64,000 bases of DNA, taken from NCBI GenBank assembly GCA_000381625.1, contig KB906767.1, forward strand, positions 845,729 through 909,728. The letters run 5' to 3'. Shown here in pieces: positions 1 through 64,000 of the stretch. Numbering within the stretch: position 1 is the stretch's first letter; every line of letters starts with the position of its first letter. The notes under the pieces were generated by a model, which saw only the letters and a program-made list of their open reading frames with translations, was not told where the DNA came from and did no database searches. The DNA comes from Bryobacterales bacterium KBS 96. GTDB lineage: Bacteria > Acidobacteriota > Terriglobia > Bryobacterales > Bryobacteraceae. A program made the translations under genes and the position numbers.

Positions 1-765
1 CCCGTCCATGCCGCTGCCCGAGACGAAGAGCTGTCCACCTTGGTCCGCGCTGAAACAGAGGTTCTCCGGGCGCATCGCGAGAGGCAGTTCGCAAATGGTC
101 TGAAGAGTCTGGCTGTCGAGCGCCACCAGTGTGCGCTCGCGATAATTCGCAACCAGCAGAATCTGGCCATCCGAGCGAAACCGCAGGTTTCCAAGCTCCC
201 CCGCAAGCTGGGTGTGGACGCGTTTGCCCGTGGCGAGTTCGATGCACTCCACCATGCCGCTGGCGCCTTCTGAAATCGCCGCGTAGATGCGGTTTGTCCC
301 GGAATAGAAGCACAGGTCCAAATCCAGCGGCTCGTTTTCCAGCCGGACGCGCCGGACAATTCGATGGCTCTCCACGTCCGCAAGAATGAGTTCGTGGCTC
401 TTGCCGGAGATCGCGGCCAGCATCTTCCCGTCTGGGGTGAGGCGAATGGAATCGACACGATCGGCAAGCCGGACCGACGCCTTTTTTGCCAAACGCTCAA
501 TGTCCAGCAGGTGAACGGTTCCGGTTGCGGGGGTCAGCGCGTAGCCTTGCCTGGAATCCGCGATGACCACCGACGGTGAAGCATTCAGCCCGATCTTCTT
601 CGCGACTTGAAACGAGTTGAGGTCGACGGCGGCCACGGAGTTCTCGCCCGCCGTGCTCACCAGCGCGTATCCCGGATACCCGGTTGCCCGGCTCCGGCCA
701 CAGGCGGAAGCGATAGTGAATGCGCTGCCGGCAAGCAGACTGCGGCGGGTAAATTTACTGTCCAT
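1..765 (-). CDS. Exported beta-propeller (YVTN/WD40-like) protein, 3' end beyond window
   Basis: Open reading frame of 255 codons from an ATG at 765 running off the window edge, so the C-terminus is missing. The N-terminus has a twin-arginine-like stretch (TRRSLLAG, residues 6-13) and an ASAC lipobox-like end, suggesting a Tat-exported lipoprotein. The rest shows repeating units of the kind 'LTPDGKMLAAIS' and 'RFRSDGQILLVAN', each ending in a short strand with a hydrophobic core, as in seven-bladed YVTN/WD40 propellers. Such proteins usually bind other proteins or act as quinoprotein-like scaffolds; no catalytic residue can be named here. It is transcribed divergently from mreB. The class is fairly sure, the function unknown. 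Confidence 0.75.
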   Translation of the reverse strand, partial: MDSKFTRRSLLAGSAFTIASACGRSRATGYPGYALVSTAGENSVAAVDLNSFQVAKKIGLNASPSVVIADSRQGYALTPATGTVHLLDIERLAKKASVRLADRVDSIRLTPDGKMLAAISGKSHELILADVESHRIVRRVRLENEPLDLDLCFYSGTNRIYAAISEGASGMVECIELATGKRVHTQLAGELGNLRFRSDGQILLVANYRERTLVALDSQTLQTICELPLAMRPENLCFSADQGGQLFVSGSGMDG

Positions 766-1037
766 GGGACTGAGACTTGTTTTTGCTAGCCCGGCAGGCG
801 ATTCCACGGCAGAGATTTCCGGCCTCGTAAGGGCAGTGAATGCCCTGCCCGCGCAGTCGATGAAAGCGGAGATTCACGTGATCTAGTACTCGTGGTATTC
901 CTATGTTACTCTCGTGAGTGATCGCGGGGGGAGCCTCGCCCTCCGTGTGCTTCTTGCGCATTGTCTGAGCTCGGTTCCGAGCCGTTGCGAAAGCTGCCAT
1001 CCACGGGTCGCGATCAGTAAGGGACCAAGCTCTTTTC

Positions 1038-2063
1038 ATGAATTTCAGGTCTGTTTTTAGCCTTATTTCTTCCGATCTTGCCATCGATCTTGGCACGGCG
1101 AATACGCTGGTTTTCGCCAAAAGCAAGGGCGTTGTCGTGAATGAGCCGTCCATCGTCGCCATCAACAAAACCAATGGCGAGGTGGAAGCCGTCGGCAAAG
1201 AGGCCAAGGAAATGGTGGGGCGCACGCCTGGAAACATTGTCGCGATCCGTCCCATGAAGGACGGGGTTATCGCGGACTTTAAAGTCACCGAGCGCATGTT
1301 GAACTATTTCATCCAAAAGGCGCACGGACGCAAAATGCTGGTGCACCCGCGTATCGTCATCGGTGTTCCGAGCGAGATCACACAGGTCGAAAAAAGAGCC
1401 GTGATCGACTCCGCCTATCGCGCCAAAGCAAGCGAAGTACACCTGGTGGAGCAGGCGATGGTGGCAGCTATTGGGGCAGGCCTGCCTATCACCGAGCCCT
1501 CCGGGAACATGGTGGTAGATATCGGCGGCGGGACTACCGATGTCGCCGTAATTTCTCTCTCCGGTATCGTTTACTCGCGCTCGGTTCGCGTCGCCGGCAA
1601 CGAAATGGACGACGCCATCATGCAGTACCTGAAGCGGAAGTATAACCTTCTGATTGGCGAGCGGACGGCGGAACAGATCAAGATTCAGCTCGGCTCCGGG
1701 TATCCTCTGGACCGGCCGATTACCATGGAGATCAAGGGCCGCAATCTGATCGAAGGCGTCCCGAAAACCATTACCATCGGGGATAGCGAGATCCGCGAGG
1801 CGCTTTCGGAATGTGTTGCGACCATCGTGAACGCCATTCGGGTGGCGCTTGAAAGAACGCCACCCGAATTAAGCGCCGATATCAGCGACCGTGGCATAGT
1901 GCTGACCGGAGGCGGAGCGATGCTGAAGAACCTCGACCGGCGCATCCGGGAGGAAACGGGGCTCCCGGTGTCGATTGCCGACGATCCCCTGGCTTCGGTT
2001 GCGCTTGGCACGGGCAAGATGCTTACCGATTTTAAGCTGCTGCGTAGAATCGTGATCGAGTAG
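1038..2063 (+). CDS. mreB: Rod shape-determining protein MreB (actin-like)
   Basis: Actin-like ATPase that forms membrane-associated filaments guiding the elongation peptidoglycan machinery. At 341 aa it has the usual length. Actin-fold motifs are intact: phosphate 1 (AIDLGTANT, residues 15-23), phosphate 2 (DIGGGTTD, about 160-167) and the adenosine motif (LTGGGAML, about 290-297). The N-terminus carries the short hydrophobic segment used as a membrane anchor. The gene opens the cell-shape locus mreB-mreC-mreD-mrdA-rodA; mreC follows after 63 bases. The Shine-Dalgarno sequence before the ATG is weak (GGGACC about 10 bases upstream). Confidence 0.97.
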   Translation: MNFRSVFSLISSDLAIDLGTANTLVFAKSKGVVVNEPSIVAINKTNGEVEAVGKEAKEMVGRTPGNIVAIRPMKDGVIADFKVTERMLNYFIQKAHGRKMLVHPRIVIGVPSEITQVEKRAVIDSAYRAKASEVHLVEQAMVAAIGAGLPITEPSGNMVVDIGGGTTDVAVISLSGIVYSRSVRVAGNEMDDAIMQYLKRKYNLLIGERTAEQIKIQLGSGYPLDRPITMEIKGRNLIEGVPKTITIGDSEIREALSECVATIVNAIRVALERTPPELSADISDRGIVLTGGGAMLKNLDRRIREETGLPVSIADDPLASVALGTGKMLTDFKLLRRIVIE

Positions 2064-2126
2064 TCTCTATTTTGATAGCGCCGGGCGGGTCTCCGTCGCT
2101 ACAGTAGAGTTTAGGGATCTACAAGT

Positions 2127-3395
2127 TTGCAGGAACCGCGAGTCGTTGAGGCGATTCTTAGCCGGTATCGAAACCTCATCATTCTGGCGATTGTCATCGT
2201 CGCTCAATTGCTTTTGTTAGCGTGGCAGGTTCGGACCACGCAGGATGTCCGGCTAATTCGTGTGTGGGCCGTCACCACCGTGACACCGCTCGCGGGAGTC
2301 ACCGAGGCCGTGCGCCGCAACACCATTGGCTTCCTTGAAGACTACTTCATCTTGCTGGATGTCCGCGAACAGAACCGGAAGTTGCGCGAGGACAACAACC
2401 GGCTGAAGATGGAGAACATCTATTACCGGAATCAGTTAACGACAGCGGAAAACGCTCGCGCGTTGAGCGCGTTCCAATTGCAGACCGCTTCCAAAACCGT
2501 GGCGGCAAGGATTATCGGCAATGGCACGGCCTCTTCGGCGCAAGTAGTATTTATCGATCGAGGCTCGACGAGCGGGGTCGTCAAAGGCATGGCGGTGGTT
2601 ACGCCCGATGGCATTGTCGGCAAGGTGATCGCGGTATATCCGCTCGCATCGCAGGTGCTCCTGGTCACCGATCCGACCTTCTCAGTGGGCGTGGAGTCGC
2701 AAAAAGCACATATCCATGGGACCTTGAGCTGTAACGGTTCCAACTGCGTCGTGGATTACATCCAGAATGAGGAAAAGATCGATCCCGGCGAATGGTTTTA
2801 TACGTCGGGCGAAGACCGGATTTTCCCGCGCGGGTTTCCGGTCGGCACGGCGGCTTCGGTGAAATCCGGCCAATTCATGAAAGACATCCATTTGAACTTA
2901 AGCGGCGCTCCCGGAGCCGCCGACGAAGTCCTGGTTGTCCTCCACGGCGTTCATCAACTAATTCCCGATACGCCTCCCGAGCAGCGCGTGGCGCAATCGT
3001 TGCCCGCCCCGCCGCCGGATGCCGCTCCCGGCCCGGCCACGCCGAAAATGGCCACGCAAGCGGACAAGATCAAGCAGAAATATATCGATATTGGCAAGGA
3101 AGAGAACCATGTATACGGTGCGATAGGCGGCAATATGCCGAATTTCAATAAACCTGCCGCAGCGGCCCAATCACCTGCACAAGCGGAAATGCCACCCAAG
3201 CCAGCCGCGAAGCCCGCTTCCCCGCCCGTCGTCAGGCCCTCTCCTCCGCCCACCGGGATTCTAGGCGCACGCACGCCGGAGCCCACGAAACAGCCCGCGG
3301 CAGAGAAGAAGCCCAGCCACGTTGACAATGGACCCGTCCTGCCATTGGGAGCGCCCAGGAAGAAGGCGCCGCCGGCGACACCGCCTCAGCCATGA
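2127..3395 (+). CDS. mreC: Rod shape-determining protein MreC
   Basis: Bitopic inner-membrane protein linking MreB to the PBP2-RodA synthase in the periplasm. It begins at TTG with AGGGA about 10 bases upstream. There is one membrane helix (residues 15-33), a coiled coil rich in E, N, K and R (about 75-110), then the paired beta domains (about 120-275, including GVVKGMAVV and GIVGKVI). From about residue 285 to 422 it has an unusually long, low-complexity Pro/Ala tail that ordinary MreC proteins (about 280-330 aa) lack. The stop codon overlaps the mreD start (ATGA at 3392-3395), so the two genes are translationally coupled. Confidence 0.95.
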   Translation: MQEPRVVEAILSRYRNLIILAIVIVAQLLLLAWQVRTTQDVRLIRVWAVTTVTPLAGVTEAVRRNTIGFLEDYFILLDVREQNRKLREDNNRLKMENIYYRNQLTTAENARALSAFQLQTASKTVAARIIGNGTASSAQVVFIDRGSTSGVVKGMAVVTPDGIVGKVIAVYPLASQVLLVTDPTFSVGVESQKAHIHGTLSCNGSNCVVDYIQNEEKIDPGEWFYTSGEDRIFPRGFPVGTAASVKSGQFMKDIHLNLSGAPGAADEVLVVLHGVHQLIPDTPPEQRVAQSLPAPPPDAAPGPATPKMATQADKIKQKYIDIGKEENHVYGAIGGNMPNFNKPAAAAQSPAQAEMPPKPAAKPASPPVVRPSPPPTGILGARTPEPTKQPAAEKKPSHVDNGPVLPLGAPRKKAPPATPPQP

Positions 3396-3928
3396 CGGAA
3401 TATAGCGAACAGCTTTTAAAAAAGCCGCTGCGGGAAGGCTGGTTGAACCGGTTCCAGGTTCTGGCGCTGTTGGCCATCACTCTGGTGGCGATCATCTGCC
3501 AGTTCTATCTTCCGAGGCTGATTCCGAACACGGAATTCCTTGAAATTCCCCTGCTGCTGACCATTTATTTCGGGCTGATGCGGCAAAACCAGCTGTCGGC
3601 TTTGTTTTTTGGCGCGTTCGTTGGCTTGGCGCAAGATTCACTCTCGCACCTGCCACTGGGAATGTACGGCATCGCGAAGACCCTGGTCGGCTATTTCGCC
3701 GCTTCGGTAAGCATGCGGTTCGACGTCGACAACGTGCTTGTCCGGTTTACGCTGACCTTCTTCTTCTTTTTCTTCCATCAGTTTTTTTATTGGATGATGA
3801 GGCGCGCCCTGCTCGGCCAGGTCGTGCCACTCGATCCGCAGAAGATCCTGCTGCAAGCGCTGCTGAACGCCGTTGTGGCTGTTCCTTTATTCATGATCCT
3901 CGATAGAATGAAGTTGTCCGGATCGTAG
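3392..3928 (+). CDS. mreD: Rod shape-determining protein MreD
   Basis: Small polytopic inner-membrane protein of the elongasome. It has 178 aa with about five hydrophobic helices and a very Phe-rich stretch (TFFFFFFHQFFY) in the middle. It overlaps mreC by four bases and precedes mrdA by 27 bases, the canonical order. Family assignment rests on hydropathy, size and position more than on catalytic motifs, because MreD has none. Confidence 0.93.
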   Translation: MTEYSEQLLKKPLREGWLNRFQVLALLAITLVAIICQFYLPRLIPNTEFLEIPLLLTIYFGLMRQNQLSALFFGAFVGLAQDSLSHLPLGMYGIAKTLVGYFAASVSMRFDVDNVLVRFTLTFFFFFFHQFFYWMMRRALLGQVVPLDPQKILLQALLNAVVAVPLFMILDRMKLSGS

Positions 3929-3955
3929 CGCGGAGCCTGAACCCGAGTTCTATTT

Positions 3956-5854
3956 GTGGCATTAGTCGAAAGCCAGCGCGAACGCGAAGAAGTCTCGTCG
4001 GAGCAACTGCTTCAGGACAGTACGAAGGCGGCAACCGCCAAAATTGCCGTATTCCAGTACATCGTCGTCGCGGTTTTTATCTTTTTGCTCTCCGGATTCT
4101 GGACACTTCAGGTACAGAATCCCGACTATTATTCCGAAGCGGCGGAGCGAAACCGGATAAAATCCACGCCGATTCTCGCGCCACGAGGCAAAATACTCGA
4201 CCGCGATGGGCGCGTGATTGTCGACAATAAAGCTTCCTACTCCCTCCTGTTAAACCGGGATCAGCTCAAATGGGAGCATTTGCCCGCCATCGCCGACGCT
4301 CTGCACCTCGATTACAACGAACTCGCCGGCAAAGTCAGGCGGATGGGAAGCCGGCCGCAGATTGTCATTAAGGACGAGCTGACTCCGGACGACATGAGCT
4401 GGGTGCAATCCCATCGCGACACCGCCACCTATCCGGAGATGGACATCATCAACTCGTGGCGCCGGCTTTATCCCCAGGACGGGTACGCCGCGCACGTAAT
4501 CGGCTATGTCGGCGAAATCAGCGACGCGGAACTCGATCTGCCGCAGTTCATTGAATACCACCCGGGCGACGTAATCGGAAAAGATGGTATTGAGCGCGAA
4601 TACGATTCAACGTTGCGAGGCGTCGACGGCGAACGCCGGGTGTTGGTGGATAGCATGGGCCGCGAGCGGCAGGTGGACAAACCGAAAGATGCAGTCGCCG
4701 GAAAGGATCTCCAGCTTACGCTCGACCTCGATTTGCAATCCGTTGCCGAACTGGCAATGGAGGGGAAGCGCGGCGCGGTCGTGGCTCTCGATCCTCGCAA
4801 TGGGCAGGTCCTGGCGATGGTGAGCCGCCCTACTTTCGATCCCAACAAATTCACTGGACGGATCAGCACAAAAGACTGGAAAGAAATCGTGGACGATCCA
4901 TACAAGCCGCTGATGAACCGGGCGACGCAGGCGGAATTCGCCCCCGGGTCCACGTTCAAGCCATTTGTCGCGCTTGCCGGCCTGGAATCCGGCGTGATTG
5001 ACGATCAGACGGAATTCCATTGCCCCGGCGGCGCTTCGTTCTATGGCCATTATTTCGCCTGCTGGCGCAAGGGCGGCCACGGGAACATTTCGTTGCACAG
5101 GGCCATTACACAATCGTGCGACGTTTATTTTTATAACGTCGGTAACCGGCTCGGAATCGACCGCCTTGCACACTATACCCAGCTCGCCGGCTTCGGCGGG
5201 AAAACCGGGATCGATCTGCCGAACGAGCGCGAAAGCACCATGCCGTCAACACGGTGGAAGCTGCGGACTTTCCGGCAGAAGTGGTACGCCGGGGAAACCA
5301 TTTCGGTAGCCATCGGCCAGGGCGCCGTGACCGTATCGCCGCTCGAACTGGCGGCGGCGCTCGGCGGACTTTCGATCGGCGGCCGATGGTATCGCCCGCA
5401 CCTGCTGCGGGATGCGAAACCGGTATTGACCCGCGACGGCCATCTGAATCCACAGGACGTAGCCGAAGTCGTCGATGGAATGTACGGTGTGGTGAACGAG
5501 GGTGGAACCGGGCATGCGGCCGCTCTGCCGAACATCGAAGTCTGCGGCAAGACCGGGACCGCCCAGCTTGTGTCGACGGAGAAAATGAAGTCGATGCACC
5601 TGAAGAACAACGCCTGGTTTGAGGCGTTCGCTCCAAAAGGCGCCCCGGAGATCGCCGTCGTAGCGCTATTTGAAAGCGGTGAGGAGGGAGCCAACGCCGC
5701 CTGGATTGTTCGCGATGTAATGAAGGCTTATTTCGATAAAAAAGCCCGCCTCGCAAAAGAACGAACACAGCTCACTCGCGAGTTTCATACCCTCACGCTT
5801 CCGTGGGCGATGCCGATGCCCGCCGCCCTGGCTTTAGGGAGCGGCCTGAACTGA
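3956..5854 (+). CDS. mrdA: Penicillin-binding protein 2 (transpeptidase MrdA)
   Basis: DD-transpeptidase that cross-links peptidoglycan during lateral growth, paired with RodA. It starts at GTG. A single N-terminal membrane helix (about residues 30-52) is followed by the PBP dimer domain (ILAPRGKILDRDG, about 73-85) and the transpeptidase domain. The active-site motifs are all present: S332-T-F-K335, S387-C-D389 (the SxD form typical of PBP2) and K532-T-G534. The length of 632 aa is normal. It ends one base into the likely rodA start (TGATG), so the two are coupled. Confidence 0.96.
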   Translation: MALVESQREREEVSSEQLLQDSTKAATAKIAVFQYIVVAVFIFLLSGFWTLQVQNPDYYSEAAERNRIKSTPILAPRGKILDRDGRVIVDNKASYSLLLNRDQLKWEHLPAIADALHLDYNELAGKVRRMGSRPQIVIKDELTPDDMSWVQSHRDTATYPEMDIINSWRRLYPQDGYAAHVIGYVGEISDAELDLPQFIEYHPGDVIGKDGIEREYDSTLRGVDGERRVLVDSMGRERQVDKPKDAVAGKDLQLTLDLDLQSVAELAMEGKRGAVVALDPRNGQVLAMVSRPTFDPNKFTGRISTKDWKEIVDDPYKPLMNRATQAEFAPGSTFKPFVALAGLESGVIDDQTEFHCPGGASFYGHYFACWRKGGHGNISLHRAITQSCDVYFYNVGNRLGIDRLAHYTQLAGFGGKTGIDLPNERESTMPSTRWKLRTFRQKWYAGETISVAIGQGAVTVSPLELAAALGGLSIGGRWYRPHLLRDAKPVLTRDGHLNPQDVAEVVDGMYGVVNEGGTGHAAALPNIEVCGKTGTAQLVSTEKMKSMHLKNNAWFEAFAPKGAPEIAVVALFESGEEGANAAWIVRDVMKAYFDKKARLAKERTQLTREFHTLTLPWAMPMPAALALGSGLN

Positions 5855-6945
5855 TGGGCGCCCCACGCATTGCACGCACGACCGACTGGTACTTGCTTGC
5901 CATAACGCTGGTTATCTGCTCGTTGGGTGTGCTGCAAATCTACAGCGCCACTCACGCCACCAAATGGGAAGACGCCTGGTGGAAGCAGGTGGTCTTTGTC
6001 GCCGGCGGCCTCATACTGATGTGGGTCGTCACTCAGATCGATTACCACGCGCTGCTCGGCCAGGTGGTTCCCATGTACGCGCTGTCCATCGCGCTGCTTC
6101 TGGTCACGATGGTGGTTGGCAACAAGGTGTTCGGTTCCACTCGCTGGATTCGAGTAGCCGGATTCACGCTTCAGGTTTCCGAGTTCGTCAAAATCGTAAT
6201 TATTCTTCTGGTTGCGCGCTTCCTGTCGGATTTAAAGGCGGGTCAAAAGTTGGAGTGGCGCGATTTGGCGAAGCTCTGTGCGCTGGTCGGGGTACCGATG
6301 CTCCTGGTGATGAAGGAACCCGATTTGGGCACTTCGTTGACATATATACCGATCCTGGTATGTGGCATCTTAATGGCCGGCTTGCGCTGGAAGTACCTGC
6401 TGATTGTCGCCGCGGCCCTATTGATCTGCCTGCCGATCGGTTATCATTTCCTTAAGCCGTACCAGAAAGACCGGTTGGCCAGTTTTGTCGATCCCGAGCG
6501 GGATCCGAAAGGGACTGGGTTTCAAGTCATCCAATCGAGGATCGCCGTGGGGAACGGGGGTATGTGGGGCCGGGGCGTCACGCAAGGGTCACAAACCCAC
6601 CTGGGGTTCCTGCCCGTTCCGCAGACGGATTTCATCTTCTCGTCATTTGCCGAGGAGCATGGGTTTGTCGGTGTAGTTGTAGCGCTGGTTTTGTATTTCT
6701 TGCTAATCATGCAGATCGTGCAAAATGCCCAGACGGCTGGCGATCGAGAGGGTGTATATATCTGCATGGGAATTGGCGCGTTGGTCTTATTTCACGTGCT
6801 GGTCAACGTGGGCATGGTGGTGGGCAGGATGCCCGTCGCCGGTATTCCCCTCCCCCTGATGAGTTCGGGGGGGTCGAACGTTCTATCGATGTTTCTGATG
6901 TTGGGTCTGGTGAATAGCGTCAGGCTGAGGCGTTTAGTAAGTTAA
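5854..6945 (+). CDS. rodA: Rod shape-determining protein RodA (SEDS glycosyltransferase)
   Basis: SEDS-family lipid II polymerase, the partner of PBP2, in the inner membrane with about ten helices. I chose the ATG at 5854, which overlaps the mrdA stop as TGATG and has AGGGAG about 14 bases upstream. An in-frame ATG at 5803 would add 17 hydrophilic residues inside mrdA and looks less likely. Family sequence is clear: FGSTRWI, KEPDLGT, a GFQVIQS segment and the C-terminal GIPLPLMSSGGS block. From the chosen start it is 363 aa. Confidence 0.95.
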   Translation: MGAPRIARTTDWYLLAITLVICSLGVLQIYSATHATKWEDAWWKQVVFVAGGLILMWVVTQIDYHALLGQVVPMYALSIALLLVTMVVGNKVFGSTRWIRVAGFTLQVSEFVKIVIILLVARFLSDLKAGQKLEWRDLAKLCALVGVPMLLVMKEPDLGTSLTYIPILVCGILMAGLRWKYLLIVAAALLICLPIGYHFLKPYQKDRLASFVDPERDPKGTGFQVIQSRIAVGNGGMWGRGVTQGSQTHLGFLPVPQTDFIFSSFAEEHGFVGVVVALVLYFLLIMQIVQNAQTAGDREGVYICMGIGALVLFHVLVNVGMVVGRMPVAGIPLPLMSSGGSNVLSMFLMLGLVNSVRLRRLVS

Positions 6946-6950
6946 GTTAG

Positions 6951-6964
6951 CCCCCTGCAGGGGG
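6951..6964. terminator. GC-rich palindrome just after rodA
   Basis: Perfect 14-base palindrome CCCCCTGCAGGGGG five bases after the rodA stop. It could fold as a 5-bp stem with a TGCA loop, but there is no T-run after it, so a transcription terminator is only one possibility. The rest of 6965-7213 shows no gene and presumably holds the promoter of the RNase gene. Confidence 0.3.
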
Positions 6965-7213
6965 TGGTTCGACGAAAAATTTGGGTCGAACTGAGTAGGA
7001 CAAAAGAGTTTCGGATTGTTGTTGAAGAATTTACGGTTGCTTGGTTATCCGGTAATCGAATCCAGAGGGCGGGCGTTTGTGAGCAAGACTCCGCACGATC
7101 CTCTGGCCAGAAGTTTTATGTCTGCCCGTAGCCTCTCGCCGCGGGCTTGATATCCATCACACGTCCGAATTTCTTAACTCCCGCTCATCGGCCCGGCAAA
7201 GGCGGTAATTAAT

Positions 7214-9751
7214 ATGGGCAAGGAGTTGGTGATTGGTTCCAATCGCCACGAGACAAAAGTAGCCATCCTCGAGGACGATCAGCTTGTTGAAGTCTTCTTT
7301 CAACGGGCGCATGAATACTCGCTGGCGGGCAGCATTCACAAAGGACGGGTCACGCGGGTACTACCCGGCATGCAATCCGCGTTCGTGGATCTGGGGCTCG
7401 AACGGGACACGTTCCTGTATGTGTCCGATTTCTTCGAAGAACACCCGGACGTTGACACAATAGAAGAGAAACCACAAAAGAGCGGCCGCCCCGAGGGACG
7501 TCGCGATCGCGCGCCGGAAGCGCGGCCATTCATAAAAGAAGCGGTAGCACCGGCGATAGCACCGGAAGCGGCAGAAGCACTTCAGCCGAATTCCATCCCG
7601 GAACCGGCAGACGCTGGAGCTGACACCTCGCGCGATCACCGGGGCCGCCGTTCACGCCGCCGCCGTCCGCGGAGCCACGGTTTTCCCGAGACGAAATACG
7701 CGCAGCCGCCCGCCGCGGCGACCGAACGCCACGAGGCGGCGCCACCGAAAGAACCTACGGAACAGGCCGAGGCTCCCGCCGAGGATGTCATTTTATTGCC
7801 AGGCGAGTCCCTCGCGAAATACCGCCATCCGCACGCCACGGCGGCGGCTCCGGCGGTTGAATTAGGGCGGGAAACCGAAGAGAAGCCCGGCGCGGCCACG
7901 GGCGAAGTGGCCCAGATCTTCGTGGAACCAGTCGCGGAGAATAAACCGGAAGAGCTTGCCCTGGCGCACGTGGAAGAGGCTGGACCAGAGAAGGCCGGAG
8001 ACACGGCATCCGGCGACGATTCCCCGCTGCGAGACGATTTTCCGATAGCCCTGGTTAGCGATATTGAGCCGTCCGAAAACGACATACAATCGTTTCGCGA
8101 AGACTCCGCTGAAGACGAAACGGAGATGATCGATCTGTCCTCGGCGCTCGACATCGATTTCGCGACTCCGCTGGACGAAGCGGTCGAGGAAACGACCGGA
8201 ATCGAACCGGAGGCGGAAGAGGCTGAAGGCAATGAAGTGGCCGCCGAGCATCCGAATGGCGAGTCCGAGAGTACCGGCGCTGCCGGAGCCGGTAGTCCCG
8301 CCACGGATATAGAATCGAGCGCCTCACAGAGCGCGTCGCTCCGCGAGCAGGGTGGCCGGTCGATGCACCGCATGTCGCGCCGTATGCGGCGCCGCCGGGG
8401 CGGACGCTTCAACCAGCAGGGCAACGGCCAAGGCAACGGTGGTGACGCGAATAGAGTCGGGGATGAGATTGCCGCCGCCGCGCCCGAACCCCGCATCAAC
8501 GAGCCCAAGCCCGAGCGCGAAGAGCAGACGGCGCAGGCTGAACGGCCTTTGCCGTCGATCACCGACCTGCTGAAGGCCGGGCAGGAAATTATTGTACAGA
8601 TTGCGAAGGAACCGCTGGGACAAAAAGGCGCGCGCATTACTTCGCACGTCGCGCTACCGGGCCGTTATGTAGTGTACATGCCGAGCGTCGATCACATGGG
8701 CGTTTCGCGCAAGATCGCCAGCGATGAAGAACGGCATCGGCTGAAAAAGGTCCTCCAGGCGCACCGCGCCGGCACAACCGGCGGCTTCATTGTTCGCACG
8801 GCCGGCGAGGGCCACACGGAGGAAGAAATCGCGGCGGACATGAACTTCCTCTACAATCTCTGGCTGGATATCCGCCAGAAGGCCGAGAAGAAGCCCGCGC
8901 CGCTGCTGTTGCATCACGATCTGGACGTTGTACGGCGCATTCTCCGCGATCAATTAACCGACGATTTCAAAGCCATCTGGGTCGACCAGGAAGACATGTA
9001 CGAGAATGTGCTGGGCTTTGTGCAACGGTTCCAGCCGGCGCTTGTCAATCGAGTCAAGATGTACACCCGGGCGGCGCCAATTTTCGATGCGTTTAACATC
9101 ACCCAGGAGCTCGAGAAAGCGCTGCGGCCGAAGGTATGGCTGAAGTCGGGCGGCTACATCGTTATTAATCAAACTGAAGCGCTGGTGGCGATCGACGTCA
9201 ACACCGGCAAATTCGTCGGAAAATCGAATCGCCTGGAAGACACCATCGTCAAAACCAATACCGAGGCCGTGAAGGAAATTGTTCGTCAGATCCGGCTGCG
9301 CGATCTCGGCGGCATCATCGTAGTCGATTTCATCGACATGGACGAGCGCAAGAACCGCCAAAAGGTGATGCAGACGCTCGAAGAGGCGATGAAGGCCGAC
9401 AAGGCGCCATATAAGATCCTGCAGTTCAATGATTTCGGTCTTGTCGCCATCACCCGCAAACGCGTGAAGCAGAGTTTGGAACGCACGTTGTGCGCTCCCT
9501 GCCCCTACTGCGAAGGCGCGGGATACGTAAAAAGCGTGCAGACCATCGTCGGTGAGATTCTAGTCGAAGCGCAGAAGCTGGCCGCCGCTGTGCAAGGCGA
9601 GGACGTAATGCTGCGCTGTCATCCGGAGGTAGCCAAGACGTTGAAGTCCAAAGACAATCGGTATCTCGAAGAGTTGGAAGAGATACTGAGCCGTCCGGTT
9701 CTGGTGAAGAGCGACCCGCTGCTGCACCACGAGAAGTTCGATCTTGCGTAA
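7214..9751 (+). CDS. Ribonuclease E/G family endoribonuclease with a large S1-domain insertion
   Basis: Single-strand endoribonuclease for rRNA processing and mRNA decay. The N-terminal 75 residues match the start of RNase E/G (RNase-H-like start, then KGRVTRVLPGMQSAFVDLG of the S1 domain). The S1 domain is then interrupted by about 360 residues, rich in Glu/Ala/Pro, with two Arg clusters (GRRSRRRRPR and RMRRRRGGRF), before it resumes at about residue 455. The catalytic core is intact: metal-binding D661 (AIDVNTG) and D705 (VVDFIDM), and the Zn-link C763-P-Y-C766. RNase G is about 490 aa; the excess here is almost all insertion. It could be named rne or rng; the sequence does not settle which. 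AAAGGCGG lies about 10 bases before the ATG. Confidence 0.93.
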   Translation: MGKELVIGSNRHETKVAILEDDQLVEVFFQRAHEYSLAGSIHKGRVTRVLPGMQSAFVDLGLERDTFLYVSDFFEEHPDVDTIEEKPQKSGRPEGRRDRAPEARPFIKEAVAPAIAPEAAEALQPNSIPEPADAGADTSRDHRGRRSRRRRPRSHGFPETKYAQPPAAATERHEAAPPKEPTEQAEAPAEDVILLPGESLAKYRHPHATAAAPAVELGRETEEKPGAATGEVAQIFVEPVAENKPEELALAHVEEAGPEKAGDTASGDDSPLRDDFPIALVSDIEPSENDIQSFREDSAEDETEMIDLSSALDIDFATPLDEAVEETTGIEPEAEEAEGNEVAAEHPNGESESTGAAGAGSPATDIESSASQSASLREQGGRSMHRMSRRMRRRRGGRFNQQGNGQGNGGDANRVGDEIAAAAPEPRINEPKPEREEQTAQAERPLPSITDLLKAGQEIIVQIAKEPLGQKGARITSHVALPGRYVVYMPSVDHMGVSRKIASDEERHRLKKVLQAHRAGTTGGFIVRTAGEGHTEEEIAADMNFLYNLWLDIRQKAEKKPAPLLLHHDLDVVRRILRDQLTDDFKAIWVDQEDMYENVLGFVQRFQPALVNRVKMYTRAAPIFDAFNITQELEKALRPKVWLKSGGYIVINQTEALVAIDVNTGKFVGKSNRLEDTIVKTNTEAVKEIVRQIRLRDLGGIIVVDFIDMDERKNRQKVMQTLEEAMKADKAPYKILQFNDFGLVAITRKRVKQSLERTLCAPCPYCEGAGYVKSVQTIVGEILVEAQKLAAAVQGEDVMLRCHPEVAKTLKSKDNRYLEELEEILSRPVLVKSDPLLHHEKFDLA

Positions 9752-9776
9752 GAAACGCCAATGTTAAACTGAGGGG

Positions 9777-9794
9777 CGGCTCGTCGTTGAGCCG
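9777..9794. terminator. Hairpin after RNase E/G gene
   Basis: CGGCTC and GAGCCG form a 6-bp stem with a 6-base loop, 26 bases after the RNase stop and before tRNA-Ser. No T-run follows, so this is a weak terminator candidate. Confidence 0.3.
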
Positions 9795-9848
9795 TCCGCT
9801 AGCGTGTTTTCGCGATCCCGCCATCCTGGGCACAGGGATCACACAATT

Positions 9849-9938
9849 GGAGAGATGGCCGAGCGGTTGAAGGCGCACGCTTGGAAAGCGTGTATAGGGG
9901 AAACTCTATCGTGGGTTCGAATCCCACTCTCTCCGCCA
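9849..9938 (+). tRNA. tRNA-Ser (anticodon GGA), CCA encoded
   Basis: A full 90-base class II tRNA can be folded by eye. The acceptor arm GGAGAGA pairs with TCTCTCC, a serine-type D arm follows, and the anticodon stem CACGC/GCGTG holds the loop TTGGAAA, giving anticodon GGA, which reads UCC and UCU. There is a long variable arm, and the T arm contains GGGTTCGAATCCC. The discriminator is G and CCA is encoded (9936-9938). Confidence 0.97.
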
Positions 9939-10018
9939 AAGCTCTTGTTGTCAACAAAATATGTCCAACGAGAATTTTTGAGATTGGGGATTCCGTCCGG
10001 CGCCAACAACGGCGGATG

Positions 10019-10363
10019 TTACGGCGAAGCATTTAGCGCGCGCTGGACAGCGGCCTTCAGACCCGGCAAATCGTCCTCAATTGTATGCCATACCGTTTTC
10101 ACATCCACCCGATCATATTGATGTCGGAGCCAGTTGCCAATACCGCGGATGTTTCGCCACGGCTGACCCGGGCATAACCTCTCAGCGTCATCGCCTAGCC
10201 GCACGGCGGCTTCGCTGATGAGTAGCAACTTGCGCTCGACCGCCGAAACGGTTTTGGGATCAGACCGGAATGCATTCAAATCCATTCCAGACGTGAACTG
10301 CTCGGTGCTAATTATGGCTTCGACGATATCGCGCAGGGGAAGGATCGGTTCCCTAAAAGGCAA
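10019..10363 (-). CDS. HepT-like ribonuclease toxin (DUF86, HEPN)
   Basis: All-alpha HEPN protein, toxin partner of the nucleotidyltransferase just upstream. I prefer the TTG at 10361-10363 (giving PFREP at residues 2-6) because a GAGG lies about 9 bases upstream and many family members start this way; an ATG at 10393 would add ten residues. From TTG it is 114 aa. The signature region reads RGIGNWLRHQYD: the H-x-Y is present, but the Arg expected five residues before the His is Gly. This variant occurs in part of the family as I recall it, but it may affect RNase activity. It overlaps the antitoxin gene by 11 bases. Confidence 0.8.
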   Translation of the reverse strand: MPFREPILPLRDIVEAIISTEQFTSGMDLNAFRSDPKTVSAVERKLLLISEAAVRLGDDAERLCPGQPWRNIRGIGNWLRHQYDRVDVKTVWHTIEDDLPGLKAAVQRALNASP

Positions 10364-10652
10364 GTACGGCCTCGCGGCTGGCTTTCGCCGCAACCGGCTC
10401 TTTCAGGGACTTGGCCGGAGACAAGTCGACGCGGACGCCAAGCATATCCGCCAGGCGGTTTTCTATGGCCACCATATCCAAAAGCGACAGCCGACGAGCC
10501 GGATCGAATTCGGCGATGATGTCTACATCCGAAGCTTCAGGGGTCATGGTTCCGCGAGCATAGGAACCGTGCAGGGACAGATGCGTGATTCCGGCCGCTT
10601 TCAACTCTCGCTCATGCGCGCGTAGCTTTGCAATGATGCGCGCCCTGTCCAT
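10353..10652 (-). CDS. MntA-like minimal nucleotidyltransferase antitoxin
   Basis: Minimal nucleotidyltransferase of 99 aa. It shows the GS...DxD active site (G29-S30 and D42-V-D44) followed by a third acidic strand around residue 74 (VRVDLS). In known MntA/HepT pairs the antitoxin AMPylates a tyrosine next to the HEPN His, and the toxin here has that Tyr. The stop codon lies inside the following toxin gene. The start is the ATG at 10652. The pair sits next to tRNA-Ser, a common landing place for mobile genes, but I see no integrase or direct repeat. Confidence 0.85.
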   Translation of the reverse strand: MDRARIIAKLRAHERELKAAGITHLSLHGSYARGTMTPEASDVDIIAEFDPARRLSLLDMVAIENRLADMLGVRVDLSPAKSLKEPVAAKASREAVLAF

Positions 10653-10790
10653 CTGAACATCCTAGTTTATATTCTCACGCACCTCAACAGCGTGATTGCC
10701 CTTGTGTGTGTCTGACGGAACTTTTGCTCCGCAAGTGACCGTGTCCGAAAAGCGCGAGTCCGGCCACCCGGCAAATGGGAAAATTCACGT

Positions 10791-12293
10791 ATGGAGCTGC
10801 CCGATCGAGAGGTCTGCTATCGCGCTCTGCAGAGCCGTGATGCCCGCTTCGACGGTTTGCTATTTGTAGGCGTCACGTCGACCGGCATCTATTGCCGGCC
10901 TATCTGTCCGGCACGCACCGCGAAATTCCAGAATTGCCGGTTTTTTGGCTCAGCGGCAGCGGCACAGGAAGCGGGCTTTCGGCCATGCCTGCGTTGCCGG
11001 CCGGAGACGGCTCCCGATCTAGCCTCATGGCGCGGAACGTCGAACACCGTTTCTCGCGCACTCGCTCTTATAACCGACGGCGCTCTCGATGGCGACGGCG
11101 CGAGCGTAGAGACGTTGGCGGAACGCCTCGGCTTAGGCGAACGCCAACTCCGGCGATTGTTCCTTCAACATCTTGGAGCCTCGCCCATCTCGGTAGCACA
11201 AACTCGGCGAGTGCTTTTCGCTAAGCAGCTTATTCACGAAACGCAAATGCCGTTGACCGAAGTTGCGTTAGCAGCCGGATTCGGCAGCGTCCGCCGGTTC
11301 AATGAGATATTCCGCAATCTCTTTCATCGTCCTCCTGGCGCATTGCGGCGAAAAACTTCCGCGAGCCCCGCGGCGCCCGAAGCAGGCGTGACGCTTCGTC
11401 TGCGTTATCGGCCGCCTTATGACTGGGATTCCATGCTCGCCCACCTGCAAGCGCGCGCGATTCCCGGTGTTGAACTTGTGGAGAACGGTGGTTATCAGCG
11501 TACGGTTGAGATCGACGGCTTTATCGGGAGTGTCGAAGTGATTCACCTGCCGCAGCAACAGAGCCTGGGCGCTACGATCCGTTTCCCCAATGTTAGAAGT
11601 TTACCCGCCATCGTGATCCGAGTGCGCCGTCTGTTCGATGTGAGCGCCGATATTGAGACGATTGACGCACACCTCTCTCGCGATCCGCTGCTGGCTCCGT
11701 TGGTGGCGCGTCGTCCTGGGTTGCGGGCGCCCGGAGGATGGGATGGTTTCGAGTTGGCGGTGCGGGCCATTCTCGGCCAGCAGATTAGCATCGTTGCCGC
11801 ACGCCGGCTCGCGGGACAACTCGTTGCGCTCCATGGCAAGCCTGTATCGAAAGATTATGTGAGTCACCCGAAGCTGTCCCACGTATTTCCTAGCGCCGAA
11901 CATCTTGCCGCAGCCGAATCCGTCGGCCTCCGCATGCCGCGCACGCGCCAGTTATCGTTACAAGCGCTGGCTGAAGCGGCGGCGACGGACCCGAATCTGT
12001 TTCGTCCATTTGGAACCATTGAAGAAGCGACCCTGCGATTGCGCACAATCCGCGGAGTTGGCGAGTGGACCGCACAATACATCGCATTGCGCGCGTTGCG
12101 CGAAATGGACGCATTTCCTGCGTCCGACATCGGCCTGCTTCGCGGCGCCGCGGCAATTGATGGGGCACGATCAACGTCAGCCAGCCTTCTTACTCGCGCT
12201 GAGTCATGGCGTCCGTGGCGCGCCTACGCCGCTCAACATCTCTGGGCTGCCGACAGCACGGTGCCCCCAATTGCAAGGAGCGTACATGGATAG
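10791..12293 (+). CDS. Ada-AraC-AlkA fusion: DNA alkylation sensor and 3-methyladenine glycosylase
   Basis: Three-part alkylation-response protein of 500 aa. The Ada Zn domain comes first, with C35, C39, C66 and C69 matching the four Zn ligands of E. coli Ada (one of which accepts methyl from phosphotriesters). An AraC-type DNA-binding domain spans about 85-185 (typical SVRRFNEIFRN). The C-terminal half is AlkA-like: N-terminal TBP-like domain (about 195-270), then helix-hairpin-helix GVGEWTAQYI and catalytic Asp D446 in PASDIG. It probably both activates the adaptive response and excises alkylated bases. The stop overlaps the start of the methyltransferase gene. Confidence 0.93.
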   Translation: MELPDREVCYRALQSRDARFDGLLFVGVTSTGIYCRPICPARTAKFQNCRFFGSAAAAQEAGFRPCLRCRPETAPDLASWRGTSNTVSRALALITDGALDGDGASVETLAERLGLGERQLRRLFLQHLGASPISVAQTRRVLFAKQLIHETQMPLTEVALAAGFGSVRRFNEIFRNLFHRPPGALRRKTSASPAAPEAGVTLRLRYRPPYDWDSMLAHLQARAIPGVELVENGGYQRTVEIDGFIGSVEVIHLPQQQSLGATIRFPNVRSLPAIVIRVRRLFDVSADIETIDAHLSRDPLLAPLVARRPGLRAPGGWDGFELAVRAILGQQISIVAARRLAGQLVALHGKPVSKDYVSHPKLSHVFPSAEHLAAAESVGLRMPRTRQLSLQALAEAAATDPNLFRPFGTIEEATLRLRTIRGVGEWTAQYIALRALREMDAFPASDIGLLRGAAAIDGARSTSASLLTRAESWRPWRAYAAQHLWAADSTVPPIARSVHG

Positions 12294-12906
12294 AGTTCTG
12301 CACTTTCTAATTGACCGAATCAATACCCCTATCGGCGAGATGTTCATTGTGGCGGACCATGACGGAAATTTACGCGCTACCGATTGGGCCGACCACGAGG
12401 GACGCATGCGCCGTCTGCTCCGGCTTCACTACGGCGAACATGGATTCAGGCTCGAACCGGCGCGCAATCCCAATGGCTTAACACATGCGATCGGCAGCTA
12501 CTTTGCCGGTGAGGTTACGGCAATAGACGCCCTGCCGGTGAAAACAGCCGGCACACCTTTCCAGTGCGAAGTGTGGCGCGCATTGCGAACAATCGCCTGC
12601 GGGGCCACGGTTTCTTACACGAAACTTGCCGAACAAATCGGCCGGCCTACCGCGGTCAGGGCTGTTGGCCTCGCTAATGGCTCAAATCCGATTGGAGTTG
12701 TTGTGCCTTGCCACCGTGTGATTGGATCCAATGGTTCGCTTACCGGTTATGGCGGCGGTATCGAGCGAAAGTGCTGGCTTCTGAAGCATGAAGGTGAGAT
12801 CAAGGGCGACTTAAAAATACCGGTTCGCCATCGAGATGGCCTCCTTGAAGTAAATTGCGGTGACGATACCGGGCTGAATGTTCCGGTCCGCCCAATGAGT
12901 GTTTAA
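12286..12906 (+). CDS. ogt: Methylated-DNA-[protein]-cysteine S-methyltransferase (Ogt/AdaB type)
   Basis: Suicide methyltransferase that removes O6-methyl from guanine. The acceptor is C142 in the PCHRVIG motif, with the family's helix-turn-helix (SYTKLAEQIGRPTAVRAVG) before it. The reading frame is open far upstream inside the previous gene, but the ATG at 12286 has a perfect AAGGAG five bases before it and is the clear start, giving 206 aa. It overlaps the Ada-AlkA gene by eight bases, so the two repair activities are co-expressed. About 30 residues extend past the usual C-terminus. Confidence 0.95.
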   Translation: MDRVLHFLIDRINTPIGEMFIVADHDGNLRATDWADHEGRMRRLLRLHYGEHGFRLEPARNPNGLTHAIGSYFAGEVTAIDALPVKTAGTPFQCEVWRALRTIACGATVSYTKLAEQIGRPTAVRAVGLANGSNPIGVVVPCHRVIGSNGSLTGYGGGIERKCWLLKHEGEIKGDLKIPVRHRDGLLEVNCGDDTGLNVPVRPMSV

Positions 12907-12993
12907 AGAATCACGTTCAACTTTTGTCTCACGTTGAGACCCTCATTACCTGCTACAGTGACGTAATCCCACTAGCCGAGGATCGTTGATCCA

Positions 12994-14559
12994 GTGAAAT
13001 CTTTGTCGTGCTGTGCTCTCGCCCTGTTCGTTGCTGCCACGCAATTGCTTGGGCAATCTCAAAGCAGATTGAATCAGGGCTGGTCCGCCCAACGCAGTAA
13101 AGAGTTCTGGCACAAAGACCAAGGCTCTATGATGATGCCGCTCGATTGGTTTCTGAAGCTAAGGACCAAAGATGGAAGCAAACCGCTGAGCAGCGATCTT
13201 GAACAGTTCGGTTTTATTCCCGACCCCGATAAGAACCAACTACCGATCGGCTTTGCTGTTCATAGGGACAACGTCACCGGACGCGATTGGATCGGTTTGA
13301 CGTGCTCGGCCTGTCATACTGGCCGAATTCGCTACCGCGATCACGCCATGATCGTCGAGGGCGCTCCCTCTTTACTCGACTTCGAATCGTTTTTTGCAAG
13401 CGTTGTCGATTCCATGGATCGCTATCTGCCCAGCCCTGGCGAAGCGAATCAGGTTGCGGATTTGAAAGGGAAACTGCGCAGCCGGCTTAACTTCAACAAA
13501 ACCTCCGTTCATGGCGGCTCCGGCCGCGTGGATGCGTTCGGTCAAATCTTTAATGACATCGCGGTGGTCGTCTTGAAAAACGGCGATTCCGCCGCCGTTT
13601 CTCCCGATTCGCCGGCATCGTACCCGTTCCTTTGGGATATCGCCCAGCACAAGCGGGTCCAATGGAATGGCTCGGCGCCTAATCTTGGAGTGGGAGGAGA
13701 TGGCTCCATGATGCGCAACATTGGAGAAGTAATCGGGGTCTTCGGTCAGGTCACCGTTCCGGACAAGTTCTCCGGAATGCCAAAGTTTCAGTCAAGCGCC
13801 GCGCTTCCTAATCTCCGCATATTGGAGAACTGGATTTCCGAGCTGCGTTCTCCTCAATGGCCTGGTGTTTTTCCGCCTCTGAGAACTGCCATGGTGAGCC
13901 GCGGAAAAAGCGTGTATCAATCGGAGTGTCAACGGTGTCACGCTTTACTCGCGGACACACGCCATATTCCCAACCCGCTGCCCACGTCCTTGATCAGCGT
14001 CAACGAAGTGCAGACAGACCGGAAACTTCTCGATAATTTCAATAGGTTCACGACTAACTCGCGCCAGCTTCAAGGTCATCTCACACTCCTTAATCCGCGT
14101 AGAATCTGGACGACATTTAAGCCGACCGACTCTGTTGCTTTGATTACCGCCTACATCACCGCCGGAGTGTTGAACGGAGAAGATCCCGCCGGCACTCACC
14201 GCATTCGCGATGCCGCCACCCTCTTCTGGGAAGGCATGCCTGACATGAACGCTTACAAAGCAAGGCCTCTGAATGGCCTCTGGGCCACGGCGCCTTATCT
14301 TCACAACGGCTCAATCCCGAACCTTGAAGAACTTCTCAAGGCGCCGAACGAGCGAGCTACTGCTTTCTGCCTAGGAACTGCGAAGTTCGATCCGGAGCTT
14401 GTGGGTTATCCGGCATTACGGGATGCCTCGCAATCCTGCGGCGCCCAATTTAAATTGGATACATCCTTACCGGGCAACAGGAACATCGGGCACAACTACG
14501 GTACACGTCTGTCGCCACCGGACAAAGAGGCATTGATCGAGTTCGTGAAAAGCCTCTGA
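12994..14559 (+). CDS. Exported dihaem c-type cytochrome, RoxA/peroxidase-like
   Basis: 521 aa with a signal peptide (about residues 1-20). It has two haem c motifs, C104-S-A-C107-H and C312-Q-R-C315-H. The opening 'LNQGW...[13 protein letters not shown]' and the 'FGFIPDP....LPIGFA' block match the dihaem group that includes the rubber oxygenase RoxA and related peroxidase-like proteins. It should act in the periplasm, but the substrate cannot be told. It starts at GTG with GAGGAT about 10 bases upstream. It stands alone, facing a convergent esterase gene. Confidence 0.8.
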
Positions 14560-14590
14560 TACAACTCGTCGCCAACGAGACCGCGCCGGC

Positions 14591-14625
14591 ACGGGGCTGC
14601 GCTACTCCGACCAGCACAGCCCCGT
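14591..14625. terminator. Hairpin between convergent cytochrome and esterase genes
   Basis: ACGGGGCTG (14591-14599) and CAGCCCCGT (14617-14625) make a 9-bp perfect stem. It lies 32 bases after the cytochrome stop. No T-run is attached, so termination is inferred from position only. Nothing else is evident in the 296 bases 14560-14855. Confidence 0.4.
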
Positions 14626-14855
14626 AATCGAACACGTATATCGCGTAGCTTGCGAGGCTAATTGTCTCTGTGAACCTTTCGATGGTCTTGGCTAAATTGT
14701 CAAATGTATAACGAAATTGTTTCCTGTCGGGCACATCTGAAAAGCCGAAGCCCCGAACGGATTGACGGCGGCCGATTTCAAGTAAGCAACGCTTTACGCA
14801 CGGTCGTCGCTGGTAAATTGTTTCCTGGACGGCGATGAAGAAACATCAACCGCCG

Positions 14856-16145
14856 CTACCACGCCTCGCGGTTGCTGATCGTTACGCGATAATACGGCTT
14901 GTCCTTTTCGGCTGGGTCAATCGTGAATTCTTCCGACGTTTTCCCCGGATCGTAGCCGCGCCACAGCCATGTCAACGATTCCGGCAAATCAATCGCCGCC
15001 TGCGCCGAATCATGCGTCGCCAAGCCAAAGCGGAAATGAAAATCGTACTCGCGCATCTTCAGCGAATTCGCAAGCTGAATGGCTTGCAGGGGCCACGATC
15101 CATGCGTGTTTTCGAGATCATCCGCCCCATCGCTCATCCAGACCCGGATATTACGCTTCGGCATCTTGCGCACCATGAACGGATACAGATTGCCGCCGTC
15201 GAGTTTTTCTTCCGGATGCCACTGAATCGACGTATAACTTCCAATGGTCGAATGCACGCGAGTAAATTTTTCAGGCATGAACCAGGCAGAGTTCAACGAG
15301 CAAATGCCGCCCGAAGATTCGCCCGCGATGCCGCGGCTGTAGCCATCCGGCCGGAGTTTATATATTTTCTCCACTTCGGGCAGCACTTCTTCCAGCAGAA
15401 AGCGGTCGTAGCGGTCGCTGACCGTGTCATATTCAATCGACCGCATCGCTTTGCCGTCGGGTGAGAAGCCCGGCGCAATCAACACATGGACCATCGGCGG
15501 AATCAGTTTCTGCGCCACCAGGTTCTCGGTAACGGTAAATAATCGCAGATGCGACAAATCTCCAGCAACCAGCCCCTGGCCGTCCTGCCACACCATTAAC
15601 GGCGCCGGAACGTTTGGATCGACGCCGGGCGACGCGTAATACCAGAAGTCCGCCTTCATCCCGTCGTAAATCTTGCTGGTGATCGTTTGTTTCCCGCTCA
15701 ACTTGCCTTGCGGGACGCCGGCTTTCGGATACGAATCTGGATTGTAGCCCGCCACATCCGAACGTTTTCCGATAGGCTTTCCATCCGTGTAATATTGATA
15801 TGCGTGCGTCACACCCGTGCGCATTTTCACAAGGCGCATCCAGAGATTCGAGCCGGCGATCTTCTGCATTGCAAGCGGCGCCTGCCCATCTATGGAAACA
15901 CCCGCTTGCGTGGCCGAGACAGGCTCGCTCTTCGGCGCGGGCGCGAGGTCGGTGACAAAGAGAAAATCCTGCCCCCACACCGCCGTTCCACCATGAGGCG
16001 ACAACGTCGTTGCGACCAGATCGGCTAATCCCGGTGAAGCAGCGCCACCGCGGGCAGCGTCAATCAACCGTTCGAGTGGATGAACCTGGGCCAAGGCAAG
16101 CGCCGGCAGCAGCGCGCACAGCGCTAACGTCGCAATTCGTTTCAT
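14856..16145 (-). CDS. Exported esterase (enterochelin-esterase/tributyrin-esterase-like, alpha/beta fold)
   Basis: 429 aa with a signal peptide (residues 1-19, ending ALA-Q). An N-terminal Ig-like carbohydrate/CBM48-type segment (about 50-140) is followed by the alpha/beta hydrolase domain. The nucleophile is S277 in GESSGG, and a His in THDSAQ near residue 385 is the likely third catalytic residue. Similar proteins are called Fes-like or 1,4-beta-xylanase-associated esterases. It follows the DUF1552 gene by 27 bases on the same strand and is probably in the same transcript. Confidence 0.8.
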   Translation of the reverse strand: MKRIATLALCALLPALALAQVHPLERLIDAARGGAASPGLADLVATTLSPHGGTAVWGQDFLFVTDLAPAPKSEPVSATQAGVSIDGQAPLAMQKIAGSNLWMRLVKMRTGVTHAYQYYTDGKPIGKRSDVAGYNPDSYPKAGVPQGKLSGKQTITSKIYDGMKADFWYYASPGVDPNVPAPLMVWQDGQGLVAGDLSHLRLFTVTENLVAQKLIPPMVHVLIAPGFSPDGKAMRSIEYDTVSDRYDRFLLEEVLPEVEKIYKLRPDGYSRGIAGESSGGICSLNSAWFMPEKFTRVHSTIGSYTSIQWHPEEKLDGGNLYPFMVRKMPKRNIRVWMSDGADDLENTHGSWPLQAIQLANSLKMREYDFHFRFGLATHDSAQAAIDLPESLTWLWRGYDPGKTSEEFTIDPAEKDKPYYRVTISNREAW

Positions 16146-16172
16146 ATTGTGATTGATCTCGTTCGTGTGGAT

Positions 16173-17540
16173 CTACGCCAGGTCAGCCAGATAATTCAAC
16201 CGGCCTTGGCTATCGCCGAGTTTCTCCGTAGGCACGTTCATCGCGTCGAGCATGCTCAGGTAGAGATTCGACACCGGCGTATCTTGCGTGAACTTCACGT
16301 GCCGGCCTGTCCGGAACACGCGGCTTCCGCCAGCGAGCAGTACGGGAAGGTCATTGTGATTATGGCGGTTGCCGTCGCTGATGCCGCTTCCGTAAACGAT
16401 CATCGTATGGTCGAGCAGGGAGCCGTCGCCGTCGCGAGTAGATTTCAATTTACGAAGGAAATACGCGAATTGCTCCATATGATAGCGGTTGATTTTCGCG
16501 ACTTTATCCATCAACTCGGGATCGTTGCGATGATGCGAAAGCCCGTGATGCCCTTCCGGCACGCCGATCTCGCGATAGGCGCGATTGCTTCCTTCCCGCG
16601 CCAGCATGAACGTGCCGATGCGAGTGATGTCCGTCTGGAGCGCAAGAGTCATCAGATTAAACATGAGCTGGGCATGTTCTGAGAACTCAAGCGGAATGCC
16701 TTCCGGCTTTGCCATGGTCGGCGTAGCCAGCGTATTTTCGGACGCCTGTTTCTCCGCCATCTGTACTTGCCGTTCTACTTCACGAATGGCGGTCAGATAT
16801 TCATCGAGCTTCCGGCGGTCCGTCGAGCCAAGACCGCCTTCCAGCCGCTTCGTATCGTCCGAAACCATATCGAGGATGCTTTGATCGAGGCGCGCATTCC
16901 GGGCTCGCGCCGCTGGATCGCCCGCGTCCTCGTCACTTCCGAATAATCGTTCGAATACCGAGCGCGGATTCACCTCGGGCGGATTCGGCACGGTCGGAGT
17001 GCGCCACGAAATGCTATTGACGTACGCGCAACTATACCCAGAATCGCAGTTGCCAGCGAGGTGGCCGTCTTCACACCCCAACTCGAGGGATGCCAGCCTC
17101 GTTGCCATGCCAACTTTCCGGGCCGCGACCTGGTCGACAGAAATGCCGGTCGACACATCCGAGCCTGCGGTCTTCTTGGGATGTACGCCGGTGAGAAAAC
17201 TAGCGGATGCGCGCGCGTGATCGCCGGGGCCATCCCCAAGTGCCATCGCATTGTGATCCATCAATCCCGTTAACACCAGCAAGTCGTCCTGCAGCGGCGC
17301 AAGCGGCTCGAGGATTTTCGGAAACGCAAACGCTCTGCCGCTGGCCGCGGGCGTCCAGTTCCGCATGTCGATCCCATTCGGAACATAAACGAACATCATC
17401 CGGTTGGGCGCCAATTTGCCGGCGGTCGTTCCAGCGGCTTTCAATGCCGGAACCATGGCGTCGAGCATGGGCAGCGCAACTGCCGCTCCCACGCCACGAA
17501 GCAAGGCCCGCCGCGAGACGTGCTTTCCCGTAATGATCAT
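16173..17540 (-). CDS. Tat-exported DUF1552 protein
   Basis: 455 aa. It has a twin-arginine signal (SRRALLRGVGAAVALP, residues 9-24). The remainder matches the DUF1552 family of Planctomycetes and Acidobacteria: 'DDLLVLTGLMDH', 'GPGDHARASASFLTG' and 'GSGISDGNRHNHNDLPVLLAGG' in order. The fold resembles alkaline-phosphatase/sulfatase-like DUF1501 proteins, but the function is unknown. It overlaps the upstream DUF1592 gene by ATGA, and such pairs usually occur together, so the two products probably act in one exported complex. Confidence 0.88.
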   Translation of the reverse strand: MIITGKHVSRRALLRGVGAAVALPMLDAMVPALKAAGTTAGKLAPNRMMFVYVPNGIDMRNWTPAASGRAFAFPKILEPLAPLQDDLLVLTGLMDHNAMALGDGPGDHARASASFLTGVHPKKTAGSDVSTGISVDQVAARKVGMATRLASLELGCEDGHLAGNCDSGYSCAYVNSISWRTPTVPNPPEVNPRSVFERLFGSDEDAGDPAARARNARLDQSILDMVSDDTKRLEGGLGSTDRRKLDEYLTAIREVERQVQMAEKQASENTLATPTMAKPEGIPLEFSEHAQLMFNLMTLALQTDITRIGTFMLAREGSNRAYREIGVPEGHHGLSHHRNDPELMDKVAKINRYHMEQFAYFLRKLKSTRDGDGSLLDHTMIVYGSGISDGNRHNHNDLPVLLAGGSRVFRTGRHVKFTQDTPVSNLYLSMLDAMNVPTEKLGDSQGRLNYLADLA

Positions 17541-19945
17541 TGCGCGCTTCCTCCATCCGCCCTTCCCATCTGGAAAGGCACGCTATCTACAATTCCGTCA
17601 ATCAGGACTGAAAACCGATAATCGTTAGCCGCAAGGGCCGCCGCAATTTTTTTCGCCGCCGGCCTGTCATACGACTCCAACCCACGGCCCAAAGCATAAA
17701 TCATCAGCTTTTCCGTGAAGCACTCGGCGAATGTATCGCGCGAGGAAACCAGTATCCGCTTCATCTCCGCCGGCCCGTTGAATGCCTTTCCACCGGGCAG
17801 AACGCCGGTCGCATCGATCGGCAGGTTTCCATCGTGCGTGCGCCACTGTCCGATTGCGTTGTAATTCTCGAGAGAGAAGCCGAGCGGGTCCATACGCGTA
17901 TGGCACCCGGCGCACATCGGATTCGCGCGGTGCGCTTCCATCTGCTGGCGCATGGTTCCGTGGATGGGTCCGCCTTTGGCGTCGATCGAACCGACTCCGG
18001 GCGGCGGGGGCGGGGGCGGCTGGTTCAGCACGTTCTCCAAGATCCATTTGCCGCGCAGGACGGGCGAGGTCCGCGTCGGGTACGACGTGACTGTCAGAAC
18101 GCTTGCTTGCGTCAGAACTCCGCTTCGTTCGGTTCCCTTGAGCGAAACACGCCGGAAGTTATCGCCCGTAACGCCGGGAATGCCATAGAACTTCGCCAGC
18201 CGCTGGTTCACAAACGTGTATTTGCCGTCGATAAAATCCAAAATGCTGCGATCGTCGCGAATAATCGAAGTGACAAACATCCGCGTCTCGGTGTACATCG
18301 CCTCGCGCAATTGCTTGTTGAATTGAGGAAATTGGTCGGGGTCGGGCCGCACGCTATCCAGATTTCGCAGTTCGAGCCACTGTCCCGCAAAGTTATCGAC
18401 AAGCGCTTCGGCTTTCGGGTCCTTCAGCATGCGCTGCACTTGCGCGTGCAGTTCTTTGGGCTGGCAGAGGCGGCCTTCGCCGGCCAGTTGAAATAATTCC
18501 TCGTCCGGCATGCTGCTCCACAGAAAATAGGAGAGCCGCGACGCGAGTTCATATCCATTCACCGGATGGACCGCGGCGGGATCGCTGGGGTTCGGATCGT
18601 GCTCAATGCGATACAGAAAGTTGGGCGAAACAAGAATTGCCTCAACACCCAGGCGCATGGACTGATCGAGGCTCAATCCGTTCTTTTGCCCCATTGACAC
18701 CAACGCCGTCAGCTTCGAAACTTCCGCATCGCTGGCCGGACGGCGATAAGCAAGGCGCGCGAGATGCGCCAGATTCGTCCGCGCGCATTCCGCCGTGTGC
18801 TGGCCGGGCGCATGGCCGCAGATGAAAACACGCCGGTACGCTTCGGGCAATGGCGGCGGCAGCGCATGAAACGGCCCCTGGATCTGCAGGGCATCCAAAT
18901 AGGTGGGCGGATTCGACAACTGATGCTGTTTCCGTATCTCCGCCTCATCTTCCGGATGAGCCACTACCTGCTTTGCAAATTGCTCCTTTTCGGAATCGGC
19001 AATGTCTTGAGCGACTTCAACCTCCGTCGCGCTGGGCTGCCGGGTAATCAATACCGCTCTGAAAACATGCTCGCCATACGGCACGTGCATGCGCAGTTCA
19101 TAGGACCGGGGCTTGTCCTTATCGATGACGACATCACTGGTCTGAATTTCCTTACCGTCCAGTTCGAGCCGGATACGGAAAGCGTCCTTCCGGCCGGACA
19201 CAGTCGCCCGCAGATCGTAATCGCCCTCGGCCGGCAAATCGAAAGCGTGTTCGAGCACGGTGCCGTCGTCATTCGCATCATGCTCCGGCGAGAAACGTGT
19301 GCGCGTCGGCTTCGGAAGGCTGCCGGAAGGAATCGCTTGCCCGGCAATCTTTTTCGCCGCCCCCAGATACTTCTCCATCAGGACCGGCGAGACCGAGAGC
19401 ACATCCCCGATATTGTCGAAACCATAGCCGGAATCGTCCGCGGGAAAATCGGCGGCCGGCTTAAAGGTCACGCCGAGCAGGTCCCGGACCGTATTGTTAT
19501 ATTCCACGCGGTTCAGACGGTGAGCGGTCAAATGACCAGGGTCGGGTTTTGAGGACCTATCGAACTCAGCGAACTGAGCCTCCACCCAGGCTGTCATCGC
19601 GGCGATATCTTCGGCTTTCGGACGTGGCAAACCTTTGGGCGGCATTTCGCCGCCGCGGACACGGGCAACAACTTTTTCCCAGACCAAACGGTCATGCAGA
19701 ACGGAAGCTGTGTCGTGATATTTGGTCAGCACCAAACCGGCAGTTTTGAGCTGCTCGTTGTGGCAAACGGCGCAATTCTGTTTTACAAAACGTCCGACAT
19801 TTTGAGCGAATGCGGCCGGCGAGGAATCCGGCGCGCGATTTGATGGCGCCGACAACGCCGGCAGCGATAGGATTCCAGACAGACCTACTACCCCGCCCCA
19901 CAGCAGCAGGCGCCGACGCCTTGGTTTCGTTTTATTCGAGATCAA
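17537..19945 (-). CDS. Exported DUF1592/PSD1-type c cytochrome
   Basis: 802 aa, with Arg-rich N-terminus and membrane/signal helix (13-33). The haem motif C58-A-V-C61-H opens a planctomycete-type cytochrome c domain. Then come DUF1587 (about 135-200), a carbohydrate-binding-like segment (about 225-300), DUF1592 (about 390-520), DUF1588 (about 535-635) and DUF1585 with a second haem site C678-A-G-C681-H. This is the multidomain series known from Planctomycetes and Solibacter. It presumably passes electrons for periplasmic breakdown of an unknown substrate. The first gene of a three-gene run with DUF1552 and the esterase. Confidence 0.9.
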   Translation of the reverse strand: MISNKTKPRRRRLLLWGGVVGLSGILSLPALSAPSNRAPDSSPAAFAQNVGRFVKQNCAVCHNEQLKTAGLVLTKYHDTASVLHDRLVWEKVVARVRGGEMPPKGLPRPKAEDIAAMTAWVEAQFAEFDRSSKPDPGHLTAHRLNRVEYNNTVRDLLGVTFKPAADFPADDSGYGFDNIGDVLSVSPVLMEKYLGAAKKIAGQAIPSGSLPKPTRTRFSPEHDANDDGTVLEHAFDLPAEGDYDLRATVSGRKDAFRIRLELDGKEIQTSDVVIDKDKPRSYELRMHVPYGEHVFRAVLITRQPSATEVEVAQDIADSEKEQFAKQVVAHPEDEAEIRKQHQLSNPPTYLDALQIQGPFHALPPPLPEAYRRVFICGHAPGQHTAECARTNLAHLARLAYRRPASDAEVSKLTALVSMGQKNGLSLDQSMRLGVEAILVSPNFLYRIEHDPNPSDPAAVHPVNGYELASRLSYFLWSSMPDEELFQLAGEGRLCQPKELHAQVQRMLKDPKAEALVDNFAGQWLELRNLDSVRPDPDQFPQFNKQLREAMYTETRMFVTSIIRDDRSILDFIDGKYTFVNQRLAKFYGIPGVTGDNFRRVSLKGTERSGVLTQASVLTVTSYPTRTSPVLRGKWILENVLNQPPPPPPPGVGSIDAKGGPIHGTMRQQMEAHRANPMCAGCHTRMDPLGFSLENYNAIGQWRTHDGNLPIDATGVLPGGKAFNGPAEMKRILVSSRDTFAECFTEKLMIYALGRGLESYDRPAAKKIAAALAANDYRFSVLIDGIVDSVPFQMGRADGGSAQ

Positions 19946-20547
19946 GTTTGTGCCGAAGATTGTAAGATGACGACCGTACTGCCGGCCGAGGTTACCCCCG
20001 GCCGGTTGTTTTTGCCCATCAACGAAGTTTCAGGCAGGTCCACGGCCACGCAGGATTGCCCGGTATGGCGGCAATCCCGCAATGAGTTTGCGGTACAGCT
20101 TCATCCTTACGGTTTGCCGGTCACGCTAAGAATTCGCAAGAAAACACATACATACGACGCGAAATCCCGGCATTTCCTCAGATATAACACTCGGATGCTG
20201 TCACAGCCGGAAGACGGTTGTCAAGCGAGGAGGGCTGGATGGGGGGCGGCGCGCCATGAAATGATCAATTCGCCGGAATGCAGGCAGGTCGGCGAAATAC
20301 CAGGGTCGCGACGCAGGTGTCTGCTCCCCCTGAAAATCGCTGGTATCGGCATGGGGCGGCTCCCTGCACCGCAGTGGCCTCCCAGCCACCACCGGTTTGG
20401 GCACATCGAGATGGCAGCTACGAGGCCGCCGCAGGTCGAGAACCTGCCCCATCAAGGCGCCGGAGCACAGAAGCTCATGGGCACTCCGCTGCGGGCGCGG
20501 CGCGGCAACGTCAGACGCTGGTTAACGGTTTGGATTTGCCTGGCGCT
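19946..20547. other. 602-base region without a convincing gene; hairpin-rich
   Basis: No reading frame here looks real: the longest plus-strand one (19967-20653) runs into the cupin gene and resembles no protein I know. Next to the DUF1592 start, CCGGCCG (19982-19988) and CGGCCGG (19999-20005) form a stem followed by TTGTTTTT, terminator-like on the plus strand. The part 20269-20447 packs several inverted repeats and may hold a structured RNA (see findings). The promoter for the DUF1592 operon should lie near 19950-20050. Confidence 0.5.
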
Positions 20548-21147
20548 TTACGTTAAGAAGGGGCCGCGTAATTCCGGAGCGCCTGAAGCCGGGGCCGCAA
20601 AGCCAACCCGGACGATGCGGATACGGAAAACATCCGGACCCCGGTCGACATAACGCCATTCGGCTTCGCCAGGGCGGAGTTTATCGAATTGAAGATGGAG
20701 CGGCTGCGGATCATGGTCATTCACCAGGACCAGATCTTCTCCGAGCACCAAATTATCGAATTTGGCAAACACGAGCGGATGCCGTTGGCCGCGCGGCACG
20801 TGCCGCAGATCCAATTCCCCATCTGTCGTCCCTGCGTCGATACCTGGCCCCAGAATTGTCGCCATCAAGACGGTGTCTTCAATCGCTTCAACTGAGTGAG
20901 GGCGTCCGCCTTCGAGACGCAGTAGCGCGCCTGTGCTCATCTCAAACGGCGTTGGGCCGTCGTAGAATCTCGCTCGACCGGATAGCGTTTGCACAATCAC
21001 CTTTACCGGGACAGAATGCTCCGGCACTTTCTGTCCGGCTTTCAGACAGACGAGCATGACTCGCGGGCCAGGCCCCGTCAATAGCGCCTGACTGACAGGC
21101 CGCTGCTCGTCAAATTTAACGCGCTCCAAGATATTCAATGTTTCCAA
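20548..21147 (-). CDS. Cupin plus DUF2249 two-domain protein
   Basis: 199 aa. The N-terminal half is a small cupin (VPEHSVPVKVIVQTLSGRARF, about 41-61; GRPHSVEAIEDT, about 81-92). The C-terminal half is a DUF2249 domain (ELDLRHVPRGQRHPLVFAKF, about 111-130; NDHDPQPLHLQF; a closing strand). In other bacteria such proteins appear near nitric-oxide and nitrite metabolism genes, which I infer as the likely setting. It starts at TTG (21145-21147) with AAGGAG eight bases upstream. A palindrome GTGACTTTAGTCAC lies 68-81 bases upstream and may be its operator. Confidence 0.85.
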   Translation of the reverse strand: METLNILERVKFDEQRPVSQALLTGPGPRVMLVCLKAGQKVPEHSVPVKVIVQTLSGRARFYDGPTPFEMSTGALLRLEGGRPHSVEAIEDTVLMATILGPGIDAGTTDGELDLRHVPRGQRHPLVFAKFDNLVLGEDLVLVNDHDPQPLHLQFDKLRPGEAEWRYVDRGPDVFRIRIVRVGFAAPASGAPELRGPFLT

Positions 21148-21214
21148 AATCCCAACTCCTTTCGTCTCAATCGTCGTGTACTAACGAGTGTAGGAGCCGG
21201 ATCAAAGCAGGTCA

Positions 21215-21228
21215 GTGACTTTAGTCAC
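21215..21228. promoter_or_regulatory. CRP/FNR-type palindrome upstream of the cupin gene
   Basis: GTGACTTTAGTCAC has the exact GTGA-N6-TCAC form of CRP/FNR-family half-sites. It sits in the intergenic stretch between the methyltransferase stop and the cupin start, 68 bases before the TTG. CRP/FNR-family NO or oxygen sensors often control cupin/DUF2249 genes, so regulation by such a protein is plausible. No regulator gene is in this window. Confidence 0.4.
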
Positions 21229-21259
21229 GGCGACAATTGAGGCGAAAGTTCGCACGAAT

Positions 21260-22045
21260 TCACGCGATTCGCGCGCGCCGTGGACGCGAAGGCGATGGAC
21301 GCGCCATCAAAATGATTCGTTCCGCATCCGGCGTAAAGGGACGGCCGTCGAAGTCGCCCCAGATCTCCTCCAATTCGAGACCACAGCGGGTGAAGAGGGT
21401 GTTTAGGTCGCACAAACTCCACGAACGCGCCACGAATTGAGCGTCAACGTGCTTTTCGCCGCGCCGGTAAAAATAGTGGGCGCGCCAGCAATGATCCCGT
21501 CCGATCGGAACCCACAATTCCCGCACCGAGACCGTTCCGATGCAATGCTCCGGAACTTCAACGCGCTTTCGCTTGGAACGGTAAAGTCCTTCGATCACGA
21601 GTTTTCCACCTGGAGCCATATGACGCGCAATGGCGCGCAAAGCGATTTGCCGCTCCCGGTTTCGGGTGAGATGTGAGAACGGATCGTTTGGCGCCAGGAT
21701 CAAATCGAAGCGCCGCGCAAAAGCAAAGCGGCGCATATCCGCTGCGACCAGAGTTGGCTTGAACAATGCGTCAGTGGATCGTACGGCAAGACGCGTGGAT
21801 GCGCGCTGGAGCATCTCGACAGAAAGGTCGAGCGCGACAACCGGAGCCAAGTCGGCAAGTTCCGCCGTGACGCGTCCCGAACCCGCTCCGAGTTCGAGAA
21901 CGAATTGCGGCTTTTGACGGGCAACCATGTCCCGCCAGAACTCCAGGTCGTCCCGTTGCTCGTTCTCTTCCTCATAAAACGGCAGGATTTTGTGATAGTA
22001 CGACTCGACTGCCTCAAGGGCGTGATTCCGCATTGTGAACGGCAT
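21260..22045 (-). CDS. Class I SAM-dependent methyltransferase
   Basis: About 261 aa from the ATG at 22045; TTG at 22099 or ATG at 22033 are alternatives, and none has a good Shine-Dalgarno sequence. SAM-binding motif I is FVLELGAGSGRVT, motif II VALDLS, then motif IV FDLILAPNDPFSHL and the GGKLVIEGLYR strand. It resembles small-molecule or tellurite-type methyltransferases. It is followed on the same strand by the cupin gene after 112 bases. Substrate unknown. Confidence 0.85.
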   Translation of the reverse strand: MPFTMRNHALEAVESYYHKILPFYEEENEQRDDLEFWRDMVARQKPQFVLELGAGSGRVTAELADLAPVVALDLSVEMLQRASTRLAVRSTDALFKPTLVAADMRRFAFARRFDLILAPNDPFSHLTRNRERQIALRAIARHMAPGGKLVIEGLYRSKRKRVEVPEHCIGTVSVRELWVPIGRDHCWRAHYFYRRGEKHVDAQFVARSWSLCDLNTLFTRCGLELEEIWGDFDGRPFTPDAERIILMARPSPSRPRRARIA

Positions 22046-22377
22046 GATGAACACTACCCGAAAGTGGGTCCCGCGGAATGCGTCAATCGTGCGCGGCAAG
22101 CCAAGATCGCTCCGCTAGCCGTATGGACCTTTACGGCGCTGGTTCCATTATCGCGTCAGGCGCGGATACGCATCGAAAACACGCCCTAGGAGCCCTACCA
22201 TATGCCAGCTAGGGACGGTTAGTCAGTCGTAGACCCGGCCAGTGCTTGCCATCTATTTTGCGAGGCTCAAATGTAATTCGCGGGCAGGCGGCTGTCATCA
22301 CATCCTCCGATCTTTGGTGTAGTTCAGAGCGAGACCGGCCACCGCTGGCTACTCTTATATGAGGAGCATTTCCGAAT

Positions 22378-23739
22378 TTGTCCAGAAGACTCTTTGGCAC
22401 GGATGGAATACGCGGCGTTGCCGGCGATCCTCCATTAGATCCGCGCACGGTCCATGCGGTCGGCGTAGCGCTTGGCAAGTGGGCGCGCGAAGCGAATGGC
22501 GGCGAAGTCGAAGACGCGCCCGAAGTCGTTATCGGGCTCGATACGCGCGAGAGCGGCCCGTGGCTGGCGGCGCAGGTCGCCGGCGGATTAAAACGGTCGG
22601 GCGTCAAGGCGCGCTTTGCCGGCATCATCACCACGCCCGGCATCGCTTACCTGGCTCGCATCGGAGCCTATATCGCCGGCGTCATGATCTCGGCTTCGCA
22701 CAACCCCTATTACGATAACGGCATCAAGATCATCGATAGCGCCGGCTACAAGCTCGCCGACAGCATCGAAGAGCACCTCGAAGAACTGATGTTCGAGTGG
22801 CTCGATTCCGGCGAAGAGCCGGTGACCGAAGCGCTCATCGCCGACAGCGGTCTCGATCATCTCTATAGCGATTACCTGGCCTCCACTATTCACGGTTCGC
22901 TGCCGTTTCATCTGGTCGTCGACTGCGCAAATGGTTCGGCGACCGCCGTAGCGCCCGAGCTGTTTCAGCGCCTGGGAGCGAAAATCGACCTCATCGGCAA
23001 TGCTCCCGATGGACGCAACATCAATCTCGATTGCGGCTCGCTGCATCTCGATGCGCTGCGCAAGCGAGTGCTCGAAACCGGAGCCGATGCCGGTGTTGCA
23101 TTCGACGGCGATGCCGACCGTGCACTGTTCGTCTCGCATAGTGGAAAGATTATCGACGGCGATGCCGTACTATTTCTCGCGGGCAGCGCGATGAAGCGAG
23201 CGGGCAAGCTGGCAGGCGATGCCGTGGTCGCGACGGTTATGTCGAATCTCGGACTCGAGAAGGCCTTCGAGAGCCTGAGCATTGCCTTGCTGCGCACGCC
23301 GGTGGGCGACAAGTATGTACTCGAAGAGATGCTAAAGCGCGGCGCGACGCTGGGCGGCGAGCAATCGGGACATATCATCCTGACCGAATACGCGACCACG
23401 GGCGACGGCATTCTCACGGCGCTGCGGGTATTCGAAATTCTCCACGATTCCAAGAAAACGCTTGACGATCTCACCGATGAGATCAGAACCTTCCCCCAGA
23501 AACTCGTCAACGTGCGCGTGAAACAGAAGCGACCTCTGGAGGAGCTTGCGCAGGTGCAGCAGGAAATTCAGGCCGCTGAACGCGAGTTCGCGGGCGCAGG
23601 GCGTATTGTAGTAAGGTTCTCCGGCACCGAGCCGCTCGCTCGCGTCATGATCGAGGCGAGTTCGGAGGAGAGCGTTAATAAATGGACGGCGCGGATCGCC
23701 GACGCCATTCGTCACGAATTGGGAGCTATCGAAGGATGA
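22378..23739 (+). CDS. glmM: Phosphoglucosamine mutase GlmM
   Basis: Interconverts glucosamine-6-P and glucosamine-1-P for UDP-GlcNAc synthesis. 453 aa with the family's order: FGTDGIRG start, phosphoserine site ISASHNPYYDNG (Ser about 104), metal loop DGDADR (about 244-249), sugar-binding GGEQSG and C-terminal phosphate-binding RFSGTEPLARVM. It starts at TTG (22378) with AGGAG 11 bases upstream. The stop overlaps the ATG of the DUF1080 gene (ATGA), coupling an envelope-precursor enzyme to an exported protein. Confidence 0.96.
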   Translation: MSRRLFGTDGIRGVAGDPPLDPRTVHAVGVALGKWAREANGGEVEDAPEVVIGLDTRESGPWLAAQVAGGLKRSGVKARFAGIITTPGIAYLARIGAYIAGVMISASHNPYYDNGIKIIDSAGYKLADSIEEHLEELMFEWLDSGEEPVTEALIADSGLDHLYSDYLASTIHGSLPFHLVVDCANGSATAVAPELFQRLGAKIDLIGNAPDGRNINLDCGSLHLDALRKRVLETGADAGVAFDGDADRALFVSHSGKIIDGDAVLFLAGSAMKRAGKLAGDAVVATVMSNLGLEKAFESLSIALLRTPVGDKYVLEEMLKRGATLGGEQSGHIILTEYATTGDGILTALRVFEILHDSKKTLDDLTDEIRTFPQKLVNVRVKQKRPLEELAQVQQEIQAAEREFAGAGRIVVRFSGTEPLARVMIEASSEESVNKWTARIADAIRHELGAIEG

Positions 23740-24383
23740 AGAAAACTCTTGTGTGCGGCGCCATCGCGGCCGCGCTGGGATTGTTAAGCGTAGCCGCCTG
23801 GGCGCAAAAAAGACAGAAGCTGCCGGGTGAAGATTGGGTTCAGCTCTTTAATGGACAGGATCTGTCCGGCTGGACGAAGATCGGCAAGGAAAGCTGGACC
23901 GTGGAGAACGGTCTGATTCACGGCAAAGGCCTCACCAAGGATTACGGGTATCTGCAGACGGAAAAGCCCTACAAAGATTTTCAGTTGAGCTTGCGCTTCA
24001 AGTGCGTCGGCGACGGCAACAGCGGCGTATTCTTCCACACGGCGTTCAAAGAAGGCACGGCGGATATCACGCACGGTCTGCAGTTTGAAATCGATTGCAA
24101 TATGATGCATCACACTGCCGGCGTGTATGGCGACGGCCGCGGTTGGATTGTGTGGCCTTCTCCGGAGAACGAGGGCGTAGTACGCATGGGCGAATGGAAC
24201 GATTATCTTGTCGAAGTGGACGGTAATCGCTATCGCTCCCGGCTGAATGGCATCCAGATGGTCGATTTCACCGATCCCAGCCCCAAATCTTTCGATGGTC
24301 CGATCGCACTGCAATTGCACGCTGGGGGGCGAGGCAATATGGAATTCAAGGATATTTGGGTCAGAGACCTGTCGCACCGTTAA
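23736..24383 (+). CDS. Exported DUF1080 (3-keto-disaccharide hydrolase domain) protein
   Basis: 215 aa, with a signal peptide (residues 1-22, ending AWAQ). The DUF1080 domain fills the rest: WVQLFNGQDLSGW, then DFQLSLRFKC, NSGVFF, and a closing NMEFKDIWVRDL strand. This beta-jelly-roll domain is called the 3-keto-disaccharide hydrolase domain; the activity is shown for few members, so it is likely but not certain to attack an extracellular sugar. The start is the ATG overlapping the glmM stop. Confidence 0.88.
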   Translation: MKKTLVCGAIAAALGLLSVAAWAQKRQKLPGEDWVQLFNGQDLSGWTKIGKESWTVENGLIHGKGLTKDYGYLQTEKPYKDFQLSLRFKCVGDGNSGVFFHTAFKEGTADITHGLQFEIDCNMMHHTAGVYGDGRGWIVWPSPENEGVVRMGEWNDYLVEVDGNRYRSRLNGIQMVDFTDPSPKSFDGPIALQLHAGGRGNMEFKDIWVRDLSHR

Positions 24384-24399
24384 GCGGGCGATGCCCTTA

Positions 24400-24442
24400 T
24401 CCCGGCAATCGTCGCGCGGCTTCGCGCAACCGATTGCCGGGA
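24400..24442. terminator. Strong hairpin after the DUF1080 gene
   Basis: TCCCGGCAATCG (24400-24411) and CGATTGCCGGGA (24431-24442) form a 12-bp perfect stem; inside the loop GCGCG and CGCGC pair as well. It lies 17 bases after the stop and before the convergent carbonic anhydrase gene. No T-run is attached, so it may be a terminator or a repetitive element. Confidence 0.5.
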
Positions 24443-24461
24443 CAGTATCAGATCAACGGAT

Positions 24462-24497
24462 CGCGCAGCGAGGCATGCCTCGACCCTACAACGGACA
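24462..24497. repeat. Dispersed intergenic repeat, CCCTACA family, copy 1
   Basis: Contains the 12-base palindrome GAGGCATGCCTC followed by GACCCTACAA. A close relative, GGCATGTCTCGACCCTACAA, is at 25362-25381, a shorter one at 28069-28096, and an inverted one at 38324-38350. All are between genes. Confidence 0.6.
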
Positions 24498-24501
24498 GTT
24501 C

Positions 24502-25134
24502 TCACGCAACCATGGTGTAAATGTCCTCAATTTGATCCGGGCTGGTAATCCGTACGGCAAGGTCACGCAGCAGACCGTCATGCAAGCTGTAAACCAACCC
24601 GTGCACCGCCAGCGGCTGGCCGCGGCGCCATGCATTTTGCACGATCGTCGTATGACTTACGCTGTGCACTTGCGCTAAGACATTCAGATCGCAGAGCCGG
24701 TCGGATCGCGCCATAATATCCTCGATTCCTTCTAACTCCGCCCAGTGTCGAGAATAAGTATCCTTGATGTTGCGCAGCCAATTATCGATCAGACCCAGTT
24801 GAGCGTTTTCGCAAGCGGCTCGAACGCCGCCACAGCCATAATGACCACAGACGATGATGTCTTGTACCTGCAAAACTTCCACGCCGTATTGGAGCACAGA
24901 CAAACAGTTCATGTCGGTATGGATTACAAGATTGGCGATGTTTCGATGGACGAACACCTCACCCGGGGCCAGTCCGAGAATTTGATTGGCCGGAACGCGG
25001 CTGTCGGAGCAACCAATCCAAAGAAACTGCGGGGATTGGAGAGACGATAGCCGTCGAAAATAATCGGCATCGTCGGCTAGCTGGCCTTTTGCCCAGTTAC
25101 GGTTATTTTCAAACAGTTTCTCTAGATTTGGCAT
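24502..25134 (-). CDS. can: Beta-class carbonic anhydrase
   Basis: Hydrates CO2 to bicarbonate in the cytoplasm. 210 aa. Zn ligands C42, H98 and C101 and the D44-S-R46 dyad sit at the same positions as in E. coli Can (GCSDSR and CGHYGCGG). GGAGAGG lies just upstream of the ATG at 25134. Divergent from gnd. Bicarbonate supply may link to carboxylation generally; no specific partner is nearby. Confidence 0.96.
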   Translation of the reverse strand: MPNLEKLFENNRNWAKGQLADDADYFRRLSSLQSPQFLWIGCSDSRVPANQILGLAPGEVFVHRNIANLVIHTDMNCLSVLQYGVEVLQVQDIIVCGHYGCGGVRAACENAQLGLIDNWLRNIKDTYSRHWAELEGIEDIMARSDRLCDLNVLAQVHSVSHTTIVQNAWRRGQPLAVHGLVYSLHDGLLRDLAVRITSPDQIEDIYTMVA

Positions 25135-25482
25135 GCCTCTCCTATTTTCACTTGTGGCATATTCATTTGTTTTCGGCAGAACCTGAAAGAGTCAGCCGCC
25201 GCTGTACAAACCTTTCAGAAGTATCGCTCCGACAACGTTCGGCCTTGGCGGTCGCGGTTCGGTGCCGGCACGCCGCCGTTAGCGTCTGGCATCCGCCGCC
25301 TCACGGAACTTGGAGACGTACGCGATCATTTTAGCGGACAAATCCCAGCTAAGGCGATCGCGGCATGTCTCGACCCTACAATAGACGCGGATTGTCCTAA
25401 TTTGATCGGGCCGATGAATGAACAAATATGGGGCCGGAGTAAAATAGCGGTTTTGCCCGATCCGCTATAAATCTGGAGAGCT
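25135..25482. other. Intergenic region with dispersed repeats, divergent promoters
   Basis: No gene is evident in these 348 bases between the carbonic anhydrase and gnd starts. It holds a copy of the CCCTACA-family repeat (25350-25390) and, around 25235-25265, a stretch close to the 'GCGGTCGCGG' repeat seen at 33490 and 43620. Both genes must have their promoters here. Confidence 0.5.
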
Positions 25483-26940
25483 ATGCCAAACGAAGGTTGT
25501 GACATCGGATTGATTGGTCTTGCCGTCATGGGCCAAAATCTAGTTTTGAATATGAACGATCACGGTTATCGCGTGGCCGTTTTCAATCGAACTGTCGAGA
25601 AGGTAGACGACTTCATCAAAAATGAGGCCGCCGGCACTCAGGTGGTGGGGACGCATTCCATCCCGGAACTCATCCAGTCTTTAAAGAAACCACGTCGAGT
25701 GATGCTGATGGTGAAAGCCGGAGACACGGTCGACCAGATGATCGATCAGCTAGTGCCTCATCTCGAGAAGGGCGACATCATTATCGATGGCGGAAATTCG
25801 CATTTCCCCGACACGAACCGCCGCACGAAGGCTCTGAACGAAAAGGGAATTCTATTCATCGGAACGGGCGTTTCCGGCGGCGAAGAGGGCGCGCGTTTCG
25901 GCCCGTCGATCATGCCGGGAGGCAACCGTGAAGCGTGGCCTCATGTGAAGGAGATTTTTCAATCCATCGCCGCGAAGGTTGAGGATGGGACGCCTTGCTG
26001 CGATTGGGTGGGCGAAGACGGCGCCGGCCATTACGTGAAGATGGTGCACAATGGCATCGAGTACGGGGATATGCAGTTGATCTGCGAAGCGTATCAACTG
26101 CTCCGCGAAGGTCTGGGGCTGGATGCCGGGCAACTACACGAGGTTTTTGCCGAGTGGAACAGGGGCGAACTCGATAGCTTTCTGATCGAAATTACGAGCG
26201 AGATCTTCAGCAAAAAGGATGAAGACGGGCAGCCGCTGATCGATAAGATTCTGGATACTGCCGGACAGAAAGGCACTGGAAAGTGGACCGCCATCAGCGC
26301 GCTGGATTTAGGCACGCCAGTGACGCTGATTGGTGAAGCCGTGTTCGCACGCTGCCTCTCCGCGCTCAAAGACGAGCGGGTAGCCGCATCGAAAGTGCTT
26401 AGCGGCCCCACACAGGTGAAAGCGGAGGATCGCGACCGCTTTATCGAGGACGTGCGGCGCGCGCTCTACTGCTCGAAGCTGATCTCCTACGCACAAGGGT
26501 ATATGCTGCTGCGCGAAGCGGCCAAAGAGCAGGGCTGGAACCTGAATCTCGGCGGGATCGCATTGATGTGGCGTGGCGGATGCATCATCCGCAGCCGCTT
26601 CCTCGGCAAAATCAAAGAGGCTTACGATCGGAATCCGAAGCTCTTGAACCTCCTGCTCGACGGCTTCTTCAGCAAGCTCCTCAATGACTATCAGGCTTCA
26701 TGGCGGAGCGCTCTCGTACACGCAATCAACTTAGGGGTGCCCACGCCCGCATTCTCAACGGCGCTCTCGTTCTATGACGGCTACCGCACGGAGCGGCTGC
26801 CCGCGAATCTGCTGCAAGCGCAGCGCGATTTCTTCGGCGCACATACCTACGAACGGGTGGACAAGCCGCGCGGCCGATTTTTCCATACTAATTGGACCGG
26901 ACGCGGAGGCAGAGTCTCTTCGGGGTCGTATAACGCTTAA
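25483..26940 (+). CDS. gnd: 6-phosphogluconate dehydrogenase, decarboxylating
   Basis: Oxidises 6-phosphogluconate to ribulose-5-P and CO2 with NADP+. 485 aa, the usual long type. The NADP-binding turn is GLAVMGQNLVLNM (residues 12-24); substrate-binding SGGEEGAR and the catalytic Lys in HYVKMVHNGIEYGDMQ are present, as is the C-terminal GWTGRGG-like tail. GGAGAG precedes the ATG. The next gene, a KDG-kinase-like protein, begins 39 bases later, so the two may be one operon for gluconate-type sugar acids. Confidence 0.96.
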   Translation: MPNEGCDIGLIGLAVMGQNLVLNMNDHGYRVAVFNRTVEKVDDFIKNEAAGTQVVGTHSIPELIQSLKKPRRVMLMVKAGDTVDQMIDQLVPHLEKGDIIIDGGNSHFPDTNRRTKALNEKGILFIGTGVSGGEEGARFGPSIMPGGNREAWPHVKEIFQSIAAKVEDGTPCCDWVGEDGAGHYVKMVHNGIEYGDMQLICEAYQLLREGLGLDAGQLHEVFAEWNRGELDSFLIEITSEIFSKKDEDGQPLIDKILDTAGQKGTGKWTAISALDLGTPVTLIGEAVFARCLSALKDERVAASKVLSGPTQVKAEDRDRFIEDVRRALYCSKLISYAQGYMLLREAAKEQGWNLNLGGIALMWRGGCIIRSRFLGKIKEAYDRNPKLLNLLLDGFFSKLLNDYQASWRSALVHAINLGVPTPAFSTALSFYDGYRTERLPANLLQAQRDFFGAHTYERVDKPRGRFFHTNWTGRGGRVSSGSYNA

Positions 26941-26979
26941 TCGCCCAGCGATTCAAAGTCCACAGAGAGGAAATAGCAG

Positions 26980-28062
26980 ATGAACTACGGCTTCAATATT
27001 CGAAAAGACGGCGCGCTGGACTTTTTGTCCGTGGGCGCCCTGATTCACCGGCTCGATCCAGGAGTCATTCCATTTCGAAAGGCAACGGAATGCCAGATTC
27101 ATGTAAGCGGCGGTGAATTCAACGTCGCCGCGAATCTATCCGATTGCTTCCGCATGCAGACCGGCATTGCGACGGCAATGGTGAACTATCCCATCGGCGA
27201 TTTGATCGCGGAACGCGTGCGGGCGATGGGCGTGAAGCCCTTTTATAAGCATTTCGAGCACAATGGCGTGAATGGCCCGAATATGGCTACCGTTTACAGC
27301 GACCGGGGTCAGGGAGTGCGCGCTCCCGTCGTCTTCTACAACCGGTGCAACGAGGCGGGCGCGCTTTTGAAGCCGAGCGATTTCGATTGGAAGTCCATCT
27401 TCGCTTCTGGCGTGCGCTGGTTCCACAGCGGTGGAATTTTCGCCGCTCTTTCTGAAACCACGGCGGAGCTGATCATCGAAGGAATGAAAGCGGCCAAAGC
27501 CGCGGGGGCGATCGTCTCGTTCGATCTTAATTACCGCGAAAAGCTTTGGAAGATTTCCGGCGGCGCCGACAGGGCTCCCTCCGTCATCAGCCGCATTGTC
27601 GAGAACGTGGATGTGCTCGTGGGCAACGAGGAAGATTTGCAAAAGGGACTCGGCGTAAAAGGGCCGGAGGTAGTTTCCAAATCGAAACTCGACCCGACCA
27701 GCTTCTTCGGCATGATCGATGAGGCGGTGAAAAAGTATCCGCAAATCAAAGTGGTTGCGACGACGCTCCGCGAAGTCCACTCGACGAACCGGCATAGCTG
27801 GAGCGCGGTGACCTGGATCAACGGCCAAACGTACACGGCGCCCACGGCAGAACTGGATGTGCTCGATCGCGTGGGCGGCGGAGACGGATTCGCGGCAGGG
27901 CTCTTCTACGGCTTACTGACCGGTGAGTCGCCCGAGGAAGCGCTCAAACTTGGCTGGGCCCACGGGGCGCTGCTAACCACATTCCCAGGCGACACCACCA
28001 TGGCGACGCTGGAACAGGTTCGCGGTTTTGCAAAGGGCGGCTCGGCGCGTATTCAGCGCTAG
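26980..28062 (+). CDS. PfkB-family sugar kinase, probably 2-dehydro-3-deoxygluconokinase
   Basis: Ribokinase-fold kinase of 360 aa. PfkB motif 2 is the divergent form VGGGDGFAAG (catalytic Asp near 303), and motif 1 is GGEFNVAANL. The overall layout fits 2-keto-3-deoxygluconate kinase, and the gene follows gnd, which supports a role in sugar-acid breakdown (inference). A good GAGGAA lies 8-13 bases before the ATG. Ribokinase or fructokinase activity cannot be excluded. Confidence 0.8.
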   Translation: MNYGFNIRKDGALDFLSVGALIHRLDPGVIPFRKATECQIHVSGGEFNVAANLSDCFRMQTGIATAMVNYPIGDLIAERVRAMGVKPFYKHFEHNGVNGPNMATVYSDRGQGVRAPVVFYNRCNEAGALLKPSDFDWKSIFASGVRWFHSGGIFAALSETTAELIIEGMKAAKAAGAIVSFDLNYREKLWKISGGADRAPSVISRIVENVDVLVGNEEDLQKGLGVKGPEVVSKSKLDPTSFFGMIDEAVKKYPQIKVVATTLREVHSTNRHSWSAVTWINGQTYTAPTAELDVLDRVGGGDGFAAGLFYGLLTGESPEEALKLGWAHGALLTTFPGDTTMATLEQVRGFAKGGSARIQR

Positions 28063-28068
28063 CGGCAA

Positions 28069-28096
28069 AGCGGGCGCGGCATCCGCGTCCCTACAA
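28069..28096. repeat. Dispersed intergenic repeat, CCCTACA family, copy 3
   Basis: GGGCGCGG and CCGCGTCC flank CAT with one mismatch and are followed by CTACAAAG. The element sits between the convergent kinase gene and the unknown gene that ends at 28099, so it may also help stop transcription. Confidence 0.5.
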
Positions 28097-28098
28097 AG

Positions 28099-28752
28099 TT
28101 ATTTATAGAGCCGCCGTTTCACATCCGGCCAGAATTCGTTAAAGGCGTTGGAGGCCATTCGGCCCAGAAAGCCTTCTCCGATACGAACTATCGCGTGTTG
28201 GGCATCGCTTTCGCTCGGCGCGCGCCAGAGATTCGACAGAAAGTTGTTTCCCACGTCGGCGGCGTAGAACGAATAGTTGGGTCCCGTACTGCCGTCCGTT
28301 TTGTACGTGATAAACGTGAACTTCACGATGTGCAGCACACGCTGTCTGAAGGGCCGTCCTTGCGCGGAAAAATAACGCGGATCGTCCCCCAGAACCGCTC
28401 CCAGCCCTGCTTCGAGCGCATTTCCCACAGAGACGCCTGTCAGGCGCATGCCGTAGCGTTTGGCGAAGCCTTTCCAATTGGGACCATATTCCCGAGGCGA
28501 ATTGAATTCAGTTCCCCATGCGGAACTGATGACGCCGCCGGCTAGACTTGGGAAGCCGACTGTCGATTTCACAAACCAAGTGAATCGCTCTTCCGGTGTG
28601 AGCGGTTGATATTCGCCTGGCTGCGGACGGGCGGAGGCTGGATCGGCGGTGGATTGGGCGGGTTGGAATGCTGCGCCTTGAGCCGCCGCCGGGCAGGAGA
28701 GCAGGATAGCGGACACCAGACAGACAGCAGCGTAGGGCCTTTTAACTTTCAT
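28099..28752 (-). CDS. Exported protein of unknown function, acidobacterial type
   Basis: 217 aa, signal peptide (about 1-27, ending AAQG). The middle has 'ERFTWFVKSTVGFPSL' and 'LGDDPRYF', with few charged residues in the last 100 and a possible membrane-facing helix (SFYAADVGNNFLSNLW). No catalytic motif. I know similar small outer-envelope proteins only from Acidobacteria, by general recollection. It is the last gene on its strand before the deformylase. Confidence 0.65.
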   Translation of the reverse strand: MKVKRPYAAVCLVSAILLSCPAAAQGAAFQPAQSTADPASARPQPGEYQPLTPEERFTWFVKSTVGFPSLAGGVISSAWGTEFNSPREYGPNWKGFAKRYGMRLTGVSVGNALEAGLGAVLGDDPRYFSAQGRPFRQRVLHIVKFTFITYKTDGSTGPNYSFYAADVGNNFLSNLWRAPSESDAQHAIVRIGEGFLGRMASNAFNEFWPDVKRRLYK

Positions 28753-28800
28753 TTCGTGTTTTGGATCGGGTCGTTTTGGGTTGGGTCATTTTTGGCTGAA

Positions 28801-29388
28801 TCAAGGCGCCAGCAGGCTCTCCACTTCAGCGATCGTTTTATCTTTCCAGTACCGGTTCAGATGTTCCATGGTGGTGAACGTTCTTGGAAGCATCCGATCC
28901 AGGTAAAGGGCGCCGTTCAGATGATCGATTTCATGTTGCAGTATCCGGGCGTACCAACCATACGCCTGAATCTGTTTGGGTTCACCGAACCGGTCCAGGC
29001 AATCCACAACCACTTCCGCCGCTCTCGGGACAACCGCGGAAAATCCGGCCAGGCTGAGGCAACCCTCGAAGAAGGCGGCCGGCGCGCCATCCTTTAGCTG
29101 GATTTGCGGATTAATAATGACGTGGAAAGGGATAGGCTCGCGCTTCCGTTCGGCCAGAATTTCCGGCCTCAAGTCCCTCAGGTACTCCGCGCGATCTTCA
29201 ATGATCGCAAGCTGCAGCGAAATGCCGACCTGGGGAGCAGCCAATCCGACTCCCGGCGCGTCGCGCATGGTTTCGAGCATGAAATCAATCAATTGTTGAA
29301 TCTCGGCTCCGCGGATTTCCTCGTTCGAGAGGGCGCGAGCTTTCTGGCGTAGCACGGGATCGCCAACTTGTAGAATTTTTAACCGAAT
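28801..29388 (-). CDS. def: Peptide deformylase (apparent ATT start)
   Basis: Removes formyl groups from nascent proteins. All three motifs are present: GVGLAAPQVG, EGCLS and the metal-binding QHEIDH. No ATG, GTG or TTG lies at the natural start. A perfect AAGGAGG (29395-29401) is followed after six bases by ATT (29386-29388), in frame, giving 195 aa (I-R-L-K-I-L-Q-V-G-D, where family members read M...LxIxxxGDPVLR). In-frame ATG codons upstream, at 29565 and 29649, would add about 60-90 residues of unlikely sequence. I therefore call ATT as the start. Confidence 0.9.
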   Translation of the reverse strand: MRLKILQVGDPVLRQKARALSNEEIRGAEIQQLIDFMLETMRDAPGVGLAAPQVGISLQLAIIEDRAEYLRDLRPEILAERKREPIPFHVIINPQIQLKDGAPAAFFEGCLSLAGFSAVVPRAAEVVVDCLDRFGEPKQIQAYGWYARILQHEIDHLNGALYLDRMLPRTFTTMEHLNRYWKDKTIAEVESLLAP

Positions 29389-29828
29389 GGAGAGCCTCCT
29401 TATCGAAGTTTCCCATGGGAGCCGCGCTTGAAAGCCGCAATCGGTTCGATTCCGCGTTCTTCCAGCGCGGCTTTCGCCGCTTAGGGGCCGTTCATTTTCC
29501 CTGCGTAATGAAAAGCCGCAAGAAGAGTCACAGATTCGGAGTGGATCGTTGGATGGAACATCCATTCCTGTGAAGCCAGCGAAATAAAGAAGCAAGAGAT
29601 TCTCCTTCAATGCCACTGCGCAAGCTCTGGAGACCGGTAGGCCGCCCACGAGGTGTGGGAGTGAGAATGCAATAAACCTTCCGGGGCGCGATCAGTACGT
29701 TTGGTGTAACCGCTTGTTTTTTCTACCGTTACACTTCGTAGTTGCGGTAGCTGTGATTTCACGATAAGGTTTGTCTACGCGAGCATTCGCGGGCAGCCGC
29801 GAACGCCACGTTTGACTCGTGGTTGCGT
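29389..29828. other. Intergenic region, divergent
   Basis: 440 bases between the def start and the next gene on the plus strand. I see no gene with a credible start. An AAGGAGG for def is at 29395-29401. The promoters for both genes must lie here. Confidence 0.5.
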
Positions 29829-31112
29829 ATGCCTTTACGGGTGAGTAGTCGGCTCGGGTTTCGGATCTGGCGGGCTCGAAACATTGGACTCATGGGCGCC
29901 GCGGTTCTTCTCTTCCTGGGGACGGCGGAACTCGCGCGCTCGCAGATCAAAATAAAGCCCCAGTTTCCCGGCGAACCGGTCACAATCCTTCCTTCGGACG
30001 CGGAGATTCTTGCGTCTCCCGTCGAACGGAAGGATCTGCCATGCAGTGTGACTCCACGTAAGGCGGAGCTCGGATTCGATCTTCAATTTCACACGGGATT
30101 CGATGTCAACGTACCGCTGAGTGAATTAGACGGCGGCGATGACATGCTGACGATTGTATTCCGCGTGTACCCCGAAGGGCAAAAAGACAACTCCAGCTAT
30201 TTCGCGGAGCATATCACGGTGCCGACAATTGAAGAAAATGCCACGGGAGATGCTTTTCTCCAAGGATATTTCGATGTGGGCGAAGGGAACTACCATGTCG
30301 ACTGGCTGATGCGCGACCGGCAGGAACGTTTCTGTTCTGATAGCTGGGATACAGACGCCTCGCTGGCTCCGAAGGATAAGGAGATGCGGCTGTTCATCGC
30401 GCCGAAACAGATCAAAACAGCCCAGTTCGAGCCTTTTCAGGACGAACCCACGTTTCACCGCACCCCGCCGGGGGACGACCCCATTAATCTCAAGTTATTA
30501 GTCAATTTTGCCCCGGAAGCCAAGGATCAAGCGTCACTTCCCGCTGCCGACCTGGCGGCGTTGGTGGGTATTTTGAAGATGATCGAGCACGATCCCCGAG
30601 TGGGCCATGTCTCACTGGTCGCCTTCAACATGCAAGAACACCGTATTCTCTACCGGCAAGCGGCGGCGGACCGGATCAATTTCCCGGCACTCGGCCGTGC
30701 GCTGCAGACCATGAAACTCGGAACGGTAGGGGTAGGTACTCTTGGTGAGAAACATGGGGACACGGACTTTCTCGGAAATCTGATCGAAAAAGAGGTAGGT
30801 ACCGCAACGCACCCGGATGCGGTGGTTTTTGCCGGTCCCAAAGCCATGCTGGACGCCGATGTACCCCAGGACGACCTGAAACGCATCGGAGATATTGAAT
30901 GCCCCGTGTTCTACCTGAACTACAATCCCAATCCGCAGGCGGTCCCGTGGAGAGACTCCATCGGGCATGCGGTGAAGTTCTTCAAGGGCACCGAGTACAC
31001 AATTTCCCGTCCGCGGGATCTTTGGTTCGCGACAAGCGAGATGGTCACAAGAATCGTCCGTTCAAAACAATTGCACGCGGAAGGCACAGTCGCGGCGGCC
31101 GAATCGCGCTAA
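29829..31112 (+). CDS. Exported protein of unknown function
   Basis: About 427 aa from the ATG at 29829; a signal peptide is visible (residues about 20-40, GLMGAAVLLFLGTAELARSQ), so the ATG at 29892 may be used instead. The interior has a VWFA-like impression (DLAALVGILKMIE, then HVSLVAFNMQ, and a late FAGPKAMLDADV), but the metal-site DxSxS is missing. It belongs with exported acidobacterial proteins of unclear role. It is followed 19 bases later by a methyltransferase gene. Confidence 0.65.
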   Translation: MPLRVSSRLGFRIWRARNIGLMGAAVLLFLGTAELARSQIKIKPQFPGEPVTILPSDAEILASPVERKDLPCSVTPRKAELGFDLQFHTGFDVNVPLSELDGGDDMLTIVFRVYPEGQKDNSSYFAEHITVPTIEENATGDAFLQGYFDVGEGNYHVDWLMRDRQERFCSDSWDTDASLAPKDKEMRLFIAPKQIKTAQFEPFQDEPTFHRTPPGDDPINLKLLVNFAPEAKDQASLPAADLAALVGILKMIEHDPRVGHVSLVAFNMQEHRILYRQAAADRINFPALGRALQTMKLGTVGVGTLGEKHGDTDFLGNLIEKEVGTATHPDAVVFAGPKAMLDADVPQDDLKRIGDIECPVFYLNYNPNPQAVPWRDSIGHAVKFFKGTEYTISRPRDLWFATSEMVTRIVRSKQLHAEGTVAAAESR

Positions 31113-31131
31113 TCTGTAAAGTAATCAGGTT

Positions 31132-31716
31132 ATGTTGCTAAGGGTGATTCGGAAAGGGACGCCGTTATGGCTGTTGGTTTTCTGTCTATCGACAGCCGCG
31201 TTCGCGCAGCGCTATAAACCGGATTTTCGAAACCGGCTCGCGCCCTTCGTCAGTTCGCCGCAACGGGCGGTAGAAAAGATGCTGGAAATGGCGAACCTGA
31301 AGCCCGGAGAGACGCTTTACGATCTGGGCTGCGGGGACGGCCGGATTTTGATTGCCGCAGCCAAACGCTATCACGTAAAAGCTGTCGGGATAGAGATTTC
31401 GGACCGGCTTGCTAGAACGGCCGAAGATAACGTGAAATCGGACGGTCTCGAAGAGCAAGTGAAAATCATTCACGGCGATTTCATGCAAGCCGATCTTAGC
31501 GGCGCCGATGTGGTGACTCTTTACCTGATGACCGCCGCAAATGAGAAAGTACGGCCCGATTTGGAGAAGTACCTGAAGAAAGATGCGCGCGTCGTATCGT
31601 ATGATTACCCTATCCCCGGCTGGACGCCTGTAGACCAAGCGGAAACAGATCCCAGCCGGTATGGGAACCGGCACACGATCTATCTGTACCAGGTACCAAC
31701 CTCGTTCAAAAAGTAG
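31132..31716 (+). CDS. SAM-dependent methyltransferase domain with an N-terminal signal peptide
   Basis: 194 aa. Residues 10-27 (PLWLLVFCLSTAAFAQ) are a normal signal peptide, which is odd for an enzyme needing cytoplasmic SAM. The domain after it is a clean class I methyltransferase: YDLGCGDGRILIAA (motif I), VGIEIS (motif II), then DVVTLYLM. An internal ATG at residue 46-50 could give a cytoplasmic form lacking the leader. Follows the unknown exported gene and precedes a PfkB kinase closely. Substrate unknown. Confidence 0.75.
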   Translation: MLLRVIRKGTPLWLLVFCLSTAAFAQRYKPDFRNRLAPFVSSPQRAVEKMLEMANLKPGETLYDLGCGDGRILIAAAKRYHVKAVGIEISDRLARTAEDNVKSDGLEEQVKIIHGDFMQADLSGADVVTLYLMTAANEKVRPDLEKYLKKDARVVSYDYPIPGWTPVDQAETDPSRYGNRHTIYLYQVPTSFKK

Positions 31717-31722
31717 GCCCTG

Positions 31723-32733
31723 TTGAACCCCAGTTTCGATGTTCTTGGAATCGGTCTGAATGCGACCGACACTTTACTGCTGCTTCCTGAGTTTCCGCCA
31801 TATGCAGGCAAAATTGCTTTCAGCCAGGAGATCTTGAGCCCGGGCGGGCAAGTCGCCACCGCCATGGTTTCGTGTGCGCGGCTTGGGTTGCGGGCACGCT
31901 ATCTCGGCACCATCGGAGACGATTTACGCGGGAAGATCCAGCGCGAAAGCCTGGACGGAACGGGCGTTGACGTTTCCAGGCTGATTGTCAGAGAGGGCTG
32001 TCCGAATCAGACGGCCTACATTCTCATCGATCAGCGGTCGGGCGAGCGGACCGTGCTTTGGCAACGCCCGGATTGCCTCCGCCTGACCCCGGACGAAATC
32101 CAACAAGACGACATTGTCAGCGCCCGCATGCTGCATCTGGACGGCTACGATACAGCGGCGGCGGCGAAGGCCGCAGCCCTGGCGCGAGAGAACGGCATCC
32201 CGGTTTCGCTCGACGTCGATACTGTCTATCCGAATTTCGAGGCCGTACTGGCGAATGTCGATTACCTGGTTGCCAGTTCGGTCTGGCCAGGCCGGTGGAC
32301 GGGCGATGACGATCCGTTCACGGCCCTGGAGCGGATTCAGCGCGAATACGGCATGAAAGTCGCGGCCATGACTCTTGGCGAATACGGCGCCCTGGCGCTC
32401 TCCCACGGCAAATTCACTTATTCTCCGGCTTTTCGCGTTCATTGCGAGGACACCACGGCGGCCGGCGACGCGTTTCATGGCGGATTCTGTTACGCAATGC
32501 TGAAAGGCCTGCCGCTACGAGACGCTTTGGATTTTTCTAATGCCGCAGCCGCCCTGAACTGCACCGCTATCGGAGCCCGCGGACACATTGGGACTCTGCA
32601 AGAAGTGAGCGACTTAATAGCGCTTAGCGAGGCGGGCAAAGTGGAGCGGCACGTGAACCAGGAAATCGCCGTCCGAAGCCTATCCTGGAAACCCTCAAAG
32701 AAGCACGACGCGCTGTCGCATCGGGCGACCTGA
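31723..32733 (+). CDS. PfkB-family sugar kinase
   Basis: 336 aa ribokinase-fold kinase starting at TTG six bases after the previous stop. The catalytic loop DTTAAGDAFHGGF (about 243-255) is classic PfkB motif 2, and motif 1 is GGQVATAMVSCARLG. Closest in feel to ribokinase/sulfofructose-kinase-like members, but substrate cannot be told. Followed four bases later by the rhomboid protease gene, so they share a transcript. Confidence 0.85.
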   Translation: MNPSFDVLGIGLNATDTLLLLPEFPPYAGKIAFSQEILSPGGQVATAMVSCARLGLRARYLGTIGDDLRGKIQRESLDGTGVDVSRLIVREGCPNQTAYILIDQRSGERTVLWQRPDCLRLTPDEIQQDDIVSARMLHLDGYDTAAAAKAAALARENGIPVSLDVDTVYPNFEAVLANVDYLVASSVWPGRWTGDDDPFTALERIQREYGMKVAAMTLGEYGALALSHGKFTYSPAFRVHCEDTTAAGDAFHGGFCYAMLKGLPLRDALDFSNAAAALNCTAIGARGHIGTLQEVSDLIALSEAGKVERHVNQEIAVRSLSWKPSKKHDALSHRAT

Positions 32734-32737
32734 ACGC

Positions 32738-33409
32738 ATGATCCCGCTGCGAGCGCTTATCCGGATGCGTTCGTTTCCGGCGGTCACGCTGGCGTTGATC
32801 GTCGTAAACGCGCTGTGCTTTCTGTTCGAACTGACGCTGACTTCATACGGGCAGCACGTCGTGATCGAGCGTTATGCGCTAATCCCGAATCATCTCCACT
32901 TAAGCGCGCTCGTCACATCCATGTTCCTGCATGGCGGGTGGATGCACATCATCGGAAATATGTGGTTCCTGTGGGTGTTCGGATCGCGAGTTGAAGATGT
33001 GCTCGGACCGTTCAAGTACCTTTTTTACTACCTGTTCTGCGGCGTGATCGCGGCCATGGTGCATCTGGCGACGAATCTCGGCAGCCCCATCCCGACCATC
33101 GGAGCAAGCGGCGCCATCGCCGGAATCATGGGTGGGTTCCTGCTTCTTTATCCGCGCGCGCGGATCTTTACGCTGATCTTCGTCTTCATCTTTATCACCA
33201 CATTGGACATTCCAGCGGTGCTGCTGCTGGTCTACTGGTTTTTGCTGCAATTGTTCAGCGGGCTCTTCTCTTTTACGCACTCGGCGTTTACGACTGCGGG
33301 TAATAACGTCGCCTGGTTCGCACACGTCGGCGGGTTCCTGGCGGGCATGTTTCTCTTGTCGGTGTTCGGCGGACGCGGGCGGCGCTCGGCCTACGAATTC
33401 CGGCATTAG
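32738..33409 (+). CDS. Rhomboid-family intramembrane serine protease
   Basis: 223 aa, about six membrane helices. The catalytic dyad is S124 (IGASGAIAG) and H196 (AHVGGF), and the L1-loop/oxyanion residues HGGWMHIIGNMWFLW are present. It cleaves membrane proteins within or near the bilayer. The start ATG is four bases after the kinase stop. Confidence 0.93.
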   Translation: MIPLRALIRMRSFPAVTLALIVVNALCFLFELTLTSYGQHVVIERYALIPNHLHLSALVTSMFLHGGWMHIIGNMWFLWVFGSRVEDVLGPFKYLFYYLFCGVIAAMVHLATNLGSPIPTIGASGAIAGIMGGFLLLYPRARIFTLIFVFIFITTLDIPAVLLLVYWFLLQLFSGLFSFTHSAFTTAGNNVAWFAHVGGFLAGMFLLSVFGGRGRRSAYEFRH

Positions 33410-33489
33410 AGCGGTGCAGATTGAATCTTGCGCCGCGGGCCTTCGCTTTTCGCACGGCAGCCGGTCGATTCCCGATGTCCAAGTGTCCG

Positions 33490-33517
33490 CTTCCTTGCGG
33501 TCGCGGCGCAGTTCCGC
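33490..33517. repeat. Dispersed intergenic repeat, GCGGTCGCGG family, copy 1
   Basis: GTCCGCTTCCTTGCGGTCGCGG is nearly the same as GTCCGCTTCCTGACGGTCGCGG at about 43616. Both lie between genes. A shorter relative is near 25240. Such sequences are common between genes in Solibacter-type genomes, by recollection. Confidence 0.55.
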
Positions 33518-33597
33518 CCATCGGATGCCCCCTGTTACACTAAAAGGTTTCAAACCGCGCACAACATCCGTGCGCAATTACACGGAGTTATCACTGC

Positions 33598-34155
33598 ATG
33601 ATTGCCGCAACGCAAATCCGCCCAGGCATGGTGGTCAAGTTTAACAACGAGCTGCACTCAGTCTTCAGCATGGTCCACCGCACGCCGGGCAACCTCCGGG
33701 GCTTCGTTCAAGCCAAGATGCGCAACCTGCGCAGCGGCTCGATGATTGAGCACCGGTTCTCGTCGGAAGACAAAATCGAACGCGTTGCTCTCGATGAGCA
33801 GGAAATGGAATATCTGTACGACGATGGCGAAGATTATCACTTCATGAACACGGACACCTTCGAGCAGATGCACCTGACAAAGGATCTGCTGGGAGACAGC
33901 GTCAATTACCTTGTGGCGAACATGAAGGTGAACGTCGAATTCTACGAAGGGCGGGCTATCAGCGTGGAGCTTCCGGCCAGCGTAGAATTGACGGTTGCCG
34001 AAACGGAACCCGGCCTCAAGGGCTCGACGGTTTCGAATGTCACGAAGCCGGCGAAGCTCGAAACCGGACTGGTCGTTCAGGTTCCCGCGTTCATCAACGA
34101 AGGTGAGCGTATTCGCGTCAGCACGTCGGAAGGCACATACCTGGAGCGGGCATAG
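33598..34155 (+). CDS. efp: Elongation factor P
   Basis: Relieves ribosome stalling on proline runs. 185 aa with the three-beta-barrel layout (KOW-like N domain, then OB domains, ending [34 protein letters not shown]). The tip that normally carries a modified Lys/Arg (K34 in E. coli, R32 in Pseudomonas) reads P30-G31-N32-L33-R34. The residue at the modified position is Asn. So the usual EpmA or EarP target is absent here; Arg34 may take its place. GGAGTT lies about 10 bases before the ATG. Confidence 0.95.
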
Positions 34156-34196
34156 CCCCGATGCGCCGGAGTTTCCGGTAGTTCACCACCGGGCAA

Positions 34197-35483
34197 ATGC
34201 AAACCCGACGATTACTGCCGCTGCTTGCCGTATTGGCCTTTGTTGCCTATTTGCCGGTTCTCTCGTTCCCGTTCATCTCCGACAACTACACGGAAATTCC
34301 GTTATCCATCGGTTACGGGACCTGGCACGGCCTTTCGGCGCTGTTTGCAAACCCGGTATTTCATTTCCGGTTAAGCTACATCTTCGCGAACGCCTGGATC
34401 GCCAAGCTCTTCGGGTTCACGCCACATCCGTTTTATATCGCGAGCATCGTCTTTCACATCCTTTGCGTTTGTGTCGTGTGGGGCACGGGCGCCTGGCGAA
34501 AGGTTGGTTGGAAGGCGTCTACGTGGGCCGCTGGATTCTTCGCCGTATACGAAGGACACCAGGAAGCCGTAATGTGGCTGGCGGGATGGACCGAGATGTT
34601 TCTGGTTCTGTTCGGCGGAGGCTGCTTCGTTTGCTGGGTGCTCTGGCTTCAGGGCGGGCGGCGGTGGCTGTATGCTATCGCCTGCATTCTGTTCATCGCC
34701 GCGCTGTTCTCAAAAGAATCTTCATACATGTTCGCGCCGTTGTTACTGCTGCCGGTCGCCGCCGAGCCGAACCTCCGGCGGCGGGGCATTCGCGGCATCA
34801 TTCCATTTCTGGCAGGAACCGCGGTTTACGTGGGCTTCATCGCGCTGGGGCTGAGAACGAACCCGCGTTCGCAGGACGGCACCTTCGTCCTTTCGGCGAA
34901 TATGCCATGGCATCTGCTTAACAGCTTGGGCCACATGCTCTTCGTGTGGGGACTGCTGGCGCTGGCATTCCTGCTGATCCTGCGCGCCCGGGATACCTGG
35001 CGCATGGCCGCGATCAGCCTCGCCTGGATGGCGATTGCGCTAGTTCCCTACAGCTTTCTTACCTACATGAACCGTGTGCCCAGCCGCCAGACCTACGTGG
35101 CCAGCATCGGGCTCGCCTGGTTGGTCGGTATCGCGCTGACGAAGTTGGAGGAGCGTTTTTCGGTTCGCCCCGCCATCGCCGTCGCGTGCGTCATCGCCGG
35201 AGTGAATATCGGCATCCTATGGACAAAGAAGCGCCGCCAATACCTGGAGCGGGCACAACCCACCGAACTGCTGATTCAAGCTGTGCACAAGGCACACGGC
35301 GACATCCACCTCTCCTGCTTCCCCTACTCCCCTCTCATTGCCGGCGGAGCCGTTGAATACGCGCACGGACAACTGGTGCTTGATGGACCATCTGCACAGA
35401 TCGACAAGCCACACTGCTTGTCGTTTTCCTACAAAGATGCCTTCGGGGATGTCCACCAAACGACCGTGCACACCCCAATCTAA
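34197..35483 (+). CDS. Multipass membrane protein, GT-C glycosyltransferase-like
   Basis: 428 aa with about ten membrane helices and a hydrophilic C-terminus of about 70 residues outside. The first loop has a conserved-looking DNYTE acidic pair (after helix 1), where GT-C enzymes of the PMT/ArnT type carry the catalytic Asp. This is the only pointer to function and it is weak; oligosaccharide or lipid glycosylation is a guess. It follows efp by 41 bases and appears to be a separate unit. Confidence 0.6.
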   Translation: MQTRRLLPLLAVLAFVAYLPVLSFPFISDNYTEIPLSIGYGTWHGLSALFANPVFHFRLSYIFANAWIAKLFGFTPHPFYIASIVFHILCVCVVWGTGAWRKVGWKASTWAAGFFAVYEGHQEAVMWLAGWTEMFLVLFGGGCFVCWVLWLQGGRRWLYAIACILFIAALFSKESSYMFAPLLLLPVAAEPNLRRRGIRGIIPFLAGTAVYVGFIALGLRTNPRSQDGTFVLSANMPWHLLNSLGHMLFVWGLLALAFLLILRARDTWRMAAISLAWMAIALVPYSFLTYMNRVPSRQTYVASIGLAWLVGIALTKLEERFSVRPAIAVACVIAGVNIGILWTKKRRQYLERAQPTELLIQAVHKAHGDIHLSCFPYSPLIAGGAVEYAHGQLVLDGPSAQIDKPHCLSFSYKDAFGDVHQTTVHTPI

Positions 35484-35753
35484 GTGCAGCTGTTCGTAAA
35501 TACGAAGACGTATTGCGAGGCAACACTCCGATGAAGGCACCCGCCACTCCTTGACACTCACGGTCGGCGCAGGCCCATGTAATCATACGCAGTTGTCCGC
35601 TTATGCGGCCTGGCGGGGCCCTGTCGGTCCTGGCTGGGAATGAGCCGCGCGCATCGACAAGCGCTTTTGAGCTGCTCGTCGATTCGCTATCGTATTTAAG
35701 AAAATGCCGTTAAGTTTGCAGGAAGCCCGATCGAACTGAAAGGCTAGCAAGCC

Positions 35754-36203
35754 TTAGAAGAACTGTAGTACGCGTTCGAGCAGGGAGTCCCTCTTCGAGG
35801 AAATCCCGACGGCAACAGGTTCCTCCACGCCATCCTCCTTCAAGACGGCCGAGAGGTCCTCCTTGCCGGGCACTTCAAGGATGTCGAAAATCAGATTGGA
35901 CGGCAGAGAATCAAGAGAAACTTCGCGTCCATCGTCGAATACAAAGACATCCCGTTTCGGTTTGGTGAGCATCCGGAACACTACTTCAGCTTCCGGCGCG
36001 GTGTGTAACGTCACTTGCTGAACTTCGGAGTACCGGATAAGAACTCTCGTTTGGTCCAGCATGCAAACCGGCGTGGGCCGTGCATTGTGTAGATCCGATT
36101 CCCGCACGGCCCAGCTACAACCATGGACCTTACGGATTCCCAATCGCTGCCCAGCCTCAGCCTGTAGAATTTTGTCTGCGTGGGTGGCAGAATACCAGCA
36201 CAT
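35754..36203 (-). CDS. Unknown small protein with Cys-rich N-terminus
   Basis: 149 aa from the ATG at 36203, which has a perfect AGGAGG six bases upstream. The open frame extends farther upstream to 36437, but those 78 residues look like junk. The protein starts MCWYSATHADKILQAEAGQR and later has HNARPTPVCMLDQTRVLIR. I do not recognise a domain. A Cys-Trp-Tyr start and a second conserved-looking Cys may bind metal or be modified. It lies between a GT-C-like gene and the sigma-factor group. Confidence 0.7.
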   Translation of the reverse strand: MCWYSATHADKILQAEAGQRLGIRKVHGCSWAVRESDLHNARPTPVCMLDQTRVLIRYSEVQQVTLHTAPEAEVVFRMLTKPKRDVFVFDDGREVSLDSLPSNLIFDILEVPGKEDLSAVLKEDGVEEPVAVGISSKRDSLLERVLQFF

Positions 36204-36489
36204 TCTTGACCTCCTAACTTCCGGTCGAACAGTTAGCTGCTCTACCGACCCAAGTATGGAGCAAATCCGAACCACGAACAAGGGTGGAAATCGCTGGAAA
36301 TGTTTGGCGAAATCAGGCCGTTGCGATGCCGTCCAGTTCGCAGCACATGCGCACTGCCCCGTGCTCCAAAGGCCGACCACAACTGTAACGGAGAGGACAA
36401 AATAATGACCGGCTAATGTTTCCGTTAACATCTTCATGTAGTTTCCGTATTACCAGGCAGAGAACGTCAAAATCAGCCAAGAGGAAATC

Positions 36490-36945
36490 ATGCCTGAAGT
36501 AGTCGTCGCCATCATTTTCGGAGTGTTTGGGTGGATCGTATGGGTCATCACAACGAATATCCGCCGGAGTAAGACCGCCAGAGCCGTCGCCGATCTGCAC
36601 GCGAAGCTGCTCGATCGCTGCAGCAACAACAATGAGCTCTTGATGTACCTTGAAAGCGAATCCGGCCGGCGGTTTCTTGAGTCGGCCACAACGGGAGGGG
36701 GTACACCGCTTACGCGTATCCTGAACGCAGTTCAGGCCGGAGCCGTTTTGCTGTTGTTCGGCATCGCAATGGTGATCGTCCGTTTGGCGCTCCAGGATAC
36801 GGACGCGCAGAATGTATTGGTGGTCCTGGGCGCGGCGGCGCTGTCCATCGGGGCGGGGTTCCTGGTATCGGCGGCGATTTCTTACACGCTCTGCAAGTCG
36901 TGGGGAATATGGAGGCCCGGCGAAACGCTTCGCCAAACTACTTAA
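36490..36945 (+). CDS. Unknown membrane protein upstream of an ECF sigma factor
   Basis: 151 aa. One helix at the N-terminus (residues 3-22), a hydrophilic middle (about 23-75) with possible coiled coil, then two helices near the C-terminus (about 78-97 and 105-130). AGAGGAAAT precedes the ATG. It lies 30 bases before the likely sigma start and so may be co-transcribed with the sigma/anti-sigma pair. No known domain. Confidence 0.65.
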   Translation: MPEVVVAIIFGVFGWIVWVITTNIRRSKTARAVADLHAKLLDRCSNNNELLMYLESESGRRFLESATTGGGTPLTRILNAVQAGAVLLLFGIAMVIVRLALQDTDAQNVLVVLGAAALSIGAGFLVSAAISYTLCKSWGIWRPGETLRQTT

Positions 36946-36974
36946 GCGCAATCTCGCTCTCGACAGATGCGCGG

Positions 36975-37520
36975 ATGATCAACGCCGAAACGCAAACGGA
37001 ATTCGCAGCCTCCGCGGCGCGTCCGATGGATGAGGAGAGTTTCCAGCTCCTGTACCATCGCACGGCCACGCCGCTGCGGCGGTATCTGCGCAGGATACTA
37101 TCCGACCCGTCGTTCGCGGACGATCTATTACAGGAGAGTTACCTCCGGTTTTTAGGAGCTAAACTCAGCTCGGATATGTGCGAAGAGCATCAAAAAAATT
37201 ACCTGTTTCGGATCGCGACAAACCTGGTGCGGGATCATGCTTCGAAAAAGAAAGCAGAGCCGCTGCTCGGGGAAGCGAGTTCCCCTGAGAGGCTGGCCCA
37301 ACGCATCGACCGGCAGGAGGATCTGCGGCGTGTGATGGAAAAGATGAAGCCACGGGAGCGGCAGATTCTCTGGTTAGCTTACGTGGAGCAATTCGATCAT
37401 AATGAAATTGCGGCAATCGTCGGAGCCAAAGCCCAGAGCATTCGACCGATGCTGTGGAGGGCTCGCGCGAACTTGGCCGATATGCTTCGCGGCCTGGGAT
37501 TTCGGGAGGGAAAACCGTGA
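36975..37520 (+). CDS. ECF RNA polymerase sigma factor
   Basis: About 181 aa from the ATG at 36975 (alternatives: 36900 or 37026). Region 2 reads 'LYHRTATPLRRYLRRIL...FADDLLQESYLRFL' and region 4 'MKPRERQILWLAYVEQFDHNEIAAIVGAKAQSI'. It belongs to the ECF group. The stop overlaps the GTG start of the next gene, which has a zinc-binding anti-sigma motif, so this is a coupled sigma/anti-sigma unit. The signal is unknown. Confidence 0.9.
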   Translation: MINAETQTEFAASAARPMDEESFQLLYHRTATPLRRYLRRILSDPSFADDLLQESYLRFLGAKLSSDMCEEHQKNYLFRIATNLVRDHASKKKAEPLLGEASSPERLAQRIDRQEDLRRVMEKMKPRERQILWLAYVEQFDHNEIAAIVGAKAQSIRPMLWRARANLADMLRGLGFREGKP

Positions 37521-37963
37521 AAACGGAGGCAAACATTCTCCATTCGTGCGAATGGGAACCAGCGCTGGTATCCGCGTTGCAGCGGGGACATCTGCCTGAA
37601 GAAGTTTCGCGGCATGTAGCAAGTTGCCCAGCCTGCACCGATACCGCCATCGTGTGGGGTTATCTGCACGATGTCGAGCAAGATGCCGCCGATGCCGACC
37701 AACTTCCTGCCCCTGGCCTGATCTGGTGGCGGGCGCAACTGGCCGAGCGGCGTAAGCTCGCGAGCCGTTCCGTCGCTTCCATCCAAATCGTGCAGAATGC
37801 GGCTATCGCGCTCGCGGCGATTCTAGCCGTTACACTCCTGGCGCTCTACGCACAAACGTTCACTCAGATCCCTGCTCTGCTGCTGGAGGGCATTGCAGCG
37901 TGCTTCTTGTTTTCGCTGCCTGTCGCCGGACTTCTTTATTTCTGGGCGCGATCCGAACGGTAG
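37517..37963 (+). CDS. Zinc-binding anti-sigma factor, membrane-anchored
   Basis: 148 aa starting at the GTG that overlaps the sigma stop (GTGA). The ZAS motif is H33-x3-C37-x2-C40, with C11 and H9 as further possible ligands. Two C-terminal membrane helices (about 93-112 and 120-140) hold it in the membrane, with the ZAS domain in the cytoplasm. It is expected to hold the sigma factor until a redox or envelope signal releases it. Confidence 0.85.
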   Translation: MKTEANILHSCEWEPALVSALQRGHLPEEVSRHVASCPACTDTAIVWGYLHDVEQDAADADQLPAPGLIWWRAQLAERRKLASRSVASIQIVQNAAIALAAILAVTLLALYAQTFTQIPALLLEGIAACFLFSLPVAGLLYFWARSER

Positions 37964-37974
37964 ATTTTCACAAG

Positions 37975-38151
37975 CTATTCATCGTGCATGGCAGCCTGTA
38001 CTTTGCTGGCCAGCTCGGGAGGTATCTCGTCCATATTGTGCGCCGACTTCGCGTGTTCCGCGCATGCTTTCAGAACTTCCTGCTCAGTCTCCCCACGCGC
38101 TTCAAAATCGCAATCCACGCCGACTTCGCGGCACCGAACAACTTTAGGCAT
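37975..38151 (-). CDS. DUF1059 family small protein
   Basis: 58 aa on the minus strand with AGGAGG at 38159-38164, seven bases before the ATG. The pattern of the DUF1059 family is plain: C7 near the start, then GVDCDFEARGETEQEVLKA with C14, C27AEHA, and an ENMDEIP-like HNMDEIP. These short proteins with spaced Cys/His are found widely in Actinobacteria and Acidobacteria and have no known function. It is convergent with the anti-sigma gene. Confidence 0.85.
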   Translation of the reverse strand: MPKVVRCREVGVDCDFEARGETEQEVLKACAEHAKSAHNMDEIPPELASKVQAAMHDE

Positions 38152-38323
38152 CGTGCTGCCTCCTGGAAATGAATTATAAACTCATTAGCGCTGTTGTACA
38201 GGCGTCGTGCTAACACTCGCAGTACTGTATCGTATGGATGGATCGCGCACCCGAAAGCGACGAAAGATATTGAACCTGCGGCGGTCGAAGCATGCTTCGC
38301 CCCTATAACAAATAAGGGATTTC

Positions 38324-38350
38324 TGTGTAGGGGACGGGCGTCCCGACCCA
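38324..38350. repeat. Dispersed intergenic repeat, CCCTACA family, inverted copy
   Basis: Reads TGTAGGGGACGGGCGTCCCGAC; on the minus strand this gives GTCGGGACGCCCGTCCCCTACA, matching the other copies. GGGAC and GTCCC also make a small hairpin. It is in the 237-base gap between DUF1059 and the enolase-superfamily gene. Confidence 0.5.
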
Positions 38351-38388
38351 AGCCTTCAGAGAGCGGATTTACAATCCAACAAAACCCG

Positions 38389-39627
38389 TCACCAATTCGT
38401 AATCGAGCCGTCCGGACGGAAGTAGGTCTGCGCGCGATTCGTAACCGGCTCGGTGATTTCCGTCACCGGCTTCAGATACTTCATATCCAACTCCACGCCC
38501 AGCCCCGGGCGCTCATTCGGATATAGTTTGCCGTTTTTGAAATCCAGACATTGCGGAAGGTACGGCAGAGTCCGGCCCTGGTAGTTGTACTCCATCAGAA
38601 CGGGGCCCGAGAATGTGCCCAGTGAGTTGACCAGCGCGGCGGTTGCGATGGGCCCGGTGAAGTGGGGCACGATGCCGACAAAGTGCGTCTCGCAAATCGC
38701 TGCAATTTTCATCATCTCGGTGATGCCGCCGACATTAGGAAGCGTCGCGCGAATGTAATCGAGATCGTGGTTCTCGACGAGCCTGTTGAAGTCCCAGCGA
38801 TTGCCCCATTCCTCGCCGGCCGCCAGTGGCACATTCACCTTCTGCCGGAGAATGGGAATATCCTGCTGGAACGCCTCGGCGCGCACGGGGTCTTCAACGA
38901 AATAAGGCGCGAGACTTTCGATGAGATTGCATCCGCGAATTGCATCGGACAGATCGAAGCGCTGGTGGAAGTCGATACACCAGTCGCCATTCTTGCCGAC
39001 TCCTTCGCGGGCCTCGACACAGTCCTTGTAGACCTGATTGATTCGCTCGTGGGTGTTGAACGTCGTATTGGCCGGCGTGTCGGCCGCGCCCATGCGGAAA
39101 GCCCGGTAGCCTGCTTCCACGGTAATTCGTGCACGGTCCCGAATGCTCATGCCGCGTTCAATACCCGGTATGATGCCGGCCGTGTTATAGCACTCGCAGT
39201 GATCGCGCACCATGCCGCCGAGTACTTCGTGAACCGGCAACTTCAGGGCCTTGCCACGAATGTCCCACAGCGCGAGATCAAGCGCGCCGATGCCATCTGT
39301 TTTTTCCCGGCCGGCCGGATAGAAAAACGCGCGATTCATATCCTGCCACAGGCGTTCAATGTATTGCGGATCTTTGCCGATCAGCCGCCCAGCGGACTGC
39401 TTGAGCGTATCTCTTGAGCCGCCTTCCCCAATTCCGGTAATTCCGGCGTCGGTGTCAATCAGCACCACGAGGTCGCTCTGGTTGAATAACGGATTCGGAT
39501 GCGGCGGAGCAAAGACGCGAACCTTCGTGATCTTCATCTTCGGAAGCGCCGCCTGCAAACTCGGCGCGACCAAGGCGCCACCCACTGGTGCGACTGCTAA
39601 CGTCTTGAGAAACGACCTCCGGTTCAT
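38389..39627 (-). CDS. Tat-exported enolase-superfamily protein (D-galactonate/mandelate-racemase-like)
   Basis: 412 aa. GAGGAGG precedes the ATG. It has a strong twin-arginine signal (RRSFLKTLAV, residues 3-12), which is unusual because members act in the cytoplasm. The body has the capping domain (TGIGEGG..) and the TIM barrel with metal ligands D (WCIDFHQ), E (VEDPV) and E (AAGEEWG), and a late catalytic His (IVPHFTG). This set fits the acid-sugar dehydratase (D-galactonate type) subgroup. The substrate is likely a sugar acid in the periplasm. Confidence 0.85.
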   Translation of the reverse strand: MNRRSFLKTLAVAPVGGALVAPSLQAALPKMKITKVRVFAPPHPNPLFNQSDLVVLIDTDAGITGIGEGGSRDTLKQSAGRLIGKDPQYIERLWQDMNRAFFYPAGREKTDGIGALDLALWDIRGKALKLPVHEVLGGMVRDHCECYNTAGIIPGIERGMSIRDRARITVEAGYRAFRMGAADTPANTTFNTHERINQVYKDCVEAREGVGKNGDWCIDFHQRFDLSDAIRGCNLIESLAPYFVEDPVRAEAFQQDIPILRQKVNVPLAAGEEWGNRWDFNRLVENHDLDYIRATLPNVGGITEMMKIAAICETHFVGIVPHFTGPIATAALVNSLGTFSGPVLMEYNYQGRTLPYLPQCLDFKNGKLYPNERPGLGVELDMKYLKPVTEITEPVTNRAQTYFRPDGSITNW

Positions 39628-39722
39628 TCATCCTCCTCACAAATGTCCTACTGTACTTCAGCGGAGAAGATTATCAAAGCGATTTGTTGGCGCGGGGCGG
39701 TTCTTCGCCGGGAAAGCAGGAG

Positions 39723-40895
39723 TTATTTCACGATGCGAGCAAGGACCGGGCCGACTATTACGAGGAACAGGACGTAGGCCGCCGCGAACGATCCGAGTTC
39801 CGGTTGCAAAGTGGCTCCGAGGGCGGCGATTACCATCGAAAACTCGCCGCGCGCCACAAGAGTAGTCCCCGCCCGCCAGCGCGCGCTGCTATCGAAACCC
39901 GCTTGGGCCGCCGCAAAGTAGCCCGTGAGAATCTTGGTCAACGCCGTAACAATGCCCAAAACAATTGCAAGCGGCATCAATACGGGCAGCTTCGAAGGAT
40001 CGATCTGCAGTCCGAAGAAGAAGAAGAAAATGGCGGCAAACAAATCCCGAAGCGGCGCGAGCAACTGGTGCGCGCGCTCCGCTATAGGCCCCGAAAACGC
40101 GATGCCGACCAGGAACGCCCCAATCGCGGCCGAAACCTGCAGACTTTCCGCGACGCCGGCGACCAAAAGAACGGCCCCGAACGTGGTAAGCAGAATCACT
40201 TCGTCGGATTCGTGGAGCGCCCATGCGCTCAACTGCTTGCCGTAACGCAGCGCGATCGTCAGAATGAACAGAACCGCGCCGATCGCAATCGAAACGGAAA
40301 TGGCGATCTTCAGCTTCGTGCCGCCAATGAGAAGGACGGCCACAAGCGGCAGGTAAGCTGCCATGGCAAGGTCTTCCAAAACGAGGATCGACAGAATGGA
40401 GGGCGTCTCCGGGTTGCCCATCCGCTTCAATTCGGAAAGCACCTTGGCGATCACGCCGGAAGAGGAGATCCACGTCACTCCGCCGAGCAGCACGGCCGCC
40501 AGCGGATGCCAGCGCAAAATCAGTCCCATCACCAGGCCCGGCGTGAAGTTGAGCGCAAAATCGATAATGCCGGCGCCAATTCCGAATCGCAGATTGTGTT
40601 TCAATTCCTGGGCGGTGTACTCGAGTCCGAGCATGAACAACAGCAGCAAGACTCCGATCTCCGCGCCGACGTGAATGAAGCCTTCACTCACGGGGAGTGG
40701 AGCGATGCCGCCGTTACCGAAGGCAAGCCCGGCGAGCAAATACAGGGGAATAGCGGAAAAGCCGATGCGGTTGGCGAGACGGGCGAGTACTGCCAGCCCA
40801 ACCGTGGCCGCTCCTAACTCTATGAAAAATTCGGATCCCGGGGCTTGGGAAGGCATTTGCTTAGTCGAGGATAACAGGAAGAGCAAAAGCAGCAT
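39723..40895 (-). CDS. CPA2-family cation:proton antiporter (Kef-like membrane domain)
   Basis: About 390 aa, some 12-13 membrane helices. The start is uncertain: ATG at 40895, or ATG at 40856 (377 aa) with MPSQAPGSEF. The Na+/H+ exchanger domain has the segments GGxxWxSSSG (GGVTWISSSGVIAK) and SVSIAIGAVLF. Unlike KefB/KefC it has no C-terminal RCK/TrkA-N domain. It probably exchanges K+ or Na+ for H+. It is transcribed divergently from the GMC oxidoreductase. Confidence 0.88.
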   Translation of the reverse strand: MLLLLFLLSSTKQMPSQAPGSEFFIELGAATVGLAVLARLANRIGFSAIPLYLLAGLAFGNGGIAPLPVSEGFIHVGAEIGVLLLLFMLGLEYTAQELKHNLRFGIGAGIIDFALNFTPGLVMGLILRWHPLAAVLLGGVTWISSSGVIAKVLSELKRMGNPETPSILSILVLEDLAMAAYLPLVAVLLIGGTKLKIAISVSIAIGAVLFILTIALRYGKQLSAWALHESDEVILLTTFGAVLLVAGVAESLQVSAAIGAFLVGIAFSGPIAERAHQLLAPLRDLFAAIFFFFFGLQIDPSKLPVLMPLAIVLGIVTALTKILTGYFAAAQAGFDSSARWRAGTTLVARGEFSMVIAALGATLQPELGSFAAAYVLFLVIVGPVLARIVK

Positions 40896-41056
40896 TCCTT
40901 CATGCCGGAATGTTATTGGCGAAGTTGAGCACCGGCAATTCACCGCATTTTCCCTGCCAGCGCTCCGATTCGGGGCGCTGGCAGGGCGGTTCACGAGCGA
41001 TATCGCGCAAGCAAATTGCGAGCCCGATATTATAGATGTTTCGAACTGAACAGAAC

Positions 41057-42769
41057 ATGGCACAGGTGAAAGCAAGTCCGAAGACGTATGACGTCGTGAT
41101 TGTCGGCTCGGGGGCAGGTGGCGGTGTCGCCGCGCAAGTGCTCGCGAACGCCGGCGCAAAGATCTGCATGCTAGAGGCAGGAGCGTGGTTCGATTGCACA
41201 AAGCAATCCGACATGTTCGGCTGGCCCTATGATGCTCCGCATCGCGCGGCGTCAACGCACGAAAAGCCGTTCGGCTATTTCGATGCAACGCTGCTCGGCG
41301 GATGGGAAGTGCCCGGCGAACCATACACCAACGCCGCGGGCTCGGATTGGATGTGGTGGCGCGCGCGCATGCTCGGAGGCCGCACCAATCACTACGGACG
41401 CATCTCGCTCCGCATGGGGCCGTACGATTTTAAGCCATATAGCCGCGACGGTAAGGGCTTCGACTGGCCCATTACGTATGACGATCTCGCGCCGTACTAC
41501 GACAAAGCCGAGGAACTGATCGGCGTATTCGGATCACATGAAGGCCTGGAAAATACGCCCGACGGAAAATTTCTGCCGGCCCCGGCGCCGCGCGGCTACG
41601 AAAAAGTAGTGAAAGCCGCGAGCGATAAGCTCAACATCCCTTGTATTCCCTCGCGCCTGGCAATTCTGACGCGGTCCATTCATGGAAGGCCGGCCTGCCA
41701 CTATTGCGCGCAGTGCGGGCGGTCTTGTGGCGTGAACGCGAATTTTAACTCGCCCGGCGTGCACATCTTCCCCGCGATGAAGACCGGTAATCTCGAGGTC
41801 CGCAGCAATGCCATGGCCCGCGAAGTCCTGGTTGGCCCGGACGGCATGGCGCGCGGCGTCTCCTACGTCGACAAGACCACGCGGAAGGAAGTCTCGGTAT
41901 ACGGCAAGATCGTTGTGCTGGCCGCGAGCTGCTGCGAGACGGCGCGAATCATGCTCAATTCGAAGAGCAATCAGTTTCCGAATGGCATCGCCAACTCGAC
42001 GGGACTAGTGGGCCGCTACATCATGGACACGGTCGGGTCCGCGGTCAGCGGATTTTTCCCGATTATGCAGGATCTGCCACCGGAGAATGAAGATGGCGTT
42101 GGCGGTATGCATATGTACATGCCGTGGTGGCTTTACAAAGAACAGAAAGCCAACAAGATGCCGTTTGCGCGCGGCTACCACATCGAGTTTGGCGGTGGGC
42201 GCCACCAGCCGGGCGCCGGCGTACTCAGCGGCTCCGAACGTCTACTCGGCGGTGGCTATGGCGCGGAATTGAAGCAGAATCTGCGTAAAATCTACGGGGC
42301 GCACGTCGGCTTCTCAGGCCGCGGCGAAATGATTCCAAATGACGACAGTTACTGCGAAATCGACCCCAACACGGTCGATCAGTGGGGCATCCCGGTGCTT
42401 CGCTTCCACTTCAAATGGAGCGACGACGAACTTCTGCAGGCGAAACACATGCAGGAGACGTTCAAGGAAATTATTGAAACGGCAGGCGGCGTGGTGACGA
42501 ACAGCCACGGACCGGAGAAGCGGTGGGGCATTTCAAACGGCGGTCAGATTATTCACGAAGTCGGCGCAACCAAGATGGGCGCCGATCCGAAGACCTCGGT
42601 GCTGAATCAGTATTGCCAGGCGTGGGATTGCAAGAATCTCTTCATCACCGATGCGGCTCCGTTCGTCAGCAACGCCGATAAGAACCCGACGCTGACCATC
42701 AGCGCGCTCGGGTGGCGCACATCGGAGTACATTGCCGATCAAGTGAAGAAGCTGAACGTGAAGGTATAG
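41057..42769 (+). CDS. GMC-family FAD-dependent sugar/alcohol dehydrogenase with a Cys cluster
   Basis: About 570 aa; I prefer the ATG at 41057 (family members start MAxxx...YDVVIVGSG), though ATG 41036 is possible. FAD-binding VGSGAGGGVAAQVLANAGAKICMLEAG is near the N-terminus. C-terminal GMC residues include HEVGATKMG and ADKNPTLTISALGWRTSE. C214-x2-C217-x2-C220-x3-C224 (HYCAQCGRSC) suggests an iron-sulfur cluster, as in some bacterial FAD glucose dehydrogenases (inference). No signal peptide is seen; the partner downstream has a Tat signal and may carry it out. Confidence 0.9.
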   Translation: MAQVKASPKTYDVVIVGSGAGGGVAAQVLANAGAKICMLEAGAWFDCTKQSDMFGWPYDAPHRAASTHEKPFGYFDATLLGGWEVPGEPYTNAAGSDWMWWRARMLGGRTNHYGRISLRMGPYDFKPYSRDGKGFDWPITYDDLAPYYDKAEELIGVFGSHEGLENTPDGKFLPAPAPRGYEKVVKAASDKLNIPCIPSRLAILTRSIHGRPACHYCAQCGRSCGVNANFNSPGVHIFPAMKTGNLEVRSNAMAREVLVGPDGMARGVSYVDKTTRKEVSVYGKIVVLAASCCETARIMLNSKSNQFPNGIANSTGLVGRYIMDTVGSAVSGFFPIMQDLPPENEDGVGGMHMYMPWWLYKEQKANKMPFARGYHIEFGGGRHQPGAGVLSGSERLLGGGYGAELKQNLRKIYGAHVGFSGRGEMIPNDDSYCEIDPNTVDQWGIPVLRFHFKWSDDELLQAKHMQETFKEIIETAGGVVTNSHGPEKRWGISNGGQIIHEVGATKMGADPKTSVLNQYCQAWDCKNLFITDAAPFVSNADKNPTLTISALGWRTSEYIADQVKKLNVKV

Positions 42770-42785
42770 CGGAAAGGAACAAGTG

Positions 42786-43502
42786 ATGGCCGACAATCAA
42801 GAAGATATTCGCGAAAAAACAGGCGGAGTGAGCCGCCGCAATCTGTTCCAGGTGCTCGGCGCCGCCGTGCCGGTGGCTGCCGTGTTAACCGGACGACCGG
42901 TTTATGCCGAGTTGGGCGAACACCACGCGCACTTGCCGATGGCCGCTGCCGCGCGCGCCATCCCCAGTGGTCCGTATACGCGCCAGACCTTCGACGACCA
43001 GCAGTGGCGTACAGTCAGCGTGTTGTGCGATCTAATTATTCCCGCCGACGACCGTAGCGGCAGCGCCACGCAAGCGAAAGTGCCGGAGTTTATCGACGAT
43101 TGGATCGCGTTCCGCAAACAGCAGGACGGCAACGAGAACCTGCAGGCGCTGATTTTCGGCGGCCTGATGTGGCTGGACCGGGAATCGAACGAGAAATTCG
43201 AAAAGCCATTTGCGGATGCCTCGCCCGACCAGCAGAAGCGACTGCTCGACCGCGTCGCTTATCCGGAGAAAGCCGCCAAGGAGGACCACGCCTGGGTGCG
43301 GTTCTTTAATGAATTCCGCGATCTCACGGTGAGCGGGTTCTTTTCGAGCAAGATGGGTGTCGCCGATCTGCCATATCTCGGCAACACGGCTGTTGCCGAA
43401 TGGAAAGGCTGCGACCCGAAAGTGTGGGCCGTTATTGAAGAACGCATGAAGAACGGCTATAAGGGCGTAGCTGGTCCCGCAGTTAAGCCCTGGAGCGCGT
43501 AG
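42786..43502 (+). CDS. Gluconate 2-dehydrogenase subunit 3-like (Tat-exported small subunit)
   Basis: 238 aa; ATG 42786 preceded by AAGGA (GTG at 42783 also possible). The Tat signal SRRNLFQVLGAAVPVAAVL is followed by the subunit-3 domain (YTRQTFDDQQWRTVSVLCDLIIPADDRSGSATQAKVPEFIDDWI). In known systems this subunit guides export and maturation of the GMC subunit; the pair here is 16 bases apart. A cytochrome subunit is not present in the window. Confidence 0.9.
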   Translation: MADNQEDIREKTGGVSRRNLFQVLGAAVPVAAVLTGRPVYAELGEHHAHLPMAAAARAIPSGPYTRQTFDDQQWRTVSVLCDLIIPADDRSGSATQAKVPEFIDDWIAFRKQQDGNENLQALIFGGLMWLDRESNEKFEKPFADASPDQQKRLLDRVAYPEKAAKEDHAWVRFFNEFRDLTVSGFFSSKMGVADLPYLGNTAVAEWKGCDPKVWAVIEERMKNGYKGVAGPAVKPWSA

Positions 43503-43844
43503 CCAGAAAAGCAAATCGGAACGGCCGGAGGCGGGACCGGCTTAAGACGCTGGGAAATTGCGACCGTAGGCAATCGGCGCCGGTTCTCGGCCTGAAGACG
43601 GCGGCTCCGTTGAAGGCGTCCGCTTCCTGACGGTCGCGGCTCAGTACAGAGGTCCTGCTGTTTTTGCCACGCACTTAGATCGGGGCTCGACGCAATCCTT
43701 GAAAGCACTGATCTAGGGTTGGTCCGAGCACGTTGCCCCTATTAGGCCAGCACCGAACCGCCACGGTAAGGGAGCGGACTGCCAGGCTGCTCGCCACGCT
43801 GGCAAAACGAGGCGCTGGTGATTTCCGGAAAGCGGCCATCCGGC
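43503..43844. other. Intergenic region with dispersed repeat
   Basis: 342 bases between the subunit-3 gene and the convergent PhzF gene. No gene is seen. It contains the GCGGTCGCGG-family repeat at about 43616-43643 (GTCCGCTTCCTGACGGTCGCGG). Confidence 0.5.
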
Positions 43845-44636
43845 TTACCCCAAGGCGATTTCGCCCCGTAGGAATAGCGCAGCCTGTCCGGCTATTTCCA
43901 CGCGATTGCCGCGAAGCTCACAATACAGTTCACCGCCACGTTTCGAGACCTGACGCGCAAGCATATTATCTTTGCCGAGCCGTTGCGCCCAGTACGGAAT
44001 CAATGTGCAATGCGCGGAGCCGGTCACGGGATCTTCGGGGACGCCTTTGGCCGGCGCGAAGAAGCGCGATACAAAATCACAATCGTTTCCGGGCGCTGTC
44101 ACGATTACCGCGAACCGGTCGATGGCTTTCAACAATTCCATATCGGGCTTGAGGTTCCGCACTTCTTCCTCGCTGTCGAACACAAGCAGATAATCGCGAG
44201 CGCCAAGCACTGCCTGAGGCTTGACGCCAAACGCCTCCATCAGCCCTACGCAGGGCCGTGTCGGCTCGGGAGGCCGCGCCGGAAAATCGAGCGCCAGCAT
44301 GTTGTTCTCATTTCGACGAACAATCAACTCACCCGCCTTGGTGGTGAATCTAAGTTGATCGCCTAGCTCCCCCAGAACGTGGAACAACACGTATGCCGAG
44401 GCAAGGGTGGCATGCCCGCACAAATCGACCTCCACCGCGGGCGTGAACCATCGCAGATGGAAACCATTCCCGTTCCGCACGAAGAACGCAGTCTCGGAAA
44501 GGTTGTTCTCCGCAGCCACGGCCTGCATGGTTTCATCCGGAAGCCACTCATTGAGCGGGCATACAGCAGCCGGATTGCCGGCAAAAATCCGGCTGGTAAA
44601 CGCGTCAACCTGGTAAACCGGAATCTTCAAATCCAT
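43845..44636 (-). CDS. PhzF-family isomerase
   Basis: 263 aa, the usual family length. Double hot-dog-like PhzF fold with catalytic-type Glu in ENNLSETAFF (near 47) and the VDLCGHATLASAYVL block. The C-terminal DPVTGSAHCTLIPYWA completes it. The reaction is likely isomerisation or epimerisation of a small acid; no phenazine genes are near, so a general metabolic role is expected. Eight bases separate it from the glycosidase gene behind it on the same strand. Confidence 0.9.
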   Translation of the reverse strand: MDLKIPVYQVDAFTSRIFAGNPAAVCPLNEWLPDETMQAVAAENNLSETAFFVRNGNGFHLRWFTPAVEVDLCGHATLASAYVLFHVLGELGDQLRFTTKAGELIVRRNENNMLALDFPARPPEPTRPCVGLMEAFGVKPQAVLGARDYLLVFDSEEEVRNLKPDMELLKAIDRFAVIVTAPGNDCDFVSRFFAPAKGVPEDPVTGSAHCTLIPYWAQRLGKDNMLARQVSKRGGELYCELRGNRVEIAGQAALFLRGEIALG

Positions 44637-44644
44637 AGTCTATT

Positions 44645-47224
44645 TCAACGGCGCCCGTTTACGGAAGATTTGTGGCCATGATTGTGGCCTTGGTCCGGCG
44701 CGACGATTTCGTCCGCTTTCAAATCGAAGCGTACCGGCTGGTGAATATAGCCGCTTCCGGAAGGCATTGTTACTCGATATTTGCCGCCGGCCGCTTGCGC
44801 TCCAACCGCTGCGAGCACGTTTTCCGCTCCAGTTACGCCGAATTCGTAAGTGCGGCCAGCCACTCCGGACAGTATATACGTAACTCGCTTGTAATTGTTC
44901 TCCCAATTTTCGGAAATGAATTTCAAGTTGTCGCTGGGTTCGCCGAGCCGGGGCGCGGCCGCAGGGATATCAATTGCGAACAATCGTTCGTGCTTCAGCA
45001 CAATTGTGCTCCCGGTGTTGAGGATCGCCGTTTCGATTTCCGGATGCCAGTCCACGGCGGTCTGGCGGCGCGTGAACTTTACGGGCTCGCCATTTACGCT
45101 CACGTCCGTCACGTTCGTATAGAGCGAATAAGCCGGCGAAAAATCCAGCAAAAATCCGTTTGCGCCGTGATTTTCTACTCGGAGCGTGAGCGATTGCGCA
45201 TCGCGGTGCAGAATGAAATCAAGTGTGCCGCCGCCGAATGGCGCCCCTCGGACCGCGGCATCGTTCCAGGAAGCCGGCAGGTGCGGCTCCAGCCGGACTC
45301 TGTGGGCCACACCATCGATTGTCAATCCGAAAACGCCCCGCAACAGCGGCGACACGATCATTGCAGCCGACCACGTCTGGTGCGGCGAAGCGGTCGAGAG
45401 CGGCGAATACGTTTGACCCGAAAGCACCTCCGTCGTATTGCCGTTTGCGCCGTCGAGCGATAACCAGGAGTTCGCCTTGAGGTTTGCCCAGCCCTGCAAA
45501 GCCTCGTGTGCGTTGTATTCGGCAAGCGATGCCCAACCGGTGAAGAGCGGCCACACTGAACCGAAATGATATCCGGCCGGATTATAGATCGGCGCTTTCG
45601 ATGAAATGATGCGCATACCCCAATCCGAATCGTGATCTTCTTCGGCAAGCTGTCCGATCATCGTCTGCGCTTTGTCGGTTTCGAGTAAGTCCCACCATTC
45701 GGGCACGATCGCCAGAACGCTCGTCTGGTTCACAGGCTTGCCATTATTGTCGATCGCAAAGGCATAGCTCCTGGCGTCCGGCAGCCAGAAAAGATTGTTC
45801 AGCTTCTGCCGTTTGTCGTCGAACTCCTGCTCCAGTTGGATGGCCTCGCTCTTATGCCCGGTCCATCGCGCAAGCTGAGTGAGCGAGTGCACCGCTTCCA
45901 CGTAACAGCCGGCCATGTACATCTCCACGCGCACCGGCAAAAGCGGGCCCCCCTCTACCCATCCAGTGCCGACGCCGAAGTTCTTCGGAAAGCCGTTCGC
46001 ATCGAGTGTCGAACGTGAAAAGTTCATCGCCTTCGTCAGCCGGCTCCACATCCGATTTGCAAAAGCCGTGTCGCCGCTGGTCTGAACATAATCCCGCACC
46101 GCAGTGATGAATAGCGGCGTGGAATCGGCCGAAGCGTATTCGTATGGGTAATCCTTCTCCCAGGGAACAAGCGTCGCGCTTTGCGAAATTTCGTGCGGAA
46201 TCTTCCCGTCCGCCCTTTGAAACTTCGCGATGAATTCGATGGCGGCGCGGGAATCGTTCAGATCGCCATCAGAGTTCAGCGCGAACGAACTCCAAAACGA
46301 ATCGCGTCCGAAGAACCACGCATAGCCGGGGCGGTAGGCGCCTTTTGACGGGCCATAGCCCGCAACCAGACCTTTGCCGAGAAATGGGTTGTCGACCATG
46401 CCCTTGACCAGGCTCAGACGCGACCAGTCGTACGCCGCTTGTAGATGTTTATCCGGCAGCTCGACCGAGATGGTTCGTGCCAGGTAGGTTTCGTAAAAAC
46501 TCCCGGTATCTTTGGCTAGTTTTGCCGGATCCGTTATGAGCCGCCTGTATTCAGCGATAGCATCGTCTTTCGATTTCACTGAGCCCGCGAACGCAACGAT
46601 CCGGCTGCCCTGCCCGTTAATCGTCCCCAGAGAGAACTCAGCATCAGCCTGCGATGAATAGTTCGTAGCGTAAGTATCCGAACGAAGCTCCAGGTTCGGC
46701 GAGCCCACCACCGCCGCATATGGCTGGCCGTCCGCGCCGAAGGAATAGAGTTTTGCGGCCGGATCCCAATTGCCATAGCCCGAACCAAACGAAGCGGGCC
46801 ACATCAACTGAAAATCGCGCTTGAAATGGAACGTAATCGCGATAGGCGTATAGGCATGGACGTCGAGTTGGATGACGCCGCCTGGCTGATGAACGGGAAC
46901 GATGAGCCTCTCAACTATCTGGAAATCATCGCCAGTGTAAATGACCGAGGCAATTCCCGGACGGTAATCGGCCCGGCGCGCAATCTTTTCCGCGGGAATC
47001 ACGTGGCCGTCTACTTCAAATTGGAATGCAAGGCCCTGGAACAGTTTCAACGGATACACATAGGCCTCAAGCGTGCCATCCTCGCTACCGAGCAACGACG
47101 CTTGCTGACCAACGGCATCCATGAATTCCCAGCTGCGCGCGGCACGCGATAATTCCGGCGTCCCGGTCTGCCCGTAGAGGGGCAGCATCGATAACAAAGC
47201 CGCGGCGAAACAAAATGAGCGCAT
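44645..47224 (-). CDS. Exported six-hairpin glycosidase (amylo-alpha-1,6-glucosidase/GH63-like)
   Basis: 859 aa from the ATG at 47224 (a GTG at 47245 would add seven residues). It has a signal peptide (MRSFCFAAALLSMLPLYGQ). N-terminal beta-sandwich (about 35-240), then an (alpha/alpha)6 barrel (about 255-650) with the typical FFGRDSFWS, DYPYEYASADSTPLF and VGTGWVEGGP, and a C-terminal beta domain. Acidic residues in these loops fit an inverting hydrolase, but family and substrate (trehalose, glucan, mannan?) are not settled. Confidence 0.8.
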   Translation of the reverse strand: MRSFCFAAALLSMLPLYGQTGTPELSRAARSWEFMDAVGQQASLLGSEDGTLEAYVYPLKLFQGLAFQFEVDGHVIPAEKIARRADYRPGIASVIYTGDDFQIVERLIVPVHQPGGVIQLDVHAYTPIAITFHFKRDFQLMWPASFGSGYGNWDPAAKLYSFGADGQPYAAVVGSPNLELRSDTYATNYSSQADAEFSLGTINGQGSRIVAFAGSVKSKDDAIAEYRRLITDPAKLAKDTGSFYETYLARTISVELPDKHLQAAYDWSRLSLVKGMVDNPFLGKGLVAGYGPSKGAYRPGYAWFFGRDSFWSSFALNSDGDLNDSRAAIEFIAKFQRADGKIPHEISQSATLVPWEKDYPYEYASADSTPLFITAVRDYVQTSGDTAFANRMWSRLTKAMNFSRSTLDANGFPKNFGVGTGWVEGGPLLPVRVEMYMAGCYVEAVHSLTQLARWTGHKSEAIQLEQEFDDKRQKLNNLFWLPDARSYAFAIDNNGKPVNQTSVLAIVPEWWDLLETDKAQTMIGQLAEEDHDSDWGMRIISSKAPIYNPAGYHFGSVWPLFTGWASLAEYNAHEALQGWANLKANSWLSLDGANGNTTEVLSGQTYSPLSTASPHQTWSAAMIVSPLLRGVFGLTIDGVAHRVRLEPHLPASWNDAAVRGAPFGGGTLDFILHRDAQSLTLRVENHGANGFLLDFSPAYSLYTNVTDVSVNGEPVKFTRRQTAVDWHPEIETAILNTGSTIVLKHERLFAIDIPAAAPRLGEPSDNLKFISENWENNYKRVTYILSGVAGRTYEFGVTGAENVLAAVGAQAAGGKYRVTMPSGSGYIHQPVRFDLKADEIVAPDQGHNHGHKSSVNGRR

Positions 47225-47421
47225 ACCAATGAACAAACTATACACGCTGTTCGAAGGTCGGCCCTTACTCTGTCGATACTCACACTTTCAATGGTGACGA
47301 TCGCATCACAGCCGCTTGAGGCCACCAACAGCAGCGTCAGCATGTAAGCGCACACAGGGTTTGTACACTCTCGGAACAGTACGAGTGGTGTTGGTCACCG
47401 TTAAAGGGACAGAATCGAATT

Positions 47422-47949
47422 GTGCCTACTTACGAAGCAGAAAGAGAATTGCGACCTAACGCGCTTTTGTGTTTAAACGCAGAGCAATACGGAAACGCTT
47501 ATATGCGTGGGCTCTCTTCCACCACGCGATTTCTCATTTCGCGCGGTTGCCCATTCGACCTTGCCCAGGAATTGGGCCAAGCGGCGTGGGTGAGAGGCTG
47601 GGAACACCGCCGCCAGTTGCACGAGCCTTCCAAACTGGTCACTTGGGTCAATACAATTGCCTTGAACCTCTACCGAACGTCGTGCCGCCGAGAATGCCGC
47701 GACGTGCTGATCGAACTCAGTGAAACGCCGCGATTGGATGGCTATCTGGACGCCCAGACCATGCTCCGCGGCTTGAAAGTACCGGAAAGGCGGCAACTCG
47801 AGGAACTCTATCTCGAAGGGCGCGCCTTCAAGGAAGTTGCCGAACGCGAAAAAGTCTCCGAAGTCGCTCTGCGAGTTCGCGTTTGCCGCATCAAGCAACG
47901 ATTGCGCCGGCAGGTATGCGCTCCCGCCGAATCGAAGCGCCGCGCCTGA
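47422..47949 (+). CDS. ECF-like RNA polymerase sigma factor
   Basis: 175 aa from GTG 47422. Region 2-like 'LISRGCPFDLAQELGQAAWVRGW...WVNTIALNLYRTSCRRE' and region 4 'LKVPERRQLEELYLEGRAFKEVAEREKVSEVALRVRVCRIKQRL'. No anti-sigma gene is next to it, unlike the 36975 sigma. Its likely targets, if any local, would be the envelope genes that follow. An AAAGGGA lies about 13 bases before the GTG. Confidence 0.82.
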   Translation: MPTYEAERELRPNALLCLNAEQYGNAYMRGLSSTTRFLISRGCPFDLAQELGQAAWVRGWEHRRQLHEPSKLVTWVNTIALNLYRTSCRRECRDVLIELSETPRLDGYLDAQTMLRGLKVPERRQLEELYLEGRAFKEVAEREKVSEVALRVRVCRIKQRLRRQVCAPAESKRRA

Positions 47950-48036
47950 ATCAAAGGTCACCCGGCGGGCGAGTGATCGATCTCGTTCAATTGTGAATTG
48001 CCAACGATAAAATCGAAGCCCTCTCGACCGTTGTGA

Positions 48037-48074
48037 ATCGACTCGAAGCTGACGCGAGCGCACTTCGAGTCGAT
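48037..48074. terminator. Strong hairpin between convergent sigma and acidic-protein genes
   Basis: ATCGACTCGAAG (48037-48048) and CTTCGAGTCGAT (48063-48074) form a perfect 12-bp stem with a 14-base loop. It lies between two converging genes and probably stops transcription in both directions, although no long T-run is attached. Confidence 0.55.
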
Positions 48075-48089
48075 CGCTACGGTGCGGAA

Positions 48090-48422
48090 CTAAGCTTCTT
48101 CGCCCTCGTCCTCGTCGTCTTCTTCGTCTAGCTCATCGTCTTCCAATTCATCATCGTCATCTTCGTCCAGATCTTCGTCGTCCTCTTCATCCTCCAGGTC
48201 GTCTTCCTCCTCATCCTCATCTTCGTCCTCGATTTCATCATCGTCTTGCGAAGGAGACATTGAGATCCCCGTCTCGAAGTCCTCTGACGAAAATTCAGCC
48301 GGCATGCGGCTCGGCAGCTCACCGGCAATCGTGGCAGCCATCATAAGCTCCGGAACGAAAAATACATCGCTCATGCCTGCCGAGCTGTATGCGGCGGTGG
48401 CTCTAGTGATTAGTGTCTGCAT
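48090..48422 (-). CDS. Small protein with extremely acidic C-terminal tail
   Basis: 110 aa from the ATG at 48422, preceded by AAGGA eight bases upstream. The open frame goes up to 48575, but the upstream part has no good start. The first 50 residues contain hydrophobic helices (SDVFFVPELMMAATIAGEL). From about residue 58 to the end there is hardly anything but Asp and Glu. The tail comes from a GA-rich repeat-like DNA. It may bind basic proteins or metal; no homologue is known to me. Confidence 0.65.
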   Translation of the reverse strand: MQTLITRATAAYSSAGMSDVFFVPELMMAATIAGELPSRMPAEFSSEDFETGISMSPSQDDDEIEDEDEDEEEDDLEDEEDDEDLDEDDDDELEDDELDEEDDEDEGEEA

Positions 48423-48647
48423 GCAGTTCATCCTTGTTGAAATTTGTTCGACTATGTCGCGCCCCGGCGCGTTGCGGAGATCTCCTGCACGATCATACCG
48501 AACCTTTATAGAATTTGCGCAACTGTGTTTTTTCCGATTGGATTGCATCCGTATTTTTTCTAGAGGAAGCTTCATTTGGACTCACTAACGCGAAGGAACG
48601 GGAATGCTTTTCCGAACCAGGCGTCTTCTACTTAAGGAGACTGACCT

Positions 48648-49130
48648 ATGCCCGAATCCGATTCCGAAAAAAGCCGCCGTCCGCAGGACAGGGACTTCAC
48701 CGTCGATCGTTGGGAGCAGTACCCTTTCAGACGCCCTGACGATCCTTACGAAAATCGAACGGAAGGCCGCGAGGGCCAACCAGCGGAATCGCAATACAAG
48801 TATGAGGGATGGGAGGATAATGCGTTTCGCAATAAAGGGCGCTCTGAACAACCTGTCGAAGCGAACGATGCGAAAGTGCAGAGCGGCGCAGATACCCGAC
48901 TTCCGTCTGAATTGGAGCGGCAGGTGAATGCCGCGATTGCCGCTCGTCCCGAGATCGATGCCGGCCGTATTCTGGCGAGGGTCGAGAATGGAGAGGTCGT
49001 GCTTTCGGGCTTCGTTCCGGACGAGCGCAGTAGAGATGCTGCCGGCCAAGCCGCATCGGACGCAAGCAGCGCCGCTCCCGTCCAGAATCGCCTGAAGGTC
49101 GAGGGCGCCCGAGAAAAGGGCCGTGGCTAA
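48648..49130 (+). CDS. BON-domain protein
   Basis: 160 aa. The first 80 residues are hydrophilic, Arg/Asp/Pro rich, with no signal peptide; a BON domain follows (about 85-155, RQVNAAIAARPEIDAGRILARVENGEVVLSGFV). BON domains contact membranes or phospholipids and often appear in osmotic-stress proteins. AAGGAG lies nine bases before the ATG. Its neighbours are an acidic small protein, a permease and DUF1328. Confidence 0.85.
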   Translation: MPESDSEKSRRPQDRDFTVDRWEQYPFRRPDDPYENRTEGREGQPAESQYKYEGWEDNAFRNKGRSEQPVEANDAKVQSGADTRLPSELERQVNAAIAARPEIDAGRILARVENGEVVLSGFVPDERSRDAAGQAASDASSAAPVQNRLKVEGAREKGRG

Positions 49131-49182
49131 CGGAGTCGAAGGAGCTTCGGTTTTTCTGCGGCTCGAAGCGAGCCTGAACTCT

Positions 49183-51021
49183 CTAGATCTCAGCGAGTTT
49201 GGCGCCCGGCTCCGAAACTTGACCATGCTCCCGGAACGTAATCGCGCACGCACGGATCTGTTCGCATATTGCCGCTAGCGTAGGAGCTACGGCATCCGGT
49301 GGACTGCCGTTAAAACGGTGGCTAACCGTTTTCAATTCTTTTGAAATTCCCCAGATGCCCGCGAAAATGGGCGCGTTCGGAAAACGGATGCGCAACCGGC
49401 GATTTATGTTTCCGGTATGAGTAAATGCGAACGGAGAGAATGCCGAAACACAAATAATATCGGCGCAAATGTCACCGTCTTCCTGTACCCTCCTGGCGGA
49501 CGCGGACGAAAGATGAGCGGCGTCGGCGCCGAACGATCGTAGCAGTCTGGCAAGCAGGAGCGCGCCGAGTTCATCCGCCCGGCCGAAAGCGGGAACGCAA
49601 ACTACACGCACGTTCCCAACATTCGGCCACGAGTCATTCGAGCACTCTTCACAAGAAATCTCAAGGCCGATTTCCCGCAGACTCGAAAGGACGAAATCGA
49701 AGCGGTTGCGATCCAGCAGGCCTCTGTTGCGATCGCTTTCTGCAAGAGACAGCACCGGCATCAACGCTGAATCAAATGTTTCGGCCGCTGAATTCTTCCG
49801 GGAAAACTCCATGACCTGTTCACGCGCCGGTTCGAAATCGCGCCGCAGCAAACGCTGGTACACCCTTGCCTCTATGGAAAGAGAAGGCTCCTCCGAAAGC
49901 AGAATATAAATCGTGGATAAAAAAGGAAAATAGCGTCCCAGAACAACAATGCAGACCGTGAGCGGAATCGACACCAACAAGCCGATGGGTCCCCAAATCA
50001 CGGTCCAGAACACGGCCGCGATCAGGATGGCCAGTTCGGAAACCCCTGTGTGAACGCCGTAAACCAGCGGCTCGATGGCATTCGTTGTGATGAGATCGAG
50101 AGTTACAAAGAGCCCGAGAACGGCGAGCGGAGGCCACCAGTCGGGTGACGCCGCGAACGCGACGAGGATCGGAATCGATGCGGCGGTGAACACTCCAACG
50201 TAAGGCACGAACCGGAAGGCACCGGCAATTACACCCCATAACAGAGCGTGTGGCAAACCAATCAACGCCAACCCGCCGGCTATGCAAACGCCGAAGCTGA
50301 CGTTTACCATCAATTGAAGCCTCAGATAGCGGCTTACCCTGGTTGCCGCTTCCTCCAGCGCTTCGGATGTGACCCGAACTTGGTCTGCGCCGGCCAAGCG
50401 CAGTAGCCGGCTCCTGAGATTTTCGCGTCTAAGCAGCATGAACGAGGTAGCTGCCAGCGTGATTATTATCAGGCCCAACGGGCGAAGCGCTAGAAGCGAG
50501 TAATGTACGACTGTCGGGTAGTTTCCGCTCTTATCCACGACATGAACGGGAACCGGCGTCGAGCGTTTGCTCCTCGATAATGTTCCTGCAGCCGGCCTGT
50601 CCGGTGTTGCGTTACCAGGATGCGATTGGTCCAAATCACGGCCGAATTCTTCAACGTTTCGAATCGCGCGTCCGACAGCGCCGTTGGCCGTTCTCCTCAG
50701 GCGATCCACTTTCTGGCGAACGTTTTCGCGGTAACCAGGAAGATCGTTGGCCGTATCAACGAACTCGTTTCCGATTGTCCAGACAAACCCGGCGAGCACG
50801 GCGCCCAAAGCTAACAAAACCAGTAAAATTGCCAGCGGCCGCGGGACGTGTATTTTTTCGAAAGTGGCGACAACCGGAGTCAACAATACGGTAGCGAGCA
50901 CCGCGAACACAATCGGAACGAATACGTCTCGCCCGAAGTAAAGGGCGAGAATTACTCCGGCCAGGATAATAATCGACGACCGGTTCGAGTTCTGATGCCG
51001 CTTGTGCGGGTGCGTAGCCAT
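49183..51021 (-). CDS. AI-2E-family permease with C-terminal cytosolic domain
   Basis: 612 aa. The N-terminal 380 residues match the AI-2E/PerM/YdiK permease family (about eight helices; a typical helix-loop with 'VPYVGVFTAASIPILVAF' and 'NAIEPLVYGVHTGVSELAIL'). The family name comes from the E. coli protein TqsA and says little about substrate. From about 420 the chain becomes soluble; 'VRVVCVPAFGRADELGALLLARLLRSFGA' looks like the start of a B12-binding-like Rossmann domain but lacks its DxH. The fusion may add a sensor. Confidence 0.85.
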   Translation of the reverse strand: MATHPHKRHQNSNRSSIIILAGVILALYFGRDVFVPIVFAVLATVLLTPVVATFEKIHVPRPLAILLVLLALGAVLAGFVWTIGNEFVDTANDLPGYRENVRQKVDRLRRTANGAVGRAIRNVEEFGRDLDQSHPGNATPDRPAAGTLSRSKRSTPVPVHVVDKSGNYPTVVHYSLLALRPLGLIIITLAATSFMLLRRENLRSRLLRLAGADQVRVTSEALEEAATRVSRYLRLQLMVNVSFGVCIAGGLALIGLPHALLWGVIAGAFRFVPYVGVFTAASIPILVAFAASPDWWPPLAVLGLFVTLDLITTNAIEPLVYGVHTGVSELAILIAAVFWTVIWGPIGLLVSIPLTVCIVVLGRYFPFLSTIYILLSEEPSLSIEARVYQRLLRRDFEPAREQVMEFSRKNSAAETFDSALMPVLSLAESDRNRGLLDRNRFDFVLSSLREIGLEISCEECSNDSWPNVGNVRVVCVPAFGRADELGALLLARLLRSFGADAAHLSSASARRVQEDGDICADIICVSAFSPFAFTHTGNINRRLRIRFPNAPIFAGIWGISKELKTVSHRFNGSPPDAVAPTLAAICEQIRACAITFREHGQVSEPGAKLAEI

Positions 51022-51362
51022 TTTGAAAAGCCCGTCACGTGCGGAGAAGGATCCCCGAACTCCACACCGCGCCCGGGCGCCGCCCGCGATGTGTCATGGA
51101 CAACCCTATATAGAACGACGCAGATGGACTCCCACTGTTTCTACGCCGCACGCCCTCTATGCCGCCGCGCCCGTCAGGCTAGAATTTTTGCTATTTCATC
51201 GGCAAAAATGACATTGCCGGCTCATACCCGCTGTATGCGATCAGTCATTCAGCTTCGAATTTTCTTTCGGTTAGCGCGGGCGTGCTGCTTGGCGCCCAAA
51301 CTGCTCCATCTTGTATGCGTGAACGGTACGAGAGTCTTATTAGAAACAAGACTGGAGGCAAT
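51022..51362. other. Intergenic region before DUF1328 gene
   Basis: 341 bases with no convincing gene. The promoters for the permease and for DUF1328 are expected here. No clear operator is visible to me. Confidence 0.4.
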
Positions 51363-51536
51363 ATGCTGTATTGGGCTTTAGCGTTTCTTCTCATAGCGCT
51401 TATTGCGGGATTCCTTGGTTTTGGCGGAATTGCATTCGCGGCGGCGGGCATCGCGAAGATCCTGTTCGTTCTGTTCCTGATCCTATTCCTTATTGGGCTG
51501 TTCCTGCATATAGGCAGGCGCGGATCGACACTCTAA
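51363..51536 (+). CDS. DUF1328/YtjA small membrane protein
   Basis: 57 aa with GGAGG five bases before the ATG (51363). Two helices, '[20 protein letters not shown]' and '[18 protein letters not shown]', a typical DUF1328 peptide. Usually expressed under stress in other bacteria. A strong terminator lies just downstream. Confidence 0.9.
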
Positions 51537-51553
51537 ACCCACCGACGGGCGAC

Positions 51554-51594
51554 AAAATGGGCGAGCCTTTCTCGAACAGGCTCGCCCATTTTTT
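51554..51594 (+). terminator. Intrinsic terminator after DUF1328
   Basis: AAAATGGGCGAGCCT (51554-51568) and AGGCTCGCCCATTTT (51578-51592) make a perfect 15-bp stem with a 9-base loop, ending in a run of T (51589-51594). This is a classical Rho-independent terminator for the DUF1328 gene, and the A-rich left arm makes it work for the other strand as well. Confidence 0.92.
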
Positions 51595-51716
51595 ATCAAA
51601 TCAAACGAGTGCCCGCGAAGCCGCCTTGACTTCGCTCCGAATCCTCAATATGCTTCATAGGAATCGCTTACTGCAACGGTGACGACGCAGGTTCTTATAA
51701 CGATTTCGAGAGGCCT

Positions 51717-53267
51717 ATGAAGATCACGAGAAGAAGCGCCGTTGGCGCGCTTGCCGGCGCTATGTCCGCCCTGAAATTGCGTGGGGTTCAACCAGAGCCA
51801 CCGCCCGGCATCGAAGCCCTAAGTGGCCCATTCCAGGGCAGCCGCGAATCTCTGAGTAAATACGAGATTCCCGAATGGTTTCACGACGCGAAGTTCGGCA
51901 TTTGGGCGCACTGGGGTCCGCAGTCGGCGATCGAAGACGGCGATTGGTATGCGCGGAATATGTACATCGAGGGCAGCCCGCAATACAACTATCACGTGGA
52001 AACCTACGGGCATCCTTCGAAATTCGGATACAAAGACACGATTCCGCGCTGGAAGGCCGAACGCTTCGAACCACGGGAATTGATGAAGCTCTACAAGAAA
52101 GCCGGGGCGAAGTATTTCGTAAGCATGGGCGTACACCACGACAACTTCGATCTGTGGAATTCGAAATACCAGCAATGGAACGCAGCAGATATGGGGCCCA
52201 GGAAAGATATCGTGGGACTCTGGCGCAACGCTGCGCGCGATGAGGGGCTTAAATTCGGAGTTACCGAACATCTCTGGATTACGTACAAGTGGTTTTCAGT
52301 CAGCCATGGCCACGACGAGGCAGGACGCCTAGCCGGTGTTCCCTACGATGGCGCGAACCCGGCAAATTTCAGCCTTTACGTCGACTCCGACGATATCTGG
52401 GGCGACCATGATCTCGATTGGAGCGAGAGCGGCATTCCGGAGTGGTGGAAACGCCACTGGTACATGCGCATTAAGGATCTCGTCGACAAATACGAGCCCG
52501 ATTTGCTTTATACAGATGGGGCGCTCCCCTTCGAAGATTACGGCTTGAGCCTGATTGCCCACCACTACAATGCGAACGCAAAGCGCAATGGTGGAAAGAC
52601 GCAAGCCGTGTACACAAGCAAGCGCCAACTCGACGCATCCCGCGGCGTGTGCGTCCTCGATGTGGAGCGCGGCGTGGTCGACAAAATTTGGCCGCATCCC
52701 TGGCAGACGGACACCTGCATCGGCGACTGGCATTACAAGCGCGGCGTCAAATATAAAACTCCCAAGACTGTCGTTGACATGCTGGTGGATATTGTCAGCA
52801 GAAACGGGAATTTGCTGTTGAACTTCCCGCTTCCGGCAAGTGGCTCGTTGGATTTCGAAGAACTGAGCGTCCTATCCGGAATCACAAAATGGATGGGCGT
52901 CAATAGCGAAGCGATCTACGGCACGCGTCCCTGGAAGATTTTCGGTGAGGGGCCTGGAACGGAGGCATCCGCCAAGAAGTCGTCGTTCAACGAGAATCAA
53001 CGGAAGGACCTGACGGATGCCGATGTCCGCTTTACAACGAAGGGCGACACGCTCTACGCATTCGTGATGGGCTGGCCGGAATATCAGGCCGTTATTCGGC
53101 CGCTAGCCACAAAAACCGAACTGAGGGTTGGGAAGATACAGAATGTCGAACTGATTGGCTTCAACGGCAAACTGGAATGGACGCAGGACGAATCGGGCCT
53201 GAAGATACTCGTTCCGCAACAGAAGCCTAGCGATCACGCCGTTGTCTTCAAGATCACGGGCGCGTGA
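51717..53267 (+). CDS. Alpha-L-fucosidase, GH29, Tat-exported
   Basis: 516 aa. TRRSAVGALAGAMSAL (residues 4-19) is a Tat-like signal. The catalytic TIM barrel holds the nucleophile Asp D267 in LLYTDGALP and the typical AKFGIWAHWGP and YFVSMGVHHDNFDLW. The C-terminal beta domain follows. It removes fucose from plant or animal glycans outside the cytoplasm. First of three plus-strand exported genes (51717-56158). Confidence 0.93.
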   Translation: MKITRRSAVGALAGAMSALKLRGVQPEPPPGIEALSGPFQGSRESLSKYEIPEWFHDAKFGIWAHWGPQSAIEDGDWYARNMYIEGSPQYNYHVETYGHPSKFGYKDTIPRWKAERFEPRELMKLYKKAGAKYFVSMGVHHDNFDLWNSKYQQWNAADMGPRKDIVGLWRNAARDEGLKFGVTEHLWITYKWFSVSHGHDEAGRLAGVPYDGANPANFSLYVDSDDIWGDHDLDWSESGIPEWWKRHWYMRIKDLVDKYEPDLLYTDGALPFEDYGLSLIAHHYNANAKRNGGKTQAVYTSKRQLDASRGVCVLDVERGVVDKIWPHPWQTDTCIGDWHYKRGVKYKTPKTVVDMLVDIVSRNGNLLLNFPLPASGSLDFEELSVLSGITKWMGVNSEAIYGTRPWKIFGEGPGTEASAKKSSFNENQRKDLTDADVRFTTKGDTLYAFVMGWPEYQAVIRPLATKTELRVGKIQNVELIGFNGKLEWTQDESGLKILVPQQKPSDHAVVFKITGA

Positions 53268-53322
53268 CGTAAACAAGCAGCGCCAACTCCCGGCCTGTTA
53301 CTATATTTGTTCTTCAACAACA

Positions 53323-54897
53323 ATGCGCCTTACCGCTCGGGCAAGCTTATTCGGACGGAGTGCGTGTCTATCCGCGCTTCTTTTGTTGTCGTTTTCGGCG
53401 ATTGCTTCGGCCGCCGACTGGCTCACTTACGCGCACGATCCACAACGTAGCGGCTGGAGCTTCGAAGAAACCACGCTCACGCCGGCGAACGTCTCGCAGC
53501 TTGGCCTGAAGTGGAAAACGAAGCTCGAAAACAAATCGTATAGCCTTTCAGCGGTTACCGCGCCCGTCGTCGCAACCAAGGTTTCCACCGCTCACGGAGT
53601 CCGTTCGGTCGTCTACGTCGCCGGCATTCAGGGAAATGTCTTCGCCGTGGACGCCGAAACGGGCGAGGAATTATGGGAGCACACGTTCCGATATGTAGTG
53701 TCTCCGGGCAAGGGCGGATACCAGGGCACGTTTCTTTGTCCGAACGGAATCACGGCGACGCCTGTCATCGACAAGGAAACAAACACGCTTTACGTACTGG
53801 GCGGCGATGGCGCGCTGTACGGTCTCGATCTGGGCAGCGGGGAAGTTCGCTACGGCCCGGTCAATTTCGTCGCGCCCTTCGCCAAGAGCTGGAGCCTGAA
53901 CATTCTAAACGGCGTTGTTTATACCGTTTTATCCCAAGGTTGTGGCAATGGACTCTCAGGCTTTTACGCGATTAACGTGCAAGACCCGCACCATCCGGTC
54001 ATCCGCCAAATGCTGCTTTCAAACACCAATACGGCAGGGATCTGGGGAGCGGGCGGGGCGATTCTGGGAGATAACGGGCGCATCTACGGCTCGACAGCGG
54101 ACGGCCACTTCAGCCCCGCGGCGGGCGACTACTCGAACAGTGTCGTTTCCGCATCTCTACCCGATCTGAACCTCGCCGACTACTATCTGCCGCCAAACTG
54201 GCGCTATCTTCAGAAGCGCGATCTCGACATGGGCTCGGCAAGTCCTGTCTATTTCGGATGGCAGAAGCGCAAACTGGTGGCGACGGGAACCAAAGAATCG
54301 ATCGTCCGCCTTCTCGATGCCGGAGCGCTCGGCGGAGGCGATCACCAGACTCCGCTTTACACATCCCCACAACTCGGAAACGACAACGGCATCTGCTGCG
54401 AAGGTCTGGGTATTTGGGGAGCGCTTTCGACGGCTCGCGATGACGAAGGCCAGACCTGGCTGTTTGTTCCGATGGGCGGCCCTCCGTCGACGCACGCCCC
54501 CCGTTTTCCGATGACGAACGGAGACAACCCGCACGGCAGCATCATGGCGTTTAAGGTAGTGGCGAATCCGGAAACTCACGATCCGGTGCTAGAGCCGGCC
54601 TGGATTTCGGGAGATTTCAACATACCGGACCCGGTGATTATTGCAAACGGCATCGTATTCGCGCTCTCGACAGGCGAAAACGCCGTGCAGCACGGTAGCG
54701 AAAAGACGCGCCTGCTGAACACGCGTCCGGCCGTTCTGAAAGCTCTCGATTTAAAGACCGGCAAAGAGCTATACAATAGCGGAACCGCAATGGCGTCATG
54801 GGTGCATTTCAGCGGCCTGGCCCTTTCGGACGGGCAAGTCTTCGCGGTGGATCACGATTCGAACGTGTATTGCTTCGGGCTGCCCCCAAAGAAATGA
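53323..54897 (+). CDS. Exported PQQ-like beta-propeller protein
   Basis: 524 aa from the ATG at 53323; the in-frame ATG at 53242 lies inside the fucosidase gene and is less likely. It has a signal peptide (about 1-27, ending IASAA). Propeller repeats with the 'AVDAETGEELWEHTF', 'YGLDLGSGEVRYG' and 'KALDLKTGKELYNSG' signature of PQQ/quinoprotein blades. No haem site, so it may only bind quinone or be structural. The paired alpha-galactosidase gene follows. Confidence 0.82.
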   Translation: MRLTARASLFGRSACLSALLLLSFSAIASAADWLTYAHDPQRSGWSFEETTLTPANVSQLGLKWKTKLENKSYSLSAVTAPVVATKVSTAHGVRSVVYVAGIQGNVFAVDAETGEELWEHTFRYVVSPGKGGYQGTFLCPNGITATPVIDKETNTLYVLGGDGALYGLDLGSGEVRYGPVNFVAPFAKSWSLNILNGVVYTVLSQGCGNGLSGFYAINVQDPHHPVIRQMLLSNTNTAGIWGAGGAILGDNGRIYGSTADGHFSPAAGDYSNSVVSASLPDLNLADYYLPPNWRYLQKRDLDMGSASPVYFGWQKRKLVATGTKESIVRLLDAGALGGGDHQTPLYTSPQLGNDNGICCEGLGIWGALSTARDDEGQTWLFVPMGGPPSTHAPRFPMTNGDNPHGSIMAFKVVANPETHDPVLEPAWISGDFNIPDPVIIANGIVFALSTGENAVQHGSEKTRLLNTRPAVLKALDLKTGKELYNSGTAMASWVHFSGLALSDGQVFAVDHDSNVYCFGLPPKK

Positions 54898-54964
54898 ACA
54901 TCGCCTATTCGGACGCCCGCGGTTGTTGACGCCTGGCTCAATGTCATACACTCTCTGGAAACCT

Positions 54965-56158
54965 ATGTTCGCAAAAATCAAATACGCCTGGCTCTCCGGT
55001 CCTCTCATGCTGGCCGCGGGCTTTCTTCTAATGACGTGTCCTTCGTTTGCGCTGGATAACGGCTTGGCGAAGACGCCGCCGATGGGATGGAACAGTTGGA
55101 ACAAATTCGGATGCAATGTCAGTGAAGACCTTATCCGCCAAGCCGCTGACGCGCTCGTGTCGAGCGGCATGAAGGATGCGGGCTACCAGTACGTCGTTAT
55201 CGACGATTGCTGGCAGGTCTCGCGCGATAAGGAAGGCAACATCGTGCCGGATGCGCAGCGCTTTCCGTCCGGCCTGGACAAGCTCGCCGATTACATTCAT
55301 TCGAAGGGCTTGAAATTCGGCATTTACTCGGACGCAGGCACTGGAACGTGCCAAAACCGGCCCGGCAGCCGCGGTTATGAATTTCAGGACGCCCGGCAAT
55401 ACGCGGCGTGGGGAGTCGATTATCTGAAGTACGACTGGTGCAATCACAGCACACAAAACTCGGAAGCTTCGTACTCGCTGATGCGTGATGCTTTGGCAAA
55501 ATCCGGCCGCCCTATTGTGTTTAGCCTGTGCGAGTGGGGCTCGACCAAACCATGGCTATGGGCGAAAGATGTAGGCAATCTTTGGCGAACGACAGGCGAC
55601 ATCGTTCCCAAGTGGAGTACAAACGAAAAAAATGACGGCCTTGGCGTCGTGGAAATTCTGGATCTCCAAGACGGATTGCAAACCTATGCAGGGCCGGGGC
55701 ATTGGAACGACCCGGACATGCTTGAGGTCGGGAATCCCGGCATGTCCCCGACCGAGTATCGGTCGCATTTCATCATGTGGTGCATTCTCTCCGCTCCGCT
55801 GATGGCCGGCAACGACATCATGCACATGAGCAACGAGACTCGCGACATTCTTACGAATAAAGAAATGATCGCCGTCGATCAAGACCCGCTTGGCATCCAA
55901 GGCCACCGTGTTCGGAAGGATGGGGAGCAAGAGATCTGGTCGAAGCAGTTGAGCGACGGAAGCCGCGCGGTCGCCCTGCTTAACCGCGGCGCAAGCGAGC
56001 AGAACATGACCGCGAACTGGACCGATATCGGATATCCCGCGTCATTATCGGCACAGGTGCGCGATGTCTGGAACCACAAGGATCTGGGCAACAAGACCGG
56101 AAGCTTCTCGGCGAGCGTGCCCAGTCATGGGGTGGTGGTCATCAAGGTGAAGCCGTAA
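54965..56158 (+). CDS. Alpha-galactosidase, GH27, exported
   Basis: 397 aa from the ATG at 54965 (MFAKIKYAW); ATG at 54941 is possible. Signal peptide ends near FALDNG. The GH27 barrel shows PPMGWNSWN at the start, nucleophile D157 in LKYDWCNH and the second acid site in GHWNDPDM. It splits terminal alpha-galactose from galactomannans or raffinose-type sugars. It closes the three-gene group of exported carbohydrate genes. Confidence 0.94.
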   Translation: MFAKIKYAWLSGPLMLAAGFLLMTCPSFALDNGLAKTPPMGWNSWNKFGCNVSEDLIRQAADALVSSGMKDAGYQYVVIDDCWQVSRDKEGNIVPDAQRFPSGLDKLADYIHSKGLKFGIYSDAGTGTCQNRPGSRGYEFQDARQYAAWGVDYLKYDWCNHSTQNSEASYSLMRDALAKSGRPIVFSLCEWGSTKPWLWAKDVGNLWRTTGDIVPKWSTNEKNDGLGVVEILDLQDGLQTYAGPGHWNDPDMLEVGNPGMSPTEYRSHFIMWCILSAPLMAGNDIMHMSNETRDILTNKEMIAVDQDPLGIQGHRVRKDGEQEIWSKQLSDGSRAVALLNRGASEQNMTANWTDIGYPASLSAQVRDVWNHKDLGNKTGSFSASVPSHGVVVIKVKP

Positions 56159-56171
56159 GGAGAGGCTTGCA

Positions 56172-56243
56172 TGTGGCGCACGATTTATCATGCTGGCGGG
56201 CAATTTCCTGCCCGCTCAACCCTGGGCTGAAGCCCGCGCCACA
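56172..56243. repeat. Composite palindromic element between convergent genes
   Basis: An outer stem TGTGGCGC/GCGCCACA (56172-56179 with 56236-56243) encloses two hairpins: GCGGGCA/TGCCCGC (56196-56215) and GGGCT/AGCCC (56224-56235). This 72-base, three-stem folding is found just between the stops of the galactosidase and the aminotransferase genes. It may serve as a terminator for both, or be a member of a dispersed REP-like family. Confidence 0.6.
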
Positions 56244-56285
56244 AGGCCCGAAATCTGCCCGCAAGATATCCGAAGAGCGCCACGG

Positions 56286-57524
56286 TCAAGCTTCCGGACG
56301 CTTTGTGTTTTTGAAAAGCTTGTTCAGCCCGGTGATGGCGCGATCGACATCCTGTTCCGTCAGGATGTAAGGCGGCAGAAACCGTAACACGGTATCGTGC
56401 GTGCAATTGAACAACAGGCCTTCTTTCATGCCGTCAAGCACGAGTTGCTTTCCTGGAAAGTCGAGTTCTACGCCGATCATGAGACCAGGACCTCGAATTT
56501 CCTTGATGAACGAATATTGCCGGGCAAGTTCAGTTAAGCGCATCCGGAAATAACCACCCACCTGAACGATCGACGGCAGCAGCTCATCCAAAATATCGAA
56601 GAACTCGAGAGCGACACGGCAGGCCAGCGGCCCGCCGCCATAGGTGGATCCATGCATTCCAGCCTTGATGGTGGAAGCCGCCCGTTCGTTCGCCGTGATC
56701 ACCCCAAGCGGAATGCCGCAAGCCATCGGCTTCGCAGCCACCATGATGTCAGGCAGCACCGGTGGGTCGAGCAATTGGTAGGCGAAATAAGTACCCGGCC
56801 GGCCAACACCGCATTGGATTTCGTCGAACAGCAGAAGAGCGTCATGCCGATCGGCCAGTTCGCGAGCTTTGCGAACGAACGCCTCCGACATCGGGAAGAT
56901 GCCGCCTTCGCCTTGAACGAATTCGAGCAGAATGCCGGCAGTGTTCTCGTTAACCACCTGCTCAAGCGCGGCAATGTCGTTCCGTGGAACAAATCGCGGG
57001 CCAGGCAGCAGAGGCTCAAAATCTTTGCGGTACTTCGGCTGACCCGTGACTGAAAGCGCGCCGAAGGTCCTTCCGTGAAATGAGCCTTCGAGAGACACGA
57101 TTTCAAACTTCTCCGGGCTGATGGCGTGGCCGTGAGAACGAATCATCTTCAATCCGCCTTCCATCGCCTCGGCGCCTGAGTTACAAAAGAAGCTGCGCTG
57201 CAGACCGCTGGCTTTCGCGATTCGTTCGGCCAGCTTGCCCTGGTACTCGTGATAGTAGAGATTGGAGCAGTGAAGCAGCAGTCCAGCCTGCTGCCGGATC
57301 ACTTTGGTGATTCGGGGATGTGCGTAACCGAGCGAATTGACACCGATGCCGCTGATGAGATCGAGGTAACGATTTCCCTCGATGTCATATACGTAGCAGC
57401 CCTTACCGCGGCGGAGGACAAGCGGATAGCGGGCATAGTTCTGAAGCAGATATTCCTGTTCGAGCTGTTTGATGTGCTCGGTGGAAGACACTTGTCCCAA
57501 CTCCGTGGGTTGCGCAATAGACAT
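56286..57524 (-). CDS. argD: Acetylornithine aminotransferase-type PLP enzyme
   Basis: 412 aa class III aminotransferase. PLP Lys lies in VAAKPMACGIPLG (about 256), with the family's FCNSGAEAMEGGLKM, GSFHGRTFGALS and LLFDEIQCGVGRPG. This is the ArgD/succinylornithine group by sequence, but the 4-aminobutyrate and lysine-group relatives cannot be excluded without trees. It stands alone, so the symbol is a best guess. Confidence 0.85.
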   Translation of the reverse strand: MSIAQPTELGQVSSTEHIKQLEQEYLLQNYARYPLVLRRGKGCYVYDIEGNRYLDLISGIGVNSLGYAHPRITKVIRQQAGLLLHCSNLYYHEYQGKLAERIAKASGLQRSFFCNSGAEAMEGGLKMIRSHGHAISPEKFEIVSLEGSFHGRTFGALSVTGQPKYRKDFEPLLPGPRFVPRNDIAALEQVVNENTAGILLEFVQGEGGIFPMSEAFVRKARELADRHDALLLFDEIQCGVGRPGTYFAYQLLDPPVLPDIMVAAKPMACGIPLGVITANERAASTIKAGMHGSTYGGGPLACRVALEFFDILDELLPSIVQVGGYFRMRLTELARQYSFIKEIRGPGLMIGVELDFPGKQLVLDGMKEGLLFNCTHDTVLRFLPPYILTEQDVDRAITGLNKLFKNTKRPEA

Positions 57525-57554
57525 ACGTACATGATAGGAAATGGCGCCTCTGCC

Positions 57555-58571
57555 TTAGCGACCTGCGTTCAGGAAACCAAATATCGCCTTCTTAAATTCA
57601 GCAGGGCGCTCGATGTGCGGAATGTGTCCGCAGTCCGGAATGACGACCACGGCTCCATGCGGGATCTCTTTGGCGGCGGCCCGCGCCAGCTCGGCGATGT
57701 GTCCCATGCGCCCGCGAATTTCCGGCGTCGCGTATTTGCTGAACGGCGCTGTGTGATCTTGTTCGCCCACAACAACCAGTGTTGGCGGCTTCAGCAAGCG
57801 ATATTCGTAGCGGACGGGCTGTTGATAAATCATTTGATACGCAAGCGCGGACGCCTTCGCCCATCGGGGATATTCGCCGCTCAACGTGACACGGATCTGG
57901 ACGTCGGCCAGAGGCTCGTAGAGATCCGGCCGCGGCGCCGCGAAGTAATGAGCGTAGAAAGCGCGAATCTCTTCGGCATCCATCTTCTGGAGTTCGGCAT
58001 CGTACAGCGTTTTGTCCGATTGAGCCGGGGCCAGAGTCCGATAATCTTCGAGGCCAATCGGGTCTTCCAGGATGAGCTGGCCAACTCTTTCGGGATACAT
58101 TAGCGCGAAACGCACTGCCAGCATTCCTCCAGTGGAATGCCCGAGCACGACTGCCTTCGTGACATGCAGTGCGTCGAGCAAATGCGCAGTATTGGCGGCA
58201 AGGAGCTGAAAACTGTAGCGAATGGCGGGTTTCGAAGATTTCCCCCAGCCGATCTGATCCGGCGCAATCACGCGATACCCGGCCGCGCATAGTTCCCGTA
58301 TGAGCGCGCCAAAGTAATATCCGCCGAAATTCTTGCCGTGCAGCAGCACCACAGTACGGCCATTTGCCGGATGAGCCGCGGGCGCATCCATGTAAGCCAT
58401 CCGGACATCCTGTCCTTGAATTTGAAGCGGAAGGAAATGAACCGGATACGGATAGGGATACGACTCAAGAGCGATCCCCAGTGGCTGGAGCGCGGGCGTA
58501 TCGTGCGGTGCGCTGAGTACGGCAGATTGCAATGTCAGGGCCAGAGCCAGCCCCATCGGCGCGAACTTCAT
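57555..58571 (-). CDS. Exported alpha/beta hydrolase
   Basis: 338 aa from the ATG at 58571 (AGGAG ten bases upstream); the ATG at 58580 is too close to that sequence. Signal peptide up to about residue 20 (ending LSAP). Alpha/beta fold with oxyanion strand VVLLHGKNFGG, nucleophile Ser in GHSTGGM and His in PDCGHIPHIERP. Substrate unknown. It precedes the aminotransferase gene on the same strand by 30 bases. Confidence 0.88.
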   Translation of the reverse strand: MKFAPMGLALALTLQSAVLSAPHDTPALQPLGIALESYPYPYPVHFLPLQIQGQDVRMAYMDAPAAHPANGRTVVLLHGKNFGGYYFGALIRELCAAGYRVIAPDQIGWGKSSKPAIRYSFQLLAANTAHLLDALHVTKAVVLGHSTGGMLAVRFALMYPERVGQLILEDPIGLEDYRTLAPAQSDKTLYDAELQKMDAEEIRAFYAHYFAAPRPDLYEPLADVQIRVTLSGEYPRWAKASALAYQMIYQQPVRYEYRLLKPPTLVVVGEQDHTAPFSKYATPEIRGRMGHIAELARAAAKEIPHGAVVVIPDCGHIPHIERPAEFKKAIFGFLNAGR

Positions 58572-58692
58572 ACCCTTCATTCTCCTGAAACAACAGCGTA
58601 CATGCGGGGGAGCCAGATCGCGGCTAACGTCTTTTACGGGGTTACCCTGCCGCCCGCTTTCGTGTTAGAGTCTGCCGGAGGAGGTAAAGACA

Positions 58693-59193
58693 ATGGCTGG
58701 TCAAGTGAAGGCTGTCCCACAGGGATACCACACGCTCACATCCTATCTCGTGGTTCAGGACGCGAATCGCGCGATCGATTTCTACAAGCAGGCATTCGGC
58801 GCTCAGGAATTGATGAGAATGGCGGCGCCCGGAGGAAAAATCGGACACGCCGAATTGAAAATCGGCGATTCCATGATGATGCTCTCCGATGAAATGCCGG
58901 GCGGCGCGGGCGGCCGGTCGCCGCAGTCCCTCGGTGGATCGACTGCCAGCATGTTCCTCTACGTGGACGATGTCGACGCCACGTTCAACCAAGCCGTAAA
59001 GGCGGGCGCAAAAGCAGATACGCCGCCAGCGGATATGTTCTGGGGCGACCGATTCGGGCGGCTAACAGACCCGTTCGGGCACCTATGGGGCATTGCCACG
59101 CATATCGAAGATGTCGCTCCGCAGGAGATGGAAAAACGTATGAAGGCGGCGATGGCGCAGATGTCGCAATCGGCCGGGCAAAAAGGCGGATAA
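58693..59193 (+). CDS. VOC (glyoxalase/PhnB-like) family protein
   Basis: 166 aa with two beta-alpha-beta-beta-beta units; starts with 'YHTLTSYLVVQDANRAIDFYKQAFGAQE' and later 'LYVDDVDATFNQAVKAGAK' and 'DPFGHLWGIATHIED'. Glyoxalase-type metal-binding His/Glu are in the right places but activity is not certain; PhnB-like members are often of unknown function. GGAGG lies just upstream. Confidence 0.9.
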   Translation: MAGQVKAVPQGYHTLTSYLVVQDANRAIDFYKQAFGAQELMRMAAPGGKIGHAELKIGDSMMMLSDEMPGGAGGRSPQSLGGSTASMFLYVDDVDATFNQAVKAGAKADTPPADMFWGDRFGRLTDPFGHLWGIATHIEDVAPQEMEKRMKAAMAQMSQSAGQKGG

Positions 59194-59200
59194 GCCGTAC

Positions 59201-59223
59201 CGGGCGCCGGCAGTCGGCGCCCG
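59201..59223. terminator. GC-rich hairpin between convergent genes
   Basis: CGGGCGCC (59201-59208) and GGCGCCCG (59216-59223) form an 8-bp stem with a seven-base loop, between the VOC gene and the HAF gene stops. A-rich bases follow on the plus strand, so the T-run is on the wrong side for the minus gene; termination is likely but not classical. Confidence 0.45.
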
Positions 59224-59232
59224 AACAAAAAC

Positions 59233-61140
59233 TCAGTTGCCCGTACCGGAGAGACGCACGGTTTGCGGGCTCGATGGAGAGTTGTTATTCAATAAAAGCG
59301 CGGCGGTTCGCATGCCGGTAGCGGTGGGCTGGAAAGTGAATTTGATGCCGCACGTGTGATACGCCGGAAGAGTCCCGCTGCACGTATCGCGGACGATTTG
59401 AAAGTCAGCGGGATTGGCGCCACCGACAGATGCAGGCGAAAAGGTTATTGGCTCGGTGCCGTTATTGTAGATGTAAACGGTCGCGGGACCGGTGGCCTGG
59501 CCAACGCGGCGCGTACCGAACATCCAACTTGTGTTTGAGAATTGGAGCGATTTGCCCTCGCCGACGCCTCCGACCTTTACAAAGTTATTGAAATTGAAGT
59601 CGTTGTCAAACTCAAGGAATGAGTTGCGCCCACCTACCGCGGTAGGAGTGAAATCGAAGCTCACGCTGCAGGTGTGATACGCAAACAGGACTCCGGTGCA
59701 AAGGTCCTTGATGATTTTGAAATCACCGTTATTTTCGAATTCGAAGTATATTTTCGAGAACGTCACCTTCCAGGGGCCGGTATTATAGATCCAGATCGTG
59801 CCGGGACCGCTGGTTTCACCCACCGGATGGCCGCTGAATGTCCAGTTATTTCTGGAAAACTGAAGCGATTGGTTCCGGGCGCTTCCAGAAAGCTGAATTA
59901 TATGCGGGCCATCGGGAGTGTTATCGTACAAAACGACGGGTCTAGTGGTGTTCTTCTCTTCCATGGACGGAGCATAGCTAAGCTCGACACCACATGTCTG
60001 TCCCGGCGGCACTTCATCCGGGCAGGCGTGAGTGAAGAAGTCCTCGCGATTTTCCGAGACGACCTTTCTCAGCGACAGCGGCGCATTTCCGCCATTGCCA
60101 AGGTTTATCGTGATGTCGCTCTCCTGGTCAACGGGTGTAAGCGGAAACTTCACACTTTTCGGAAGCCCCTCCAATGCGGGCTGGCCACTCTGAGGCAGGC
60201 CGACAAAGGCAACCTGAACACTGGGGTTGCTATTTCCCATATCGTAGACAATCGCCCCGGCAACAGTGCCATTCCCACTGATCGCTAACGGCGCTTGACT
60301 GTCAACATTGATTTTTGACGGCAAGATGCTCTGACAGTCGATGATTGGAAAGTGCCCGCTTGTGTTGCGGAGAAGCGGCAATTCGTCTCCGAAACCGAAG
60401 GAGAAGGCCGCAGCAGTGACCTCGCCTTCGTTATCGATTCCATACACGGCCCAAGGTGTCGTGTAAAGAGGAAAGGAAAGCGGGGTCGAACCCCCGTCTG
60501 AATGGTAGATCTGAAAATCCCCCCAGAGGACATAGTCCTTCGAGTCGTTGATGGCGGCGGTGCGGAAATCACCCTCCTGACAACACGCCCGCCAGGGAAA
60601 AACGCTGAAATTGCCCTGCGTATCTCGAACAACAGAATGCCATTGCGAATCGTCCTGGCTGTCCGTAGGTGGATGGATCACTCCGAGAAGATTCCCATTA
60701 TCGCTAATAGCCCATAGCTCCAGCGCGTCTCCGGAGAACTGCGCCGGCGGATCAATCTGCAGAAACTTGCCGTCGGCGTTGCGAATGTATCCGTGTTCGA
60801 TTCCGTTTACGTCGGTAAAAGTCCCTACAATCTGGCCGCTGTTGTTAATGCTTCGGGCGCTTGTCCCGTTGCTCTTCGGATACTGAATCGAAACAATAGT
60901 GCCGTTCGCAAGACGCGAAACTCCGTGTTCTACACAACTTCCGTTGTTGCAAACCTGGTAGGTCCCGACTGTATCTCCGCGGTCATTCACGCCGCTTGGG
61001 TAATTGGCGCCCTGAATGCTACTTTCAGGAATCACGTCCCGATATTGAACGGCGTGACAGGTGTAGGCAGTTGCCGAGGCCTGAACAGCGAGAGCAACAG
61101 CCAGAGTAAGCCCGAGTCCTATTCGTTGGCAGCGTTTCAT
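59233..61140 (-). CDS. Exported protein with HAF repeats and choice-of-anchor D (ASH-like) domains
   Basis: 635 aa. GAGGAGG six bases before the ATG at 61140 marks the start (five residues after an upstream ATG at 61155). Signal peptide to about residue 24. The N-terminal half contains HAF-type repeats (INNSGQIVGTF, ISDNGNLLGVI). The C-terminal half has three beta-sandwich repeats of about 100 aa: one at 318-420 and two closely alike ones (about 422-525 and 527-635) each with a pair of Cys in 'C-x8-AYHTC'. These are extracellular adhesive domains; no enzyme site. Confidence 0.8.
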   Translation of the reverse strand: MKRCQRIGLGLTLAVALAVQASATAYTCHAVQYRDVIPESSIQGANYPSGVNDRGDTVGTYQVCNNGSCVEHGVSRLANGTIVSIQYPKSNGTSARSINNSGQIVGTFTDVNGIEHGYIRNADGKFLQIDPPAQFSGDALELWAISDNGNLLGVIHPPTDSQDDSQWHSVVRDTQGNFSVFPWRACCQEGDFRTAAINDSKDYVLWGDFQIYHSDGGSTPLSFPLYTTPWAVYGIDNEGEVTAAAFSFGFGDELPLLRNTSGHFPIIDCQSILPSKINVDSQAPLAISGNGTVAGAIVYDMGNSNPSVQVAFVGLPQSGQPALEGLPKSVKFPLTPVDQESDITINLGNGGNAPLSLRKVVSENREDFFTHACPDEVPPGQTCGVELSYAPSMEEKNTTRPVVLYDNTPDGPHIIQLSGSARNQSLQFSRNNWTFSGHPVGETSGPGTIWIYNTGPWKVTFSKIYFEFENNGDFKIIKDLCTGVLFAYHTCSVSFDFTPTAVGGRNSFLEFDNDFNFNNFVKVGGVGEGKSLQFSNTSWMFGTRRVGQATGPATVYIYNNGTEPITFSPASVGGANPADFQIVRDTCSGTLPAYHTCGIKFTFQPTATGMRTAALLLNNNSPSSPQTVRLSGTGN

Positions 61141-61497
61141 GGTTAACCTCCTCATGAACCCGCTAGGTTAGCGATCGCGGCGAATCACTATAGCACGAAT
61201 GACCGGTTCCGTTCCAAGAGTTTGCTAACGTTCCGCGGGAGCGCCACTGCTTATACCAGAGGATTAGCTCAGTGGCACGTTTCCAGCTAGATCATCAAGA
61301 GTTAGGCATCGAACTCGACAACAGTTCAGTGGCAGATACGCTCCATTTATCGCTTGTTCCGGGCTCGTCCCAAGAGTATTTATCAATATAAGAAAAAGCG
61401 ACGTAATTTATGGCATCTCAAATGGATTTACGATAATTAGCGAGCGTAGCATCCAGCTTTTCTCGGCCTTCTAACCTTTGCTACCATCGAGAGTTCG
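61141..61497. other. Intergenic region, divergent promoters
   Basis: 357 bases between the HAF gene and the beta-lactamase-fold gene. No gene is seen. At 61263-61279 the sequence GATTAGCTCAGTGG looks like a tRNA D-arm, but no anticodon or T arm follows. Both genes start outward from here. Confidence 0.5.
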
Positions 61498-62541
61498 ATG
61501 CGAGTTGTATCTATACTTCTGCTGCTGTTTGCTATTCCGTTACTGGCCAAATCCCGATCCAAGAGCAGGGACCTGGTCATGTACTTCGTGGAGGTGGAGG
61601 GCGGTCAGACCACGCTTATCGTCACGCCGGAAAACGAATCCATCTTAATCGACGGAAGTTCGCAGGGCCGCGGCTTCAGCGCTGCGGGCGCGATCGCCGC
61701 CATTGCAAAGATGGCGAAGGTGGAGAAGATCAATTATTTGGTGTTGACCCATGGAGCCGAATCCGGCCCCGGCACTTCGCCGCAATCGATCGCAATGCTG
61801 CCGGTTGACGCGATCGTTAGTCCTGCCCGGAATCGGAAGGAGGCCGCATTGCGGCACACCAGTTTTCTGCAGCCGGTGGCAATCTCAGGAGATCAACACC
61901 TGGCGGTGAAGCCGGGCGATCATCTTCCGATCGAGGGAGACGTGGATGCGATCGTCGTCTCGGCCGATGGCAAATTATTGTCAAGGCCATTGCCGACGGG
62001 AGGAAACGTAAATACGTTTTGCCCGGCAACGCCGGATACTCAGGCCGATTCAAGCGAGCATGCGCGGGCGCTGGGTACTTTTTGGCACTACGGCCGGTTT
62101 CGCATGATGAATCTGGGAGATTTGACCTGGAATAAGGAAGAGGAATTGATGTGCCCGGTAAACCGGCTCGGCAAGGTGGATGTCTTGGCCGTTTCGCCCG
62201 GGCCTGGCCAGAGAAGCAGTTCCGCCTTAGTTCACGATCTGACGCCGCGCATCGCCATCCTAGGAGATGACGCCCGCGACGGCAGTTCACCTTCGACGTA
62301 CGACATTCTCGAAACGGCCGGCAGTCTCAAGACGATCTGGCAATTGCACCGCTCAGACGCGGCCGGGCGTAACACGCCCGATTCGTACATCGCAAACGTT
62401 GGGAACGAGGATAAGGGCTATTACCTCAAACTCACGGCTCATGAAAACGGAGCGTTTGAGATCTACAACTCGCGAAATAAATTCACCCGGAAATACGAAG
62501 AACCTTACAGCTTTGGAAGCTACAAATGGGAGACGCGCTGA
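61498..62541 (+). CDS. Metallo-beta-lactamase-fold protein lacking metal ligands
   Basis: 347 aa, signal peptide about 1-17. The fold is recognisable: MYFVEVEGGQTTLIVTP, then SILIDGSS and INYLVLTHG. But the HxHxDH motif after the first strand is replaced by THGAESGPG, with only the first His left, and the later metal ligands are also not seen. In related ComEC-like acidobacterial proteins this position reads TTHYHxDH. So it is probably not a hydrolase. It lies just upstream of the receptor gene. Confidence 0.7.
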   Translation: MRVVSILLLLFAIPLLAKSRSKSRDLVMYFVEVEGGQTTLIVTPENESILIDGSSQGRGFSAAGAIAAIAKMAKVEKINYLVLTHGAESGPGTSPQSIAMLPVDAIVSPARNRKEAALRHTSFLQPVAISGDQHLAVKPGDHLPIEGDVDAIVVSADGKLLSRPLPTGGNVNTFCPATPDTQADSSEHARALGTFWHYGRFRMMNLGDLTWNKEEELMCPVNRLGKVDVLAVSPGPGQRSSSALVHDLTPRIAILGDDARDGSSPSTYDILETAGSLKTIWQLHRSDAAGRNTPDSYIANVGNEDKGYYLKLTAHENGAFEIYNSRNKFTRKYEEPYSFGSYKWETR

Positions 62542-62857
62542 GGTTTTTAGTAACCGAGACGTATCCCGCAACTAACATTCCTCGCAATTCTGTTAAAACT
62601 CACGGCTAAGAGGTCATAGGCTTGTGTTCGGATAATGGTGTCTTCCGCCGAATCGAAGATCGAGCCCCGGCAAAGATCTGAGTGGCGATCGAGTACTCGC
62701 CGAGATTGCTGCGCGAGTTTTCCAGTGCTTGCTCGGTGACGAAACGAAGGAACTATTGGAGGACGGCGGCGTTGCGAAACCGTGGTATGCTCCTTCGGGT
62801 ACTCTGGTTTCTTCAAACTGAGAAACGTAGGGTACCCCAGGTGACAGGGGAACACAT
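62542..62857. other. Intergenic region before the receptor gene
   Basis: 316 bases. I see no gene and no clear promoter. AGGGGA precedes the next gene's ATG by seven bases. Confidence 0.5.
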
Positions 62858-64000
62858 ATGTACAGCCATCCGGAAAAGCCGACGACGCGAAACGCCCGTC
62901 CGTCGAGATTTTCGCCAAAGTTTTCAATGATTCGAGCAGTTTGCCTGCTCGCGGGCCTTTCGCTTTTGTTCTTGCTTCCCACATGCCGGGGACAGGTGGT
63001 GACGGCCACCCTAACCGGAAACGTCAGGGATTCGAGCGGCGCGTCCGTTCCGAACGCAAAGGTAACGGCAACCCAGGTATCCACCGGCGTAGCCAGATCG
63101 ACGACCACGACGGCAGAAGGACTTTACAATCTGCCGTATCTGAATCCGGGCGTCTACAAGGTAGACGTCGAAGCGCCGGGCTTTAAGAAGTTCTCCCAAC
63201 CGAATGTCAACCTGGATGTCTCAACTGTGGCTCGCATCGACGCAACACTGACTCCAGGGAATATCCAAGAAACAGTGACAGTGACTGGCGGGGCGCCGGT
63301 CCTGCAGACCGAAAATGCCGAAGTCGCGAAAAACTTCGGCACACAGGAAATCAGAGAACTTCCGATCGCAAACCGCAACTTTCAGGCGCTTGCCGGATTG
63401 ACCGCGGGCGTATCGCTTCCGGTGCAAAGCTTTCCTACCACCGAAGATCCGCAAGGCACGACTTTCTTCAACGCGAACGGCCAAGGCAACTCCGCCAACA
63501 ACACCATCGTAGATGGCGTGGATAATACGAATCCGACCCTCGGACTGAGCATCTACCTGCCGAATCCCGAAGTGGTTGAGGAGGTTCACGTCACAACGAG
63601 CAACTACAGCGCGGAATTTGGGCGGGTTGCCGGCGCGGTCGTCAACGTGGTGACCAGGGGAGGCACGAATGAGTTCCACGGAAGTTTGTACGAATTCAAT
63701 CGAGTAGCGGCGCTCGCCGCGCGCGACTTCTTTAATACCAGCGACCAGCCGAAGCCGGGCTTGACGCGAAACGAGTTCGGTGGCGTTTTAGGCGGCCCGG
63801 TTATCAAAGACAAAACTTTCTTCTTCTTCGGGTATCAAGGCCGCTATCTCCGGCAATCGAGCACGTCGATCAACACTGTGCCATTGCCACAGTATCTGAA
63901 CGGAGACTTTAGCGGGGTTCCGGGACTTACGTTATACGATCCAACGACAGGCAATCACGATGGAACGGGACGGCAGCCGTTTGCCAACAACATCATTCCC
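62858..64000 (+). CDS. Oar-like TonB-dependent receptor with carboxypeptidase-regulatory-like domain, 3' truncated by window
   Basis: The frame is open from ATG 62858 (AGGGGA seven bases upstream) to the window end, 381 codons. A second ATG (62927) would give a shorter leader. The signal peptide (RAVCLLAGLSLLFLLP) is followed by an Ig-like CarboxypepD_reg domain (about 48-130), then the TonB plug (ELPIANRNFQALAGLTAGV, and NTIVDGVDNTNP). This is the Oar type widespread in Acidobacteria for uptake of large substrates. The barrel lies beyond the window. Confidence 0.92.
   Translation, partial: MYSHPEKPTTRNARPSRFSPKFSMIRAVCLLAGLSLLFLLPTCRGQVVTATLTGNVRDSSGASVPNAKVTATQVSTGVARSTTTTAEGLYNLPYLNPGVYKVDVEAPGFKKFSQPNVNLDVSTVARIDATLTPGNIQETVTVTGGAPVLQTENAEVAKNFGTQEIRELPIANRNFQALAGLTAGVSLPVQSFPTTEDPQGTTFFNANGQGNSANNTIVDGVDNTNPTLGLSIYLPNPEVVEEVHVTTSNYSAEFGRVAGAVVNVVTRGGTNEFHGSLYEFNRVAALAARDFFNTSDQPKPGLTRNEFGGVLGGPVIKDKTFFFFGYQGRYLRQSSTSINTVPLPQYLNGDFSGVPGLTLYDPTTGNHDGTGRQPFANNIIP

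Follow-up and report, generated by a model that had tools for sequence, protein, structure and literature searches.

Where does translation begin in a gene whose conserved frame opens on neither ATG, GTG nor TTG? The question is raised by a gene, here called def2, on the minus strand of a 64,000-nucleotide stretch of DNA from a soil bacterium, Bryobacterales bacterium KBS 96 (the window; source genome G000, 6.69 Mb in 2 contigs). A first-pass annotation had described it as a peptide deformylase gene, and this identification is upheld by profile scores above the curated thresholds for Pfam PF01327 (154 bits, cut-off 22.8) and the NCBIfam model TIGR00079 (117.4 bits, cut-off 103.95). The frame comprises 195 codons, with its stop codon at 28803-28801, and the translation contains GVGLAAPQ, EGCLS and HEIDH, corresponding to GxGLAAPQ, EGCLS and HExDH, which we take to be the metal-site motifs of peptide deformylase. 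In a sequence search against solved structures the best matches were PDF1A enzymes (1zxz, 170 bits; 4je6, 163; 3g5k, 135); the next-ranked chain, which bears just the name peptide deformylase, reached 101 bits. G000 encodes another deformylase outside the window, which adjoins a gene that we judge from its sequence to be, presumably, methionyl-tRNA formyltransferase (fmt). Given this fmt-adjoining copy, we consider the window gene to be a second, accessory deformylase; since the fmt-linked copy starts at ATG, general deformylation need not depend on def2. Comparison with the orthologue in genome G001 (dN 0.081, dS 1.087; NG86, 189 codons; dN/dS about 0.07) indicates that the def2 protein is nonetheless maintained by purifying selection. 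Among other relatives, the def2 of G050 (L006, L080) is interrupted in frame by TAA after codon 34, beyond which the remainder still aligns, and is apparently a broken copy.

Table 1. Features of the def2 locus, in window coordinates.
Feature	Position	Strand	Basis
217-aa protein, no Pfam family, 48 bases after def2	28099..28752	-	Frame; Pfam search
def2, second peptide deformylase gene (PDF1A-like), ATT to stop TGA	28801..29388	-	Frame; profile scores; dN/dS against G001
Putative ATT initiation codon of def2	29386..29388	-	Same codon in G001 and G128, both without a canonical in-frame start
In-frame upstream extension (GTG 29649, ATG 29565)	29389..29649	-	Non-coding in sister species: stop, and gap not a multiple of 3
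Shine-Dalgarno AAGGAGG, 6-base spacer, -10.7 kcal/mol with G000 anti-Shine-Dalgarno	29395..29401	-	Sequence; pairing energy

The first-pass annotation had placed the start of def2 at the ATT six bases after AAGGAGG, remarking that the protein start aligns there and that no ATG, GTG or TTG fits. Each of these points was borne out: the arrangement is present on the minus strand, with CTCTCC as the spacer between AAGGAGG (29401-29395) and ATT, and the ATT aligns with the ATG, GTG or TTG start codons of relatives. Upstream canonical starts in frame lie at least 59 codons away (ATG, 59 codons up; GTG, 87 codons up, a codon that had been given as ATG), with none closer. The only other in-frame candidate is a GTG at codon 12, use of which would delete a conserved QVG motif (Q7, V8 and G9, invariant in 6/6 aligned sequences). 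The predicted start of def2 translation at ATT is, on the strength of these comparisons and those with relatives described below, well supported.

Two relatives share the codon. The window's genus is represented by one further genome among those searched, G001, in which the def2 protein is 85% identical and ATT occupies the aligned position; reading upstream in frame, a TAG comes 12 codons before it, and no ATG, GTG or TTG occurs between that stop and the conserved core. The contig of the G001 locus (L004) corresponds to public record JAICLJ010000081.1 (L033). G128 belongs to another genus of the same family (def2 identity 67%; locus L113, public record JAFAYL010000057.1, L034) and also has ATT at the aligned codon, with an in-frame TGA 10 codons up and a canonical start absent, a CTG at codon 3 being a conceivable alternative start. 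The public records of these two loci come from differently named metagenome bins. A sequence error behind the ATT was rejected, three different genomes carrying it.

The genomic contexts of these loci also differ. The window and G001 both place def2 divergently to a gene of 429 aa and ahead of the 217-aa gene, whose ATG in G001 overlaps the def2 stop (ATGA). In G128, def2 sits 23 bases after a different gene, for which the only matches among the loci compared are in G128 itself, and the three window neighbours tested find no match around def2 there; ATT is therefore found in two unrelated neighbourhoods. An Rfam search of 28000-30200 gave 0 matches at E up to 1, and so no known leader RNA element, and a sigma-70 promoter scan found 0 promoters. 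We also observed that a CCATGGGAAACTTCGATAAGG block (window 29396-29416) is identical in the window and G001 despite the diverged, gapped leader around it; the block overlaps the Shine-Dalgarno sequence and may be a leader element.

A wider survey covered 170 def2-type loci, reduced to 122 distinct ones on the basis of 30 bases upstream and 27 downstream, and drew on the best 80 of 466 confirmed contig matches together with searches of relatives, the family (52 genomes out of 237 at E <= 1e-50) and the class (56 out of 399 at E <= 1e-60); every listed survey row but the fragment G201:C78 was examined. Among the 122 distinct matches listed, the aligned codon is canonical in 101 (ATG 76, GTG 16, TTG 9), and a further 18 have another codon at the aligned site and a canonical start within 20 codons, with ATT in none of the 18. 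The three without a canonical start within 20 codons all have ATT and represent two genera (3/3 lacking a nearby canonical start against 0/18 with a displaced one; Fisher p = 7.5e-4). The conservation across Bryobacterales for which the first-pass annotation had proposed looking did not emerge: with ATT in only 3 of the 122 distinct matches listed, the ATT start is not general in the family as judged by these alignments. Even within the genus of G128, ATT occurs in G128 alone among 16 members with starts listed. On a tree of 100 of the 101 then-distinct rows (omitting the G050 copy with a premature stop), a single origin of ATT in G000/G001 and G128 gave an AU test p = 0.22, and the tree fits one or two origins. 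Between the window and G001, 37 of 79 four-fold sites differ, such that an unconstrained triplet would persist by chance in roughly 15% of cases; retention of ATT in G000/G001 alone is therefore weak evidence of selection. The recurrence of the codon in G128 strengthens the case for putative selection on ATT.

The sequence preceding the codon provides a further line of evidence. The 16S tail of G000 ends GGATCACCTCCTTT, making AAGGAGG a full Shine-Dalgarno sequence, in keeping with its earlier description as perfect. G001 has AAGGGGG where the window has AAGGAGG, and in G128 a GAGGGG lies seven bases ahead of ATT. With energies of all loci computed against the 16S tail of G000, pairing reaches -10.7 kcal/mol in the window, -10.3 in G001 and -7.0 in G128, versus a median of -3.9 for the 101 matches listed with a canonical start at the aligned codon. 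Only 1, 1 and 12 of those 101, respectively, have as strong or stronger a Shine-Dalgarno sequence (p = 0.004), a contrast that weakens to p = 0.017 when the two sister species are counted once (80 canonical loci). The best reading of this pattern is one of compensation, in which ATT genes would combine a weak start with a strong Shine-Dalgarno sequence, as PMC5622118 reports for GUG and UUG starts and PMC13009471 for the AUU and AUA starts of S. aureus. Many def2 relatives have no clear Shine-Dalgarno sequence, and in some (L077, L090 and L062 are among those noted) a TANNNT-like hexamer stands just ahead of the start; the transcripts may be leaderless.

Other genes were examined as controls. 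Of 18 ORF pairs kept across the block common to the window and G001 (window 28099-46870), def2 alone has a member in which neither the beginning of the aligned part nor the next 15 or so codons offer a canonical start; this is our reading of a table, and several of these pairs may prove to be spurious antisense frames. In each of the 19 fmt-type def loci scanned, a canonical start lies no more than 8 codons from the aligned core. L032 of G015 has ACC where 17 of the 19 have ATG or GTG, and the canonical start nearest to its aligned core is a GTG 8 codons up. For infC, the start is an ATG at the same position, and the single canonical in-frame start, in 11/11 loci from 12 genomes searched, G000, G001 and G128 among them, from which it follows that feedback of the E. 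coli infC type is not present in that form. Autoregulation through the ATT of infC had been offered as a precedent for def2; with an infC-type loop rejected on these grounds, the analogy is weaker than it looked.

The complement of tRNAs was also considered. Three G-C pairs in the anticodon stem are a hallmark of initiator tRNA, and among the tRNAs called in G000 (L210-L259, all but one of 73 Rfam matches) there is one initiator-like tRNA, with anticodon CAT; the remaining match lies in the window and is a tRNA-Ser. A special initiator tRNA for AUU was rejected accordingly among those called. Two features outside the window were recorded in passing: about two dozen tRNA matches within some 7.4 kb (G000:C1:2134900-2142600, L240), resembling a tRNA array of mobile elements, and three consecutive partial 16S rRNA-like matches on the minus strand (G000:C1:780822-781234), separate from the full 16S at 5074019.

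Taken together, we consider it likely that def2 is a functional gene translated from AUU with the ordinary initiator tRNA, its strong Shine-Dalgarno sequence compensating for the start codon and its low yield limiting expression. The AUU would be read by initiator tRNA(fMet), while the near-perfect Shine-Dalgarno sequence would hold the 30S subunit on the message and offset the poor codon-anticodon match; the outcome would be a low yield of protein, with AUU most likely acting as the limiter of expression and IF3 as a proofreader, not necessarily a signal. The gene, the position of its predicted AUU, the strong Shine-Dalgarno sequence and purifying selection are supported by the sequence evidence above, and we infer from other bacteria that IF3 would discriminate against AUU and that the yield may be around one tenth of what AUG would give.

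The first-pass annotation had gone further, suggesting that def2 may be controlled by initiation-factor levels. In other bacteria IF3 discriminates against start codons of the AUU type; in principle, the output of def2 should thus vary with IF3, and by analogy such control is physically plausible. That the level or fidelity of IF3 serves as a physiological signal, raising def2 translation when IF3 activity falls and tying deformylase supply to initiation, is nevertheless improbable: the recurrence of ATT in two genera and the repression of non-canonical starts by IF3 in E. coli and Streptomyces, as described in PMC5472188, speak for it, and the ATG starts of both infC and the fmt-linked def speak against it. 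Slightly less probable again is the broader proposition that control of peptide deformylase by IF3 via AUU, with initiation fidelity setting def2 supply in Bryobacteraceae, has arisen twice in different genera. A weak start that limits expression is a simpler reading than control of def2 by initiation factors.

We regard as comparably doubtful the view that ATT arose from ATG by a slightly harmful mutation, which drift has let persist because a second deformylase is dispensable. The two codons are one substitution apart, G000 has its other deformylase, and at least one relative (G050) carries a premature stop in def2, all of which this account would accommodate; the low dN/dS argues against it, as does the occurrence in two genera of ATT and no other codons, with a strong Shine-Dalgarno sequence each time.

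Translation from the upstream ATG or GTG, which would extend the protein by a leader of 59 or 87 residues, is very improbable. It draws on the fact that the def2 frame of the window is open for 101 codons upstream of ATT, and the first-pass annotation had named these two positions as places where the true start might map. The relatives do not allow their use: the frames are closed in both G001 (TAG) and G128 (TGA), which rules the two starts out, and the upstream alignment of the window with G001 is interrupted by three gaps (10, 18 and 3 bases), the first of a length not divisible by three. Another conceivable route is initiation at the out-of-frame ATG in the block that the window and G001 share, with a +1 shift then bringing ribosomes into the def2 frame. 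The identity of ATGGGAAACTTCGATAAGG in both genus members would suit it, as would the ability of a Shine-Dalgarno-like element inside a frame to stimulate shifting, seen in prfB. We rejected this programmed event as equally remote on the grounds that the ATG block is not conserved before the start in G128, that peptide conservation ends after six codons (a by-eye reading of the window/G001 alignment) and that no slow codon or stop was seen, again by eye, at a shift site.

Initiation at AUU with compensation by a strong Shine-Dalgarno sequence can be set beside a small number of known systems. Conserved bacterial AUU starts are documented for very few genes, and def2 would add a translation-related member found in two genera, as well as a clear case in which to ask whether genes other than infC and sigR are tuned by IF3; annotation may misplace its start or call a truncated gene. 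Our literature search of open-licence PMC full text found no paper on a deformylase with an AUU or other non-canonical start. The closest solved sequences to the def2 protein, plant and animal PDF1A (1zxz, 4je6, 3g5k), differ in belonging to organellar deformylases with transit peptides and ordinary starts. E. coli pcnB is like def2 in having an AUU outside infC that apparently limits expression, and unlike it in encoding poly(A) polymerase and in that the effect was shown by experiment in pcnB, the def2 case being built from sequence. Binns and Masters reportedly found in 2002 that the AUU start of pcnB is translationally limited. E. coli infC likewise pairs an AUU initiation codon with a role in the translation apparatus, and differs in that it encodes IF3 itself, creating a loop; def2 encodes no initiation factor. 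PMC9410913 counts two E. coli genes starting at AUU, infC and pcnB, and PMC5622118 reports a single switch to AUU among 61,358 ancestral AUG starts surveyed and stronger Shine-Dalgarno conservation with GUG and UUG starts. Streptomyces sigR, as presented in PMC5472188, resembles def2 in its non-canonical start, extensive ribosome-binding site and conservation within one genus only, as well as in an annotation misled by an upstream canonical start and an ATGA overlap with the next gene (seen for def2 in G001); unlike def2, it starts at GTC, encodes a sigma factor and has been shown to be repressed by IF3. In S. aureus, according to PMC13009471, cvfC1 (AUU) and ccpN (AUA) share with def2 a non-canonical start joined to a strong Shine-Dalgarno sequence, conserved there, with cvfC1 yielding about 10% of the AUG level; these genes encode unrelated proteins in a Gram-positive organism, and theirs are starts mapped by ribosome profiling with the yield measured.
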